Source: Sphaerolaimus hirsutus (taxonomy: Eukaryota > Nematoda > Chromadorea > Monhysterida > Sphaerolaimidae). From it: a stretch of DNA of 64,000 nucleotides. The position numbers were made by a program, and so were the translations under genes. The stretch lies in the NCBI GenBank assembly GCA_964036195.1, contig OZ038459.1, forward strand, positions 20,829,206 to 20,893,205, given 5' to 3'. Below are positions 1-64,000 of this stretch, in pieces. Within the stretch, counting starts at the first letter, position 1. The number at the start of each line of letters is the position of its first letter. The notes under the pieces were generated by a model. The model ran no database searches. It was not told where the DNA came from and saw only the letters and a program-made list of their open reading frames with translations.

Positions 1-411
1 CACTTGACAATAATAATAAAAACATTTTGGCGAAAGGAAAGATGCTAATGATTAGTGTTACAAAACTTTGAACACCTAAACATCAAAATTTTTCAGTGTC
101 AAAAATAACTACCTAGCTATTCAACTGCAGTGGAAAACAAAATCCCAAAAGCACAATGAAAATGCTTTCACATTCCCTGTAATGCCCACCTTTTCAATGT
201 CAATATTTCAATACATACACCAAGTGATTTGAATTTTTTCTGGGCACAGAAGGCAGGCTGGCGGCGGCGGGTTGAGTATATTTTTTATGTGTGCCGAATG
301 CTAATTCGGCGCGCCCTATATTTGTGATTCTTACAGATTTACGGATAAGTATTTACGGAATACTTTACGCAATGTGTAAAGAAATCGTGCCCTGAACCGC
401 CCCTCAATGAA
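1..411. other. No gene seen (AT-rich flank)
   Basis: I see no coding exon here. The only local structure is a small hairpin near 294-311 (GCCGAATGCTAATTCGGC). The sequence does not resemble the region downstream of ORF1 in the intact retroelement at 52-60 kb, so the degraded copy to the right is cut off before this point. Confidence 0.5.
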
Positions 412-501
412 TGTGACGGTGATTGTCACCGCGATGACACCTCACTTTGTCGCGGTGACATCCAAAAAGCAGGCGGTGACAATCACTGCGTCACCGCCAC
501 A
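412..501. repeat. Near-palindromic GTGACGGTGATTGTCACC element
   Basis: Two inverted arms, about 413-432 (GTGACGGTGATTGTCACCGC) and 472-498 (GCGGTGACAATCACTG, then CGTCACCGCC), flank a short spacer. Each arm also contains smaller dyads of GTGAC/GTCAC. It looks like a tiny foldback or MITE remnant at the broken edge of the retroelement copy. No target duplication was identified. Confidence 0.5.
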
Positions 502-626
502 TTTTATGTCACTGGTGGGGGGGGGGGTGTTTGTGTATATGTGAAAAGATTGAGTAGGAGTGAACTTATGCAAGAGCGGGAGTGTCACAACCTTGAAATT
601 AGTCCAAAATTGAAAAGCCGCCATTG

Positions 627-1199
627 TCAAGTCACCTTGGGGTCGGTTGGCACCGGTGCACGGGTCCCTCGAGTGCGAAGGTTGCTCGGCGCTGTCGCCG
701 GGTGTGGGGTTGGTGTGCATGGGCGCCGGCGTGGGCTGGGACAACTTTCACAACTGGTTTTTCTTTTGCATCGCTTTCGGATCCGCCTTGGGGAGAAATG
801 TGGGTGTATTGTTATGCGGACGTCCGGAAGTTCAGCAATTCTTAACATTTTCAGAACTAGTTTGTCCCGACCCTCCCGTACCTTGGCTTTCACCCGCCCG
901 TCCTCGATGAGGTCCGAGTATTTGCACTCGAATTCGCCAGCGTAGAGCACCTCGAGGGGTTTGGAGTCACAGGGGGCGTCAATGGGAGCACTGCCAATTT
1001 TGGGGCCCTTGACCATGAAAAAACGGTGGGTCTCGATGGAGAGGGTCGCGAAAAAGGCTAGACTTTTGCAGCTAGATTCTTCCAGGATTTCAGTTTTGGT
1101 TTTATCTTTTTGGAGTTGAATTCTGCCGTCTCCGACAAATTTCAATTTAGGGGCATTGGGCAAAAGAATCTCGGCCGTGGTGCACGTGGCGAATTTGGT
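627..1199 (-). pseudogene. Retroelement ORF1 exon 3, frameshifted copy
   Basis: Minus-strand exon after a polypyrimidine-AG acceptor (GT of the codon at 1198-1199). It encodes the same protein as 57379-58002: the stretch from TKFATCTTAE through KLKFVGDGRIQLQ and AGEFECKYS is collinear, with scattered substitutions. Near 740-800 the frame shifts relative to the intact copy. The tail becomes Arg/Pro-rich and ends at a different stop (627). Function is unknown in both copies. Strong conservation up to the shift suggests it was coding until recently. Confidence 0.6.
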
Positions 1200-1468
1200 C
1201 TGGGGGGGGGGTTTGTAAGTGTGGAGGAAAAAGTGATAGGGTGGTGTGGCTTAGTGTATGTGAAAGTTTACAGTGAGGGTGTTTAATTGAATAGAAGGCG
1301 ATGTATATCGATTGAACATGGTAGTTTTGTGGTTTTAAAGTTTTAAAGTTGACAAAATGTCTGTAAAGTTGACAAAAGGTGCATGCAAGGTAGGTAAACC
1401 TCCCCGGATGGCGTGTTTGTCCGCACAGAAACCCAAAGAAAAGTATAAAAAACCCATCTGAAGCCAAC

Positions 1469-1702
1469 CACCATGACCCCACCGCGGAAGTCCACGGTGT
1501 CCAGTTCGCGCACGCAGATGTGGTCGCTGCCGAGGCCTATGCTGCTGGCCATCAGGTTGCGAACGATTTTCTTGATGTCTTGTTTGCTGGTCGTGCGCGG
1601 GTCGATGCCGTGGTTCTTCCAGATGACGTTGTAGCGGTTGAGCTGGTTGCAGATTCGCAGCTTGATGGCAGCGGCGTTGGATTCAATGGTGGGTGCCTCG
1701 GG
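1469..1702 (-). pseudogene. Retroelement ORF1 exon 2 (degraded copy, frame open)
   Basis: Open from acceptor (CTCAG before CCCGAGGC) to donor (GTG before GTTGGC), 234 nt, 78 codons, phase 0 on both sides. It differs from the intact copy at 58286-58516 by one extra codon (Arg after KL) and a few substitutions; blocks such as NQLNRYNVIWKNHGIDP and DTVDFRGGVMV are identical. The exon itself is intact. I call it pseudogene only because the downstream exon is frameshifted and the element lacks ORF2. Confidence 0.6.
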
Positions 1703-2357
1703 CTGAGTGGGTTTGGGGTATCTTTTTGTAGAGTGGGATATTTGTGTAGGTGAGAGTTTATACCTTGTGCTTGTGGGGTTCGCTGTGCATGGCAGGGACC
1801 TGAACCTGGTGTGCCAACACGTGTTGCGAACCAAAGTACTAATTCGGTCAAAATTTTGTAAGTTGCATCTGCTGAACCCGTACGGCGAATAGCAGATCAA
1901 CAAACTGACCTAATCGGCAGAGCCCAGTATACCGACACTAAAGCTCTGCTGTCATAGGATTTTTGCGATTTGAGTAGTGTCTCTAATTAGGGTGTGAAGG
2001 TTTTTGTAGACTACACTGTATATACAGTGCCGAGAGAGCACTAGCTACTGTACATTGACAGTGATGTCATTTTAAGGTTTTTATTTTTCAAATGCTGGTG
2101 GGCGAGCTTTTAGCGCCTGGTCGTAAAATCCCCGAAAGTGAAGTATTTCTAGGTAAATAGTTAGAATGACCAGCACCTCTCACCGGTTTAAGCGTTTACC
2201 AGCTTAAATCGAACACTGAATTTATTGGTGTATCCAAAAGTTGTCTATTACACAAAAAAGAAATGTTTGAGCACTTGTAAAGACTAAGTACTTTATTTGT
2301 GGCGAGCACATGTACACAAATTCTCTTTACCAACTCAGAGAGTCGGCCTAAAATTAC

Positions 2358-2489
2358 CTCAACTCCGGTGGCGAAGCCCTTGGGCTTCTTAGCCGCCGGT
2401 GCGTCGTCTTGCGAGCTGTGGCTGGCCGGTTTCTTCTGCTGGTTCTGCTGGCGGCCGTTGCGGCTGTTGAAGCGAGCGGGCGGCGCCAT
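2358..2489 (-). pseudogene. Retroelement ORF1 exon 1 (degraded copy, frame open)
   Basis: Starts at ATG (2487-2489) with MAPPARFN and ends at a GAG/GTAATT donor, 44 codons, phase 0, exactly as in the intact copy. It is rich in Gln, Asn and Ala and has a basic AAKKPKGF patch. Upstream on the minus strand is a TATA box about 76 bases away, which fits a short 5' leader. The exon is intact, but it belongs to an element with a broken exon 3. Confidence 0.55.
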
Positions 2490-2564
2490 GTCGAGAAATG
2501 AGCTAAGTTCCCTTGAACTTTCGATGTGAAGTCGGGTCGAATGAAAATTGGATGGCATTGGGCC

Positions 2565-2573
2565 CTATTTATA
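2565..2573 (-). promoter_or_regulatory. TATA box in LTR-like repeat
   Basis: Minus-strand TATAAATAG, at the same place as TATAAAAAG in the two repeats of the intact element. The conserved position upstream of the ORF1 ATG supports a Pol II promoter inside the repeat. Confidence 0.55.
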
Positions 2574-3182
2574 TTTTTGGCACTGCGTTGTTTAATCGCT
2601 TTTTTCCGTCATTACAGCACAACAGGCGGCGGCTGAACCTTTTATCTGATGGCGCATGGATTTGGCTACGCAATTATGGATTAGTGCAGCGCTGAATTAC
2701 GCATGCGTCGTGGGTTTGGGTGGATTTTGTTTGATTTCTTTGTTTATTATGACGCGTGTGTGTGGCGTGTTTGTAATTTGGGTGATATCCGTAGGGGATC
2801 GGGAGATAATGCTATGCGTACCGGGTGGCATATTTTGAAAATTCGGGGGATTTTTTTGATTTTGAGTGGGTGTACGGAAATGAGTGTTTTTGGGGCCCCC
2901 GATTTGTATGCTGTATGCGTTTTAGTTTTCAAATTTTCAAATTTCAACTTTCATTAATTCAAATTCAAAAATTAATTCATTCAACCATGTTAATTAATTT
3001 GCATTTTAAAAAATTTCAGTTTTCACACAAAGTTACGGTGAAAACTAGTGTGTGTGTGTGTGTAGGCACATTGTTGAAAAAATACTACCTAATGTTTTTT
3101 TTAAATCTTTGGAAAACAAACATCCAACATTTATCGCTAGGATGTAAACAGTGAAAAGTCTTTGCTATCAACCGAGACACAT

Positions 3183-3303
3183 TCAGGGGTCATCAGTGAT
3201 GGGTCTGGCGTAGGTGGGCCTATTGCCGTTGGCGGCGGGCGCGGGGTACAGCTTGCACTGCTGCAGCGCCGAGCTGAAGTTGAACGACACGCACGAACTG
3301 TGT
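3183..3303 (-). CDS. Lectin/PAN gene exon 11 (terminal)
   Basis: 121 nt from acceptor GCTCAG/A to TGA (3183-3185). Encodes HSSCVSFNFSSALQQCKLYP, the central C-x-S-F-N and C-x-L signature of PAN/apple modules, and ends PITDDP. No clear poly(A) signal was found before the degraded retroelement at 2905. Confidence 0.7.
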
Positions 3304-6300
3304 CTGAGCCGTGAAAGTATCATAGCATATTTCTTCGAATAAACCACCCTCCCCCGTCGAATTGACCCCCACACCGAAATACACCCAGGTCTGAGAGACC
3401 TGAGGACAAAAAAACCCCGAAATAAAAATAATCCCCTATCGAATTAACCCCCTTCAAAATTTATTAAATTCACCCACCCACTTCGACGAAATAATAAACC
3501 CCCTGGCGCTACTTCGAGGAAATATTTACGGTATTGATATAATAGCAACTGGTGCAAATTGGGACAAGTGTGACGCGAACTGACTTGAGACAGTGCCAGG
3601 CGCACTCCCTGCCCGCATATGCTTCATCTGCGAACTGGGGGCCGCTCAGGGTGCTCAGGGGGGTCGCGTCGCTCTGCACGCCCGGCCACCCACGCTTCAC
3701 TTGCGCGTACGTCGCCATGCCTGGTGCGTCTGCCGAGAGTTGGTGTAAAAAATTTTTAACCATAAAACAGTGTAAATATCTGTTTATTTGCCAGTGTACT
3801 ATGGCGCAATGCTCTTAACATAAGAGTTAAAATTACTTAACTTTTTCAGAATATATGTATGTCAAATACTTTACTGAGTCTTTTTCGAATTTTTTGAATT
3901 TGAAGTTTCAATTTTTTTCAGAATTTTCCAATTTTTTTTCACCCCTGGAAAAAAAACACTTAAAAATCGATTTTTTATTTTAAAATTCGAAAATTCATAA
4001 ATTCAAAAATAGTTCTTGAACTTTTCAGGTAATTCAAGGCTGCAAAACACATTCTTAGGTTGAATGTGCTAAATCAATTGACAATTGATATGGGGTTCAT
4101 CTGAAAAAACGTTCAGTAATGAAAAACACACGAAAATACCGAAATGTCATGCAGTGTCAATTAGGGTTCAAACGGGACCACGGTCCCGGTACATGGTTTG
4201 GCAAAGAGTCGGGACTGGGGCGGCCCCGGTCCCGGTCCCGACACCCCAGTCCCGGTCCCGGTCCCGGTCCCGACAATTACAAAATGCCAGTCCCGGTCCC
4301 AGTCCCTGTTCCGGCACCCCAGTCCCGAGGGACCCGGTCCCGGAATTTTTTAGTTGTCCTGACAAGGGATGGAAAAATGTCATTTTTTCCATCCCTTCTA
4401 CAAAATTTTTCCAACGACTTTAAATATAGTCGCGACTCGCGAGTCAACGAATACAGGTATAAGGGACACGCAGTAGTACTTTATTATGATCGGATAGCAT
4501 TTTAAGTGTTGATTTCTGCCGAAAATTTTTGTTTCTGACGACCCAGTACCAGTCCCGGTCCCGACAATCCCAGTCCCAGTCCCGACCATGGTTGGTTTTA
4601 GTAAAATTCTTTTTACTAAAATTGTATTTTATTTTTATTAAAATTGTATTTTATTTTTATTTTATTCATGTTTCAGTTTATTTTATTTTATTTTATTCTG
4701 AAATGTCATTAATAAAATAAAATGAAACCATTTTACAAAAAATTTACAAATATTTTACAAAAATTTTACAAAAAATCGGAAATCTTGGATGCACGGACAT
4801 AAAACAATGTGCACGCTAGAAGCATGCAGATGAATACAAAAAAAATTTAGGTATGTAAACTTGTGACACAGGTTGCGAGGTAGGTATTTTGCATTTTGAC
4901 CCTCAGGGGGAGCTAATTTCTCCTCCCAAGGGAAGATGGCTAAAAATGGGTTGTTGTTTTTTTTGGGTGGGGGGGGGGGCTTGCGGGGTTCAATGTATTT
5001 ATAGGCTTTTTCAAGGTATGGAATGAAGAAAGTAAGAAAAAATCACAAATTAGTGACTTTTAAGGTGAAAATATTTTTTAAAATGTGAAAATTTGCAATT
5101 TTTAACAACACTATTTCTCAATCACAACAATGAAAGATACAACAAGGCACTAGTTCTGCAAATTGGCAGCTAGAAACTTAAGCAACATGATAGAAAACTT
5201 TCTATAGAATTGAACAGACACTCAAGTTTTTGTAAAATTTTACTAAAATTGTACAAAAATTCAAATTATTGTACAATTTTACTAAAATTTTACAAAAATT
5301 CGAATTTTAGTAAAATTGTATTTTTATTTTATTAATTTTCCATTTTATTTTATTTTATTTTATTCTCCAATTTTCCATTTTATTTTTATTTTATTTTTAT
5401 TTTTTTTCTGAGATTTTGCCAACCCTGGTCCCGACCACCCAGGCCCGGTACCAGTTCCGGTCCCAACATTGAAAAATTTCTGGTCCCGGTCCTGGTCACG
5501 GTCCCGAAAACTGGTCCCGTTTGAACCCTAGTGTCAATGTCGTGGAAAATGGCAAACATATTTGTGCTTTATTTAACTAGCCTAAAGTATACTTGTCAGA
5601 CTGCAAAGTATGCTCAGAATGTTACCATAATTTAATGAATGACATTTTTTGATAGATTTTGCAGTTTATTATTCCATAGTAAAAACGAAATATTATGATG
5701 AAAAATTGTGTAACTTTTGCTTCACTATTCAGACAGTTTATGATAGGTTTCCATATGAAGTGTGATGTTTGCCAAGTATAAATTACAGTTTAAATAAGGT
5801 TGAAAAGTGATCCAAACATTAAAACTATCCAATTACAGCGTTTTATTACAAAAAAAGCGAAAACTACAACAAAATCCAACACTTGCCCAAAAAAATTAGA
5901 AATTTTAGAAAATTAAATTCGAAACTAGAAAATAAATTTGTGAAAAAATTCAAAAATCCGAAATTTCATGTTAGAAAATTTAAATACTTTTTTCCGGAGG
6001 GTTTGCCATCGTTAGTACAGACAGTGTATTTTTTCCATTTGAGACCCTTGCTTTTCATAAAGAGTATTTATTAATAGAAAGAGAACACATTTTTGTTGTC
6101 CAGGGTAAACATTCATAAGGCTCCCTTGTACAGTTTCCAGAATGAAAAGGTAATTTTACTGGTTTTACACTTTCCTGAGAAAAAATACTCACCTCTACGC
6201 TTTCTGGGAAAATGTATTTTTTCAGGAGTAAAAGCAAAACAATTTAGTTTATAGCATGATAGGTAAAAAACGTGATTTACATTTTCTGCACTTGGGGGTG

Positions 6301-9300
6301 ATTAAAAAAATACTTTTTGCATACGCACATGTTGAAACAAGTTTGGTACTTTTAACAACTCTTGACAACATCTCCTGGTGTTTGATGCTCGAATTATATA
6401 ACTGGCGCCGGCATGGTACTATAGCCGCCTTGCTTTTTTCCTCTCATGCGTTTTTGTGACTTTTTGGACCAATGCCAAATTCCTCCCTCTCCACTATCGC
6501 TTAAACTTGCCTTTAACACAGAGCGCCTGGTGGACGTCCACCGGGGACACCTTCGAAATCTCTCCAGTGTTCGTGTCCAGCAGCCCTGTTACCTCTGCAT
6601 GGTTGAGTGGGAATTGTGAAATTGGTGTGTGAGATGAATGGTTTCCCAATTCAAGTGTTGGTAAATTCATGAGTCGGTAAATATGTTCTTAAAAGTGGGC
6701 ATTTATCTAGATAAGTTTAGAGGTATCAGAGTTCTGGTGCTGTGTTAATATTCGATATTCGATATTTCTTTCTGAAGCCTCGGGATCAATAGCAGACCAA
6801 CCTCTGGGATGGATAGATAGCTGGAGCTTTTGGGGGGCAACCCCCAATCCACCTACTAGACCCCTGGGGCCAGATTCAATTCTCGCGTAATGCGCCCTAC
6901 ACGCCCGAAATCGGGCAGCCTCCCTACAGATTGTTTACGGTTGCCCGACACGCACGCACCTCCCGACAACACAATTCAATTGCGTGTCGGGAGACACAAT
7001 TCGGGTGTAGGGCATAGCTGCAATTTGTCAGAATAAAAAAAAGAAAAATACAAAAAAAGAAAAAGGAAAATGGAGAGAAATAAGAATAAAATAAAGAGAA
7101 GTAAAAAAAACATAAATAAAAATTCATGCCAGACTTGAACAAAACAACACTTCGTCAGCGACAAGAGATAACCATAACTATATACTCGGCGGACATCATA
7201 CTTTGTGTGGCAACCTACCATACCCCATTTGAATAATGAACAAAAAAATTAGACATTTTTTTCATCGTAATATTTCATTTTTACTATAGAATAATTAATT
7301 ATGAGATTTATCACAAGATTTTATTCATTTTTTTATCGTAGGACTCTGCGCGAAGTATGCGCTCACTCTGTAAAACGCTATTATTTATCGATCGGTTTTT
7401 GCAACCGACCACACGCGTGACGCTATAAAGAGAATCCTACCGTAATTTGATGAATAAACTCATGTGATTTATAATTTTCATAGTAACCGATAAGGAAAAC
7501 AATGTACCATGATGAAAAATATTTAAAAAATGTTGATTATTTGTTCAGATGAAATACAGTAGACAAATAACTGTGGCACATTCAGTAGCTGATTTTCGTT
7601 TTGATTTTGTATTACATAAATACTTATGTACTAGTGTTGTGAACAGTGTGTGCCTAAATGGGCCTCCACACGCTAGTTGACATCGCATTTCAGAGTCAAC
7701 TCAGAGTCAACTAGTGTTTCAGTTGACACAATCACTCACCACTTGACTTTTTTAAAAGAGCATACGCGTTAACCCATATTTTTGGCATTTAGCTCATGTA
7801 TTTCATTGAAAAAGTCAACTGGAAAAATCCATTCTCAGAAACGAGTTGACCCTGCTTTCTACGATGCAGTTTGTGTGATTTAAAGAGTGTTATGTGATAA
7901 ACCATAATTAATCTGATTTTTTGACACCTAATTATCATATATTGTGTGAAGCATAACCAAATGAAAAATTATTTTCATGTTCCATATTCAATAATTTTTT
8001 ATCGTTTACATGTGTGAATGCTTGTTAATTAGATAGTTGTTTCATGTACTATAAATGTCTGTGAATTTTTCTGTAGTAATTATTATTTGTAATAAATTTT
8101 TTTGAAAGAATAAAAAATCTTTTTCTTTAAATGGAAATTTATTTTTCATCATGCAACACGGAATCATATCATAATGCCAACATAACCAAATGAAAGGCGA
8201 AAGAAACGCTAACACAGCAGTATTTTTTTTGAAAGAATCACATAACATAAAAGAAAGATATGAATTTTTCAATATTTCAAACTTCAATAATTTTAAAAAG
8301 TTTTCCTGGTAAGTTATGACAGCACTGAATGTGAAATTTGATATACTAAGACTATTGAAGCAAGTAACACAAGAAATTTCAAAAAACGGCAGCTTTTTCA
8401 ATTTTTAACACCTAAATATCTAACTCTGAAAAAAATTGATGAGTTGACACTGACAGTTTACAAAAATATGTCAACTGATTCATTTCACCTAGAAATGGAT
8501 CAGTTGACATAACTTTTAAATCCGACTCATTAACTCAGAAATCTTGCCAGTATACAGTATCTTTTTGTATAAAAAAAACATAATTAATTAACATAAAAAA
8601 TTAAATTAAATAAGGAAAATTTAATTGAAATATAAATAAAAAAGTTATAAAAATAGGAAGAAAAAAATAATAATAAAAATTATAAAATTCATAAATAAAA
8701 AGTAATTATAATATGAAATAATAATAATAAAAATTATAAAATTCAAGTAAAAATATAAAAAAAATAGTAAAAATTAAAATGAAAACAATAAAATTTATTT
8801 TAAAAAATAAAAATAATTGAAAAATAAAAAATAGATAAAATACCCATAAAAATAAATATAATAAAACTTTAAGAAAAAAAACAATTTAAAAAAATGGACA
8901 TTAAAATATAAGTAAAAACATTTAAAACAAATAAAAAAATAAAATTTAAATAAAAATAATTTAAAAAATAATAATAATATAGCAAAAAATATAAGTGTAA
9001 AAATAAATTTAAGGATGCACATACTGCACACACAAATCAGCACTTGCAGAAATGAACAGAATCACCAAGTAGTGTCCCTTGTGATAGTAATATCTGGTGC
9101 AGCTACCTCTGCATCAACAAAATCAGAACATTAGTATTGAAAAGCATTGTTTACTGAACACATGAAGTGTAGAAAAAAATTTGAAGTTGACAAAATGTCT
9201 ATGTAGCTTATGTCAATATGCGTATGCACTCATAGTATACAAAAAACGCGATGTCAACTGACTTGGAAATTTTCAACAAAAAAAATTCTCACACTTTTTT

Positions 9301-12300
9301 GAACTGTTCCTTTGCAAAAAGTTCTTCTATGAAAGATGCACATTATTTTTCTCTATGTGTACCTAAAATTTCGTATAAATAGAATGTAAATTGGATAAAT
9401 AAAGTTACTTTTGGAAAGTCGGCGAGCGCTGAGTCAACTGCCGGAAATACGCACTTTTGCATACGTTTTTTGACGTTTTCATACGATTTTGGGTACTTGA
9501 CATCGTACGCACAACACTTGTGTCAACTGAAATGAAAAAAAACGTATACTAGCGTACGCAGCGTACACTTTCAGCTCAGTTGACATTTTCGATCATGATT
9601 TTCACTTTTATTGAAACTTTTGAAACAGCCAAAAAGTCAATTCAATGAACACTGTAAATGACAATGTCAACTGCAAATGTAAACACAGATTAGTTGACAT
9701 TTACGGTTGCATGTTGTCATTTATGTTGCTTATAGTTATATTTATAGATTGAAAATGTCAACTTATATAAGTTTGAGTGTGTGTGTAAGTGGTTGGCTCC
9801 ACCTCATAATTGAAAAATAGGGCCCACACAGGCTAGTTGACATCAACACCAAATGTAAAGTTCCAAACCAAACTGATCCCCATTCAAAGCTCGCTTTCAG
9901 GAATTGAAAAGCAAGCTTTGGATTGGGACAGGAAACAGTTGACATTTTCTGTCGTTGTCAAGTAGCCTGTGTGGGGCATGGTAGTGAAGTAAACAATATA
10001 TAAGTTGACATTTTATAGACTAATCCATTCTTAACTCTATTGATACTTTCAGGAGAGTGGCAGCAGTGGGCGGTGTCTGAAGTGAAATGGCTTGAATGTT
10101 TTCTGGAATTAGTGGTTTTGTTTGGTATTTTGCGATGATTTTTGAGTATTTTTGATTTTTTGGAAAGATTTGAATGTGCTTGTTTTTATAATAATTTGGA
10201 AACTTTTTGTTTTGTTGTTAATAGTAAATAGATAGCAGATATGAATTCTTTGTTAGACACAAAAGTGCAACTTTTAAAGAATAACTAAATTTTGAATTTT
10301 TTTACCTTGAATTTTCAAAATAAAAATTTAAAAAGTTGTGTCAAAAGCTGTAAATGTTTTTTGAAAATATGCAAAAATGCAACAATTAAAGTTTTCATGT
10401 TTGCTATTTTCAATCTCCAAATTGTTCAAGTTTAAAATGAATCTCCTCTTCTTTTTTTTTCTTACAAATTTTTTGATATGTAAAGATTTACAAAACCACA
10501 ACAACAACATTTATAAATTTTCAGAATTTAATTTTAAAAATGTACTATCTAAATATTTCTGAGTAAAAAGCAGAAAAAATTTTGTTCAACAGATTCTGTT
10601 TGCAATTTCTCTCAAAATTTTACAACTTGATAAGAATCTTTCTTTCTCTTTTCTAAATCTGTTTTTTTCTTAGTTGTTCGTTTTTCTTTAAACAATTCAA
10701 AACTTGTCAAAATATTCAAAACTTGTCAATAAACCCGAGTAGTACACGCTTTACTTTGTTGTTTCCAATTCTAAAATTGTTGCTTTTTAAAGTTTTCAGC
10801 TATTTCTGTTACTTAATTTCGTTGATTTCAATTTTTCAAAATGTAAAATTTCGTAAAAAAATTCGTTTACTTGATCCAGATCGATGATTGTGTGATTTTT
10901 CACTTTAGTATGTGTCTTCAATAAATATGTAATAAAAAAACTAATTTGGAAAATTTCATTCAAAAACGTAAAAACAACAGTAAATAACAATCATAAATAT
11001 CACAACATATCACATTTGACATAAAAAACACTAATAATATCACATTCATAATTAACTTTTTCACTTTTACACTTTTGGCAATTCAAAAGGCATAAATTGT
11101 GTACGCGTACGCAAACATTTGTATAAGTACGCAAAAAAGCATACGCGTACGTTTTTCTGCGTTCGCGTATGCCAAAAAAACATATGCGTACGCAAAAAAA
11201 CATACGCGTATGCTTTAGTTGACTCGGCCAGTGACACAAATATCTGTACTGCCCAAATTTACTAGTTGACATTATCACTAGTGCGTACGTTGTCAACTAG
11301 AGTCAACTGAGAAAAATTTCAGTTGACTCTGAGTTGACATTTTACATGCGAAAAATGCGATGTCAACTAGCGTGTGGAGGCCCATTGTGACCACTCGCTT
11401 TCACACACACGCACTGCCTGCCTGCCGTTTGAATATTCTGAAATGTCCATTTGGTACATGGTGGCTCAGATAGTTGCGTGGAGAAAAATATTGTTGATTT
11501 TTTTAATTTTTACAAACTCTGAGTATAATAAATATATGTTTCAGGATCGACCCGTATTCATTAGTTGACATCAAAATTCATGTCATCTGAATTCAACGAA
11601 ATATGAGTTTATTATGTTATTTTACCTTTCCTATCCTTTCCTATGGCATAAACCATAGTTAAATTTATATTGCGATCTGTAATTTTCATTGTTTATATTG
11701 AGTGTGGTGCTTAAATTTTCTTTTGGTTCTTAAGTTGCATTCATTTGACACGAATTTGGGATGTCAAATGGTGCGTGTGGGCTGATACAGAAACATCTAT
11801 TAAATATACTCATAGAATTTCATAATTAAAAAAATCGACGTATCTTTCTGAATCGAAAATTTTGAGCCACCCTGTATCAGAATGGCATTTCAGGACATTC
11901 AAACAGGCAGCAGTGGGTGAAACAAGGAAACAGTTGAATTTCCAGGTTTTTCCTTTTTTGGCCATCCTGTATTTGGGGTGGGGCGCTTTGTGCATTCAGA
12001 TCGGAGGAAAAACCCCTCCAAATCCATCCTATCGATTTGCTTGTATAGTTTTTTGTAACAATATTTGCGAAAACTTCATATATTTTGTTCGAAATAAGGC
12101 TTTCTTTATCGCTTCCGACAGCATTTTGCTGGAGGGCAGATTTTTATTTATTTTTTTATTTTGTCGGCCGAGCGCCCGACAAAACGTGTTAATTGAATTT
12201 AATATTTGTCTGTAGGGCGCCTTACACGCATAACTTCGCTATGCTTTCTACACGGTTTTGTTGGGCGTGTAGGGAGACACGTGTAGGGTGTAGTGCATAA

Positions 12301-15300
12301 CTTAAGAATATTTGTAGGGCATATTAAATCTGGCCCCTGGTATTGGAGGGCCATGCTTAACCGACATCTAAACCCATCCCACATCTAGACTGGGACATGG
12401 AACATGTTGACACGGAACACATTTAATTATACCCGACATGCTGAGAATAGGCAATAAAACACATGACCTAATGATTTGGAAGGTGAAAATCAATAAGAAG
12501 TATGAAAATTTGCGATTTTTGGTGCAAATTACAGTAAAAATGCTCAAAAGCGCTCCAGATAGCTAGATAGCTAGGCAATTTGCGGGGGGGGGGGGGTGTT
12601 CAGGGGAAATAAGCCAAAAAAATTTGTACCAGGGATAGATAGAGCACTGGGCGGTTTGGGGTCGGGTTACCCGCCCCCCGTTGACATGGATGACACAAAA
12701 TTCTATGTGCGGTCGGTCTAGATGTGGGATGGGTTTAGATGTCGGATGGCAGTGGCTCATGTTGAAACGTGTGTATTTGTTGTGTTATTGTGTGATGATT
12801 GTGTTTGATGAGAATAATGTGACAAATGAATGGAATGATCAGTAAATTCATCTAAAAGTGCAAGGAAGGGTGTCGTCCGACGCTAAACAGCAAGAGCACT
12901 CTCTTTGAATAAAAATTATGCTTACACTTTTTTTACACTTTCCTATGTATTTAAAAAATACCTTATGCTTACAGTATCCATACTCAAAATTTGTAAAGTG
13001 TATTTATGCTTACACTTACACTTTCCAAAAATACCAGTATTTTAACAACTCTGGTCCCAAATAGGGCGTCAACAAAAACTTTTTTACGGACAACGGAAAG
13101 GGAAACGAAAAATATTTGCACTTACCAGAAAACGGAAACGGGACAACATTTGCACCTGCTGGAAAACAGAAAATGGAAAAATGAAAAGCCAGAAAACGGA
13201 AGCAGAAACGGAAAAATTTGCTGAAAATCTGCCAGAAACGAAAAAAAATTGCAGAGATTGGTCCGGAAATGCAAAACAAATGTTTATCAGTGCGGCTAAA
13301 ACAGAAAACAGAAAACAGAAAATTGGGTCTGAAATGAAAATTTGGCTGTGGAAATCGGAAACGGAAAACGGAAAATGGAAAGTTGACACCCTAGTCCCAA
13401 ACCCAAAACTTCATTCTGATTTTTACACATTGTGTGACTTTTTAACAGAATGGCTCAGTAGCAGAACAGTTTTGTGTGGTTCAGTATCTCCTACGACTTT
13501 TTCCAACATTATGTGTGCTTGGCATGTCGCATAGCGCAAAGTACCCAGAATAACTTTTGTTTTAGTCAGTGATTTTTGCTCAAAATGCAAAAGTCAGACG
13601 ACTTCCAGATTGCAAACGTTGCAAACTAATCTAACCATCGAGTTGTGAATATTCCACCTTTGGCACGTATAGATTGGAAGATCCACCGCTCACTTTGAAT
13701 GCATCTGTCCTGCTGCAGGGCAATGTGGTCAGTCTGCAATGGTCATACCCATTCCCTGACCAGCTGAAGCAACGGCACCTGTTTGAAAAAAATATCAATA
13801 AACTCGGCGGACTTTTTGGAAGTCATTGTTCTACGGGATTTTTGTACGAGTGTGACTAATTAAACTTGGCATATGTCCAAGTTTTCGCGTTTCATGCAAA
13901 CAAGTTTAAAGATGCACGATTTTTGTTCACGTCGCCAATAATGGCCGCGGAATGCAATGAAGCAACTGACCGCAAATGGCGACAAACGTACTAGTTGAAA
14001 CTTGTGTTTACTTAATCACATTCCGCGGCCATTATCGTGACGCGAACAGAAATCGGGCGTCTTAAATGTTTTTGGTATGAAACGCAAGGAATTTGGACGT
14101 GTGCCAAATTTCATACGTACTTTTTCAGAGGAATCTATCTGGGCCGCGACGATAAGATTGGGCCTAACGTCTTACAATCCGACTTTATGTAACGATATGT
14201 CTATCAAATTCATATCGTTCTCTTATAAAAGGTCGGATTGAAAAAAATGTATCATGAACCGAATGGAATCCGTCCATTCAAGTTCGAATTAAAAAACATA
14301 CGTCATTGGGAACCAAGGGCCGAATACCTGATTCGTTTCATGTCCGCCGAGTTTAATTCATGTATTATGACAAATTGACTTTTACTTGAATGAATGGCCG
14401 ATTTTCATTGTTTTTGGCGATTCAAAAGGTGGAAATTTTCCCGAAACTACGAGGTGAAAATTCCTTAACCACCCGCCTGTCAGTGCCGGCTTGCAGACAC
14501 TGCTGCGCACAATCATCTGCACTGGGTATGTTATTTATTCTTGGTATCAGCATATAATCTGAATTCAGGTATCGCAGATCCGTGTGTTTGACAGCAGAGA
14601 CAGATGTGGGCTGCAGGGCTGGGTGCCGCTCTCGGTACTCGCAGATGCCCTGGTGCCTGCGTGATGGCTAGGGTGTCAAATTTCCATTTTGGTAAATTTG
14701 TCTGTTTCTGTTTACAATCTATCAAAATTTTCCTGTTTTCATTCATTTTTTACTGTATCATTTTCTGTTTTCTGGCAATTTACTGGTTTCTGATTGAACT
14801 TTTGTTTTTCAAGTATTTTTGAAATATTTTTCAAACAAGCTTTTTCAACAATGAGATATTTTGTTTCACCTTTCCCAAACACCTTTGCCTTTCATATTTC
14901 CAATTTCAGTCGTTTTGTGCCACTCTGCCTTTCTTATATCCAAATGTTAAGTGAAATATGAAAAAAAAACAAGAAAAGATATTCTGATTCCCATTGGAGG
15001 TTGTGGAGTCACAAATTTTTCATGCGTGCTGTGACTGTGAGTGGAGATGCTAATTAAAATTCTTAATTTCTCTTTCAGATGTGACACTAAATTATGATTT
15101 TATTCCACATGTAAATATGTATGTGCTTCTGTTTACAGGTAAATTTCTGTATACTGTAAATGCTCTATTAGGACGACCCCCCTCCAATAAAGCGACCTCT
15201 CCAATAGTACAACCCCCTTTGGCACGTTGTGTAAGTATAAAGCGACCTTCGCCAATAATGCGACCCCCAAAGAAAAACAAGAAATGGAAGTAAGAAAATG

Positions 15301-18300
15301 ATGTCGCAATCTTCGGACGACACTAATTCAGCTGACAAGGTGGCGACCAGTTCGCCAGAGCCAGCGGGCAATTCACAAGGGTATACATCAGGCTGTCCGG
15401 GAGGGGCACATACAAACTGGGGTACACGGGGCACATACAAATTTGCATGTGCCCAAACTTGGAAACATACATTTCTTTTTCAGTTTGTATGTGCCCGAAC
15501 TACCGGGCACATGCATGTTTGTATGTGCCCGCGGCCGGGCACATGCACGGGCGCGCGCGTGTGTATGTTTCCAAAACGCGGGCACATACATTTTTTTAGA
15601 ACTCTGTATGTTCCCGTTACTGGGCACATACATGATTCCGAGGTGATTGTATGTTCCCCAGCGCGGGCACATACAAATTTTGTACAATTTTTTTTGATAA
15701 GTATAGTCGCAGACATGATATTACACAGGTTTGGTCCACTTATGTTTCCCTTCGCTGAGCGTCAATGAAATTCAACATCTTACTGAACAGCAAAGTGCGA
15801 TACATCTTAAATACGGTAGAAAAACGGTGCACAGTGGGTCGTGAATATGTCAATATGTATAGTCGACGGACATATCATTCTACAAAATTGGAAAGTTATA
15901 TTTTGTTCTTGTAGAGCGAACGAGAAAGGAATTTAGTAAAAAAGAAAATATAAAGATAGTAAGAAGGAAAATAAAAATGTGCTGTTCTTTACTCGTTTAC
16001 TCCAATTTTTGTGCCGATAGGTACTGCAAATTTTTGATTATACGTTTACCTACGTTTAATCTAATTCATATTTACAAAAGTTACACGCTATCGATTCATT
16101 TTGACGAAAACTTGTTACGTTCAAAATTTTGAATTCAGAAAACGTTCCCGCTTTGTATTTATTCAGATCCAGACGACGCTTGGATGGCATCATGCCAAAA
16201 AACTCAACTACACTTTAGTTTCAATTGAATTAACATTATTCACATTTAACAAATACTCAACTGCTAAAGAAGCATGCTGGGCAAAAGTATACTGGGCACA
16301 CTTAGCATGGAAACCTACCATAATTATTTGAAAAAATCTTGCCTAATTTTTTATTAATTATATTGCGGTAAAACAAAATATTATGATAAGGAAACTGTAT
16401 TATTTTTTATTCATTATTCGGATGGGTTATGGTAGCTTTTTATATCAAATGAGATGTCTGCCAAGTATAGGGAAAAACTGCTTGGGGAATGCAACTGCAA
16501 ACTGGGCTGTTCTAATTACAACTGACTGCAAACAGTTTTTTACTTTACTCCGCCCATTTCCAGTCCATTTTGATGTGAAAAATCAAACGTGGCTGCCAGC
16601 CAAGCCGCTTGTCGGCAGTTTTTTTTTCAAAGGGCACCGCCCATTCCCCACGCGCCATTCCCCACGCGACCAAACTTTTGGGGATTATCCCCATTTCCTG
16701 CCAGCGAAAGCGCACTAGCGCAGTTTTTTTCAAAGGGCCCCGCCCATTCCCACGCAACCCACCAAACTTTTGGGGATTATCCCCATTTCCTGCCAGCCAA
16801 AGCGCACTTGCGCATGTTGCGTTTTTTTATTTCAAAGGGGGCCGCCCATTCCGACCAACGCAACGCGACTAAACTTTTGGGGATTATCCCCATTTCCTGC
16901 CAAAGTGCACTTGCGCATGTCGCGTTTTTTTATTTCAAAGGGCGCCGCCCATTCCAACCAACGCAAGCGACCAAACTTTTGGGGATTATCCCCATTTCCT
17001 GCCAGCCAAAGCACACTTGCACATGTCGCGGTTTTTTATTTCAAACACCCCCCCCCCGCGCCCACGCAACCTACTGCACCACGGCCAAACGTAACTTTTG
17101 CGGGCAGTTTTTTTATTTCAAACAGCCGCCCCCCCCCCCGCGCCAACTGGAGAACAATAGAAAGGCAAACTGCAAAAGAACACATTGAAATAAAAGCATT
17201 TAAATAGGTATTAAATACTGATATTGTTAAAATCAGCAAAAATACTGTTCAAATAAAAAATGGATGAAACATAAGTTAGCGCTGAGTCAAAACAAAGCCT
17301 GAATCAAAACAACCAGCTGAGCCAAAACAATGCATGCGTGGGCGAGCTGAGTGAAACAATGCCTCCAGCTGAGTCAATGGGCGCGCGAGCAGCGCCAAAA
17401 CAAAGAGCGCGCTGAGTCAAAACAGCGAGTCGAGTCAAAACAATGGGCGCGAGCTGAGTTGAAACAATGCGCGCGAGCTGGGCTGGTTTTATAAAAATCA
17501 AATTGTATACAAATTGTAAAAAAATTGTATAAAAAATGTATTTAATTTTCATTTTATTCATGTTTTATTTTATTTTATCTTATTCCAAAATGTTCAAAAT
17601 AAAATAAAATGGAAATGTTTTACAAAAATTTTACAAAATTTTTACAAAAAATCAAATCTTGCATGAACGTTATCATTAGACCTAAACATAAAAAAAATTC
17701 AATTTATATTTTTTATTACTTTCCAAAACATTGCATTGAATGCAGTAGGTATTGTTAGCTAGTGAAAAGTGTAAGGTTACAATTATTGATAATAATGGTT
17801 TGCATTTTTGGTACAACAACTACTGAAGTGTGCAGGGTGTAAAATGTCATGCAAAGTGTCAATTGTCATGACAAATGTAAAGTAAAGTGTCAAATGTCAT
17901 GTTAAATGTCAAGCAAAGCGTCACTTGTAATTACAAATGGCATGCAAAATGTATATTAATTATTTAAATTATCAACTTGAACTTATATTTCGCATGACAA
18001 TTCACACCTTACTTTACATTTGTCATGACAATTGACACTTTACATGACATTTTACATTGACATTTGACACTTCACAGGGCTTGGTACATCCCCCAGTTCC
18101 CAAAATAGACAGGTAGAAACTCAAGCAACACAATAAAAAAATTTTGCAAAAAAATTACAAAAATTCAAATTTTTTTACAATCTTTATTTTTATTTTGAAA
18201 TTTTCCATTCTATTTTATTTTATTCTTAAATTTTCCATTTTATTTTTATTATTTTCTGAGATTTTGCCAACCAGCGCGCCAAGAGTGCCAAGGCTAAAGG

Positions 18301-21300
18301 GCAAAGAGCGCTAATCAAAATCCAATGCCTCAAGTTGCCATGGCACCAAAATAAAGAAACATGGGAAATAACGCGTCTACACAATTGCTCCGCCTACACA
18401 GGAATGCATTCCTTGCCAAGACACAAATATAGAAAAACATGGGAAATAACGCGTCTACACCATTGCTCCACCTACACAGGAATGTATTCCTTGTCAAGAC
18501 GCAAATATAGAAAAACATGGGAAATAACGCGTCTACACCATTGCTCCGCCTACACAGGAATGCATTCCTTGTCAAGACGCAAATATAGAAAAACATGGGA
18601 AATAACGCTAAGCAACAAAATTTCTCAAAAATCGCTCCAGATAGGTGGGTAGCTGAGCGATTTTGGGGGGGGGGCAACCCCCCCCCCCAGCCCCCCCCCC
18701 TAGGAGACCCCTGGGCTACTATACCCTAACCCCCCCCCCCAAATTGGCCAGCTATCTATCCATCTGATGCGATTTTTCAGAAACTATACCCCAACTATAC
18801 CCCACCCCAACTTAGCCATTTTTCACCTACTTTTAGCGATTTTTCTCGCTTTCTTTTCTTCTACCCCTATATATTGAACCCCTGAACCCCCCCCCCCAGA
18901 AAAATTTTCAGCTATCTATCCCTCAGAGAAGCGATTTGCTATCCATCAACCCTGGGAGGATCAAAATCTAGAATACCCCTGATTGTTGGTGTATTTGATG
19001 TCATTTTTTGTGACTGACCAAAAAAAGACATAGTGAGCCTTGAGTGTGCCTACTCCGCAGTCACCAACCAAGTCACGCTAAACCAGAAGAGGTCATCAGA
19101 AATGACTGGCTGATGAATTACGCGTAGTTTCTGATGGCACAACTAGACCCACTATGGACTGGAATGAAAATCTAAACAGGGACACCAACTACACCAGAAG
19201 AAAATGACGCCTCACAATTTTGGCTATATATGTGCTTTTATACTTATTTTTAGCCATTTTTCACCTACTTTTAGCGATTTTTCCCCCTTTTCTTCCTTCT
19301 ATACCTCGGAAAACCCGGTATATTCAACCTTCCCCCCACCCCCCCCCTAAAATACCAACATAAACTCTTTTTTGACATGGCCGCATGTGCACTTGAAAGC
19401 TGTCATGCCACCCGTGAACTAAAATCTGAATTGACATTAAACCAGTTGACGCATTGTAGGCAATTTTGTTTATCGTTGGACATATTTTAACATGTCTATA
19501 TTTGTCGATTTTTAAAAAATATTCTCGTAAAAAAATTCCTTCGCAGCGCGCCTAAAACAGTGTCAAATAACGTCCGATCAACTTTCGGCCTCGCGGGCTG
19601 AAAATCACAAATTGCAGACTTTAGTAACAATGTTGACTACCGGTTTGAGTGAATTGAGAGCGGAGAAATTTCGCACTGGCTCTGAGCATAGGCAGAGAAT
19701 TTGCGAAATTAATTTGTTTGTGAAAAAGTTGAAACAGGAAAGGGACAGTTTGATGGCAAAATTGACCATTGCAGAGGTTTGCGTAGGAATTTTACGTTTG
19801 ATGGAGTTTAAGCAAAACTTTTTAGTTTTTGATCTACAAATTTAGATATTAGCTATAATTTTATGAATTTAGGGGGGGGGGGGATTTCTCGCCTGGTTTT
19901 TACCTAGGGTTGGAAAAAAACGTTTTTTTAACTCGATGTTTTTAAAAAAACAACGTTTTTTTAAAAAGCTCCCAGATATGACCTTGTGTCAACATATATA
20001 GGTATATCCGACAGTGGCAATACTCTGTGATGTTATATATGACCATATAATGTCTGTGGAGCCATGGGATAGCATTATAAGTGGTGATTTGTGTCAATAC
20101 GCTAGGCATGTATAGGAGAATTTAAGTATGAACTGAATACAAGTATGAATAAGTAGAATTGCGGCGTAAATATGGCTTAAATTTCGACACAGTAGGGTTA
20201 AATAACGACCCACTATGGGTGACGAAACGAATGAAAAATTAAAACACTTTGCGGCTTTACAAACGAGGTACTTTGGCTTTACAACCGACATAGTTTGGCT
20301 TACAAATGGATGGGTTACGAACCGCTGTGGTTAAATATCGGGTTTTCCTCTCGCCAAACGACCCCGCAACTCAAACAGAACCCCATCCCCCAGACAGACC
20401 TGCCGCGGCGGAATAAACGCGCAGTGAGTGGCGACGGCAAGCGGCCCACGGCGCCGCATTCAAACTGCAACAACGAGTCGGACTGCGGCGCGGCGCCGGT
20501 CGAAACGGGCGGTGGAAATGAACCCGTGGCAAGAAATGCCCGCGTCAGAGCTACTGCACTGTGAGCGTGGCTGAATATAGAAATCTGTGTTGGGGGATGG
20601 GCATTTTAAATTTTGTAATGTTTAAACGCTTTGGAGATAAGTTGGAAATGAGTGGAAACGGCGCTAGGGAAATCCCGCGCGACAGTGCGATTGCGGAGAT
20701 AAAATGGCCTAGAAATAAAAAAAGAGAATGCGCGGGTAAAAAAAATTAGAGTGCGCGGGTAAGTATTTAAGAATACGGAATGAAACTATTCAATTGTGCC
20801 CGCACAATTCAAACCCCCGTCAAAGTGTAGTTGAGTTTTTTGGCATGATGCCATCCAAGCGTCGCCTGGATCTGAATAAATACAAAGCGGGAACGTTTTC
20901 TGAATTCAAAATTTTGAACGTAACAAGTTTACGTCAAAATGAATCGTTAGCGTGTAACTTTTCTAAATATGAATTAGATTAAACGTAGGTAAACGTATAA
21001 TCAAAAATTTGCAGCACCTATCGGCACAAAAATTGGAGTAAACATGTGCGTAAAGAACAGCACATTTTTATTTTCCTTCTTACTATCTTTATATTTGCTT
21101 TTTTACTAAATTCGTTTCTCGTTCGCTCTACAAGAACAAAATATAACTTTCCAATTTTGTAGAATGATATGTCTGTCGACTATACCGCCACAAACACTAA
21201 ATTTATTTTATGTATGTGCCCAAATGTGGAAACATGCATCATTATTTTTCTGTGTATGTTTCCAAAGGCGGGCACATACAATTTTTTAAAAGCATGTATG

Positions 21301-24300
21301 TTTCCAAAGCTGGGCACATACATGTTTTTCTGAAATGTATGTGCCCCAAATCATGGGGAACATACACGCGTGTATGTTTCCAAGCGCGGGCACATGCATC
21401 GTTTTCAAAAGTTGTATGTGCCCCAAGCGGGGCACATACATTCTTTTTATCGCGTGCATGTGCCCAAATATGGGGAACATACATAGCGGGCACATGCAGG
21501 GGCACATACGTATGTGCCCCTCCCGGACAGCCTGATACATATTGCTATATTGCAAGGGCAATATTTATTTACAATGCCATGCTCATATACTCGGCGTACA
21601 TGATACTGTGCCCTCGCACTGATTTATGTCTCGTGTTGGAAGCGTGCCAATGATCATTAAATCATGCGATTTCCGTAAAACGATGAAAAAAATTCATCGA
21701 TGTGTATATGTTAATGAATAACACTATAACAACAATCAATTTTGTCATCTTTTTTTGAAACTCGCACGCGTTCACCATCGTTGGCACACGTCCAGCTGGA
21801 ACCACGCGTGCAAGGTGTAAAGTAAGCGGAGTATACTATAGTTACATGAACAGTTGAGTTGTTGAGGTGTCGAAAAATGCAATGCGACTAGTGATGGAAT
21901 GGCGCGTATCACACGAATCCTTTTATTTTGCTCTATAAATCGAGTACGGGTATAAATATAGATCTGAAAATTTAGGTTTGTGTACTTCTCGAATAGGGCT
22001 TCTCAGTGGTGTAATTGGTTTTGCCCTGCGATGCACCGTTAGGAAGTTATTGACATTTCAAGTTCAAATTTTCAAATTTACTCCTTATTTTCGGTGGTTT
22101 ACAAAATATGACATAACTCCCAAAATATTTACCAGCCGACAAAATTTAGGGACACAAAAATTGTAGACAAATGTCCGAGATATCTGAAAAGTGCAGGGCA
22201 AGTTTGTCGCCCAAACATGGCGCTACCGGGCCAGCGCCAAACTTTAAAATGCGATTTTGAAAAATCGAAAAATCTGGATATGTTAACTTTTGGAATGAAA
22301 GTCCCCAATTAGCCTTTCATTTCATACAAATATGTCATTTCGTGGTAATTTTTTTACACCGCGCATTGAAAGGCTATTTTACTGAACTATAGCCTGATCC
22401 TGAAATTAAATTGAATTGAATCCAGAAAAAATAAAGCCACTACCTTCTATCTGGAAAGCCAGTGTAAACTAGATCTGAATAACCATTGCCAGTGTCTAGT
22501 AGGACTACAGCACTGACAACATTGAGGGGGGCATTTGGTTCCTTTGTTCCCCATGAGCTAATGAAGCTGGAAAACAATTCCCCATTGGTCTGCTCTTTGT
22601 GGGTGCTATTCAGGGTCAGTTGCCACCCATCTGTGACAGTTGTCCTTGGTAATTTGTCCTGTAAAATTTCTTTTTTGATGACATTTTATGACAAGTAAAA
22701 TACATTCATATCCAAAATTAAGCAAAATCCAAACATTCAATTTCGGGGGGGGGGGGTTAATCGAGGGGGGAGTTATTCCAGGGTGCGTTGTTGTTTCGTC
22801 AGAATATTCAGAACGTAAGTACTCTTTTTGGGTAAAACATTATTTTGTTTTACTTTGCATATGCTGCATTGCCTTTGCATTTGATGAATCAGGGGCCAGT
22901 TCCGCAAATTGAGAAGTGAGAAGTACCGTATTACCTCGAAATACCCCCAGGGGGTTTATTATTTCGCCAGCAAAATTTGAGGGGGGGATAATTCGAGGGG
23001 GGGGTTATTCGAGGGGGGGTCTATTATTTCGCCAGAAATTATCGGAAATTCCCCATACGCAGACGTAGAAAAATCGAACAATAACATAGATGTATGTGTT
23101 TATAGGCATATATAACTGTATATACACAAAAAACCTTCCCTAACGTCACTTAATCATCAGTTGTCACGTGTGTTCTGCATTGTACAGGTCACAAACTGCG
23201 GTATTTGTCATGTACGTTCACGTTACACTCAATTTTAGGGGGGGGGGTATTTCGAGGGGGGGGGGGTTAATTCAAGGGGGGGTCAATTCGAGGTAATACG
23301 GTAAGCTGGGAAATGCGATGGCAGAAGCGAAGTGAATTGAGAAGTAAAATGGCAAAAGCAAAGTGAATTGAGAAGAAAAATGGCAAATGCAAAGAGAAAT
23401 TACTTCTTATTTTTTACTTCACCTTTGCCATTTATTTGCCATTTCACTTCACTTTTGCCATTTTACTTACGGGGAGTTAATTTTTCCTTGCGCTCACAAA
23501 CGGGGGGAGTTATTCGAGGGGGTATTCAAGGATTTACGGCATTTCTCACTCCCATCCTCCTTCAGTTGCTCCTTAAAAATCAGGAAAAAAGCAAAAACTG
23601 TGGCATCGGGCAGTGTTATGGTGATGTAGATGGCATATAGCCAGAAAGCAGATAAAAACAGGTACCATACCATAACCTGCTGATCAAGAACCACCGACTA
23701 AACGGACCCTGAATGGTTTTTCTTTCCATATTCGTTGTGTTCCAAAAAAGTACCATATTTCAGAAAATAATCCACTAGATTGTGAACAACAGCGCAAAAA
23801 AAATTCCGATTATAATTAAATCTGATTCCAAAAAGAATACATTTCCAAAATAGTTCCCAAACTGTTATATTACATCGTCGCAGTTAGGTATTTTGTATTT
23901 TACCGTATTACCTCAAATTATCCCCCCTTGAATACCCCCCACTCGAAACCCCCCCCTCAAAATGGGCTGCGAAAATTATAAACCCCCCCCCCTCGAAATA
24001 CCCACCTGGAATGAAGTACATCATGTGTGCAATGTACATGATGTATTAATTGCGACCAAAGGCATCGCAACTACGCATAGACACTACTTTGTGTAGCAAT
24101 GCACGTTAATACGTCCTAATCCAACCTGTTTGAACGCATTTATTACCTGTTTTGGGTACATAAATGACTAATCTTTACTACAATACTTACAAAAATTTCT
24201 GACAAAATAATTTTAAAAAACCCTCGAATAAACACCCCCCTCGAATTAACCCCCCCCCCTCGAATTTTGCTGGCGAAATAATAAACCCCCATCCCATGGG

Positions 24301-27300
24301 GGTATTTCGAGGTAATATGGTATGTGCTTTTTTTCTGTAGATTTAAATTGATCATATATTGTATTGTATGTACATTCACCCGGCCAATAAAATAAATTTG
24401 ATATTGTTCCTTTTGTTGTAATAGGTTGTCTTGAAATTTTGTGAGGCGGTTACTTGTTAAAATATAAATGTCTAATTCTAATCTATTCTAGGTCTAATTC
24501 TATAAGTCGACAAGTCCACAAAATGCGATTTTGAGTAAATCACATTTTAAGTTTCATTTCCAATTCCAGGTCCATGTGTAATACGATAACTCAGCTCTTG
24601 TCGAATACTTGCCTTTTGAGTGCTTTTAATACAATTATATCCAAATGTGTGCTCAGTTCCCAGAAGCGAGTAAAAAGCGTTATTGTAAAACTACATTCAA
24701 AATTAGGCTCTTAACTCTGCTGAGATGCATCGAGGCTCGCAGTGGCTGAGTACATGGTCTTCTCCACACAACAACACATCAAAATAACTGGGAAAGTTTT
24801 GGCAGGCATTTTCGGGCATTAATCAATGTTTTGGCAGAGTGCCAAGAAGGAATGTGGGATGAATAGATCATCTAAACACCTTCTTGGAAATCTGATAACA
24901 CTCCACACCTCATAAAATACCACCCTCAAGTTCAGCCAAGCATGTGAATCGTGGACAATACGGCCAACTTCGGGCTTTGTACTCTCAGTGTTCTACTGAC
25001 CTTGGCACAGTTCCAACAATGGTTTCTGGCCTAGAAGGACATCCAGGAGGATCTGACAGGACTCAAATCATTTCAACTAATCAGTATTTACTGTAAATTC
25101 TTGTTTGGCACATGTTTGCACTTGTTTTCAAAGTTCATGCTGTGTTATTTCTGTATTTGACTGAAATGTTCCACCTTTGATTCTGGGCCCGTTTCTGAGC
25201 GAAACTAAGTGATTTTAGATATTCTGACCCGAAACAAGCCCTAGAATACATGGCATAAACCTCAATGTGATCCATATTTTCCAAAAATCGCGATATTTTT
25301 GATACGAGTCAATTTTTAGTAAAGACAGTTTTTGCTGTATCTAACTTGTTTGTAAACAGATTTTGATGTAATTTGTACCATTTTGATCGGAATTGTGCTC
25401 TCTAACTTTTTATACAACTTTGAAGTGACTCTAAACAACTTAAAACTTCACCCATGTTCATGTATATTTGTTGTAAATACTGTATTACCTTGAAATACCC
25501 CCAGGGGGTTTATTATTTTGCCAGCAAAATTTGAGGGGGGATAATTTGAGGGGGGGTTTATTCGAGGGGGGTCTATTATTTTGCCAGAAATTTTTGGAAA
25601 TTCCCCATACACAGACGTAGAAAGTCTAACGATTAGATAGATGTATATGGGGTTATAGGCATATTTAAGTGTATATACACATACAATCTTCCCTAATGTC
25701 ACGCAATCATCAGTTTTAACGTGTGTTCTGCATTGTACAGATCACAAACTGCGGTATTTGTAATGTATGTTCTCTTTACACTAAATTTTAGGGGGGTATT
25801 TTGAGGGGGGGGGGGTTATTATTTCCTCAGCCGAATTTTAGGGGGGTATTTTGAGGGGGGTCAATTCAAGGGGGGGGTTAATTTGAGGTAATATGGTAGG
25901 TGTGATATTTCACTCACTTGTAGTTTTAAGCTTGTTCTAACTTGTATATTGTGAAATGTAATCTCAGTTGTGATATACATAACAAATGCACTGTGATAAA
26001 CCTTGTTTCTAATTCACTGATCTTGTTTGATCTTCACTTGTTTTCTTGTGGGTTGTTGCTTTTGTCTTAGAGGTTAGTAACACAAAGGTTGCAGTCTCCA
26101 GTACTCATTGGGTGTGGTTACGTGTTCCAGCTAGTGAGTTCTATTCAGTTTTGTGCTTTTCCCTTGTTTTTATGCTTCTTTGTGCTTGTAAGTTGTAGCT
26201 GTTTCCTTCCTATTCATGTTTTTGGCTCATTGCCAGGTCTATTCTTAAGCTTACCTTTAAGCTCCACCTATTAGGATAACCTTGTGCAGTTTGTATTGAT
26301 TCTCTGGTTTTAAAGGGTAACACCCACAAGACCCAAAAGTACCCCATAAACCATACTGTGCTCATACAAAGGTAGTCACTTATTTTTGTAACAGTTCAAA
26401 CTAAAGTAACTCCAAACTGATTGGCTGGCTCCACCCAAGTGGAAAACCAGTTTTGAGCTATAAAAGCAGAATCAGAACCCTCTCACTCTCTCACTCACTC
26501 ACTGAACTAATTATTCATTCTCCACTCAACTACTGAGCTAATTATTCATACTCGAGTCTACTAAAGTATGAGCCAGCCTGGTTTATGTTAGGTCTTTGTT
26601 CACTGGATTTGTCGGTGCTAAGTGTTTAAAGTGCACTTAGGTGGCTAATCAGCACTTAGCCTGAGCTGGGAGCTTGGGTCTTGTGGGGTGAGTAGCTCAG
26701 TCAATAGCTGCTCTCCCCCAAGCTCATGTTTGCCCTCCCTGGATGTGGCTGGTGTAGGCTTTAATCAGCACCCATATTTTTGTACTGTTTTGTGTTTGGA
26801 AAGTTTGAAACCTGTTCATTGATTTTGAAATGTTTTAAGTGTTTGGGAATTTAAGTTTAAGTACACCTACTTTTAGCAAATTCTCTCCCTTTTCTTCCTT
26901 CTACACCCCAAAAAAGCCTATATATCGAAATTTTTGCCAAGCAGTTCTGAGCTATATCTACGTGTTCTGTGGCCACCGCCCACCCCCGTCCTAAAAGATA
27001 CTACAATACATTTACTCCAGTCACTTTACACCCCCTTTTTTGCCCATGCGATGTTCATGAAAAGTTGAAAAAGTCATCTAAAAGTCAAAAAGTCAGAATA
27101 TTTTGAGGAAGGAGTTTAATGAGGGACGAGTGATTTTTTCTTCACGTTCACAACAGGGGGTGGGTTTCGAGGGGAGGAATACTTGTTTGAGGATTTATGG
27201 GTTTACAGTCATTTTTTATACAAAATCGCATGCTTCATCATAACTGGCACGCTTCCTATGTGAGACATAAATGAGTGTGATTGCAGAGTATTATGTCCGC

Positions 27301-30300
27301 AGAATATATTTACAGTCTATCTATGGGTCCGCCTCTGCCGCCGCGGCTTCAAACGTTTTTGTTGATGTTTTTTTCATTACATTACCGTATTTCTCCGTTT
27401 ATAGCACCCCCGTGTGCATAACACCCAGGGTGTTATATAGAGTAGTGGGAGTGGGGATTATTTTTTGTCATGCCTAGTTACATATACACAAAAAAATGCT
27501 AATCTGTTTGCGCACCACAAGTGCACATGTTTCTGCTAGAGGGTTCCAGGTTGACAATAAATTTCTCTATGTCATATCATCAAGAAAAAATAATCCCCAC
27601 TCCCACTACTTATAGTTTTATAGCACCCCGGGGGTGCTATGCTAGGTTTCAAAAAACGACTCGAATTTAATGGTTTGAATACTGTGTCTGGCGCCACTCA
27701 TTGTAATTCCGGCACGCACGCGCATTTTTTCCATTGAATTAGCTGCACGCTGGGAACAAAAAAACATGTAGGGATGTTTGTATTTAGAAAATGAAATAAC
27801 ACTGGAATTTTTATGCTCTGATTTTGCTGTTTTGTTTGATTCAATGTTGATTCCATGTATAGCACCCCATTGACCTAACACCCAGGTGTTATACAAGTTT
27901 TAAGAAAGTTCTCTGAAAATTGCTCCAATCTTGTATAACCCCTGGGTGTTATAAATGGAGAAATACGGTACACTTTTTCATATGTGCCACATATCAATCT
28001 CAATTGATCTAGACGTTGAACTTCAGAAATGTATTTTGTGCCCCTTGAATTCCCTGAAAAATTCGAAAAGTATTTTTGAATTTTCGAATTTTCAAATTTT
28101 TTGAAATAAATTGATTTTAAGTGTTTTTTCCAAGGGTGAAATAAAAATTCGAAAATTCCGAAAAAAAATTGAAAATGTTTTCGAATTTTTGAATCTTTTT
28201 TTGCCATCGTTAATTAAGGTTCATCAGATTCGAAATCGTTTGCCCTTTAAGATAAATAATACTTCAAACCACTTCACATAAAAAACTTTTGCATGAGTTG
28301 TGTTGCATGCAAAATTCATAGGTATTTTTATGTTAAATTTGCAGTTTCTAACAATAGCAATACCTAACAAATTGTCAAAATCCTATGTGGCGGCATCATC
28401 AAACACACCTGTGCAAGTGGAGCGAATGACATAAAACACATGTTTTTCATGAGTTTTTTTGTCAATGAGTGCTGCAACTAATCAAGTAATTAATAATTAT
28501 GTGTGCACATGGGCGGTGCATGTGTGTGTATAAGCGGTATTCCTTTTGTGACAATTTGGTCTATGTGACATATTTTATGTGTGTCTTTCTGGACACGTGT
28601 CTAGTCATCCCTGTGTCAGGTTGTACCTTGTGTCAAAATGGCTGTGTCAAAGTGTCCCGTGTCAAGTTTTTTTGTGACAATTCATACACCAACCTGGGAA
28701 AAAGGGGGAAATTAACACCACAGCCACACACTATCAAACGCAAATTGCTGCAGTATGCGCGCACTGCTGTGGTTGGTGGAGGTGGTTCTGAAGGGCACTA
28801 TTGAGTGATATCTATTGCTTGGGTGTCTGGAGGTCTGCCAAAGCTGGCTGCAGTTGGTGGGTCTAGTAGGTGCAATGTTGCTGGGTGCAAGAAGGTTGTG
28901 TGAGGGAATGCTGCGTGAAGGTTGCGTGTGCAAAGTGGTGTTGTGTGTTGCCCGATTGACACCGTGTTGGTGACTGAGTTGTCAGACTTGTGTGACAAGC
29001 TGGTTCAGGACTTACCCTGCTTTGTGGTCCCAGCTGTGCAAGGTGCTCAAAAGTCACACCATGTGTTGTCAAGGGGAATTTTGGGAGTGGAATGAATTTT
29101 GGGAGTGGAATGAATTTTGAGAGTGGAATGAATTTTGGTGGGCTCCCCTGGGATAAGTTTGGTAGTGGACCTGTCTGTGTGGATGACAGTATTTTGTGCA
29201 ATGCTTCCCAGCATCAAGCTCCACACAGTGTTGATTCATCTTATATTGGTATGGGTGGTGACAGCATATTGTCATCTTATATGTGGTGTGTGTCCAATGG
29301 CACTCTCTCATGCTCAACATTAAAGTCCAAATGTTAACAATAAAGTGTCAAATTTTCAGCCCCTAGTCTCAACGTAAATATAATGGAAAAATTGGGTGTC
29401 TATAAAATTCTACCCGGACAGAACAAAACCGTTTTGGGGAGGAATATGCACTTGTCGACTTCTTGCACTCCAGATTATTTTTGTTCCTGCCCGCGTTGTG
29501 CTTGCCTTATGGGGAAATTTATGGACTTGTTGACTTTTAGAAATTGGTGTCCATGATGGACTTATCACATTTCTTGTGTTTTTCCCATAAAAAAGGCTGC
29601 GGAAGGTGCACTTGTCTACTTTTAGCCCAAAACTAAGTGGACTTGTTGACTTGCCCAATTTTTTTGCATTTTTCCCAAAATGTCAAATTTGGCACTTTGC
29701 CATATGGGCACATGAGGTCAAAAAATTTATGGAAAATTATGAAAAATGTGTGGGAGTAGCCCCAGATGACGTTTCCGGGCGTAACTCAAAATTTTCATAT
29801 TTTGGACTTGTCGACTTTTAGAATTAGACGCCTCAAATATTTACGCCTCAAATATTTACGTATGTTTGGTGTCTTTAGTAGTGTATATCCAGTAGGCTCA
29901 ATCCTGCAATTTTGAAACTGCTGGTGCTTTACCAGACCGCAATGAGTTGGCTCTTGATCAACCATTTACAGTAGTGCCCTAACATTTATGGCACCGAGCC
30001 AGTAGATTTCATTTGGGTCCAGTCCTCCAACCAGATCTGCAACCACATTTGGCAGCTGGCCATTCACAGGCCAAGCCAGGTGGCCCTTGTATCCTGGTAC
30101 GTGACCTGCATCACAACAATGGAAAGCTGAAGTTGTATTTTCAAGGGAATTTTTAATAATATTTTCATGATTGTATTTACGACACACCTATTTACTAGAC
30201 AAAATATATCAAATGTCAAATGATCAATGACAACTTACAATGGAAGTACAATTTTCAGGTTTTAATTCATATCGTATTACCTCGAAATACCCCCATTTAT

Positions 30301-33300
30301 GGGGGTATATTATTTTGCCCGCAAAATTTGAGCGGTGTTAATGCGCGGGGGGCTTATTTGAGGGGGATTAATTCAAGGGGGATTAATTACAGGGGGGATA
30401 ATTCAAGGTAATACGATACCTTTTTACAATTTACCAGTGAAAAGAGTTCAAGAAATGATTTGATATGGATGGAGCACAAGCATTTTGCTAAAAGGTGTGC
30501 TTTTTACAGAGATCCATTAGGAATAAGTTTGATGGTACGTTGAAAATTATTTATAATTTGATATTATGCATAAAACAATATTATCAATACTGTATAAAAA
30601 AAATTATTTTGAATTATTTTTAGCAAAATTAATTTTTTTATAAATTTTACATTGAAAATTGAATTTTCTTACAAACCAGTGCACTTGTCAGCAACTTGGT
30701 GCCAGTTCGAGCCAGTGACCCCCTCGTCCCAGTACACATAGCAGGAGCCCTCATGGAACATACTCCGCTTCCCAGTAACATTCGGGTTGCAGTTAGCCTC
30801 TAAAGTATCTGCACGTGGAAAACAATGCATCACTGATAGATTCCTGAGTTTTAAATTTGATTTGGTTTGTGTACTATTCCATCATTGTTGCACTGGTTTT
30901 CCAACACATCTGTGCAGTCAGTCATTTCTGCAACAGCAAAAGTAAGCCCTGACACTTAGGCCGCGTTTACACGGATTTTCTGTGATGACAACAAAATGCA
31001 TTTTTTCAACTGTTCTTGTGGAATCAATGTGAAATATATTACATGTGTGATACCTCAATTGATAGTGATTGTGCCAGCTTCACTGCCTGGGGCAAACATC
31101 AAATTCCATAATTTCCCTAATCACGCACACTAGATCACACTTTTTTCATGTTGTCGTAGGTTTGTCGGAGGGTTTGTTCTACGCGGCCTCGCTCATGTGT
31201 GTGAATCAGAGTTGATAATGGGTATTTACTTTTACTCTAAAATATGTGTGAAACAGTATACTGGGTAAATACCCATGGGTTATACAATACTTCAATTGCA
31301 CCAGTACCCATTGTACCCAGTATCTTTCACAAGTGCTGGGTATTGTAAATATGTACTTATTTCTAAGAATGTGAGCATGGGTGAAAACATGTACCGTATT
31401 GCCTCAAATAGTCCCCCCGGGGAATTATTTTTTCCTCAGACTTGTTTCGGGGGGGGGGTGACTATTCAAGGGGGGAACTATTCAAGGGGGGGGCATTATT
31501 TTTTGTCAAAATTTTTATGCAAAATTATTTCAATTTATTTCACAGAACATTCATGTTGAATGAAACGACATGCTATTCTTGTTCAAATTCAACCACAAAT
31601 TTATCATGTGCCTAAAATTTGTGTTCATCAGCATCACGTCAGAATCATCATCATCATCAGATACACAACATCATCATCACTTTTCCCGCCATTTTCTCCC
31701 AAATCAAGCTCATTGAAGACCATTCAACCACGCATTCAACGCCCAGATGCAGCAGCTCTTTTGCTTATGCTTGCGTTGGCGATGTTTTTAAAGTATGTTT
31801 TTTGTGTGTCAGTGGGGGGAACTATTCGAGGGGGGAATTGTTTTTTCATCACTCGCCTAACAGGGGGGAACTATTCAAGGGGGGAACTATTCAAGGTGGG
31901 GGGACTAGGGGGAATACGGTAAGCACTGAAAACCTTGAACGATAGGCATTCCCCCCCCCCTTGAATTAACCCCCCCCTCGAAAACCCCCCCAGGTGTTTT
32001 CGAGCTGGGGAAACAATAACCCCCCTCGAAATACCCAACTCTGAAATGATGTACATCATGTATGTAACGTAAATACATGATGTATTTAGTGCTGCCGGTT
32101 TGCACCGCAGCTACACATATACCCTGTGTGAGTAGCGATGTACCGTATTTCCTTGAATTACCCCCCCCCCCTCGAAATACCCCCCCCCCTCAAAATGGAC
32201 ACTATGAACTTATAAACCCCCCCTCGAAATACCCCCCCCAAATTTAGTGTATAGAGGACGTAAATGACAAAGGCTGCGGTTTGTCATCTGGGTAATGCAA
32301 AACACACGTTAAAAACGATGACTCTGTTATGTGAGAACAGTGATTATACGTCTACACTAGTGATGGAATGGCGCCATGGCGCTGGCGCCATTTGAGGGCG
32401 CCAAAGGGCGCCGCGCCATGGCGCCATTGGCGCTTGGCGCCCTTTCTCTGTGGCGCCCTTGGCGCCTGGCGCCCACATTCTGAAAGGCGCCATGGCGCCC
32501 TTGGCGCTTGGCGCCCTTTTTCCGTGGCGCCCCTGGCGCCTGGCGCCCTGCTTTAAAAGGGCGCCAGCAGGGTTTCAAGGTGAGCGTTGTAAAAATGAAA
32601 AAAATGAACAACGCATCCGTGGATTATCTAAATTCGCCGGAAAAATGGACAAAGTGGTTTGAGTGGGTGGGAATCGTCGAATGGTTCATAAGATGTGCCT
32701 GACCGATCAGAAGACGAGTATGATGGACCATCAAACTTGCAAAATCATAAATCAATGGATTCAAATCGTTGCAATTCCGTTTTTGCCCATTTCAAGGGAA
32801 CATTGATTAAAAAAGTCGATTTGAAGTGAATGGATTGTTGTCTAATGACAATTTCCATTGTGTTTGAATTTGTCATGTTGATTTTATATAAAAATATTCT
32901 GTTGCTAGTCTTATTTTTGTTAATTAAATCCTGGACAACCCTGGACAACGTGAATTAAGACGTAAATGCATGTACTAAGGTGCTGTAGAAGCATTTTTAG
33001 CACACACAGGGTGTTGTACGCACCTATTTATACTGGCGCCCTTGGCGCCTGGCGCCATGTTTTTCAAATGGCGCCATGGCGCCCTTGGCGCTTGGCGCCC
33101 TCTTACCGTGGCGCCCCTGGCGCCTGGCGCCCACTTTCCGCATGTTTTCACATAATCTTTACTACAGATTTCACGAAAATTTCTGACAAAACAATAACCC
33201 CCCCCCCCCGCTAGGGTTCAAACGGGACCAGTTTTCTGGGAGCGGGGCCGGGACCGGGACCAGGAATTTTCCAATGTCGGGACCGGGACCGGGACCGGGA

Positions 33301-36300
33301 CCGGGACTGGGTGGTCGGGACCGGGACCGGGACCAGGAATTTTTGAATGTCGGGACCGGGACGGGGACGGGGACTGGGTTGTCAGGACCGGGACTGGGAC
33401 TGGGTTGTTAGAAATGTTTTTTTTGGCAGAAATCACCTCTTATAATGCTATACATAACATCACAAAATACTACCGCTTGTCTTGTATACCTATATTTGTT
33501 GACTCGCAACTATATTTAGAAGTGTTGGAAAAAAAATTCGTAGAAGGGATGGAAAAAAACGGCATTTTTTCCATCACTTATCATCGAAGTCGGGACCACT
33601 GAAAAATTCCGGGACCGGGACCGGGACCGCGACTGGGGTGTCGGGACCGGGACTGGGACCGGGACCACCCCAGTCCCGACTTTTTGCCGAACCGGGTACC
33701 GGGACCGCGGTCCCGTTTGAACCCTACCCCCCGCTCAAATAAGCCCCCCTCGAAATACCCCCCTCAAAATTTTCACTCTAAAAAATAAACCCCCTGGGGG
33801 TATTTCGAGGAAATACGGTAGACTCTTCCAAAAAATTGAGCCACTTGTCCATTTCTAAAAATGACAGTGACTGCAGAAGTGGTTGAAATTGAAACTAGTA
33901 TGGATGATGATCGATACTTGTACCCAAACAGAAGCAATTTTAAGCTTCCATGAGAACAAATACTCAATTTACTTAAAAATACTTGAAAAAATAATTTACG
34001 CAATTTTACCCAAGTACAGGGTAAAGAAAGTATTTTACTCAGGTATTTTTTGACCATTGGCAAAAATGAAAGTATTAAGCAGGATGGGTACTTTTGAAAA
34101 AGTTATAACTTATAGGTACTTATAAAGTAAACTTGGCGGACTTTTTGGACGTCACTGTTCTATGGGATTTTTGTACAAGTGCGAATACTTAAACTTGGCA
34201 CACATCCAAGTTGCTTGCGTTTCACGCAAACAGGTTTAAAGATGCACAATTTCTGTTCACATTCAAATCCAATTAAGTGACCGCAAATGGCCGCTAATGG
34301 TGTCCCACGTATTTACACGTTGAAACTTGTTTTGACTTTATCGCATTCCGCGGCCATTATCGGTGACGCGAACAGAAATTGTGCGTATTTAATCTTTTTG
34401 GTATGAAACGGAAGGAATTTGGACGTGTGCCAAATTAATACTTCATTACTTTTTCAGAGGAATTTGTCTGCACTGCGACGATAAGATCCGACCTAAGGCC
34501 TTACAATCCGACTTTCTATAATGATATGCCTATCAAATTCATATCGTTGTCATATACAATTGTAAAAGTCAGATTGAATAAAAGGTATCGTGAACCGAAT
34601 AGAAACCGTCCATTCAAGTTCGAATTTAAAAACAAACGTCATCGTTAACTAAGGGCCGAATCACTGATTTGTTTCATGTCCGCCGAGTTTACTTATACCT
34701 AAAGGTACTTATAACAACTCTGGTGCAAACCCCATATGTGGGCACGCGCGCAAGATAAAAAAGTGTGTGTGCCCCACTCTTTGAAACACGCGTGTATGCG
34801 ATGACTGCGATCCCCAGGAATTGGGGCACACGCGTTTTAGACAAACGTGTGCATGTGCCTCAGTCTGAAGACTCTACAATATTTGTGCAAATGTGCCTCT
34901 CCCGGACAACCTGATAACAACCAGGGTTGGTTTTTTGTACAATGGTATTTACTAAAATTGTATAAGAATTTTATTTTATTGTTCAATTTTTTTTCTCTGA
35001 GATTTTGCCAACCCTGATCAGAATCAATCGTCCTGTTTCAAATTACTGAGCATGCATCTAGGAAACAGAGTTGTTATAAGTACCAAACATTTTCAAAAGT
35101 ACCCGTACCAGTAAATACTCTCATTTTTACCCGCGCTCAAAAACACCCAGGTAAAATACTTTGTTTTTACTCAGTACTTGGGTAAAATTGAGTAAAAGTA
35201 TTTTTTAGGGTTTTTTGAGTAAATTGGGTATTTTTTGTCATGGGAGTATAAAATGCAATTTTTTGGCTACACGGCTCACATTTTTGGCTCGCATTATAAG
35301 AAAGAAGTACATACAAAGTAAAAAAATATGAATGCAAGCAGAGATATAGTCACTTTTTGCATTTTGTGTGCTTCAATTGAATTTTCTGAAATACTCAAAG
35401 TATCCAGTACTTGAGAAAAAGTACTAGGTACAATGGGTACTGGTACAATTGAAGTATTGTACACATGGGTATTTACTCAGTATGCTGTTTCATGCATATT
35501 TTAGAGTAAAAGTCAATACCCAATATCAACTCTGCTAGGAAAGGGGAGTCCAAACTCACAATCTGGTAAGGGTACACTCTTGTTGTAGACAAAATATTCC
35601 TCTTTCTCAAATGGAGTGATCAGTGCAATGCGGTAGGAGGAACCCTGCAATGTGAGGAGATGAATTAAATGAAATAGGGATGTGGTGGGTGAATGTTTTT
35701 TTCACAAAGCACAGCCAAGCAAGTACAGGTGCCATATTACCGCAATACACACACCCCCTCAAATAGCCCCCTAAATTCTGCTGGCAAAATAAAAGACCTA
35801 ACTTCCTCACCAAATCAGCCCACTGTACTTGGCATGACATTATTGGAGTAACCGACATTAAAAGTGAATTATAGTGAATTCAACAAAATATTGTCAATGC
35901 TGTAAATAATGTCAGACTGACGTGACAGTGAGTGAACAGGTTCAATGTGGCTGTAAAAATATTGTCATAAACATTGATTTATGTATTTACACTTTCCAAT
36001 TTTGCAGTAAAGTACAGTACTATGCACCAGGGACGTATCCAGGATTTTTGAGCGGGGGGGGGGCTGCTTGTTTACGGGGGCCGGGGAACGGGGGGGGCTC
36101 AGCCCCCCCCCCTAAAATTTTTCCCTATATAGGGACGGAAAGGCGTTTTGGCGCTAGCGCCATACAAAGGCGCCACGCCATGGCGCTATTGGCGTTGGCG
36201 CCAGCACCAGAAGCCGCTTTATATGTATGTAAAAATGCATAGGTACATATGCAGCGAAATTCGCAAAAAATGTGTTTATTTCTGAGGATATTGGTTCGCA

Positions 36301-38927
36301 GGGGCCGATCCGTTGAAAATACAATGCATGGGGAAGAAATTGCGCGCTAGCGCGCAAAATTTTTAAGAAACATCGGAAAATATATAGGAAAATATGCATT
36401 TTCCGGGATTTTTTGGGTCTCACCCCGGGAAGGGGGGGGGGGCTGCAGCCCCCCCCCCGCCCCCCCTGGATACGTCCTTGCTATGCACTAAAATCTCATA
36501 AACGTCACCTAGATGAGTGCCAGACAAATATTTCACCTTCAGTCACTGTTTTTCTTCCAATTTGTAAAGATGGTTTACAAGGCCATCTATAGTGTGGTGA
36601 TCAAAGCCGTAAATTATCTTCCAAAAAGAATTACATGCAAAATGCAACCACAAGGAGTTTTTATGGTGGTGAATGCAGGAGTGCCAAAATCGACTGAAAT
36701 TTGTTCCTGTGATGGTGTCAATTGTAATGCCATTGTATTGATCAGCATTATAACTCCTTTGGGGTTCATTTTGGAGTATTGTTTTTATGCAAATTTAAGG
36801 CCTTAGAGTACCCCCCCCCCCCCTAGAGAACATGTAAATCAAGCAAGGATGGAAAAAGTTTAAAAAACTGGTGCTCATCTAGGGGCTGCTATATTACTGT
36901 TAGTGGTGCACAATTAGATTTTAATGCATGTTACTGTACTGCACCATAACGTTGGAACTATGGTGTATTCAGCTCACAGTTAGGCCAGCCTGCTTTAGCT
37001 TCTCAACTGTGTGCTCGAGTGGCTGTTTGAACCAGGCCAACTTGGCACCGGGCCAGAGGAGTTGGCACTTGTCCCAGGCCTGCGTCCAGTTGAGCTGGTT
37101 GTCGGCGGTGCTGAAGTAGCACTGCTCGTCCACCAACGCGCTGCTGGACACCCCCGACTCTGCTGCCTTCGCTGTGCACTGCGCTCCGAACTTTGACCGC
37201 ACCGCATCTGATTGGTAGAATGGGTCAGTGGTGGGGTTCGGACGATAAGACTTTTCAATATCGATATTCAATATTTGATGTTTTTTTCTGAAACTCAATT
37301 TAGATATTCAATATTCAATATATTTTTCTGCAACTCGATATTCGATATCGATATGATATGGACCCTAGATATCGATATTCGATATTCAATACAAAAATGG
37401 TCAATATTCAACAGAGATATTTTGTGTTTTCAATATTTTGATATTTTGCTTTTTGTATAGCAGCAAGGCATATTTCAAGTGGCATATTGTATTTTCATGT
37501 AGTAAAATGTGAATGGTGATTTTCACCAGATTCACAACATTCAAAATAAGAAATTGGTAGAAGAACATGATGAATCAAATTGTATCAGGAAAACAACAAT
37601 TGGTACACATTACAGTTCATACTTATAACACAATTGCTTAAGGGCATGTTGCAAAAAAAGGAGCATATCAACATTTTCTAGCAGGTAGGAAACCAAACCA
37701 AATGCAAGAAATGTGGAGTAAGCACTCAAACAAACAAATATGGTAAGTACTTTACTGTTACTCATCAACTAAAATATCATAAACACATCACATCAATGTC
37801 AAATATCTCAAAATGAAAATAATCGCTTAGTTTAGGGAAACAATACAGGTTCAATATATCAGAGAAATGGTCAATATTCAAAATCAATATCCAAAAAGGA
37901 TCAAATCAATATTTGATACACATATACTCGGCGTACGTGATACTCTGCCCTCGCACTGATTTATGTCTCGTGTTGGAAGCGTGCCAATGATTATTAAATG
38001 ATTTCCGTAAAAATATAAAAAAATTCATCGATGTGCATTTGTTAATGAATAACATTATAACAACAATCAATTTTGTCATCTTTTGATGAAACTCGGATGC
38101 GTTAACCATCGTTGGCACACTTCCAGCGGGAACCACGCGTGCAGGGTGTAAAGTAACCGGAGTATACTTGAAAAAAGTTTAGTAGTTTTAACAACTCTGC
38201 TTGCAGGTGCATTCATGTCAAATCAAGCATTACCCTTGACTTTCTTTCCCTGTCTTTCTCATTTCTTTTAAATTATTATAAATATAAATTTGTATGAAAA
38301 AATTATAAAAATTTTTGAGGTCAAGTGTAGACCAGAGTTGTTAAAAGTACTGAACTTTCTCAAAAGTAAATGTAAACGTAAAGCATTTTTTTTACTCACA
38401 GATGAGTACAGAAAACGTAAAGTATTGATTTTTTACTTTTACTCATGAGTAAACGTGAGTGAATTACTTTTGTCTCCGGAAAACGTAAAAGCGGGTATTT
38501 TTGAGTAATTTTGGCCAAATTTTTGCTCAAAAAAACTTATTTTCAAACTTTTTCACCACCAAATTCACTAGTTAATCTGTTTTAGCCTATTTTTATGCAA
38601 TTTTAGATATTTTGTCCCTATTTTTGGCTTTCCTCTACTTTTTGTTCTTTTGTGGCTTGAAAAAGCCTATAAAAAAACCTGTTCGAAATACGTTTTCTGT
38701 ACTCGCGTACTTTCAAAAAGTACGCAAGTAAGTGAGTATTTTACCGGTATTTTTTTCTGGAGGAAACGTAAACGTATTTAAGCAGTACTGGAGTATCCGT
38801 ATTTATCGAGTAAACGTAAATATGTTTCACAACTATGGTGTAGACCTCTAGGGTGCCCATGATGTACCAATGACCGCTCACTGGCGCTGGCCACAACAAG
38901 TGCCACTTCTACAACCAGCACACGCAT
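3183..38927 (-). CDS. Predicted secreted C-type lectin / PAN-apple domain protein (11 exons)
   Basis: I assembled this gene from exons whose splice sites and phases agree at every junction: 38882-38927, 36978-37207, 35560-35644, 30677-30808, 29984-30105, 22444-22658, 14469-14513, 13694-13778, 6511-6592, 3585-3729, 3183-3303. The sum is 1308 nt, 435 residues plus stop. Residues 1-15 form a hydrophobic signal peptide ending VVASA. Residues about 26-120 are a divergent C-type lectin-like region with the C-(x10)-W-T-Q-A-W-D-K-C start. Residues about 127-277 form a fuller lectin domain (CYVYW, HLAWP, YWLGAIN, WGTKEPN). It keeps an EPN motif at 245-247, which in Ca-binding lectins favours mannose-type sugars, but has YSD where WND is usual. 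Residues about 281-320 and 389-412 look like PAN/apple modules (CAQQCL, CRCFSW; CAWHCL, CVSFNF). Such proteins bind glycans or matrix outside the cell. Introns total about 34 kb and are mostly transposons. One donor (6511) and possibly another (14469) are GC. Missing small exons cannot be excluded. Confidence 0.7.
3585..3729 (-). CDS. Lectin/PAN gene exon 10 (second PAN/apple module, start)
   Basis: 145 nt, phase 1 to 2, acceptor TCGGCAG/AC, donor CAA/GTCAGT. Encodes MATYAQVKRGWPGVQ and ends GRECAWHCL, the cysteine pair that opens a PAN/apple module. Confidence 0.7.
4162..5530. mobile_element. hAT-like MITE with GGGACC-repeat core, interrupted
   Basis: Terminal inverted repeats TAGGGTTCAAACGGGACC and its complement, flanked by an exact 8-bp duplication GTGTCAAT (4154-4161 and 5531-5538). 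The core is a tandem run of GGTCCC/AGTCCC hexamers. A second MITE (4587-5427) has jumped into the core. The sibling copy is at 33212-33726. Confidence 0.85.
4587..5427. mobile_element. hAT-like AT-rich MITE (CAGGGTTGG ends), nested
   Basis: Ends CATGGTTGG and CCAACCCTG with 8-bp duplication GTCCCGAC (4579-4586, 5428-5435). The interior is full of AAATAAAATAAAATGG-type repeats and TTTTACAAAAATT runs; no ORF. Relatives: 44380-45335 and parts of 17481-18272 and 34924-35015. Confidence 0.75.
5587..5779. repeat. Short TATACTTG(T/G)CAGAC-ended MITE
   Basis: Left end TATACTTGTCAGAC and right end GTTTGCCAAGTATA are inverted. The interior is similar to 16279-16468 (AAACAAAATATTATGAT stretch). Likely a Tc1/mariner-type MITE inserting at TA. 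Confidence 0.5.
5780..6510. other. Intron, no gene seen
   Basis: AT-rich intronic sequence of the lectin/PAN gene. I see no exon, terminal repeat or RNA gene that I can support. Confidence 0.4.
6511..6592 (-). CDS. Lectin/PAN gene exon 9
   Basis: 82 nt, phase 0 to 1. Encodes VTGLLDTNTGEISKV and VHQALCVK. The acceptor is GCAGAG/GTA. The donor is AAAG/GCAAGT, the textbook GC donor; using it gives a split Asp codon that joins in frame to exon 10, whereas reading on meets a stop. Confidence 0.6.
8560..9010. repeat. Low-complexity A/T tract
   Basis: About 450 bases made almost only of A and T (AAATAAAAATTATAAAAT patterns). Long apparent reading frames here, with runs of Phe, Ile and Lys, are compositional. 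Confidence 0.8.
9820..9977. mobile_element. 158-bp MITE nested in the 3.7-kb element
   Basis: Ends GGGCCCACACAGGCTAGTTG and its near complement. It is related to the ends of the host element (7659-11384), so it is probably a deletion derivative of the same family. Confidence 0.6.
12361..12745. mobile_element. 385-bp MITE with CCGACATCTAAACCCATCCC ends
   Basis: About 30 bp of near-perfect inverted terminal repeat. The inside holds a G-run and a CCAGATAGCTAGATAGC motif also seen near 6800 and 18640. No ORF. Confidence 0.65.
13062..13393. mobile_element. hAT-like MITE with GGAAACGG-repeat core
   Basis: Ends TAGGGCGTCAAC and GTTGACACCCTA with an exact 8-bp duplication GTCCCAAA (13054-13061, 13394-13401). 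The core is a degenerate run of CGGAAAACGGAAAATGG units. The design matches the GGGACC family but with a different repeat unit. A solitary left end of the same family lies near 14669. Confidence 0.8.
13694..13778 (-). CDS. Lectin/PAN gene exon 8 (first PAN/apple module, core)
   Basis: 85 nt, phase 2 to 0, acceptor AAACAG/G, donor AAA/GTGAGC. Encodes CRCFSWSGNGYDHCRL and TLPCSRTDAFK. The C-x-C-F-S-W and HCRL pieces match the PAN/apple pattern of C-x-F/S-W/N with a following cysteine. Confidence 0.65.
13801..14353. mobile_element. Tc1/mariner-like MITE, copy 1 (AACTCGGCGGAC ends)
   Basis: Inverted ends AACTCGGCGGAC and GTCCGCCGAGTT flanked by TA on both sides. The interior contains two inverted CGCGGAATG/CATTCCGCG blocks. 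Homologous over its length with 34130-34689 and, inverted, with 61924-62489. Adjacent to PAN exon 8. Confidence 0.8.
14469..14513 (-). CDS. Lectin/PAN gene exon 7 (first PAN/apple module, start)
   Basis: Encodes ADDCAQQCLQAGTD, the C-x3-C start of a PAN/apple module. The acceptor is read as CCCAG/T (exon edge 14513); an alternative CAG five bases on (edge 14508) would change the phase. The donor that fits the next exon is AG/GCGGGT, a GC donor, so this junction is the least certain of the gene. Confidence 0.5.
16279..16468. repeat. Short TATACTGGGCACAC-ended MITE
   Basis: Related to 5587-5779 along its interior, with right end GTCTGCCAAGTATA. Lies just inside the left arm of the large inverted element. 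Confidence 0.45.
16610..17130. repeat. Minisatellite, about 92-107-bp units with GC-box and TGGGGATTATCCCCA dyad
   Basis: The block GGGGATTATCCCCATTTCCTG recurs near 16680, 16772, 16879 and 16981, each time next to a CCGCCCATTCC stretch and a TTTTTTATTTCAAAGGG stretch. Apparent reading frames across it reflect the periodicity, not a gene. Confidence 0.7.
17275..17490. repeat. Cluster of GCTGAGTCAAAACAA units
   Basis: About ten imperfect copies of a roughly 20-bp unit. Several contain TGAGTCA, the consensus site of AP-1-type bZIP factors. Regulatory meaning is inference only. Confidence 0.5.
17481..18272. mobile_element. AT-rich MITE with nested GTCATGACA element
   Basis: Ends CTGGTTTTATAAAAAT and TTTTGCCAACCAG, interior AAATAAAATAAAATGG as in 4587-5427. 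Positions 17820-18090 hold an inserted element rich in TGTCAATTGTCATGACAAAT units. Confidence 0.5.
18353..18611. repeat. 78-bp tandem repeat, about 3.3 units
   Basis: CATGGGAAATAACGCG recurs at 18360, 18438, 18516 and 18594, a strict 78-bp period. Because 78 is a multiple of 3, one frame on each strand stays open (26-residue repeats). No other evidence of coding. Confidence 0.85.
19547..19776 (+). CDS. Coiled-coil protein, penultimate exon (partial gene)
   Basis: 230 nt, open from acceptor TTCGCAG/CG to donor GCAGAG/GTTTGC, phase 1 to 0. It encodes 76 residues with heptad-like spacing of Leu/Ile and many charged residues (for example SELRAEKF, FVKKLKQERDSLMAKL), so a coiled coil is likely. 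It joins in phase to 20379-20564. Earlier exons are not found. It lies on the strand opposite the lectin/PAN gene, inside one of its introns and between the arms of the 6.15-kb inverted element. It may be an element-encoded protein or a captured host-gene fragment; family not recognised. Confidence 0.45.
20379..20564 (+). CDS. Coiled-coil protein, terminal exon (partial gene)
   Basis: 186 nt from acceptor CAAACAG/AAC to TGA, phase 0, 61 residues. It starts NPIPQTDLPRRNKRAVSGDG, has a basic possible nuclear-localisation patch and an acidic Cys-containing middle, and ends RVRATAL. A pyrimidine-rich tract precedes the acceptor. GC content is well above the flanks, as expected of an exon. No known domain recognised. 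Confidence 0.45.
   Translation, partial: NPIPQTDLPRRNKRAVSGDGKRPTAPHSNCNNESDCGAAPVETGGGNEPVARNARVRATAL
21588..21833. mobile_element. Tc1/mariner-like MITE (TACTCGGCGTAC ends), copy 1
   Basis: Inverted ends TACTCGGCGTAC and GTAAGCGGAGTA, flanked by TA on both sides. About 90 percent similar to 37925-38164 by eye, including a GTTGGAAGCGTGCCAATGAT block. Confidence 0.8.
22444..22658 (-). CDS. Lectin/PAN gene exon 6 (lectin C-terminal half)
   Basis: 215 nt, phase 0 to 2, acceptor TTTACAG/GAC, donor AAG/GTAGTG. Encodes SSWGTKEPNAPLNVV and DTGNGYSDLVY: the EPN sugar-binding loop and the strand that normally carries WND. The last domain cysteine is not obvious in this exon. Confidence 0.7.
22924..23303. 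mobile_element. TACCGTATTACCTCGAA MITE with G-runs (copy)
   Basis: Inverted ends TACCGTATTACCTCGAA and TTCGAGGTAATACGGTA. Inside are repeated GAGGGGGGG / ATTCGAGG blocks and a conserved centre. A second, partial copy follows at 23460-23540. The same family recurs many times in this window. Confidence 0.8.
23901..24322. mobile_element. TACCGTATT-family MITE (copy)
   Basis: Ends TACCGTATTACCTCAAATTA and TTTCGAGGTAATATGGTA, with C-runs at left and right and a unique middle. Same family as 22924-23303. Confidence 0.75.
25478..25898. mobile_element. TACCGTATT-family MITE (copy)
   Basis: Ends TACTGTATTACCTTGAA and TTTGAGGTAATATGGTA. The interior closely matches 22924-23303 with C-to-T changes, typical of an older methylated copy. 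Confidence 0.75.
25899..27382. other. Intron, no gene seen
   Basis: Intronic sequence with a CTCACTCACTCACTGA / TAATTATTCAT duplication at 26480-26550 and a G-run fragment at 27110-27190. I see no supported exon. Confidence 0.4.
27383..27970. mobile_element. 588-bp MITE, TACCGTATTTCTCC ends
   Basis: Inverted ends TACCGTATTTCTCCGTTTATA and complement. Inside each end is a CACCC...GGGTGTTAT motif. A distinct sister family of the TACCGTATTACC elements. Confidence 0.75.
27971..29077. other. Intron, no gene seen
   Basis: Intronic DNA, with AAATTCGAAAATT-type low-complexity sequence near 28060-28200. No supported exon or terminal repeats. Confidence 0.4.
29078..29141. repeat. 18-bp tandem repeat
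   Basis: Three to four units of ATTTTGGGAGTGGAATGA with small changes. Confidence 0.75.
29384..29822. repeat. Region of ACTTGT(C/T)GACTTTTAG motif repeats
   Basis: The motif ACTTG(T/C)(C/T)GACTTTTAG occurs about five times, on one strand only, near 29450, 29525, 29610, 29645 and 29808. Probably the inside of an unrecognised element. Confidence 0.4.
29984..30105 (-). CDS. Lectin/PAN gene exon 5 (lectin core)
   Basis: 122 nt, phase 1 to 0, acceptor ATGCAG/GT, donor AAT/GTTAGG. Encodes KGHLAWPVNG and NEIYWLGAIN, equivalent to the HLA and WIG signatures of C-type lectin domains. Confidence 0.75.
30270..30418. mobile_element. TACCGTATT-family MITE, short copy
   Basis: Ends TATCGTATTACCTCGAA and TTCAAGGTAATACGATA; 149 bp, so an internally deleted form. 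It sits between lectin exons 4 and 5. Confidence 0.7.
30677..30808 (-). CDS. Lectin/PAN gene exon 4 (start of second lectin domain)
   Basis: 132 nt, phase 1 to 1, acceptor CGTGCAG/AT, donor CTG/GTTTGT. Encodes GSCYVYWDEGVTGSNWHQV then ADKC: first cysteine, aromatic strand, W-x3-A and second cysteine of a C-type lectin domain. Using the stronger GTAAGA four bases on would break the frame of the next exon. Confidence 0.75.
31392..31921. mobile_element. TACCGTATT-family MITE, diverged copy
   Basis: Ends TACCGTATTGCCTCAAATAG and GGGGGAATACGGTA. Inside, repeated GGGGGGAACTATTCAAGG units replace the usual blocks, so it is a different subfamily. Confidence 0.65.
31940..32345. repeat. TACCGTATT-family fragments in tandem
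   Basis: Two overlapping partial copies with CCCCCCCTCGAA blocks and a TACCGTATTTCCTTGAA end near 32141. Confidence 0.5.
32358..33145. mobile_element. TAGTGATG element with GGCGCC-repeat blocks
   Basis: Left end TAGTGATGGAATGGCGCC. Two blocks of nested GGCGCC / GCGCCATGGCGCC palindromes (32364-32575, 33015-33145) flank about 430 bp of unique sequence. The right end was not located. A complete relative with an 8-bp duplication is at 39604-39860; others lie near 36125 and 63632. Confidence 0.5.
33212..33726. mobile_element. hAT-like MITE with GGGACC-repeat core, copy 2
   Basis: Ends TAGGGTTCAAACGGGACC and complement; exact 8-bp duplication CCCCCCGC (33204-33211, 33727-33734). The core is a long GGGACC run. 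It landed inside a TACCGTATT-family MITE, whose halves flank it. Confidence 0.85.
34130..34689. mobile_element. Tc1/mariner-like MITE, copy 2
   Basis: Ends AACTTGGCGGAC and GTCCGCCGAGTT with flanking TA; collinear with 13801-14353. Confidence 0.8.
34735..34915. repeat. Fragment related to arms of the 6.15-kb inverted element
   Basis: Contains GTGTGTGCCCCA, GGGGCACACGCG and ends CTCCCGGACAACCTGAT, matching the outer end of the large element's right arm. Confidence 0.55.
35066..35534. mobile_element. hAT-like MITE (CAGAGTTGTTA ends)
   Basis: Ends CAGAGTTGTTATAAGTAC and complement-like CAACTCTG; exact 8-bp duplication CTAGGAAA (35058-35065, 35535-35542). The interior has AGTACTTGGGTAAAAT-type repeats. 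Confidence 0.8.
35560..35644 (-). CDS. Lectin/PAN gene exon 3
   Basis: 85 nt, phase 0 to 1, acceptor TTGCAG/GGT, donor ATT/GTGAGT. Encodes GSSYRIALITPFEKEE and a short tail, which fits the middle of a lectin-like fold. The first region lacks a clear C-terminal half, so it may be a shortened lectin domain. A hAT-like MITE sits 25 bp away at 35066-35534. Confidence 0.6.
36028..36480. mobile_element. hAT-like MITE (CAGGGACGTATCC ends)
   Basis: Ends CAGGGACGTATCCAGG and CCTGGATACGTCCTTG; exact 8-bp duplication CTATGCAC (36020-36027, 36481-36488). Long G-run and C-run near both ends; a GGCGCC palindrome block lies inside. Confidence 0.85.
36570..36806 (+). CDS. Ly6-like GPI-anchored protein, terminal exon (partial gene)
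   Basis: Plus-strand exon after a strong polypyrimidine acceptor (TTTTTCTTCC then TTTGTAAAG), 78 codons then TAG. It encodes ITCKMQPQGVF, then a CSCDGVNCN motif, followed by about 20 hydrophobic residues and a short end (YANLRP). The C-x-C-x3-x-C-N end followed by a hydrophobic tail is typical of Ly6/three-finger proteins with a GPI anchor. It lies inside an intron of the lectin/PAN gene on the other strand. Upstream exons were not found, so it may be a gene fragment. Confidence 0.4.
   Translation: MVYKAIYSVVIKAVNYLPKRITCKMQPQGVFMVVNAGVPKSTEICSCDGVNCNAIVLISIITPLGFILEYCFYANLRP
36978..37207 (-). CDS. Lectin/PAN gene exon 2 (first lectin-like region)
   Basis: 230 nt, phase 1 to 0, acceptor CAATCAG/AT, donor ACT/GTGAGC. 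Encodes CYFSTADNQLNWTQAWDKC followed by a WPGAKLAWF segment: the characteristic beginning of a C-type lectin-like domain, with two further cysteines upstream. Confidence 0.7.
37925..38164. mobile_element. Tc1/mariner-like MITE (TACTCGGCGTAC ends), copy 2
   Basis: Ends TACTCGGCGTAC and GTAACCGGAGTA, flanked by TA; sister of 21588-21833. Confidence 0.8.
38333..38837. mobile_element. hAT-like MITE (CAGAGTTGTTAAAA ends)
   Basis: Ends CAGAGTTGTTAAAAG and TTTCACAACTATG; exact 8-bp duplication GTGTAGAC (38325-38332, 38838-38845). The inside carries AGTAAACGTAAA repeats on both strands. It ends 45 bp from the signal-peptide exon. Confidence 0.85.
38882..38927 (-). CDS. Lectin/PAN gene exon 1 (signal peptide)
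   Basis: ATG at 38925-38927 opens 15 codons (MRVLVVEVALVVASA) ending in phase 1 at the strong donor A/GTGAGC. A hydrophobic core followed by an A-x-A-like end is a typical signal peptide, and signal-peptide exons often end in phase 1. The next exon starts in the matching phase. A longer reading through the donor (continuing SERSLV) is possible but does not fit the neighbours. Confidence 0.6.
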
Positions 38928-39603
38928 GGCTGAATATTTTGACATTTTCTTTGCAAAACAATACTGCTTTAAGGATGATACTAGTGGTGCGTACAGCATT
39001 GTTATCAGACTGTGTATGTTCTAATCTAGGTATATTACAAAGTAAGATGTTTTAAAATGGCTGGGACAGTAAATTTTTTTTTCTCAACTGGATCAAAATA
39101 TATTGCATGCTTTTCAGAATTTTACGTTCTCTATTGCAGTGTCAAATTTTAGTTGTTGTTTTTCAGCAATTATTGTAAATTTCTGACATTTTGCAATAGA
39201 CATAGGTCAAAACTAATGGAGAAAATAAATTTTCCAAACTTTTTAATTTGATTGATTAAGAAATTATTATATGTATTACATTATTTTCCATTATCTGAAT
39301 ACCGGTATGTATTATCTAGCTATTGTCACATTTGCGATCAAAACTCCCTGCCTCAGTTATTCCAATACACACCAAGTACCTACCCAATATTTGAAGAGTA
39401 GAGTAATACATTTTCGCGCATCCACATTGTCTGTCATGTCAATGAGCCATTAGGCCTGAATTTAGCCAATTAACTAATTGTAGCGGCGCTGGAGGGGTGT
39501 TTTATCACCCAAACACGATTTCCCTGACAGCCAGATATAATGACTGAAAGTGCTTCCAGTTGACTTGACTGGCATTGCAACCCATTTGTTTTATACCCAG
39601 CAG

Positions 39604-39860
39604 TGGTGATGTAAAAGCGCCACGGCGCTGACGCTATTTTGCTGTGGCGCTATTGGCGCTTGGCGCCGTGTCCATTAAAAGCGCCATCGCGCTTTTGGCG
39701 CTAGGCGCTATTTTTGACCGGCGCCAGGAACAAAATGGCTGCTGTTGCCGCTTGGCGCCATTTTGCTCTGGCGCCATTGGCGTTTGGCGCTAGGGGTACG
39801 AAAAGCGCAATGGCGCTTTTGGCGCTTTGCGCGAAAGTTCTGGCACTTCTCACATCACTA
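39604..39860. mobile_element. hAT-like MITE with GGCGC-repeat core
   Basis: Ends TGGTGATGTAAAAGCGCC and TCTCACATCACTA; exact 8-bp duplication CCCAGCAG (39596-39603, 39861-39868). The core is made of GGCGCTTTTGGCGCTAGGCGC-like palindromes. It lies in the region between the two host genes. Confidence 0.8.
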
Positions 39861-40036
39861 CCCAGCAGTGTCAGGTAAAATTAGGTCAATATGATGAAAC
39901 AGAAAGTGGACACGCGCAAATTCAAATGAGACATTTATCATAGCTTATGATTAAAATGTGATGAGCCAGCGGCTAAAAATTTGTATGAGTGGATTCAAGT
40001 ATTCTAGTTTACTTTCACTTCGACACCATTTCACAT

Positions 40037-40042
40037 TTTATT
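40037..40042 (-). terminator. Possible poly(A) signal AATAAA of the unknown gene
   Basis: Minus-strand AATAAA about 130 bases after the proposed stop at 40171. Placement is right for a 3' end, but the region is AT-rich, so chance occurrence is possible. Confidence 0.35.
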
Positions 40043-40170
40043 TTGCCATTTTCACAAATCAATAGTATCATTTTTGATGGAGAACCTTTGAATCATTCCC
40101 ATCATTTGAAAATTCCCACACATTGTCCTCACGATCGAAAACTATCGTTACATTTTTCATCCAGCAACCA

Positions 40171-40239
40171 TCAGTTTCTGTAGAATAAATTCTTTGGATT
40201 CCTGCATGCGGCTTCCACCATAGAATGGGTAACAACAGC
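40171..40239 (-). CDS. Unknown gene, proposed last exon
   Basis: Acceptor TTTTGCAG/GCT, 22 codons then TGA, phase 0 (AVVTHSMVEAACRNPKNLFY, RN). Chosen because the phase fits and AATAAA follows. Another frame is also open over this stretch (CCYPFYGGSRMQ), so the end is tentative. Confidence 0.4.
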   Translation of the reverse strand, partial: AVVTHSMVEAACRNPKNLFYRN

Positions 40240-43200
40240 CTGCAAAATGGTCGGATTTTGTATCACTGCAAAAAAATTTTATCAAAAGAGTGCCTTGCTA
40301 TTGTAAATCAGTTTTACCAGAGTTGTTAAAATACTGGTATTTTTTACAAGGCATAAATGAAAATGTATAGGTATATATTCCATATGTTGTTCCAATTAAC
40401 TTGGTATATGGTTGTTTCAATTTACTTGTGGAATTTGAAAAGTATTTGTTTAATTTTCAAATCGTATAATTCAGTACAAATGTGTAGGCAGTGGGGCGGC
40501 TTTTGAATATTTTTAAAATTTCGTTAACATTTTATAAATACTACCATATTTCCTCGAATTACCCCCTCGCAATACATCCCCCCCCCCTCGAAATATCCCC
40601 CTCAAAATGGGCACTATGAAAAAATAAACCCCCTGGGGGTATTTCGAGGAAATACGGTATTCATGGTTTTTACGTTTTCATCGAACCAGGTATTATTTTA
40701 CCACTAAAACGCTACAAAACGTAATGGTAGTATTCATGGACATGGTCTAAATAAACCTCGATCCCGATTCAAAAAGTGAATCCAGATCCCCAATAGATAA
40801 GTGTGTCTAATTGGGCAACAAACCGGTGTGCTCTGTGTGTCGGTGGTGTTGTCCGTGGACGGGTCGGGCGCCAGGCACTCGTAGCCGTCGGACGAGTCAA
40901 GCAGGGGGTCGCGTTCCCGCCACACGAAACACTGATAAATAGTGTATTTAAATGTGAATGAGGGAGTAACTTGTGTGAATCCTTGCATTTTATCAGCATA
41001 CTCTGAGAATTTGATGATTCAAAATTGAACTCACATTGTCCCCATCCAAAATGGCGCCGTATTTGGGCCAGGTGAACGTGGCGGGCGACTGGTGCCTGGA
41101 GCGCTCGCTGCGAAAATCCTCACCCGCGCTGCTGCAGTACCAGTTTCGGTCGGTGCGCGTGCCCGACTGCCCGATGCCCGACCGTCCGGTGCCCGACCGT
41201 CCGGTGCCCGACTGCGGGCCGTCCGTGCTGTACACGCAGCTGGACATTTCGCTGTCGGCGCGCACCGCTCGCAGAGTGGCGTCAGAGCGGCTGCCTGCGT
41301 GCAGTGAACGGTACTTAAGAAAAGTCTCGAATCGGGACAAGGCTTCGAAAAGGCCCGGTATTTCGGGAGGGTGGGTGTTATTCAAGGGGGCTACCGTATT
41401 ACCTCGAATAACCCCCCTTGAATTAACCCCCCCCCCCCCCCGAAATACCCCCCCCCCAAAAAAAAAAAAAATTTGGCTGAGGAAATAATCAACCCCCCCC
41501 CCCCTCGAAATACCGCCCTAAAATCGAGTGTAAAGAGAACGTACATGACAAATACCGCAGTTTGTGATCTGTACAATGCACAACACACGTTAAAACCGAT
41601 GATTGACTGACGTTAGGGAAGGGTTCATGTGTATATACAGTTAGATATGCCTATAAAGACATAAATATACACCTATGTAATTGTTTGATTTTTCTACGTC
41701 TGAGTATGGGGAATTTACAACAATTTCTGGCGAAATAATGGACCCCCCTCGAATACCCCCCCCCCCATCGAATTATCCCCCCCCCCCAAAAAAAAAAAAA
41801 TTTGCCCGCGAAGTAATAAACTCGCTGGGGCTGGGGGTATTTCGATTGTAATACGGCAATTCGACTAGGTACTGTAACTGTACCAGGGGTGGGGTCATGT
41901 TTTGTGCAACAAATCAGCACAAGGCACAAAATTCCATCAGTCAGACAGGTTTCTACAATTTGGCCACAAAATTACGCCGCCGCACTATCGACAGCGCGTG
42001 GCTGAAAAGCATTACTCACAAACACATTGGGTTCGGGCAAATAACTGTCAAGCACCACTCACTCTGCCCGGACGGCGACTCGAAGGCGCTGGTGACGCAG
42101 CACAACGTGGCGCCCGCGTGGCCGTCGTCGAGCGGCTCGAACACCGTGTCGGCGCCCCAGCTGCGCGGCTGCACCGACGCGGCGGCAGAGTTCGCGCGTG
42201 CAGTCGTGCCGCGTGTGTGCGTGCGGCTGCGACGCTGCGAGTGCTGCGGCCGAGCCCACGTGCGCAGCGTCGATTCGGAAGTGTGCGCGCCGTCGGGGAA
42301 GGAATCGACGCGCAGACTGCCCTTCTGAGCCGCGGCGACGCGTTTTTTTTGAAGTTGAACAAAGTTGTGCATAGTTTAGGGGGAGAATTGTACATCAAAG
42401 ATTGTATTAGAATCACTGTCCTATTTGAAACCTAGCACTATTTTGCCGAACCACGGAAATCGGCTGCGAGTTGTCTGGCGGCGCGACGCCCAGCAGCGAC
42501 GCCTCGAAGGGACTGCTGCAGTTGGGCACCGGTGGCGGCCGCTGCCCACCGTTCGCACCGGCGCGCCGCCAGTGTCTGTTCACCACAGTTGATCGTGGGC
42601 ATTTACACTTTCCCTGTAATGTCCTTAAACTGCACACAGAGTAAATACTCATGGGTACAATTCTTAAATAGTACCAGTAACCATCTGTACGCGTACCTTA
42701 TACTGAGTACTGGGTACTTCAGAGTATTTCTGAAAGTTCAAAGAAGCACAGAAAAACAAAAACAAGAATTTCAAGAGTGTTTCCAGGTAGCGCATCCATA
42801 TTTATACAAAAACATGTGTGCATAGATAAATTTGCAAAAGCAGATTTCAAATTTTATAAATCTGCTTCAGCACACTCAGTCAGGTGGCAGTCCCAAGCCC
42901 TGTGAAGTGTAAAGTGAAATGCCAATTACCCTGTAAAATGTCAATCAAAACAAAAACGAAAAGATTTTATTACTGAAGCTTGCACGACGAATTGACACTT
43001 TACATCACACCTGTCATGACAATTGACACTTTGCATGACATTTAACACTTTAGTTTGCACTTTTCAGGGCTTGGAATTGCCCCCAGGTGCATTAGCGTTC
43101 CATTTCATTTCCGCCCAACCTGGTGCGCCACCAGCGCTCAGCCACCAGCGCCTCGTTCAGCTCGGACTTGGACGCGCGCGTCACCGGCACGATCCGACTG

Positions 43201-46200
43201 TCGTTGAACAGGTCCACATGCCGCAATTCCTCTGCGCCGCTAGACATCTTCACGTGTCTCATGTGATGCAGACACAGATGGATGTCCAACGCACCGATGT
43301 CTCTCGCAGTGTCGCTATCACTCCCTTGGCTTGGGTTGGACCTGTCGCTGGGAAACTCCGCCTCCTTGCTGTCTTCATGTTCGGGGGTGGTTGCCACGGC
43401 GGCTTTGGTTGCGGGATGTTTGCTCGCTGTTGGTGCCTTTCGTGTGCCTTTTGCGCAACTGAATTTTGAAAACACATTGGTGACCGCGATCGGAATCTTC
43501 AAATTACAGGCACAGTTGCAGCTCAGAACAAGAACGAGTCTTTTTTACGAAAACACACAATTTACAAACAATCTATTTTTTTGGTTTTTGAAACTTTTGG
43601 ATTTGCAAACATGACGTTGTGTCTGTGGGGAAGCGGTACTAAGCCCAAAAGGTAAATTGGTCTGACTGTAAACACTACACACCATGCAGTCTCATCACAT
43701 TTCAGCTGTGTTTTACCAATGTCCGAGTGCCCTGAGTTTGTGCCTCCGGCTGCAACACTACCCTCGCTGGCGCTCATTGGCTGTGTAAAACAAAAATTTC
43801 CAACATAACTGGCCACTCGCACCTAATGAACTGAACCAAAACATAATCACTGCATTGACTGCCACCTTGAGTGTCGCCCAGAGCGTGGGCACGAAAGTGG
43901 GCGGAGCTTGCGGGTTCCTGGTTGCCCGCGCATTGGGCACGGGTCTGAGGCGCAAGTGCAGCTGGTGGGGGGCGCCCCCTTGGGCCAGCTGCGTGCACTT
44001 GGCAACCAGCCGGGCGACTGTGTTGCCCAGCACAGATTGCCCGTCGCCCGACTGCGCTGCCCGATGACCCGATTCCAGTGTGCTCTTTGGCTGGATGTTG
44101 GTCTGGCTGTCCATCACTCTGCAAGGCAGAAGTATTGTTAGCCTCGGTTGCGGAAATGTATTTGGCTATTTTTACTCAAAAATATGTATGCTCAGGTTGA
44201 CCTAGACCCTAACTTTTTCTTATCCTCCTAAAAAGCACTATTGCTGGCTTACGCCTTCAAGCCTAGATTTCATTTCACTTTACGTTTTCTGTACTTGGGG
44301 TGAGTAAAAATAAAATACTGTACGTTAAAGTTTGCATTGAAAAAATTTTCAGATCTTTTAACAAATCTGATGCACGACCAGGGTTGGCAAAATCTCAGAA
44401 AAGAATAAAAATAAAATAAAAATAAAATGGAAAATTGAAGAATAAAATAAAATAAAATTAAATCGAAAATTTCAATTAAAAATAAAAATTGTATAAAAAT
44501 TCGAATTTTTGTAAAAAAAATTTCTGTTGTTTATAGTTCAACCTGTTCATTTGCGGAGCTGGGGCAGTCCCAAGCCATGAAGAGTGTCAAAATGTCATAT
44601 GAAATGGAATGGAAAGTGAATTTTCATGAAAATGTTAAGTAAAGTGTCAATTGTCATGACAAATATAAATTTAAGTGGAAACTGTAAAGAAAATTGTATC
44701 CAAATCTTATCTTTTGTATCGAAATCTTGTTGTTTTTGTAATTAAATCTTATGTGAACATTTACGTACAAAAACATAAGATTTGGATACCAAAATATCAG
44801 GTTTGGATACCAAAACGTAAGATTCAGATACACCATTTACACTCTGCACAATATTTGTCATGACAATTATACTTTGCTTGACATTTGAGATGCCAATCGA
44901 CTCTTTACTACATTTGTCATGACAATTGACACTTTGCATGATGTTTTACAAATGCGCCCAGCACACTTCAGTAATCCTTCTACTGAAAATGCAAACCATT
45001 CTTATCGATAATTGTAACTTAACACTTGCAACTAGCCAACAATACCGCATGCATGCAACTTTTGCAAAGTAATGGAAATGTTTGTCACATGTTTTTCACG
45101 TTAAGGTCTAATTATCACATTTTTCTGACCTTGCATGCAAGATACTGATTTTTTGTAAAATTTCAGTAAAAGTTTTGTAAAATTTCTGTAAAATGGTCCA
45201 TTTTTATTATTTTATTATTATTTTGGAATAAAATAAAATAAAATGAAATGAAACAAAAATAAAATTAAAATAAAATACATTTTTATACAATTTTTATACA
45301 ATTTGTATACAAATGATATTTATAAAACCAACCCTGTGCACAACTCATTCAAAAAAACTTGAAAATTATTCTTAATGAGGGTTGGTTTAAGTAAAATTCT
45401 TTTTACTAAAATTGTAGTGAAATTGTACAAAAATTGTATTTTATTTTATTCTTCAATTTTACACTTTATTTTGATTTTATTCAGCAATTTTCCATTTTAT
45501 TATTATTTTTATTGTATTTTTTATTTTAGTTGGTGACCAGGATTGGTTTGAGTAACATTATTTTTACAAAAATTGTAGTAAAATTGTAAAAAATTGTATT
45601 TTTTCCAATTTTATTCATGTTTCATTTCATTTTATATTATTCTTCAAATTTCCATTTTATATTTTTCTGAGATATTGCCAACACTGTTCAAAATCACTCA
45701 AAACCTTCAAAACACACCGACCTCGTGTGAAGTGGGGTGGGCGGGGGCAGGGGGCAGTGCAGCGCCCTGTTAACCCTCTTCATACGCACGCAGCTGGCGC
45801 TGTGCTTGCCCGCCGCCCCCGTGCCAACCGCCTTGGGTGCGGCCATTTGCCGCGCGCTCGTTTTGATGTGCTTCACCTGTAACAACGTCAGTGTTTGGTG
45901 CTTACATTCTTTCAGTGAGAGTTTTCCCCCCTTTGGCCCCTATTGCCCCTTATGGCAAGTTGGCAGCCGGCCAAAATATTTGAAATTGCTATAAATAAAA
46001 AATGAAAAAGGCTAAAAAATTCTTCACTTTAGGTAGAGGAAAGTAAAGATGAAGGTGAAAATTAGCAATCTGGTGGAAATGTTAGCGATTTTATACAAAA
46101 ATTGGATGATATCCGTACATGTACAATACGCAACTGGTAACTTGGATGTGGGCCAACTTGCCATATATTTATGACCCGATCCGCGATAAATACCGCGAAT

Positions 46201-47809
46201 TTGTGAAATTTGTCCAAAAACATTTTTGTGATTTCCGTTGCTAAAAATTCACACGGCCCCAGCCCAGATGAAATCCAACTGTCCTAAATAATTTACGGTA
46301 CAAATCTCTCCAAAAATCGCTCAGTATAATCATAGACATTCAAATAAACATCGGCTACCCCTACTTCTTGTAATATGTTCATCCTTCTCCACTCACCCTC
46401 AGCGGTGTGTTGAGCGGCTTCCGCTGGGTGTATCTTGGGTGGACGCCCTTGTCGGGGGCGTCGGCGAGCACGGCGTCGCTCTCGTCGTCGCTGCTCACCT
46501 CGGCCAGCCGGCCGTAGAACTCGGTGCCGCTGCTCTGGCACAATTCGCCCACCTGCGGGTGGGTGTGTGACTGGGTCATGGATAGTGATGGAACGGAATC
46601 TTGACGCCCTGGTGCTAATTGAGGGTGAGAGAGAGAGTGACCCGTGGAGCTATTGGTGTCTGGCGGCGCCATTTTTCCTGGCGATTTCCCCTTTCTAGTG
46701 TGATTTATGGCGCCAATTATCATAGGCGGCTCTTCTTTCAGCGACGCCAGTGTGCCAGTCACCAATGTTCGATTGCAACTTTTCCCATCCCTAGTCTGGC
46801 GCGAACGCATGCGAGCGGGGAGGGTGCGCTCGCCTGGTCCACGTTTCCGCAGTAGTCGTAGAGCTGATGAAAGTTGGCGGGTCTGGCGACGAGGCTGCAG
46901 GTGCTGGGCGTGGTGCTGCTGCACACGCTCGGGGTGGCCGCCGTGCCGCTCGGGTCGCTCTTGCACGTGGCCGCCGTGCCGCTCGGGTCGCTCTTGCACG
47001 TGGCCGCGCTGGCGCACGTGGACGCACTCAGCGCGTTCCACGACCCCACCACGCTGGTGCGGTCGTCGCGCCACGTCGATGCCAGTTCCTGCGGGTGCGT
47101 CGGCTCTTGAAGTACACCTACGTATTTTTCAAATCACATTTTCCAGAGCTTTTGTCTTCCCATCATCACAAACGTAGGGTTGGGAGGGAAGCCGACCCGA
47201 GCCGACCCGGCCCGACCCGACCCGAACCGTCCTGACCCGACCCGCCCGACTCAACCCCATCCGATACGAACACGATCCTGGTTCTGGGAACATTTTTGGA
47301 ACCGATACCCGATACCTGACTCGAATGTTCTTGTAATTGATACCGAATACCCAACCAAACCCAAAAACATTGAAATTCCCTATTAGGGATGGCCAGCGCT
47401 TTTAAAAACACGCCGCTTTTTAAAAAAGCCCGTTTCCCAGCGTTCTTTTTGCCAATGTCTTAACATTTTTTGAAGATCGCGTTTAAAAAAAGCGGGGCCG
47501 TTCAAAAAAGCGGAGCCGTTGAAAAGAGCGCTTTTTTCCACCCCTATTCCCAACCCTACAACCGACCTGTTCCCAATCGAGTGCTGGCGCACTGGTTCGC
47601 TGCCTGGCTTTCATGGGCGAGCCCACGATGTCCAACATGTCGGCGGGCGTCTCCTCCCACGAGCTGTTCAAGCGCGACTCGTCCCGGCCGCTCTTGTGTT
47701 TGTTGTCGTCATTCTGCTTGACGCTGTGCTGCTGTTTGTCAGAACTACGCGCGGGACTGGCCATCGGCTGTTGGCCGGCGGCCGCGCGCCAGAATTTCGA
47801 CATTTTCCG
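40171..47809 (-). CDS. Unknown multi-exon protein, about 752 residues visible
   Basis: Eleven minus-strand exons join in phase: 47567-47809, 46834-47088, 46397-46552, 45722-45876, 43866-44118, 43120-43496, 42455-42575, 42063-42324, 41035-41294, 40824-40931, 40171-40239 (2259 nt). Exons are GC-rich with G/C third positions, unlike the AT-rich introns. The product is hydrophilic, rich in Ser, Thr, Ala and charged residues. It has a duplicated CKSDPSGTAAT segment, an acidic SSDDESDAV patch, scattered cysteines and no clear membrane segment. I recognise no domain. The true start may be further upstream (candidate exon 48503-48595, phase mismatch). It lies head-to-tail with the lectin/PAN gene, whose first exon is 1.2 kb downstream. 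Confidence 0.55.
40824..40931 (-). CDS. Unknown gene exon (CFVWRERDPLLD)
   Basis: 108 nt, phase 0 to 0, acceptor TTATCAG/TGT, donor CCG/GTTTGT. Two cysteines and an acidic Thr-rich end (DNTTDTQSTP). Confidence 0.55.
41035..41294 (-). CDS. Unknown gene exon with SGTGRSGTGRSGIGQSGT repeat
   Basis: 260 nt, phase 1 to 0, acceptor CACGCAG/GC, donor AAT/GTGAGT. Encodes SSCVYSTDG, a Gly/Ser/Arg repeat of about 18 residues, then DRNWYCSSAGEDF and FTWPKYGAILDGDN. Confidence 0.6.
42063..42324 (-). CDS. Unknown gene exon (WGADTVFEPLDDG)
   Basis: 262 nt, phase 0 to 1, acceptor GGCTCAG/AAG, donor CAGA/GTGAGT. All three minus frames are nearly open because GC is very high. I chose the one with G/C-ending codons and a natural residue mix. 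Confidence 0.55.
42455..42575 (-). CDS. Unknown gene exon (RHWRRAGANGG)
   Basis: 121 nt, phase 2 to 0, acceptor GAACAG/A, donor TCC/GTGGTT (weak). A second acceptor (TTACAG before GGAAAG) would lengthen it but breaks phase with the upstream exon. Confidence 0.45.
42886..43085. repeat. MITE with CAGTCCCAAGCCCTG ends and TGTCAATTG units
   Basis: Left GGCAGTCCCAAGCCCTG and right CAGGGCTTGGAATTGCC are inverted. The interior has GACACTTTACAT / ATGTAAAGTG-type pieces. Relatives: 17820-18090, 44560-44955, 63025-63214. Confidence 0.65.
43120..43496 (-). CDS. Unknown gene exon (longest, 125 codons)
   Basis: 377 nt, phase 0 to 2, acceptor TTTGAAG/ATT, donor ACCAG/GTTGGG. Encodes IPIAVTNVFSKFSC, a Lys/Ala/Pro/Ser-rich stretch, then DIHLCLHHMRHVKMSSGAEE and AERWWRTR. 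A later acceptor (ATTCAG/T) is possible. Confidence 0.55.
43866..44118 (-). CDS. Unknown gene exon (VMDSQTNIQPKS)
   Basis: 253 nt, phase 2 to 0, acceptor CTTGCAG/A, donor AAG/GTGGCA. Polar, with LRLRPVPNAR and two cysteines or fewer. Confidence 0.6.
44380..45335. mobile_element. hAT-like AT-rich MITE (CAGGGTTGG ends)
   Basis: Ends CAGGGTTGGCAAAATC and CCAACCCTG; 8-bp duplication TGCACGAC / TGCACAAC (7 of 8; 44372-44379, 45336-45343). Contains a nested CAGTCCCAAGCC-type MITE at about 44560-44955. A partial relative follows at 45375-45690. Confidence 0.75.
45722..45876 (-). CDS. Unknown gene exon (VKHIKTSARQMAAPK)
   Basis: 155 nt, phase 0 to 2, acceptor TTACAG/GTG, donor GAG/GTCGGT. Basic, Ala-rich, ending in a Pro-rich CPLPPPTPLHT stretch. 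Confidence 0.6.
46397..46552 (-). CDS. Unknown gene exon (acidic SSDDESDAVL)
   Basis: 156 nt, 52 codons, phase 0 to 0, acceptor CCCGCAG/GTG, strong donor AGG/GTGAGT. Encodes VGELCQSSGTEFYGRLAEVS, the acidic patch, then DKGVHPRYTQRKPL. Confidence 0.65.
46834..47088 (-). CDS. Unknown gene exon with duplicated CKSDPSGTAAT
   Basis: 255 nt, 85 codons, phase 0 to 0. Contains a perfect tandem duplication of a 33-nt stretch (two CKSDPSGTAAT units) and ends FHQLYDYCGNVDQ. The donor is read as CAG/GCGAGC (GC type). A GT donor 36 bases on (TGC/GTTCGC) also keeps phase, so the 3' edge is uncertain. Confidence 0.55.
47171..47559. mobile_element. MITE with GACCCGACCC core, interrupted by AAAAAGCGG-core element
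   Basis: Outer ends TAGGGTTGGGA and TCCCAACCCTA; the core is degenerate GACCCGA. From about 47386 to 47547 a second element (TAGGGATGG ... CCACCCCTA) with TTTAAAAAAGCGG-type units interrupts it. A half of the same outer family, with GAACCGGAACC core, ends at 61394. Confidence 0.55.
47567..47809 (-). CDS. Unknown gene exon (MSKFWRAAAGQQPM)
   Basis: 243 nt, 81 codons, phase 0 to 0, acceptor TTCGCAG/CGG, donor CAG/GTCGGT. An ATG at 47803 could be the true start of the protein, in which case the upstream AG is irrelevant. Polar, with SSDKQQHSVKQNDDNKHKSG and ADMLDIVGSPMKAR. Confidence 0.6.
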
Positions 47810-48046
47810 CTGCGAATTTTGAAGGTGTTTGCAGTTGTGTTGTGTCGGCGTGTGTTTTCAGCCTACACGTGAGCAGGCAATGGAGTGATCAATGGCAAAA
47901 ACACACATTTTGAATACAAAACTCGGAGTTTCTGTTGTTTTTTCACACTGAAACACGGAAACTGAACATTTTTGAAAAACTCAAAACCATTAAGATGCGA
48001 AAACATCTCAATAGATTCTTTCATTGGCAGAATGGCTGCACTTTAC

Positions 48047-48446
48047 TACCGTATTTCCTCGAAATACCCCCGGGGGGTTTATTTTTTCAGAGTGAGAATT
48101 TTGAGGGGGGGTAAACGAGGGGGGGTTTATTATTGCGCCAGAAATTTTTTGAAAACCAAGTACTAAATTGTAAATGCAACAAAAATCGCCATTTATAAGA
48201 CTCTAACGACTTGTATAATTGTGTAGACATATTATCACTGTTCTCACATAACAGAGTCATCGTTTTTAACGTGTGTTTTGCATTACCCAGATGACAAACC
48301 GCAGCCTTTGTCATTTACGTTCTCTATACACTAAATTGGGGGGGGGTATTTCGAGGGGGGGGTTATAAGTTCATAGTGTCCATTTTGAGAGGGGTTTTTC
48401 GAGGGGGGGTATTAAGAGGGAGGGAGTATTTCGAGGAAATACGGTA
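48047..48446. mobile_element. TACCGTATT-family MITE (copy)
   Basis: Ends TACCGTATTTCCTCGAAATA and TTTCGAGGAAATACGGTA; 400 bp; G-runs and a unique centre. Confidence 0.8.
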
Positions 48447-48502
48447 TACTATTTTCACAGCAGTGCCCAAAAAAATTCACCTAAAATAACACCAACACAA
48501 AC

Positions 48503-48595
48503 CTCTCAGTTTCTCCAGTGGGTTCTTATCCCTTTTCACTTGTCCGACCGCTGGAATGTCCAGCCGCACCTTGGTCTGGCTGCACTCGCTGCCCG
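48503..48595 (-). CDS. Candidate upstream exon of the unknown gene
   Basis: 93 nt, acceptor TTGCAG/CG, donor GAGAG/GTTTGT, one open frame (GSECSQTKVRLDIPAVGQVK). Its phase does not match the next exon found (47567-47809), so either a small exon is missing or it belongs elsewhere. Confidence 0.4.
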
Positions 48596-48737
48596 CTGCA
48601 ATTTGGTTTCGCACTTGAAAAATGATTATGCAGTCCACTGAGCCGCGTTTAGACACTTTTATTTCATGGCATTGGATGTTGCTGTGTGAAGTGATTGTCT
48701 GTTGTGAGCAAACTGTACGCTGTGTAGTGGAGGGAAG

Positions 48738-50685
48738 CAGAGTTGTTAAAAATACTGAACTTTTTTCAAAGTAAACGTAAACGTAAAGTATTTATTTTTT
48801 ACTCAACCCTGAGTACAGAAAACGTAAAGTATTTTTAAAATACTTTTACGCTGCGTAAAACGTGAGTAAACGTAAATACCCTTATTTTTACACAGGGAAA
48901 AGCTAGTATTTTTCCAATTTGTACTCAGAATAACATAAAGGTGAGTAGAGCAAACGTGGAAGTCATCGCTTACCCTACCCGTCGCAACCTTATGTCAGAT
49001 ATTTTACGTTTTTACTAATTTTACTAGTTTCCGTTTTTTACCACAAAATATGCCACTTGTCGAATCGCTGCGGCGTAGAATTGTAGTTTCCGGTCCCTTT
49101 GCGCTAAATGTGTGCGTAATTAAATAAATGGTTGTTTTAATGGTACGGGGATTTTACACGCAAATCAGGAACAGCACCAGTACCCCTTGGGGTCCTGGCA
49201 AGTTCCCGAGGACGGACACGGCAACTTACCAATCCCTTTCGTAATTGCAGCCGGCGTTTTACTTCAATTAGTCGTTAATAAAATCAAAAGTAAGCAATTA
49301 ATAAAATCAAATTAAAATTCAAAGCAGTTAGTATGCTTCAGGGGGACCAAGTTGATTTTCACGGGAACTTTATTAAGCGATTTAGTCAGAGTCAATTCAC
49401 AATAGCACAAGTAAGTCGTAAAACCTCTAGTGGGTGTAAAAAATGCAAAAATAAAATGAACTAATTAATGAAACGTAAATGTAATTAATCTAACGTAATT
49501 AAATATAATTAAAATATCTCAGTGGTGAGTGTCATAAACTGGGCTTTTATTCAACAGTTACGGTACAATTCAGAACAGGTGGTGTGACACTATGTTATCA
49601 CCCCGCGCCGCTTTAGGTAAAATATTTTATAGCGCGCCCGACCAAGGCCACTGAAAAGAATGCTCATTGCGGGGGTTTACTCAAGGTTATTTCATTGCCG
49701 GGTAAGGGGTGGGAACTTCGGGCATGAGCACACGCTACAAAGACACTAGCACTTTTGAGTTCACCAATCACCCTAGGTGATGGGAATAATTAATTGGCAC
49801 AGCTGTGCTCTTCACTTCATGATGTGCTCTGCATGTGTCTTGTTGGCGCATGTTGATTGTAATTGATTTTTGCCACTTTCCCGCCCATCACCTGAGTAAA
49901 ATGCACCTGGTCGGGGAAGTTTCCGAATGTTATCTATTGGGGCGCCAAAGAGTGTTTTAACAAAGTGCACACCTTTAACTTAGCAAGAAATTTCAAAGCC
50001 TTTCTAGCCCATTTTCAGACACTACACCTTTTTGAACAAATATGTAAACTAATCAAAAATGGAAATTTGGAATAATCTGTCTAAAAGTACATTCGACAAA
50101 AATGGAAGTAATCACTTCAAATCTACTTGAATTAAATGCGGGTAGAAACAAATTTAATTAAGCAGAAGAAAATTCAAAACAATTAAAAAATGCATGGGGA
50201 TAATAACGTAATTAACGGAAAAGTTACTAATTAATTTCATGGCCGCAGTAGTTTCCATTCGGGCGTACCGTCCTGGAGCTGCAGCCTCGTTGGCGAATTG
50301 CAGTGCACAGCGAACCTCGCGTTCATTGTGACTTTCCTGTGCACTGCGGGTCTTCATTCGGTCACACATGGTCGTTTTCGAGTCGTTGGAGTGCCTGCAC
50401 AAAGTTATCGTTACGTTTTTACGCATGACTGACTAGCCATATTTCCACCTACAATCGATCATTGCCGCTGTGATTTTCACAGCTATTTCAATTCGTTTGA
50501 ATAGTTTTTGCTTGTTTCGCACCTCATCAATTTTTTCGGAATTACGTTTCCTGTACTTGCGTACTTTCAAAAAGTATTCAAAAAGTGAGTACCGGTATAT
50601 TTTTGGGAGGAAACGTAAACGTATTTACGCAGTACTCGAGTATACATAAAAGTCGAGTAAACGAAAATACGTTTTAACAACTATG
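48738..50685. mobile_element. hAT-like MITE (CAGAGTTGTTAAAA ends), split by about 1.5 kb
   Basis: Ends CAGAGTTGTTAAAAAT and TTTTAACAACTATG; duplication GAGGGAAG / GAGGGAAT (7 of 8; 48730-48737, 50686-50693). Both ends carry AAACGTAAACGTA repeats. About 49000-50520 is unrelated sequence without an ORF I can support, probably a nested insertion. Confidence 0.7.
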
Positions 50686-50693
50686 GAGGGAAT

Positions 50694-51170
50694 TCCCGAA
50701 GTATAGGCATGTATCGATTGTATGTATCCAATAAAAATACTTAGCCACTGTTTATTCATATTCCTATCCATTGAGCCCCTGCGAGGGTCAAAATCCTGGA
50801 GACCCCTGATCCAATGTCCAATAAGATACAATAAGGTAAACAAATCCTTCAACAAATGTATTGCTCGATGTGTTTCATTTCACATGCAGGACTGTGGAAT
50901 TGATTTGAACTGGAATGATACTTGAGCATTCATATCCCTTGAAAAATTCAAAAAATATGTTCTACTTATAGTACCGGTTTGAAAACACCTCATTGATATT
51001 CAGCAAAGATTACATTCAAAAGACAATGGATTCACATGCCTAGTCTCAAATATCATTTTGCACTGGCTTAAAGTACATTCTACTCCACCGGTGGATACAG
51101 AAACACTGACCACACTCAAGGCTAGATTTTTCTACCTCTTCGTACGTTACAAACAACGAATTAGTATTTT
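50694..51170. other. No gene seen
   Basis: Ordinary AT-rich sequence between two MITEs; no exon or RNA gene supported. Confidence 0.4.
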
Positions 51171-51918
51171 ACTGGGAGGGAGGTCAAAAAACTTTTGGCG
51201 AAATAATAAAACGCCCCTCGAAATACCCCCTCAAACTTTGCACTATGAAAAATAAACCCTCTGGGGGTATTTCGAGGAAATACAGTAGTTCAGTTCTACG
51301 ATTTTGTGGTNNNNNNNNNNNNNNNNNNNNNNNNNNNNNNNNNNNNNNNNNNNNNNNNNNNNNNNNNNNNNNNNNNNNNNNNNNNNNNNNNNNNNNNNNN
51401 NNNNNNNNNNNNNNNNNNNNNNNNNNNNNNNNNNNNNNNNNNNNNNNNNNNNNNNNNNNNNNNNNNNNNNNNNNNNNNNNNNNNNNNNNNNNNNNNNNNN
51501 NNNNNNNNNNTACACTGTTCTAACGTGACACCGACATTGTTTTAACGTTTTTTCTGCAGTACACTGAACACAAACTACAGTTATTGTCATGTACGTTCCC
51601 TTTACACTCAATTTGGGGGGGGGTTTTCGAGGGGGGGGGGTGATTGTTTCATAGTGGTCTCGAGAGGGGGGGGTCAATCGAGGGGGGGGGGGGGTATTTC
51701 AAGGGGGGGGGTATTTCGAGGAAATACGGTAAACAGTAATATAAATCATGTACATTGCATACATGACGTATTTATTATGTACATGACGTACATCATTCCG
51801 AAGGGGGGGGGGGTATTTCGAGGGGGGGGGGGTTTATTATTTCCCCAGCCCATTTTGAGGGGGGTTAATTCGAGGGGTGGGTTAATTCAAGGGGGGGATA
51901 ATTCGAGGTAATACGGTA
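51171..51918. repeat. Cluster of TACCGTATT-family fragments around the gap
   Basis: Three partial copies: one ending AATACAGTA at 51288, one right half ending at 51732 and one at 51735-51918, with very long G-runs. The G-runs and repeats probably caused the assembly gap. Confidence 0.6.
51311..51510. other. Assembly gap (200 N)
   Basis: Exactly 200 unknown bases, a conventional scaffold-gap size, so the true length is not known. Confidence 0.95.
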
Positions 51919-52200
51919 TGTACGTTTATTCAGATGGGATATGGTTGATTTCATTGTTAGGTGTAATGCCGCTGCAGTATACACATTATCACTGGTAGTA
52001 GTTTTCATTGGTTTTGTGGCAGTTTTAACCATAGCTGGCAAAAGTTATTTATGTTTGTACTCAAAATGATATGCGTACTCACTCACGTACTACATAAATA
52101 CATTTACCTTTCCTCCAGAAAAAAATACCAGTACTCATTTACTTGTGTACTTTTTAAAAATACGCGAGTACAGAAAATGTATATATTTTAAGTTTTTTGT

Positions 52201-52412
52201 ATTTCAAATCCTGGTGGGCGAGCTTTTAGCGCCTGGCCGTAGGATTTCCGTAAATAGAGTAGAACAGAAAAAGTTTGAGTGACCAGCACCTCGCACCGGT
52301 TTTTGTATTTCAAATGCTGGTGGGCGAGCTTTTAGCGCCTGGCCGTAGGATTTCCGTAAATAGAGTAGAACAGAAAAAGTTTGAGTGACCAGCACCTCGC
52401 ACCGGTTTAAGC
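52201..52412 (-). repeat. 106-bp tandem duplication in 3' repeat
   Basis: Two units with period 106. Each can pair TGCTGGT with ACCAGCA across about 80 bases, with a GGC-(GA)-GC...GC-GCC hairpin inside. No hammerhead core (CTGANGA ... GAAA) is present on either strand. Confidence 0.75.
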
Positions 52413-52783
52413 GTTTACCAGCTTAAATCTGTTTTCCGAAAATTCGTATGTATCCAAAACTTGTCTAATGAGAAAAAGGAAAATTTCAGAAGTGGAGTAC
52501 AGACTATGTACTTGACAAATATTGCGAGCACATAAGCACAAATTCTCTGTACCAACTCAGACCCTTCTAACAAAATTACCTCAATGCCGTTGGCGAAGCG
52601 CTTGGGCTTCTTGGCGGCCGGGGCGTCGTCTTGCGAGCCGTTCGGAGCCGATTTCTTCTGCTGGTTCTGCTGCCGGCCGTTGCGGTTGTTGAAACGTGCG
52701 GGCGGCGCCATGTCGTGAAATGAGCTAAGTTCCCTTGAACTTTTCGAAGCGATGTCGAATGGAGGAAGTAGTGACATGGGGCG

Positions 52784-52792
52784 CTTTTTATA
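52784..52792 (-). promoter_or_regulatory. TATA box, 3' repeat
   Basis: Minus-strand TATAAAAAG, same place as in the 5' repeat. Here it would drive transcription out into the flank toward 52 kb. Confidence 0.55.
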
Positions 52793-53113
52793 CGTTTCTA
52801 CACTGCGTTTTTTAATAGTTTTTATCTTTTCCGTTGCAGCACAACAGGCGGCGGCTGAGCCCTTTTATCTGATTGAGTGCGATTTGGCTACGCTGAGCGG
52901 GATTAGTGCAGCGTAGCGTTTCGCGTGAGATTAGGTTGGCTTTGTTTGATGGGTTTTTTGATAGTGGTGCGTGTGTGGGGTCGATTTATTAGTGTGGGTC
53001 ATTTCCGTTGTGTGTATAAAAATTGCTATGCGTACCAGGTGGTATATTTTGAAATTCGGGGGTAAAATAAATGAAGATTGTGTGGGTGTTGTGGCCCCCG
53101 ATTTCCGGTATGC

Positions 53114-56041
53114 TTAGCTGTAAGAATTTTTGCATTGGGTGTCGGCCCACTTGCAGATTGTGTAGCTGCTACACATTTTGTGTTTGGTCATTAAGTTGGG
53201 GTAATTTGTGGCGAGTTTGAGTAGTGTTGAGCACATTTTTTCAATGTTGAAATCCATTGAGATTAGGTTTTTCATTAAATTAATTATGCGAGTGTTGGCA
53301 TCGTTAATGTCGGTGCATATTTCGAGGAATCTTTTGGCTTGTGAGTACAGGGTGGCATAACCTAGGTTTGGTGACACATTGCTAGAAATGTGTGTATTTT
53401 TTACGATGCTGAAATCATAGTCATCCGTTTTATTCCACAGGTTGAACGATGGGCGGTGGTCCATGACCGTGACATCCAGATCCAGGAAGTGGACCTTGTG
53501 GCCGTCTTCACTGTTGTCTGGTTTGAGAGTAAGTTCAGATCCGTAGATTTCCGGGTATATGTCAAGGAAGTCTGGTTTATTGATGACAAGTATGTCATCA
53601 ACATATCTTTTTGTTCTGTGGAGTGTGCGTGCCTTTATTGTGTTGGTTTTTATGCCTAAGTACCTGTATTCCATACCAGCTAGTGTCAAATTGGCAATGT
53701 CGCTAGATGCACTGCCACCCATAGGTATTCCTAGTTTTTGTTGGTATAATGTGCCGGCAAATTTTATGTAAGTGTTTTCTAGGACGATTTTAAGTAGATT
53801 AGATGTTTGTGGCACTGTTAATACTTTGCCAGGCCGGTTTGAAGTGTTTTGGGTGGCATTTCTGCTGTTTATGCGGATGCTGTTGTTTTTTATTACCATG
53901 TCTAGTATGAAATTTATATGCGTTTGTATTAGATGGTGTGGAAGTGTTGTGAACATGTTTGCAAAGTCATACGTATGTATTGAGTGAATTTTTTTCTGTA
54001 GTTGTAGGCTTTTTACTACTTTGATGCTGTTTTTACAAAGCCAGTATCTGTTGGTGCCGTTTCTTTTTGTTATGACGTTGCAGAATTGTTCTAGTCGGAC
54101 GTTTAGATATTGTAGGATTTTGTGTAGATCCCATGCCATGCTGTTTATGTTAGACCTTTTGCTTCCAGCTATGAAGCGAAATTTGATTGGGTTTTTGTGG
54201 AATTTTGGTGTGGCGTAGATGACCGGGAAGGTTGAATCGAAACGGTCCATTTCTCCTGAATGTTCGGTAGTCAGTTTCAGAAGTTTTTCTGATATTTCTG
54301 GCCCGTGTTCCGTTTCTTTGCCTATGTAGTTGTACGTGACATTGCCACTATTTGTAAAGTCTCCGTTGGCTATCCCTAGTTCTTTTGCTATTGTTTCAAC
54401 GTAGAATTTCTTGCACATGAATGCAAATGTTGAAGCCGCTTTATCTATTGGTGTAATCACATACTTTTGCTGAAGCTGTTTTAGCTTCAGCATAAGACTG
54501 TGTTGGTCTGGTGGTTTTGTGCTGAGTGTTTGGGCGTGTTTGATTTTTTTATTTGTTAGTGCAATAGCGTTCGTGTACCACTGTGATATTTCATTTGTTA
54601 GCTCAGGGTGTTTTTGTTCTAAGTGTTGTTTTATTTCAAGTAGGCAGTGGTGTGTTTTTTTGCGGGTTTCGATTTTGTTTGGTGCATTGGGTAGCCGGTA
54701 ATTAGCTCCATAGCTTAATACTTTTGCTAGTTCGTTGTCTTTACATATTTCTAGGTCTCCTGTTATTACATGTTGATGGTGATTGTTCCTAAATTTATTT
54801 TCAGCGCAGTTGCATGTGCTGTTTATTATTTGTAGGAAATTTTCTGGTGTCATATCCTTTAGCACTTTATTGTAGTTGAAAGCGGTCACTCCGAAAGGGG
54901 TGTCGTATGTAGTGGAAATTAGAATATCGTTTAGGCTTTGTTTGAGTGGTTCAGGGGCGTGTTTCAATGTAGCTTGAGTTTTTAGGCTTTTATTTAGGCC
55001 ATTGTGAGCGTCTGCAGGATTGTAATAGTGATACGTGAAAATTTTGGGATGTTTTGGTTTTTGATGATGTTTCTGTGCTTGCTGTCGTTTGGCAGCTAGC
55101 ATGGCAGTGTATTTTTTGTACGTGTCCCAGCTTATTTCACGTGTCTCCATTTTCGTGTTTATTTCATTGATGGCCGCTTCTGTGAATTTTTGCCGATGAT
55201 TTAGGCATTTTTGGTAGATTTGGTAGTTTGTGTCGTTGTTTTTAGGGGATAATTCTTTGTATGCCCGGGATTGCCGCTTAGTTTTTTTCTTGCGTGTGCC
55301 CTTTCTTGGCAGTGTGAAATTTAGGAAGGGTAGTCTTGATTTTTCATTTGCTAAGTCGATGTCTGTTATGTTACCCACCCCTTTGATGATTGTATTACCC
55401 CCTAGAGGGTATGATGTCATTAGTGCGTTTATGTATTGTATCTCACACTCTGCGAATTGTTGTGGTTTAATTTTTCCAATTTTTTCGGTTGTTATTTGTT
55501 CTAGGATATCGAATTGGACCTGCTTTATATCACATTTGTGTTCATGGAAGTGTCGATAGAAGTGTGTGTCAACTTTGTTTTTCCCGGATAATGCTTTTTT
55601 AATGTGCCCCATGTGTTGCGAGAAGCGTGTTTTTGCTTTTTGCTTTGTTTCACCTATGTACTGCATGTTGCAGCTGCCACATGTGAGCATGTAGATTACG
55701 TTACAGCTTTCGCATCCCAGGTTCTGGTGATGTGCAAATTGCACTCCTGTGGTTTGTGAGGTGTATGTGCGACTCGTGCTGAGGTGCGTGCATGACAGGC
55801 ACCTGTTTACCATGCACTTAGTGTGTATCGCACCACTTGTTTTTTCGACGTTGGTCACTGACAGTCCGCTGCCCGTGTGCAGCTTCCAAATGTGTTCACT
55901 GGACCTGGTAGACCTTATGAGGTCTGTTGGGTTGTTGTGATTTAGCTTTGGTCTATAAGCAACGTTCATGCTTTGCAGTTTAGCATCGGTTACCCCGGAT
56001 GCGGTAGCATGAGTCTGGTTGCGTGTATAGTCAAAGTTCAT
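53114..56041 (-). CDS. ORF2: GIY-YIG endonuclease / reverse transcriptase (Naiad-type Penelope-like)
   Basis: 975 codons, uninterrupted, ATG in a good context (CCACCATGA). Residues 76-124 hold a cysteine cluster (C76, C81, C84, C110, C113, C121, C124). The GIY-YIG nuclease core follows at about 115-131 (VIYMLTC, MQYIGET), with Arg139 and His143 in TRFSQHM, a HFYRHFHEHKC zinc-type motif near 160-170 and acidic AECE at 197-200. A basic linker with a nuclear-localisation-like KKKTKR follows (251-256). The reverse transcriptase spans about 525-860: DKAASTFAFMCKKFYV, PKFHKNPIKFRFIAGS (612-627), YDFANMFTTLP with Asp692, GIPMGGSASSDIANL (771-785), RYVDD (812-816) and HFLDLDV (851-857). The product nicks DNA and primes reverse transcription of the element RNA. 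All catalytic positions I can check are present. No in-frame TGA, so no selenocysteine, unlike some Naiad relatives. Confidence 0.9.
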   Translation of the reverse strand: MNFDYTRNQTHATASGVTDAKLQSMNVAYRPKLNHNNPTDLIRSTRSSEHIWKLHTGSGLSVTNVEKTSGAIHTKCMVNRCLSCTHLSTSRTYTSQTTGVQFAHHQNLGCESCNVIYMLTCGSCNMQYIGETKQKAKTRFSQHMGHIKKALSGKNKVDTHFYRHFHEHKCDIKQVQFDILEQITTEKIGKIKPQQFAECEIQYINALMTSYPLGGNTIIKGVGNITDIDLANEKSRLPFLNFTLPRKGTRKKKTKRQSRAYKELSPKNNDTNYQIYQKCLNHRQKFTEAAINEINTKMETREISWDTYKKYTAMLAAKRQQAQKHHQKPKHPKIFTYHYYNPADAHNGLNKSLKTQATLKHAPEPLKQSLNDILISTTYDTPFGVTAFNYNKVLKDMTPENFLQIINSTCNCAENKFRNNHHQHVITGDLEICKDNELAKVLSYGANYRLPNAPNKIETRKKTHHCLLEIKQHLEQKHPELTNEISQWYTNAIALTNKKIKHAQTLSTKPPDQHSLMLKLKQLQQKYVITPIDKAASTFAFMCKKFYVETIAKELGIANGDFTNSGNVTYNYIGKETEHGPEISEKLLKLTTEHSGEMDRFDSTFPVIYATPKFHKNPIKFRFIAGSKRSNINSMAWDLHKILQYLNVRLEQFCNVITKRNGTNRYWLCKNSIKVVKSLQLQKKIHSIHTYDFANMFTTLPHHLIQTHINFILDMVIKNNSIRINSRNATQNTSNRPGKVLTVPQTSNLLKIVLENTYIKFAGTLYQQKLGIPMGGSASSDIANLTLAGMEYRYLGIKTNTIKARTLHRTKRYVDDILVINKPDFLDIYPEIYGSELTLKPDNSEDGHKVHFLDLDVTVMDHRPSFNLWNKTDDYDFSIVKNTHISSNVSPNLGYATLYSQAKRFLEICTDINDANTRIINLMKNLISMDFNIEKMCSTLLKLATNYPNLMTKHKMCSSYTICKWADTQCKNSYS

Positions 56042-56263
56042 GGTGGGTAGGGGTTTTTTGTTTGCATGCCATTTAGGTACATCGGCTTTGCCACTGTTTG
56101 GAGAATTTTTTTTATGTTTTTTGTCGCAGATGCCATGAAAAGAATGGTGCTGTATGTTATAAGCCCGTGGTCAGTCGGGCGTGGTATCGAATAGTCGAAA
56201 CCTCTAGTATTTTATTTGAAACGAATCTGTTTATGTTTTTGAAAATAGTGCAAAAAGCGCCAT

Positions 56264-56314
56264 CGCTGTGCATACGCCATGGCGCGGGATTGAACCCGTG
56301 GCGTATAACCAGCG
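56264..56314 (-). other. Strong nested RNA hairpin between ORF1 and ORF2
   Basis: Minus-strand 51 nt fold: CGCTG/CAGCG outside, an 8-bp ATACGCCA/TGGCGTAT stem, then CGGG/CCCG closing a TTCAAT loop. The loop looks like a tRNA T-arm, but no full tRNA can be folded. Role unknown. Confidence 0.5.
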
Positions 56315-56560
56315 TGTCGATATCTGTCGCGCGCCTTTAAGAGATAGCATTGGTTATTTGTGTCTTATCTGTCGATTGGCTAGTGTGCGCGTCTTTTTGA
56401 GTAGTGATGGGAAAAATACCCGGATAGTCGTTTTAGTAGAAAAAGTCAGCTCAGCCAAGCTTTTTCTACATTATAGGACTACTAGCGAAAACAGCGGGGG
56501 TTTTCAGAAGACTCTGTAAAGCTATTAAAGGTTTTGGTCATCATCGCCGACTATTTGTAG

Positions 56561-56606
56561 AGGAACTCCCCCACCCCGTAGTGCTAACCACTACGCAATA
56601 GTTCCT
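56561..56606 (-). other. Second nested hairpin between ORF1 and ORF2
   Basis: Minus strand: outer AGGAACT/AGTTCCT stem around a GTAGTG/CACTAC stem with loop GTTAG, followed by a G-rich stretch. The inner part resembles a tRNA D-arm, but the rest of a tRNA is absent. Confidence 0.45.
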
Positions 56607-57378
56607 GCACTCGAATTGTCATCTAAAATCATCCATATTGTGTGAAGCTAGTCGCGTGGCCTGATTTTTGTGTGAAAGTGAGTAGGAATGCTGTGCAACG
56701 CACTGCTCTTATCAGTGTAGCCTGCGGTTGCTTGTGTACCATATCGACCGAATAAGTCTATATATGTGTGTGCGAATCTGATGGGATGAGTGTAGTGTTT
56801 ATGTTCGGGTGATTATGGTAAAGTAGGCGGATGTGGCTACTTTATTTTTATGCCGATACGAAAGAGATTTTTTTGTCGAGGATGTTTTGAGCCAATTTTG
56901 TTGCTGAACGAGGAGGATTGGTGTCAATATGTATTGTATGAAAGTTTTGTAGAATTTTTTGCTCTATCTTTTGATGTGTGTTTTTATATAATACATAGTT
57001 GTGTGACGAGAGTTGTCGAATTGTCATTTTTATGTGCGTGGCAATAGAGTGTATGTAGTGCAAGAGTAACCATTAGCTAGTTAGTGTGACGCAAAAAATG
57101 TACATTACTGTGAGGAATAATCAAGTGGTAAAGTTGCGATCGAAAAAATTGGGCGTGGGAACAAAACAATCAGTCTTTTTACAGGAATGCCGGGTTATCA
57201 CTTAGTCGCTTTGTAGGTGCCGGCCCTCGTTGTTTCCGGATGCGAATCGGCCCGCCGCTTGCTTTTGTTGCGTCCCCGAACCGTCTGCCACGATCCGCCA
57301 GTGGGGGGAGAGGTTTCTGAGGTGAGGGGGGGCGAAAAATGTGTATATGGTGATGTAGTTGTGTCAGTAAGAGCGGGG
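56607..57378 (-). other. Spacer between ORF1 stop and ORF2, no ORF
   Basis: With the hairpin region it makes up 1.3 kb between the ORF1 stop and the ORF2 start. No supported reading frame. How ORF2 is translated (second transcript, splicing or internal initiation) is not visible. Confidence 0.5.
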
Positions 57379-58002
57379 CTAGAGCATCACAACCTTGAAA
57401 TTAGTCCAAAATTGAAAAGCGGCCAGGGCTAAGTCACCTTGGGGTCGCTGGGCACGCTGGGCACAGAAGGCCGCTCCGCGCTGTCGCCGGGCAGGGGATC
57501 GGTGCACATCGGCGTCGGCGGGGGGTTGGACAGTTTTCGGAGTTGATTTTTCTTCTGCATCGCTTTCGGATTGGCCTTGGGGGGATATATGTGTGGTTTG
57601 ATTTGGATAGATTGTAATGCGCATATCCGGAAGCTCAGCGATTTTTATCATTTTCAGAACCAAACTGTCACGCCCCACCCGTACCTTCGCCTTCACCCGA
57701 CCATCCTCGATGAGTTCCGAGTATTTGCACTCGAACTCGCCGGCGTATAGCACCTCGAGGGGTTTGGAGTCGCGAGGGGCGTCGATGGGGGCACTGCCAA
57801 TTTTTGGGCCCTTGACCATAAAAAAGCGGTGGGTTTCACTGGAGAGGGTCGCGAAAAAGGCCAGGCTTTTGCAGCTGGACTCTTCCAGGATTTCGGTTTT
57901 GGTTTTGTCTTTTTGGAGTTGAATTCTACCGTCTCCGACAAATTTCAGTTTGGGGGCATTGGACAGTAAAATTTCGGCGGTGGTGCATGTGGCGAATTTT
58001 GT
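57379..58002 (-). CDS. Retroelement ORF1, exon 3 (terminal)
   Basis: 624 nt from acceptor ATCCCAG/ACA to TAG (57379-57381), 207 residues. Begins TKFATCTTAEILL, contains NAPKLKFVGDGRIQLQ, THRFFMVKGPKIGSAP and AGEFECKYSELIEDG, and ends in a Pro/Arg/Gln-rich tail with FQFWTNFKVVML. The middle could be a beta-rich domain. I do not recognise the family. Residue blocks are conserved in the older copy at 627-1199. Confidence 0.65.
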   Translation of the reverse strand, partial: TKFATCTTAEILLSNAPKLKFVGDGRIQLQKDKTKTEILEESSCKSLAFFATLSSETHRFFMVKGPKIGSAPIDAPRDSKPLEVLYAGEFECKYSELIEDGRVKAKVRVGRDSLVLKMIKIAELPDMRITIYPNQTTHISPQGQSESDAEEKSTPKTVQPPADADVHRSPARRQRGAAFCAQRAQRPQGDLALAAFQFWTNFKVVML

Positions 58003-59422
58003 CTGGGATGGGGAGGGGAGGGGGTGATGATTTTGGTGAATAAAAAAGGTGTGGTGAGAGCTTAATAGGTGATGTATACAGCGTGACTGTAAGTTTTGTA
58101 GTAGGTGTATTGTGAAATAATTAGTTTTTGAACACAAGTTTGAACATGAAAGTTTACAAAAAGTGTGGAATTAGCGAAAAAGAAGTGAAAAAATGTGCAC
58201 GCCGGGTACGGTTATCTCTCGTTAAGACAATTTTTTTATCAACATAGGAACATCCGAAAAAAATGTAGAGGGTGTCCGAACCAACCACCATGACCCCACC
58301 GCGGAAATCCACGGTGTCCAACTCGCGCACGCAGATGTGGTCGCTCCCGAGGCCCATGCTGCCGGCCATCAGGTTGCGGACGATTTTCTTGATGTCTTGC
58401 TTGCTGGTGGTGCGCGGGTCGATGCCGTGGTTCTTCCAGATGACGTTGTAGCGGTTGAGCTGGTTGCAGATCAGTTTGATCGCCGCGGCATTGGACTCAA
58501 TGGTGGGAGCCTCGGGCTGGTTGGGTGGGGGGTGAAAAAAATTTTGCATGGTTTTTTAGTGGTGAGTAACGAGAGAAGGGCGTACCCTATGCTTGCAAGG
58601 TTCGCTGTGCTTGGCAGGGACCTGAACCTGGTGTGCCAGCACGTGTATAGCGAACCGAAAGTACAAAGTTAATCCAAAGTTTTGTAATTTGCATCTGCTG
58701 AACCCGTACGGCGAATAGCAGACCAAAAAACCGACCTAATCGGCAGAGCCCAGCATACCTTCACTAAAGCTCTGCTGTCATAGGATTTTTGTCGATTTAG
58801 TATGTAACCAAAGTAAAGAACTGACTGAGTATTTAGACTGCACTGTATATACAGCGCCGAGAGAGCACTAGCTGCTGTACATTGACAGTGATGTCATTTT
58901 AATTTTTTTGTATTTCAAATGCTGGTGGGCGAGCTTTTAGCGCCTGGCCGTAGGATTTCCGTAAATAGAGTAGAACAGAAAAAGTTTGAGTGACCAGCAC
59001 CTCGCACCGGTTTTTGTATTTCAAATGCTGGTGGGCGAGCTTTTAGCGCCTGGCCGTAGGATTTCCGTAAATAGAGTAGAACAGAAAAAGTTTGAGTGAC
59101 CAGCACCTCGCACCGGTTTAAGCGTTTACCAGCTTAAATCTGTTTTCCGAAAATTCGTATGTATCCAAAACTTGTCTAATGAGAAAAAGGAAAATTTCAG
59201 AAGTGGAGTACAGACTATGTACTTGACAAATATTGCGAGCACATAAGCACAAATTCTCTGTACCAACTCAGACCCTTCTAACAAAATTACCTCGACGCCA
59301 TTGGCGAAGCGCTTGGGCTTCTTGGCGGCCGGGGCGTCGTCTTGCGAGCCGTTCGGAGCCAATTTCTTCTGCTGGTTCTGCTGCCGGCCGTTGCGGTTGT
59401 TGAAACGTGCGGGCGGCGCCAT
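57379..59422 (-). CDS. Retroelement ORF1, spliced, about 328 residues, unknown function
   Basis: Three exons join in phase 0: 59291-59422, 58286-58516, 57379-58002. Exon 1 lies wholly inside the LTR-like repeat, so the first intron crosses the repeat boundary. The protein has a polar N-terminus with a basic AAKKPKRF patch (possible nuclear signal or RNA contact), an exon-2 region of mixed helix-like sequence (NQLNRYNVIWKNHGIDP), and a longer exon-3 domain. A nucleic-acid-binding or gag-like role is only a guess from its place upstream of ORF2. The older copy at 530-2905 keeps the same exon layout, which supports the model. Confidence 0.65.
58286..58516 (-). CDS. Retroelement ORF1, exon 2
   Basis: 231 nt, 77 codons, phase 0 to 0. 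Acceptor after a pyrimidine run (CCCACCCAACCAG/CCC), donor GTG/GTTGGT; ATG/GTGGTT three bases earlier is equally in phase. Encodes PEAPTIESNAAAIKLICNQL onward, to DTVDFRGGVMV. Confidence 0.65.
59291..59422 (-). CDS. Retroelement ORF1, exon 1 (inside LTR-like repeat)
   Basis: ATG at 59420-59422 (context GACATGG), 44 codons, donor GAG/GTAATT. An earlier in-frame ATG (59486-59488) is only 7 bp from the TATA box and would lie upstream of the expected transcription start, so I prefer the later one. Gln/Asn/Ala-rich with AAKKPKRF. Confidence 0.65.
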
Positions 59423-59494
59423 GTCGTGAAATGAGCTAAGTTCCCTTGAACTTTTCGAAGCGATGTCGAATGGAGGAAGTAGTGACATGGGGCG

Positions 59495-59503
59495 CTTTTT
59501 ATA
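59495..59503 (-). promoter_or_regulatory. TATA box of the retroelement
   Basis: Minus-strand TATAAAAAG about 73 bases upstream of the ORF1 ATG. Conserved in position in all three repeat copies of the window. Confidence 0.6.
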
Positions 59504-59947
59504 CGTTTCTACACTGCGTTTTTTAATCGTTTTTATCTTTTCCGTTGCAGCACAACAGGCGGCGGCTGAGCCCTTTTATCTGATCGAGTGCGATTTGGCT
59601 ACGCTGAGCGGGATTAGTGCAGTGTAGCGTTTCGCGTGAGATTAGGTTGGCTTTGTTTGATGGGTTTTTTGATAGTGGTGCGTGTGTGGGGTCGATTTAT
59701 TAGTGTGGGTCATTTCCGTTGTGTGTATAAAAATTGCTATGCATACCGGGTGGTATATTTAAAAATTCGGGGGTAAAATAAATGAGAGGGTTGATAGATT
59801 GTGTGGGTGTTGTGGCCCCCGATTTCCATTTTTATTTTACACTTTTTTAAATACCAGTATTATTATAACAACTCTGATTTATGCATTCTACCATGAAATA
59901 ATAAGCTGTGATATGCTCCTGTAGTATGAAATATCCAACCAATGTAT

Positions 59948-61139
59948 TAGGTTGTAAACTAATAAAGTGTCTTTTTTGCCATCTCATACAAATATACATT
60001 TGTGCTTTCCATTCTTTTGTACATCAGCCGATTTTGATGCCATTCGAGTATGTTGGGGTTTCGGGTCTGGGCTATGAAGAAGTGTTTTTGATTGCTCAAA
60101 TAATCCCCCAGTCCCGAGATAAGAGGGGTCTATAAAAAGGTGGTCATTTTACACGGCCAATATGCACATTGACTTTGAAGCTTAATAACTCAGCCATTTC
60201 TGGGCCGATTCGGATCGTTCAAAACTTAAAATAATCAGGACAACCTGCAGATTCAATTTTTGTAGTCAAATGTATCTTAATTCCGTATGCCGATTCGACC
60301 CGCTTTTTGAACGTGAAAAATAATCGTAATTATATTTTTTCAAGACGTGTTTTTTGAAGGTGCTATCATATACTATAGACAAAAAGAATGAATCTGGCTC
60401 AAAAATTATTTCAATATCTCTCTCCGGTCCAAAGTTATATCACTTCAAACATTCGCCTCCCAACAATAAATAGAAAAATCTGCATGATGAGCAATGCATG
60501 TAACTTCAGAAATACATATCTCGGCCATTTCTCAGCCGATTTCCACCAATGAGCACTCAAAATGATCAGAAAAACCTGAAAGTTTCATTTTTATGCTCAG
60601 GTTATCTGTATTCATCGTTATTGATAAGTTATTCACATGTATGTGAGGCGGAAGTTTAAAGTTCTATTACTTTTGATTGGAAAGAGATATATAAATAATT
60701 TTGTTAGTATACGAATCCCTATTGGCTAAAGTATATAATAGGATGTTCAGAAAAAAAAATTTTTTTGTGTTTAAAAACTGGGTCAAATCGGCATACGGAA
60801 TTTAGACATCACTAATCCGACCACAAAAATGGAATCTACAGGTTGTACCGATCATTTTAAGTGTTGGACGATCCAAATTGGCCCAGAAATAGCTGAGTTA
60901 TTAAGCTTCAAATTCAATGTGCATATTGGCCACGTACAATGACCACCTTTTTATAGACCCCCCTTATCTCGGGACTGGGGGATTATTCGAGCGAACAAAA
61001 ACATTTCTTCATAGCCCAGACCCCAAACCCCAACATACTCAAATGGCATCAAAATCGGTTGACGTACAACATAATGTGGGATGCACGAATTTATATTTGT
61101 GTGAAATCGAAAAAAGACACTTTATTAGTTTACAACCTA
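59948..61139. mobile_element. 1.2-kb foldback element
   Basis: Ends TAGGTTGTAAACTAATAAAG and complement. The arms (about 59948-60330 and 60765-61139) are inverted copies, including AATAATCCCCCAGTCCCGAG and AAGCTTAATAACTCAGCCA-type blocks. No ORF; apparent frames are open only by chance. Confidence 0.8.
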
Positions 61140-61199
61140 ATACTTACACATGTAAACTTTATTGTTTTTCTTGTATATTGTTTTTCTATTGTTCAGCCG

Positions 61200-61394
61200 A
61201 TTATTACCCGATACCCGGTTATTTTATCACCCGGAACCGAAATTTTGATCATTTGAGAACCGAACCGGAATCGAGTTTAAGAACCGAACCGAGAACCGGA
61301 ACCGAAACTTTTCAGGAACCGAGAACCGATACCCGAACCGAAATCTTTTGGAACCAAGAACCGGAACCGAAAATTTTGAAATTCCCAACCCTAG
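61200..61394. repeat. GAACCGGAACC minisatellite with one MITE end
   Basis: Degenerate AACCGGAACCGA units followed by TTCCCAACCCTAGGGG, the end found at 47171-47559. The left end is not recognisable. Confidence 0.6.
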
Positions 61395-61923
61395 GGGGGG
61401 GGGGGGTTCAGTAAACATTACCCAAGATCGCATGCCTTGACTATGGCGAGCATCAATTTTGCTAAATCCACGAGCAAAATCCAGACAGTAGAAAGCGAGT
61501 GAGTTAATAGGCCACGGCTGTAGCGTGTAGCGTGTAACGTAGCGTGTAACTTTTGAAGCTGTTACGAAACTACCTTTATTCTCAGGACACTGCACATGCA
61601 AATAAAAAGTCCGCATTCTGTGTGAAATCATCCACAAATCGGGTACAATGACCCTATGAACTTCGCGCCTCCTATCTTTTGCATTGGGCATACTTTGCAT
61701 GTGGCATACTTAGCATGCAGTTCACTCAGAAATATATAGGTTTATTGATTATTGATATTGGAGGTATGCTTATATTTTTTTCGTCACATTCAAAAAGCCA
61801 AAAGTTATACCTTAGGTACCTATATTAGAAGGTACCTTATATAGGAGGTAATACGGTAATTATTTATTTTTTGAAATTTTTTTGATGCCGTCAACTTCAG
61901 TTTAATTCGGAAAAATGAACCTA

Positions 61924-62489
61924 AACTCGGCAGACATGAAACGAATCAGGTATTCGGCCCTTGGTTACCAATGACGTATCTTTTTTAATTCGAACTTGAA
62001 TGGATGGATTCCATTCGGTTCACGATACTTTTGATTCAATCCAACTTTTTATGCGAGAACGAGATGAGTTTGATAGACAAATCGTTATAGAAAGTGAGAT
62101 TGTAAGGTCTTAGGTCGGATCTTATTGTCGCAGTCTCGACGAATTCCTTCAAAAAAGAACGTATGAACTTCCCAGTGCGTCCAAGTTACCTTTGCGTTGA
62201 ATACGAATGAGGTAAAAGATGCTAGATTTCCGCTCTCGTCAACGAAAATGACCGCGGTATCCAATTAAATCAACATGTGTGTCAACTCGTGTGTGCGCCG
62301 CCATTAGCGACCAATTGCGTTCGCTTAATCGCATTCCGCAGCCATTTTTGGTGACGCAGACGGAAATCCTGCATCTTTCATACTGGGTAACATTCTCTCA
62401 AACGGTAACTTGGACGAGTGCCAACTACGAATATACGCAGTTGTACGAAAATCCCGTAGAGCATTGACTTCCATGATGTCCGTCGAGTT
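61924..62489. mobile_element. Tc1/mariner-like MITE, copy 3 (inverted)
   Basis: Ends AACTCGGCAGAC and GTCCGTCGAGTT with flanking TA; inverted relative to 13801-14353 and 34130-34689, more diverged. Confidence 0.75.
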
Positions 62490-62675
62490 TACCTATTATG
62501 CCAGAATTGTCAGAAATACCAATGCATAAATACATACATATCAGGTGTCTATCGGCACAAATGTCATTATCCACTGCAAAAAAGTCCTGGATACATCAGT
62601 GACCAGTTCCATACATTTATTTTATTTCACTTGAAAATCTAAATAAATACCAACCCACGACCCACCCACAGAGCC

Positions 62676-62849
62676 ATGCTGAAATTCATAACATTGCATG
62701 CAGCTATGACATTTATCACAATGATAACATACATTCTGTGGAAGCTCTTCAGCACAGATATGCCATATGTAGCTTCATGGTTCTCATTGGTCACATACCT
62801 TGTGGGCCTGGTGCCAGATTTAATTTTTCCGAATTTTTTTCAGAATTGA
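62676..62849 (+). CDS. Possible small membrane-protein exon
   Basis: 57 codons from ATG, preceded by an acceptor-like CCACCCACAG. Encodes MLKFITLHAAMTFITMITYI and a second hydrophobic stretch (ASWFSLVTYLVGLV), so two membrane helices are plausible. The last third overlaps the end of a mobile element starting near 62806, so the exon may be cut. An open frame resumes after that element (about 63288-63503). Not a recognised family. Confidence 0.3.
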   Translation: MLKFITLHAAMTFITMITYILWKLFSTDMPYVASWFSLVTYLVGLVPDLIFPNFFQN

Positions 62850-63286
62850 CCAATTCATTGTGATTGGAAAAGCAGAATTTTTTGTTCTGTTGACATTGTT
62901 GGATTCATTGCGTTTCTTTGGCTCAGTGCCAATTTTCCTTTGAGCGTTCAGAATGGCTTGTCCACTTTATTGAACTGCTTTATTCGGGGGAATTGTAATT
63001 ACAACAAAACGTCACTCAAACTTAGCCAGTCCCGAGCCCTGTATTTAAAGTGTAAAGTCAAGTGATAGATATCATGTAAATGTCAGAGAAATTTGTCAAT
63101 TGCAATGTGTTAAAATTTCAAAAACAAAGTTTTCCTTTGTTTTGATAGACACCTTTATGTAACATTTGACAACTGGCTTGACACTATACAGAGCTCGGGA
63201 CTGTCCCCAGGGAGCATTTGATCAGGCAGACGCAATGAATTGGGCTGTCAGAAAAAAATCTGTCGGGCAAATTAAATTTCAGCCCT
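62806..63286. mobile_element. Element with CTGGTGCCAGATTTAATTT ends
   Basis: The left end and its near complement AAATTAAATTTCAGCCCTGG are inverted, with a second shared block CCAATTCATTG inside. Related to the 6866-12337 ends. Holds a CAGTCCCGAGCCCTG MITE at 63025-63214. Confidence 0.5.
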
Positions 63287-63631
63287 GGTCAGTGCTTGCT
63301 ACGGGCCAATTTTGTTGATTCGTTCACAAGAGGCACTACACAAAACATATTCAAATTTGAGATGGAAAATTATTTTTTGGCACGATGCCAACATTGTGAA
63401 AAGTGGTAAAATTGGTGGCAGCAATGGGCAGAGACCTAATATTGTCAATTCAGCACAAGGGGAAGATGCTCAGAAGACATATTTTGACCTGTATCGGTTC
63501 TGATGTGATATTTTTGTGATGTGAATTCTTCTGTTTCTGATTAATTGTTTGTCATTAGCTGCTGATCGGAAAAGCATTGATTCAGGACATTTCATACCAA
63601 AAATTCCGTGTCATTCCAAAAGCGCCATGAC

Positions 63632-63775
63632 TAGTGATGTAAAAGCGCCATGGTGCTAGCGCCAATGCAAAAAGCGCCATGGCGCTTTTCCAGACCACGG
63701 CGCCAAGCGCCAATGGCGCCAGGAGGCTATGGCGCCAAGCGCCAATGGCGCCAGCGCCAAAATATTTTCCTTTTA
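63632..63775. repeat. TAGTGATG element fragment with GGCGCC palindromes
   Basis: Starts TAGTGATGTAAAAGCGCC, followed by AGCGCCAATGGCGCCA blocks. Right end not found. Confidence 0.55.
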
Positions 63776-63794
63776 TGACACAGGCACAGTCAAC

Positions 63795-64000
63795 GATGGG
63801 TAAGTTCTCAAAAAAACAAACACTTTCTGTGTTTTGAGTTTTTCAAAAATGAATACCTGTGTTTTGAGTTTTTTTCTCGAAAAAAACTTGAGTAACTCTG
63901 TTTTTATTTCTGTGTTTTTTATAAAAACTCAGTTTTTCGAGTTTTTTTACTAAAAAACTCGAGTTTTTCCCCAAAAAACTCAAGTTTTTCCAAAAAATTA
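63795..64000. repeat. AAAACTCGAGTTTTT-type simple repeat
   Basis: Dense AAAAACTCAAGTTTTT units on both strands up to the window end; probably the core of another MITE of the simple-core type. Confidence 0.55.

Follow-up and report, generated by a model that had tools for sequence, protein, structure and literature searches.

Our analysis indicates that the window, meaning the whole 64-kb stretch of Sphaerolaimus hirsutus DNA analysed here, contains a nearly complete retroelement of the Penelope-like kind that combines two protein-coding genes with a structured RNA region, and which probably works as proposed below. By comparison of its copies, ORF1, which has four exons with the first inside the direct repeat, and ORF2 descend together in one family of a single genome. 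The features of the element and of a second copy in the window, all on the minus strand, are as follows.

58896..59827, minus: 5' direct repeat (pseudo-LTR), which holds exon 1 and a TATAAAA at 59503
59291..59488, minus: ORF1 exon 1, probably translated from the ATG at 59422; homologues in other copies
58286..58516, minus: ORF1 exon 2, 77 codons
57438..58002, minus: ORF1 exon 3, 565 nt
57394..57437, minus: conserved block 3' of the exon-3 donor, present in all 8 copies aligned and reading GDLxxAAFxFWxxFK in several
57198..57316, minus: ORF1 exon 4, in frame, basic C terminus
56441..56611, minus: conserved RNA module, made of an A-box-like hairpin domain on the 5' side and a domain like a box C/D snoRNA
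56538..56552, minus: terminal stem AGTCGGC and C box GATGATGA
56506..56523, minus: stretch complementary to a presumed 28S rRNA segment, ending at the D' box CTGA (56507-56504)
56444..56454, minus: D box CTGA and terminal stem GCTGACT, then a T run
56286..56296, minus: Pol III B-box-like GGTTCAATCCC; T5 run at 56256-56252
53114..56041, minus: ORF2, with GIY-YIG, CxC linker (aa 410, 412) and reverse transcriptase (RT)
52185..53106, minus: 3' direct repeat (pseudo-LTR)
52316..52400, minus: conserved hairpin at the 3' end of the repeat; second tandem copy at 52210-52294
572..2849, minus: related second copy, 5' part (repeat and exons 1-3), 77% identical

Repeats, genomic copies and joint descent

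The two near-identical direct repeats of about 0.9 kb with TATA boxes, noted in the original prediction, were recovered with 97.5% identity over 932 aligned positions, and each contains a tandem 106-nt doublet. Among eight copies compared, three have 5' and 3' repeats without any difference over 828, 866 and 839 nt, which points to recent activity. Two of the eight retain just 114 and 213 nt of the 5' repeat, and in a third it was not found; pseudo-LTRs and 5'-truncated copies are both features of Penelope-like elements. The hairpin at the repeat end was 96.3% paired, versus 21-45% when the alignment was slid; this alignment (A8) omits the second of the window's tandem copies, as well as L037/L038, missed by the pattern. 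No clear target-site duplication was seen by eye in the window copy and the other copies compared, with one possible case (L048/L037). Rfam yielded no hammerhead ribozyme match in positions 51500-60500 of the window (E<=5) or in L014, L025 and L036 (E<=2), searches that minimal forms could escape.

Genome-wide, we found at least 48 ORF2 matches, a figure that includes split fragments and the match in the window itself, and at least 37 exon-3 matches, one of which (E 1e-7, with internal stops) overlaps another; these copy numbers are lower bounds. The second copy in the window, at 2849-572, had been overlooked in the earlier reading. Exon 3 lies upstream on the same strand for 29 of the 34 ORF2 matches that retain the N terminus, and 32 of the 37 exon-3 matches adjoin a listed ORF2. 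Copies lacking ORF1 had been named as evidence against a conserved second protein. Five of the 34 do lack exon 3. Of the four inspected (all but C7:24030031), three are 5'-truncated, namely L018, L022 and L023, whose element homology ends some 430, 450 and 160 nt short of ORF2, and one, L028, retains exon 4. ORF1 and ORF2 distances were closely correlated (Mantel r 0.924, 0/5000 permutations, n=13 copies). Viral contigs scanned with ORF2 and exon 3 gave no match, in a scan that reaches close relatives only.

ORF1 is a probably spliced gene under purifying selection

Both predicted junctions (59291/58516 and 58286/58002) are positioned as foreseen and in phase, and the first exon lies inside the repeat; the gene has four exons, however, not the three proposed, as exon 4 (57316-57198) had been overlooked. 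The C terminus encoded by exon 4, WQTVRGRNKSKRR...K-stop, was matched in 22 of the 27 copies with the ORF2 start read. The conserved block that follows the exon-3 donor may represent an alternative end of exon 3. As the first ATG, proposed earlier as the start (59488), is preceded by TATAAAA only 15 nt upstream, translation more likely begins at the next in-frame ATG (59422, MAPP..), judging from the sequence.

The proposed check of exons and splice sites across genomic copies bore the prediction out for intron 2, which showed GT...AG in 17/17 copies having both exons (20 searched). A divergent branch has one extra ORF1 intron. Between the two copies in the window, exon 2 is 93.5% identical versus 51.5% for intron 2, which is more conservation than expected by chance. 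Exon 1 is 82% identical, scarcely above the 80% of the inner part of intron 1. The dN/dS ratio was 0.044-0.226 in 24 of the 35 pairs listed, the other 11 being saturated. By these measures, ORF1 is under purifying selection and the splice sites of intron 2 are conserved; coding constraint, the absence of which would have spoken against the prediction, is strong. Taken together, the copies, the dN/dS values and the distance correlation strongly support a second, conserved protein whose first exon lies within the repeat.

The structural model of exon 3 (aa 33-101) shows a weak match to the C-terminal domain of LINE-1 ORF1p, which was the top-ranked structure, with 61/65 of its residues aligned. 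No similarity between exon 3 and LINE-1 ORF1p was found at the sequence level. The Pfam family Transposase_22 (LINE-1 ORF1) gave no match either, an uninformative result, since the controls were equally silent. A putative RRM of ORF1 would straddle the exon 2/3 junction, its strand order having been read by eye.

ORF2 carries an N-terminal GIY-YIG endonuclease

The arrangement predicted for ORF2, an N-terminal GIY-YIG endonuclease (EN) and an RT in one 975-codon ATG frame, was confirmed. Pfam places GIY-YIG at aa 114-168 of the window's ORF2 (E 1.2e-4, just past the cut-off) and also calls it in 13/15 aligned copies. This is the sole GIY-YIG match in ORF2; a C-terminal one, which would have contradicted the assignment, was not seen. 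The RT motifs, recognised by eye, lie C-terminal to it, at about aa 692-816, as in the group of Penelope-like elements with N-terminal EN. They comprise the DFANMFTTLP region, GIPMGGSASSDIANL and YVDD, and their key residues are invariant (15/15 copies). RVT_1 was matched in 1/15 copies (Pfam, E 0.0019). Sequence searches of the PDB gave no relative: one returned a single unrelated match at E 0.029, and another no match at E<=1.

Between EN and RT, C410 and C412 are invariant in 15/15 copies; CxC at this place is a defining motif of Penelope-like elements with N-terminal EN, a group also marked by an insertion in the RT fingers (IFD). C121, C124, H143 and H164 of the endonuclease region, also invariant among aligned copies, could be the CCHH residues of the endonuclease, a trait known from Naiad but not from Chlamys. 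The ORF2 alignment (A2) covers 15 of 30 ORF2 loci. No integrase, protease or RNase H was matched by Pfam in 15 ORF2 proteins (E<=1) or in eight ORF1 cores (E<=10).

A box C/D-like RNA module lies between the genes

The earlier reading overlooked a structured RNA module between ORF1 and ORF2. Its alignment (A7) comprises 20 rows picked for carrying the module. Three further module-bearing copies are omitted: L017 and L020, which duplicate others fully or nearly so, and L029, whose 5' hairpin domain has lost 12 nt. Both the C box and the D box are present in 20/20 rows. Pairing was found in 98.4% of cells, versus 35-61% when slid, and the covariation score exceeds 500/500 shuffles. Four pairs show compensatory change, a number reached by 21/500 shuffles; the 7-bp terminal stem is 97.1% paired, with one compensatory pair. 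A motif scan recovered the C/D arrangement in 15/16 copies versus 1/3200 shuffles. An energy test gave no support for the module. The module model (R1) scores the window copy, itself part of the model, at 136.7 bits. Among the aligned copies, both the repeat-end hairpin and the box C/D-like module are conserved, and the latter shows compensatory changes.

The C box RUGAUGA, the D box CUGA and the adjoining terminal stem match what defines box C/D RNAs, of which a C box, a D box, a 7-bp stem and a following T run are hallmarks. C and D boxes occur in 23 of the 24 start-complete copies read far enough; the exception, L036, has only D-box-like and B-box-like parts. The B-box-like pattern was present in 23/24 copies and the T5 pattern in 24/24, figures obtained without a control set. 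Box C/D RNAs carry an antisense guide next to the D or D' box, and a candidate guide is the stretch at 56506..56523, complementary to a presumed 28S rRNA segment. Complementarity of at least 9 nt to this segment occurs in 18/20 copies and is missing from two; the segment was not found in viral contigs.

Two splicing candidates were rejected. The TTTTCAACAG stretch before ORF2, whose flanking letters form a hairpin, was dropped as an acceptor because the AG is absent from copies with intact ORF2 (e.g. L012, L013, L016). A fusion of ORF1 and ORF2 through splicing was dropped because no fitting phase was found at the window copy's single acceptor-like site and ORF2 has its own ATG.

Discussion

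In the proposed mechanism, transcription would start at the TATA box of the upstream repeat. Spliced RNA would encode ORF1p, a partner that binds RNA much as LINE-1 ORF1p does, and unspliced RNA would be both the template and the message for ORF2. Using its GIY-YIG domain, ORF2p would cut the target DNA; it would then copy the RNA in place from the 3' hairpin of the repeat, often ending early and leaving 5' truncations. The C/D module, by analogy with the snoRNA domains of telomerase RNA, could recruit host C/D snoRNP proteins, which for box C/D RNAs are 15.5K, NOP56, NOP58 and fibrillarin, so that the RNA is stabilised or targeted to the nucleolus. The whole might even form a telomerase-like RNP in miniature, made of the RT, a relative of telomerase RT, an element RNA with a Pol III-like promoter and a C/D snoRNP-assembly domain, and a LINE-1-type ORF1p, an extension that we regard as unlikely; if true, this Penelope lineage would unite traits of telomerase, LINEs and snoRNAs.

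The module could instead be a structured leader, such as an internal ribosome entry or regulatory element, for ORF2 translation from a bicistronic RNA, and bind no snoRNP. It lies on the sense strand upstream of the ORF2 ATG in the copies read, and the entire ~600 nt is conserved in one ten-copy subfamily group (mean column identity 78%); the box C/D hallmarks in every aligned row and the widespread A-box-like and downstream B-box-like motifs fit this reading poorly, and we consider it possible, if rather doubtful. A captured host tRNA-like or snoRNA (SINE-like) passenger with no role in the element would account for the resemblance of the A-box-like, B-box-like and T-run motifs to a Pol III gene, and the complementarity to the presumed 28S segment would suit a former guide. 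Yet the module is kept with compensatory changes among copies with ORF2 proteins ~50-96% identical to the window's, and all start-complete copies read that far, except L036, keep both boxes, which makes a passenger distinctly unlikely.

That ORF1 is a host gene captured between the repeats is very improbable. Intron-containing host genes can travel in Penelope elements, according to the passages available of PMC3846280, but exon 1 lies inside the repeat itself, copies that differ more in ORF1 also differ more in ORF2 (r 0.92), and most exon-3 matches (32/37) adjoin a listed ORF2. An LTR retrotransposon or retrovirus-like element with a spliced subgenomic RNA, already disfavoured, is scarcely credible: it would explain the near-identical repeats with a TATA box and the spliced gene, but GIY-YIG adjoins the RT motifs, Pfam finds none of the enzymes integrase, protease and RNase H, and 5' truncation occurs even within the 5' repeat.

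We favour the Penelope-like element with two genes and an RNA module. Penelope elements and telomerase share common ancestry, and to our knowledge the mobility mechanism of the former is largely unknown. The present family, recently active, has a dedicated second protein and introns that persist through many rounds of copying. Together with the snoRNA-like module and the repeat-end hairpin, these are defined, testable parts that bear on whether the spliced or the unspliced RNA is copied, and on where synthesis begins. As snoRNP assembly is a known feature of telomerase RNA, the module also bears on whether such assembly predates telomerase or has a wider distribution.

Comparison with known systems

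Naiad and Chlamys, Penelope-like elements with N-terminal GIY-YIG reportedly described by Craig et al. in 2021, resemble the element in having GIY-YIG before the RT, a CxC linker and pseudo-LTRs; the Rfam searches described above gave no hammerhead match. The element differs in its additional ORF1, predicted to be spliced, and in its C/D-like RNA module; Naiads are not known to have an ORF1. Like LINE-1, it has a separate first gene, and the model of exon 3 weakly resembles the ORF1p C-terminal domain in structure, whereas its ORF1 is predicted to be spliced and has no sequence match to LINE-1 ORF1p. The EN-deficient Penelope-like elements are named Athena/Terminon.

These EN-deficient elements likewise have two or more ORFs, but they are telomeric, lack an RT-linked endonuclease, and bear extra ORFs whose products include coiled-coil and esterase proteins (PMC6431247, in the passages available). 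The same passages assign a single ORF to EN-bearing and two to EN-lacking Penelope elements, so the conserved ORF1 sets this element apart from canonical EN+ Penelope and agrees with the earlier view that ORF1 falls outside the standard architecture (PMC6431247). Canonical EN+ Penelope/Poseidon elements share the pseudo-LTRs, GIY-YIG and a telomerase-like RT, and differ in their single ORF, C-terminal GIY-YIG and hammerhead motif, as far as the excerpts of PMC11167929 and PMC3846280 go. The literature passages available to us do not describe a second spliced gene with a snoRNA-like module for Penelope elements. Finally, Trypanosoma brucei telomerase RNA (TER) bears C and D box hallmarks, according to the part of PMC5855555 consulted, and the module resembles it and box C/D snoRNAs, at the sequence level, in its C box, D box and terminal stem; unlike them, it is part of a mobile element and has an RT gene as its neighbour.

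ORF1 is a gene of the element

Re-reading of the sequence bore out the exons and junctions originally predicted for ORF1. Its three exons stand, but they are not the complete gene, since a fourth exon was found, giving a protein of 370 aa.

Features of the element (window coordinates, strand, description)
59827-58896, minus strand: 5' direct repeat, 97.5% identical to the 3' repeat
57316-57198, minus strand: ORF1 exon 4, completing the 370-aa protein
56611-56441, minus strand: RNA module, conserved in copy alignments
56041-53114, minus strand: ORF2, 975 codons, with a Pfam GIY-YIG match and RT motifs
53106-52185, minus strand: 3' direct repeat, 97.5% identical to the 5' repeat

The two repeats, compared over 932 aligned positions, enclose the ORF2 frame. 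The GIY-YIG domain lies at ORF2 residues 114-168 (Pfam, E 1.2e-4) and is matched in 13 of 15 aligned copies. Downstream of it, all 15 keep the key residues of the stretches around DFANMFTTLP, GIPMGGSASSDIANL and YVDD, which we take to be RT motifs A, B' and C. RVT_1 was matched in only one of the 15 (Pfam, E 0.0019), and PDB sequence searches returned no relative.

The genome (348 Mb, 762 contigs) yielded at least 48 scored ORF2 matches, counting the window's own and split fragments, with 50-96% identity for those other than the window's own, and at least 37 exon 3 matches, one of them weak and overlapping another. Copies lacking ORF1 would have spoken against a second gene; instead, exon 3 was found upstream on the same strand in 29 of the 34 listed ORF2 matches with the N terminus retained, a count including L012/L040, a copy cut inside exon 3. 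The five without it are L018, L022, L023, L028 and C7:24030031. Upstream of ORF2, resemblance to the element gives out after about 430 nt in L018, 450 nt in L022 and 160 nt in L023, and L028 retains exon 4. Conversely, 5 of the 37 listed exon 3 matches have no listed ORF2. Of 27 copies read at the ORF2 start, 22 have a match to exon 4, and L018, L022, L023, L037 and L038 have none. At C2:12436205-12445633 (G000), two adjacent copies with near-equal scores point the same way and are separated by about 6.5 kb, an arrangement expected of tandem Penelope arrays.

The predicted conservation of exons and splice sites was also observed: among 20 sequences searched for exons 2 and 3, both were present in 17, and intron 2 (197-446 nt) is bounded by GT...AG in all 17. 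L042 has neither exon, L040 has a piece of exon 3, and L046 has exon 3 only. Coding constraint is likewise evident, with dN/dS over exons 2 and 3 of 0.044-0.226 in 24 of 35 printed pairs, the other 11 being saturated. ORF1 and ORF2 distances are correlated in 13 copies (r = 0.924; 0/5000 permutations), and their trees agree on the main groups; among the close copies of one group, the branching of ORF1 deviates, with weak support. Taken together, there is strong evidence that ORF1 is a gene of the element.

A related, older-looking copy at 2849-572 (minus strand) shares 93.5% identity with the main element in exon 2 and 83.5% in exon 3, vs 51.5% in intron 2. Its exon 1 (82%) is not singled out by this pair, as two parts of intron 1 reach 74-80%, and exon 4 is not recognisable in it. 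Its ORF2 pieces, two matches with stops, lie beyond the window at C15:20822543-20826937.

In a divergent branch (L047, L048, L055 and L056), the exon 3 match does not extend beyond codon 107, and in L047 and L056, at least, a GT stands at this point. We read this break as a putative extra intron, which would represent gain or loss within a retroelement gene. In the exon 3 tail, the reading frames toggle from copy to copy, and a conserved 44-nt block reading GDLxxAAFxFWxxFK lies behind the donor; exon 3 may therefore have an alternative end, or the copies may be decayed.

A conserved RNA module separates ORF1 and ORF2

The stretch of 1.1 kb that lies between exon 4 and ORF2 is more than filler. 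Among the 27 copies with a start-complete ORF2, an exact C box is found in 22; L015 has one letter altered ahead of the core ATGATGA, L018, L022 and L023 are truncated before the module, and L036 has only D-box-like and B-box-like parts. The module is thus carried by 23 of the 24 copies reaching that far. Twenty carriers were aligned (L017, L020 and L029 omitted), all with C box ATGATGA and D box CTGA. In the stem joining these boxes and the base of the 5' hairpin, 98.4% of cells are paired vs 35-61% when slid; the stem is shorter in L037 and L038. The covariation score exceeds 500/500 shuffles; four pairs changed on both sides are equalled in 21/500, and the pair-type count in 499/500. C box, D box and an adjoining stem of at least 6 pairs occur together in 15 of 16 copies, the exception being L037, vs 1/3200 dinucleotide shuffles, in a scan composed after the motif had been noticed. 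Folding energy is ordinary (z -2.4 to +1.0), and Rfam gave sub-threshold C/D matches only (window E 4.7; L014 E 0.03 and 1.6). There is good support for the module as a conserved structure, and its RNP role is putative.

A-box-like motifs precede the module in 17 of 20 copies and are absent from the window's own group (window, L010, L011). Downstream lie a loosely defined B-box-like motif (23/24) and a T5 run (24/24); all three motifs were counted without control. About 60 nt upstream of ORF2, several of L012-L032 have a small GTTTTC-n-GAAAAC hairpin, with a compensatory change in L012; it is conserved in alignment A5 and not obvious in the window copy.

The letters ahead of the D' box are complementary to a presumed eukaryotic 28S rRNA segment, used in place of the host's and picked after the match was seen. 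Against its reverse complement, L012 is identical in 19 of 21 columns, the other two being a gap and a mismatch (0/20000 shuffles), the window copy 15/18 (55/20000), and other copies 9-10 straight (89-179/20000 where tested); L037 and L038 show no match there.

Repeat ends and neighbouring features

The repeats terminate in GCGAGGTGCTGGTCA...TGACCAGGCGATAAAAGCTCGCC or close forms. Over 20 copies, 96.3% of cells in this hairpin are paired vs 21-45% slid. One of its two helices is invariant and therefore uninformative; in the other, two pairs changed on both sides (159/500 shuffles reach two), and its covariation score was reached in 1/500. Rfam searches gave no hammerhead match in 51500-60500 (E<=5) or in L014, L025 and L036 (E<=2), although minimal forms may escape them.

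Adjoining the element, 59944-61143 contains a perfect inverted repeat of 34 nt whose arms are separated by 1.13 kb and enclose more inverted arms, which suggests a foldback or MITE-type insertion. Just beyond the 3' repeat, a 200-base N gap (51311-51510) adjoins G-rich imperfect repeats (51613-51904). The open stretch 36972-37307 (minus strand) resembles, by eye, part of a C-type lectin domain.

Mobility and comparison with known Penelope elements

In 3 of 8 copies compared, the two repeats do not differ at all over 828, 866 and 839 nt, which indicates recent movement of the family. Some copies are truncated at the 5' end, even within the 5' repeat, in keeping with target-primed copying and with the pseudo-LTR organisation of Penelope elements described in PMC11167929 and PMC3846280. 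Given that intron 2 is kept in every one of the 17 copies having both flanking exons, the RNA copied was probably unspliced or antisense, a form discussed for Penelope elements in PMC3846280.

No comparable element appeared among the open-licence literature matches listed, most subscription journals being beyond their scope, which is weak evidence of novelty. The likeness of ORF1 to LINE-1 is weak. The literature describes Penelope elements with either one ORF comprising RT and endonuclease or two ORFs without endonuclease (PMC6431247), an esterase in some Penelope-like elements (PMC3905857), and C/D hallmarks in trypanosome telomerase RNA (PMC5855555). The element appears to be a new variety of Penelope-like element.
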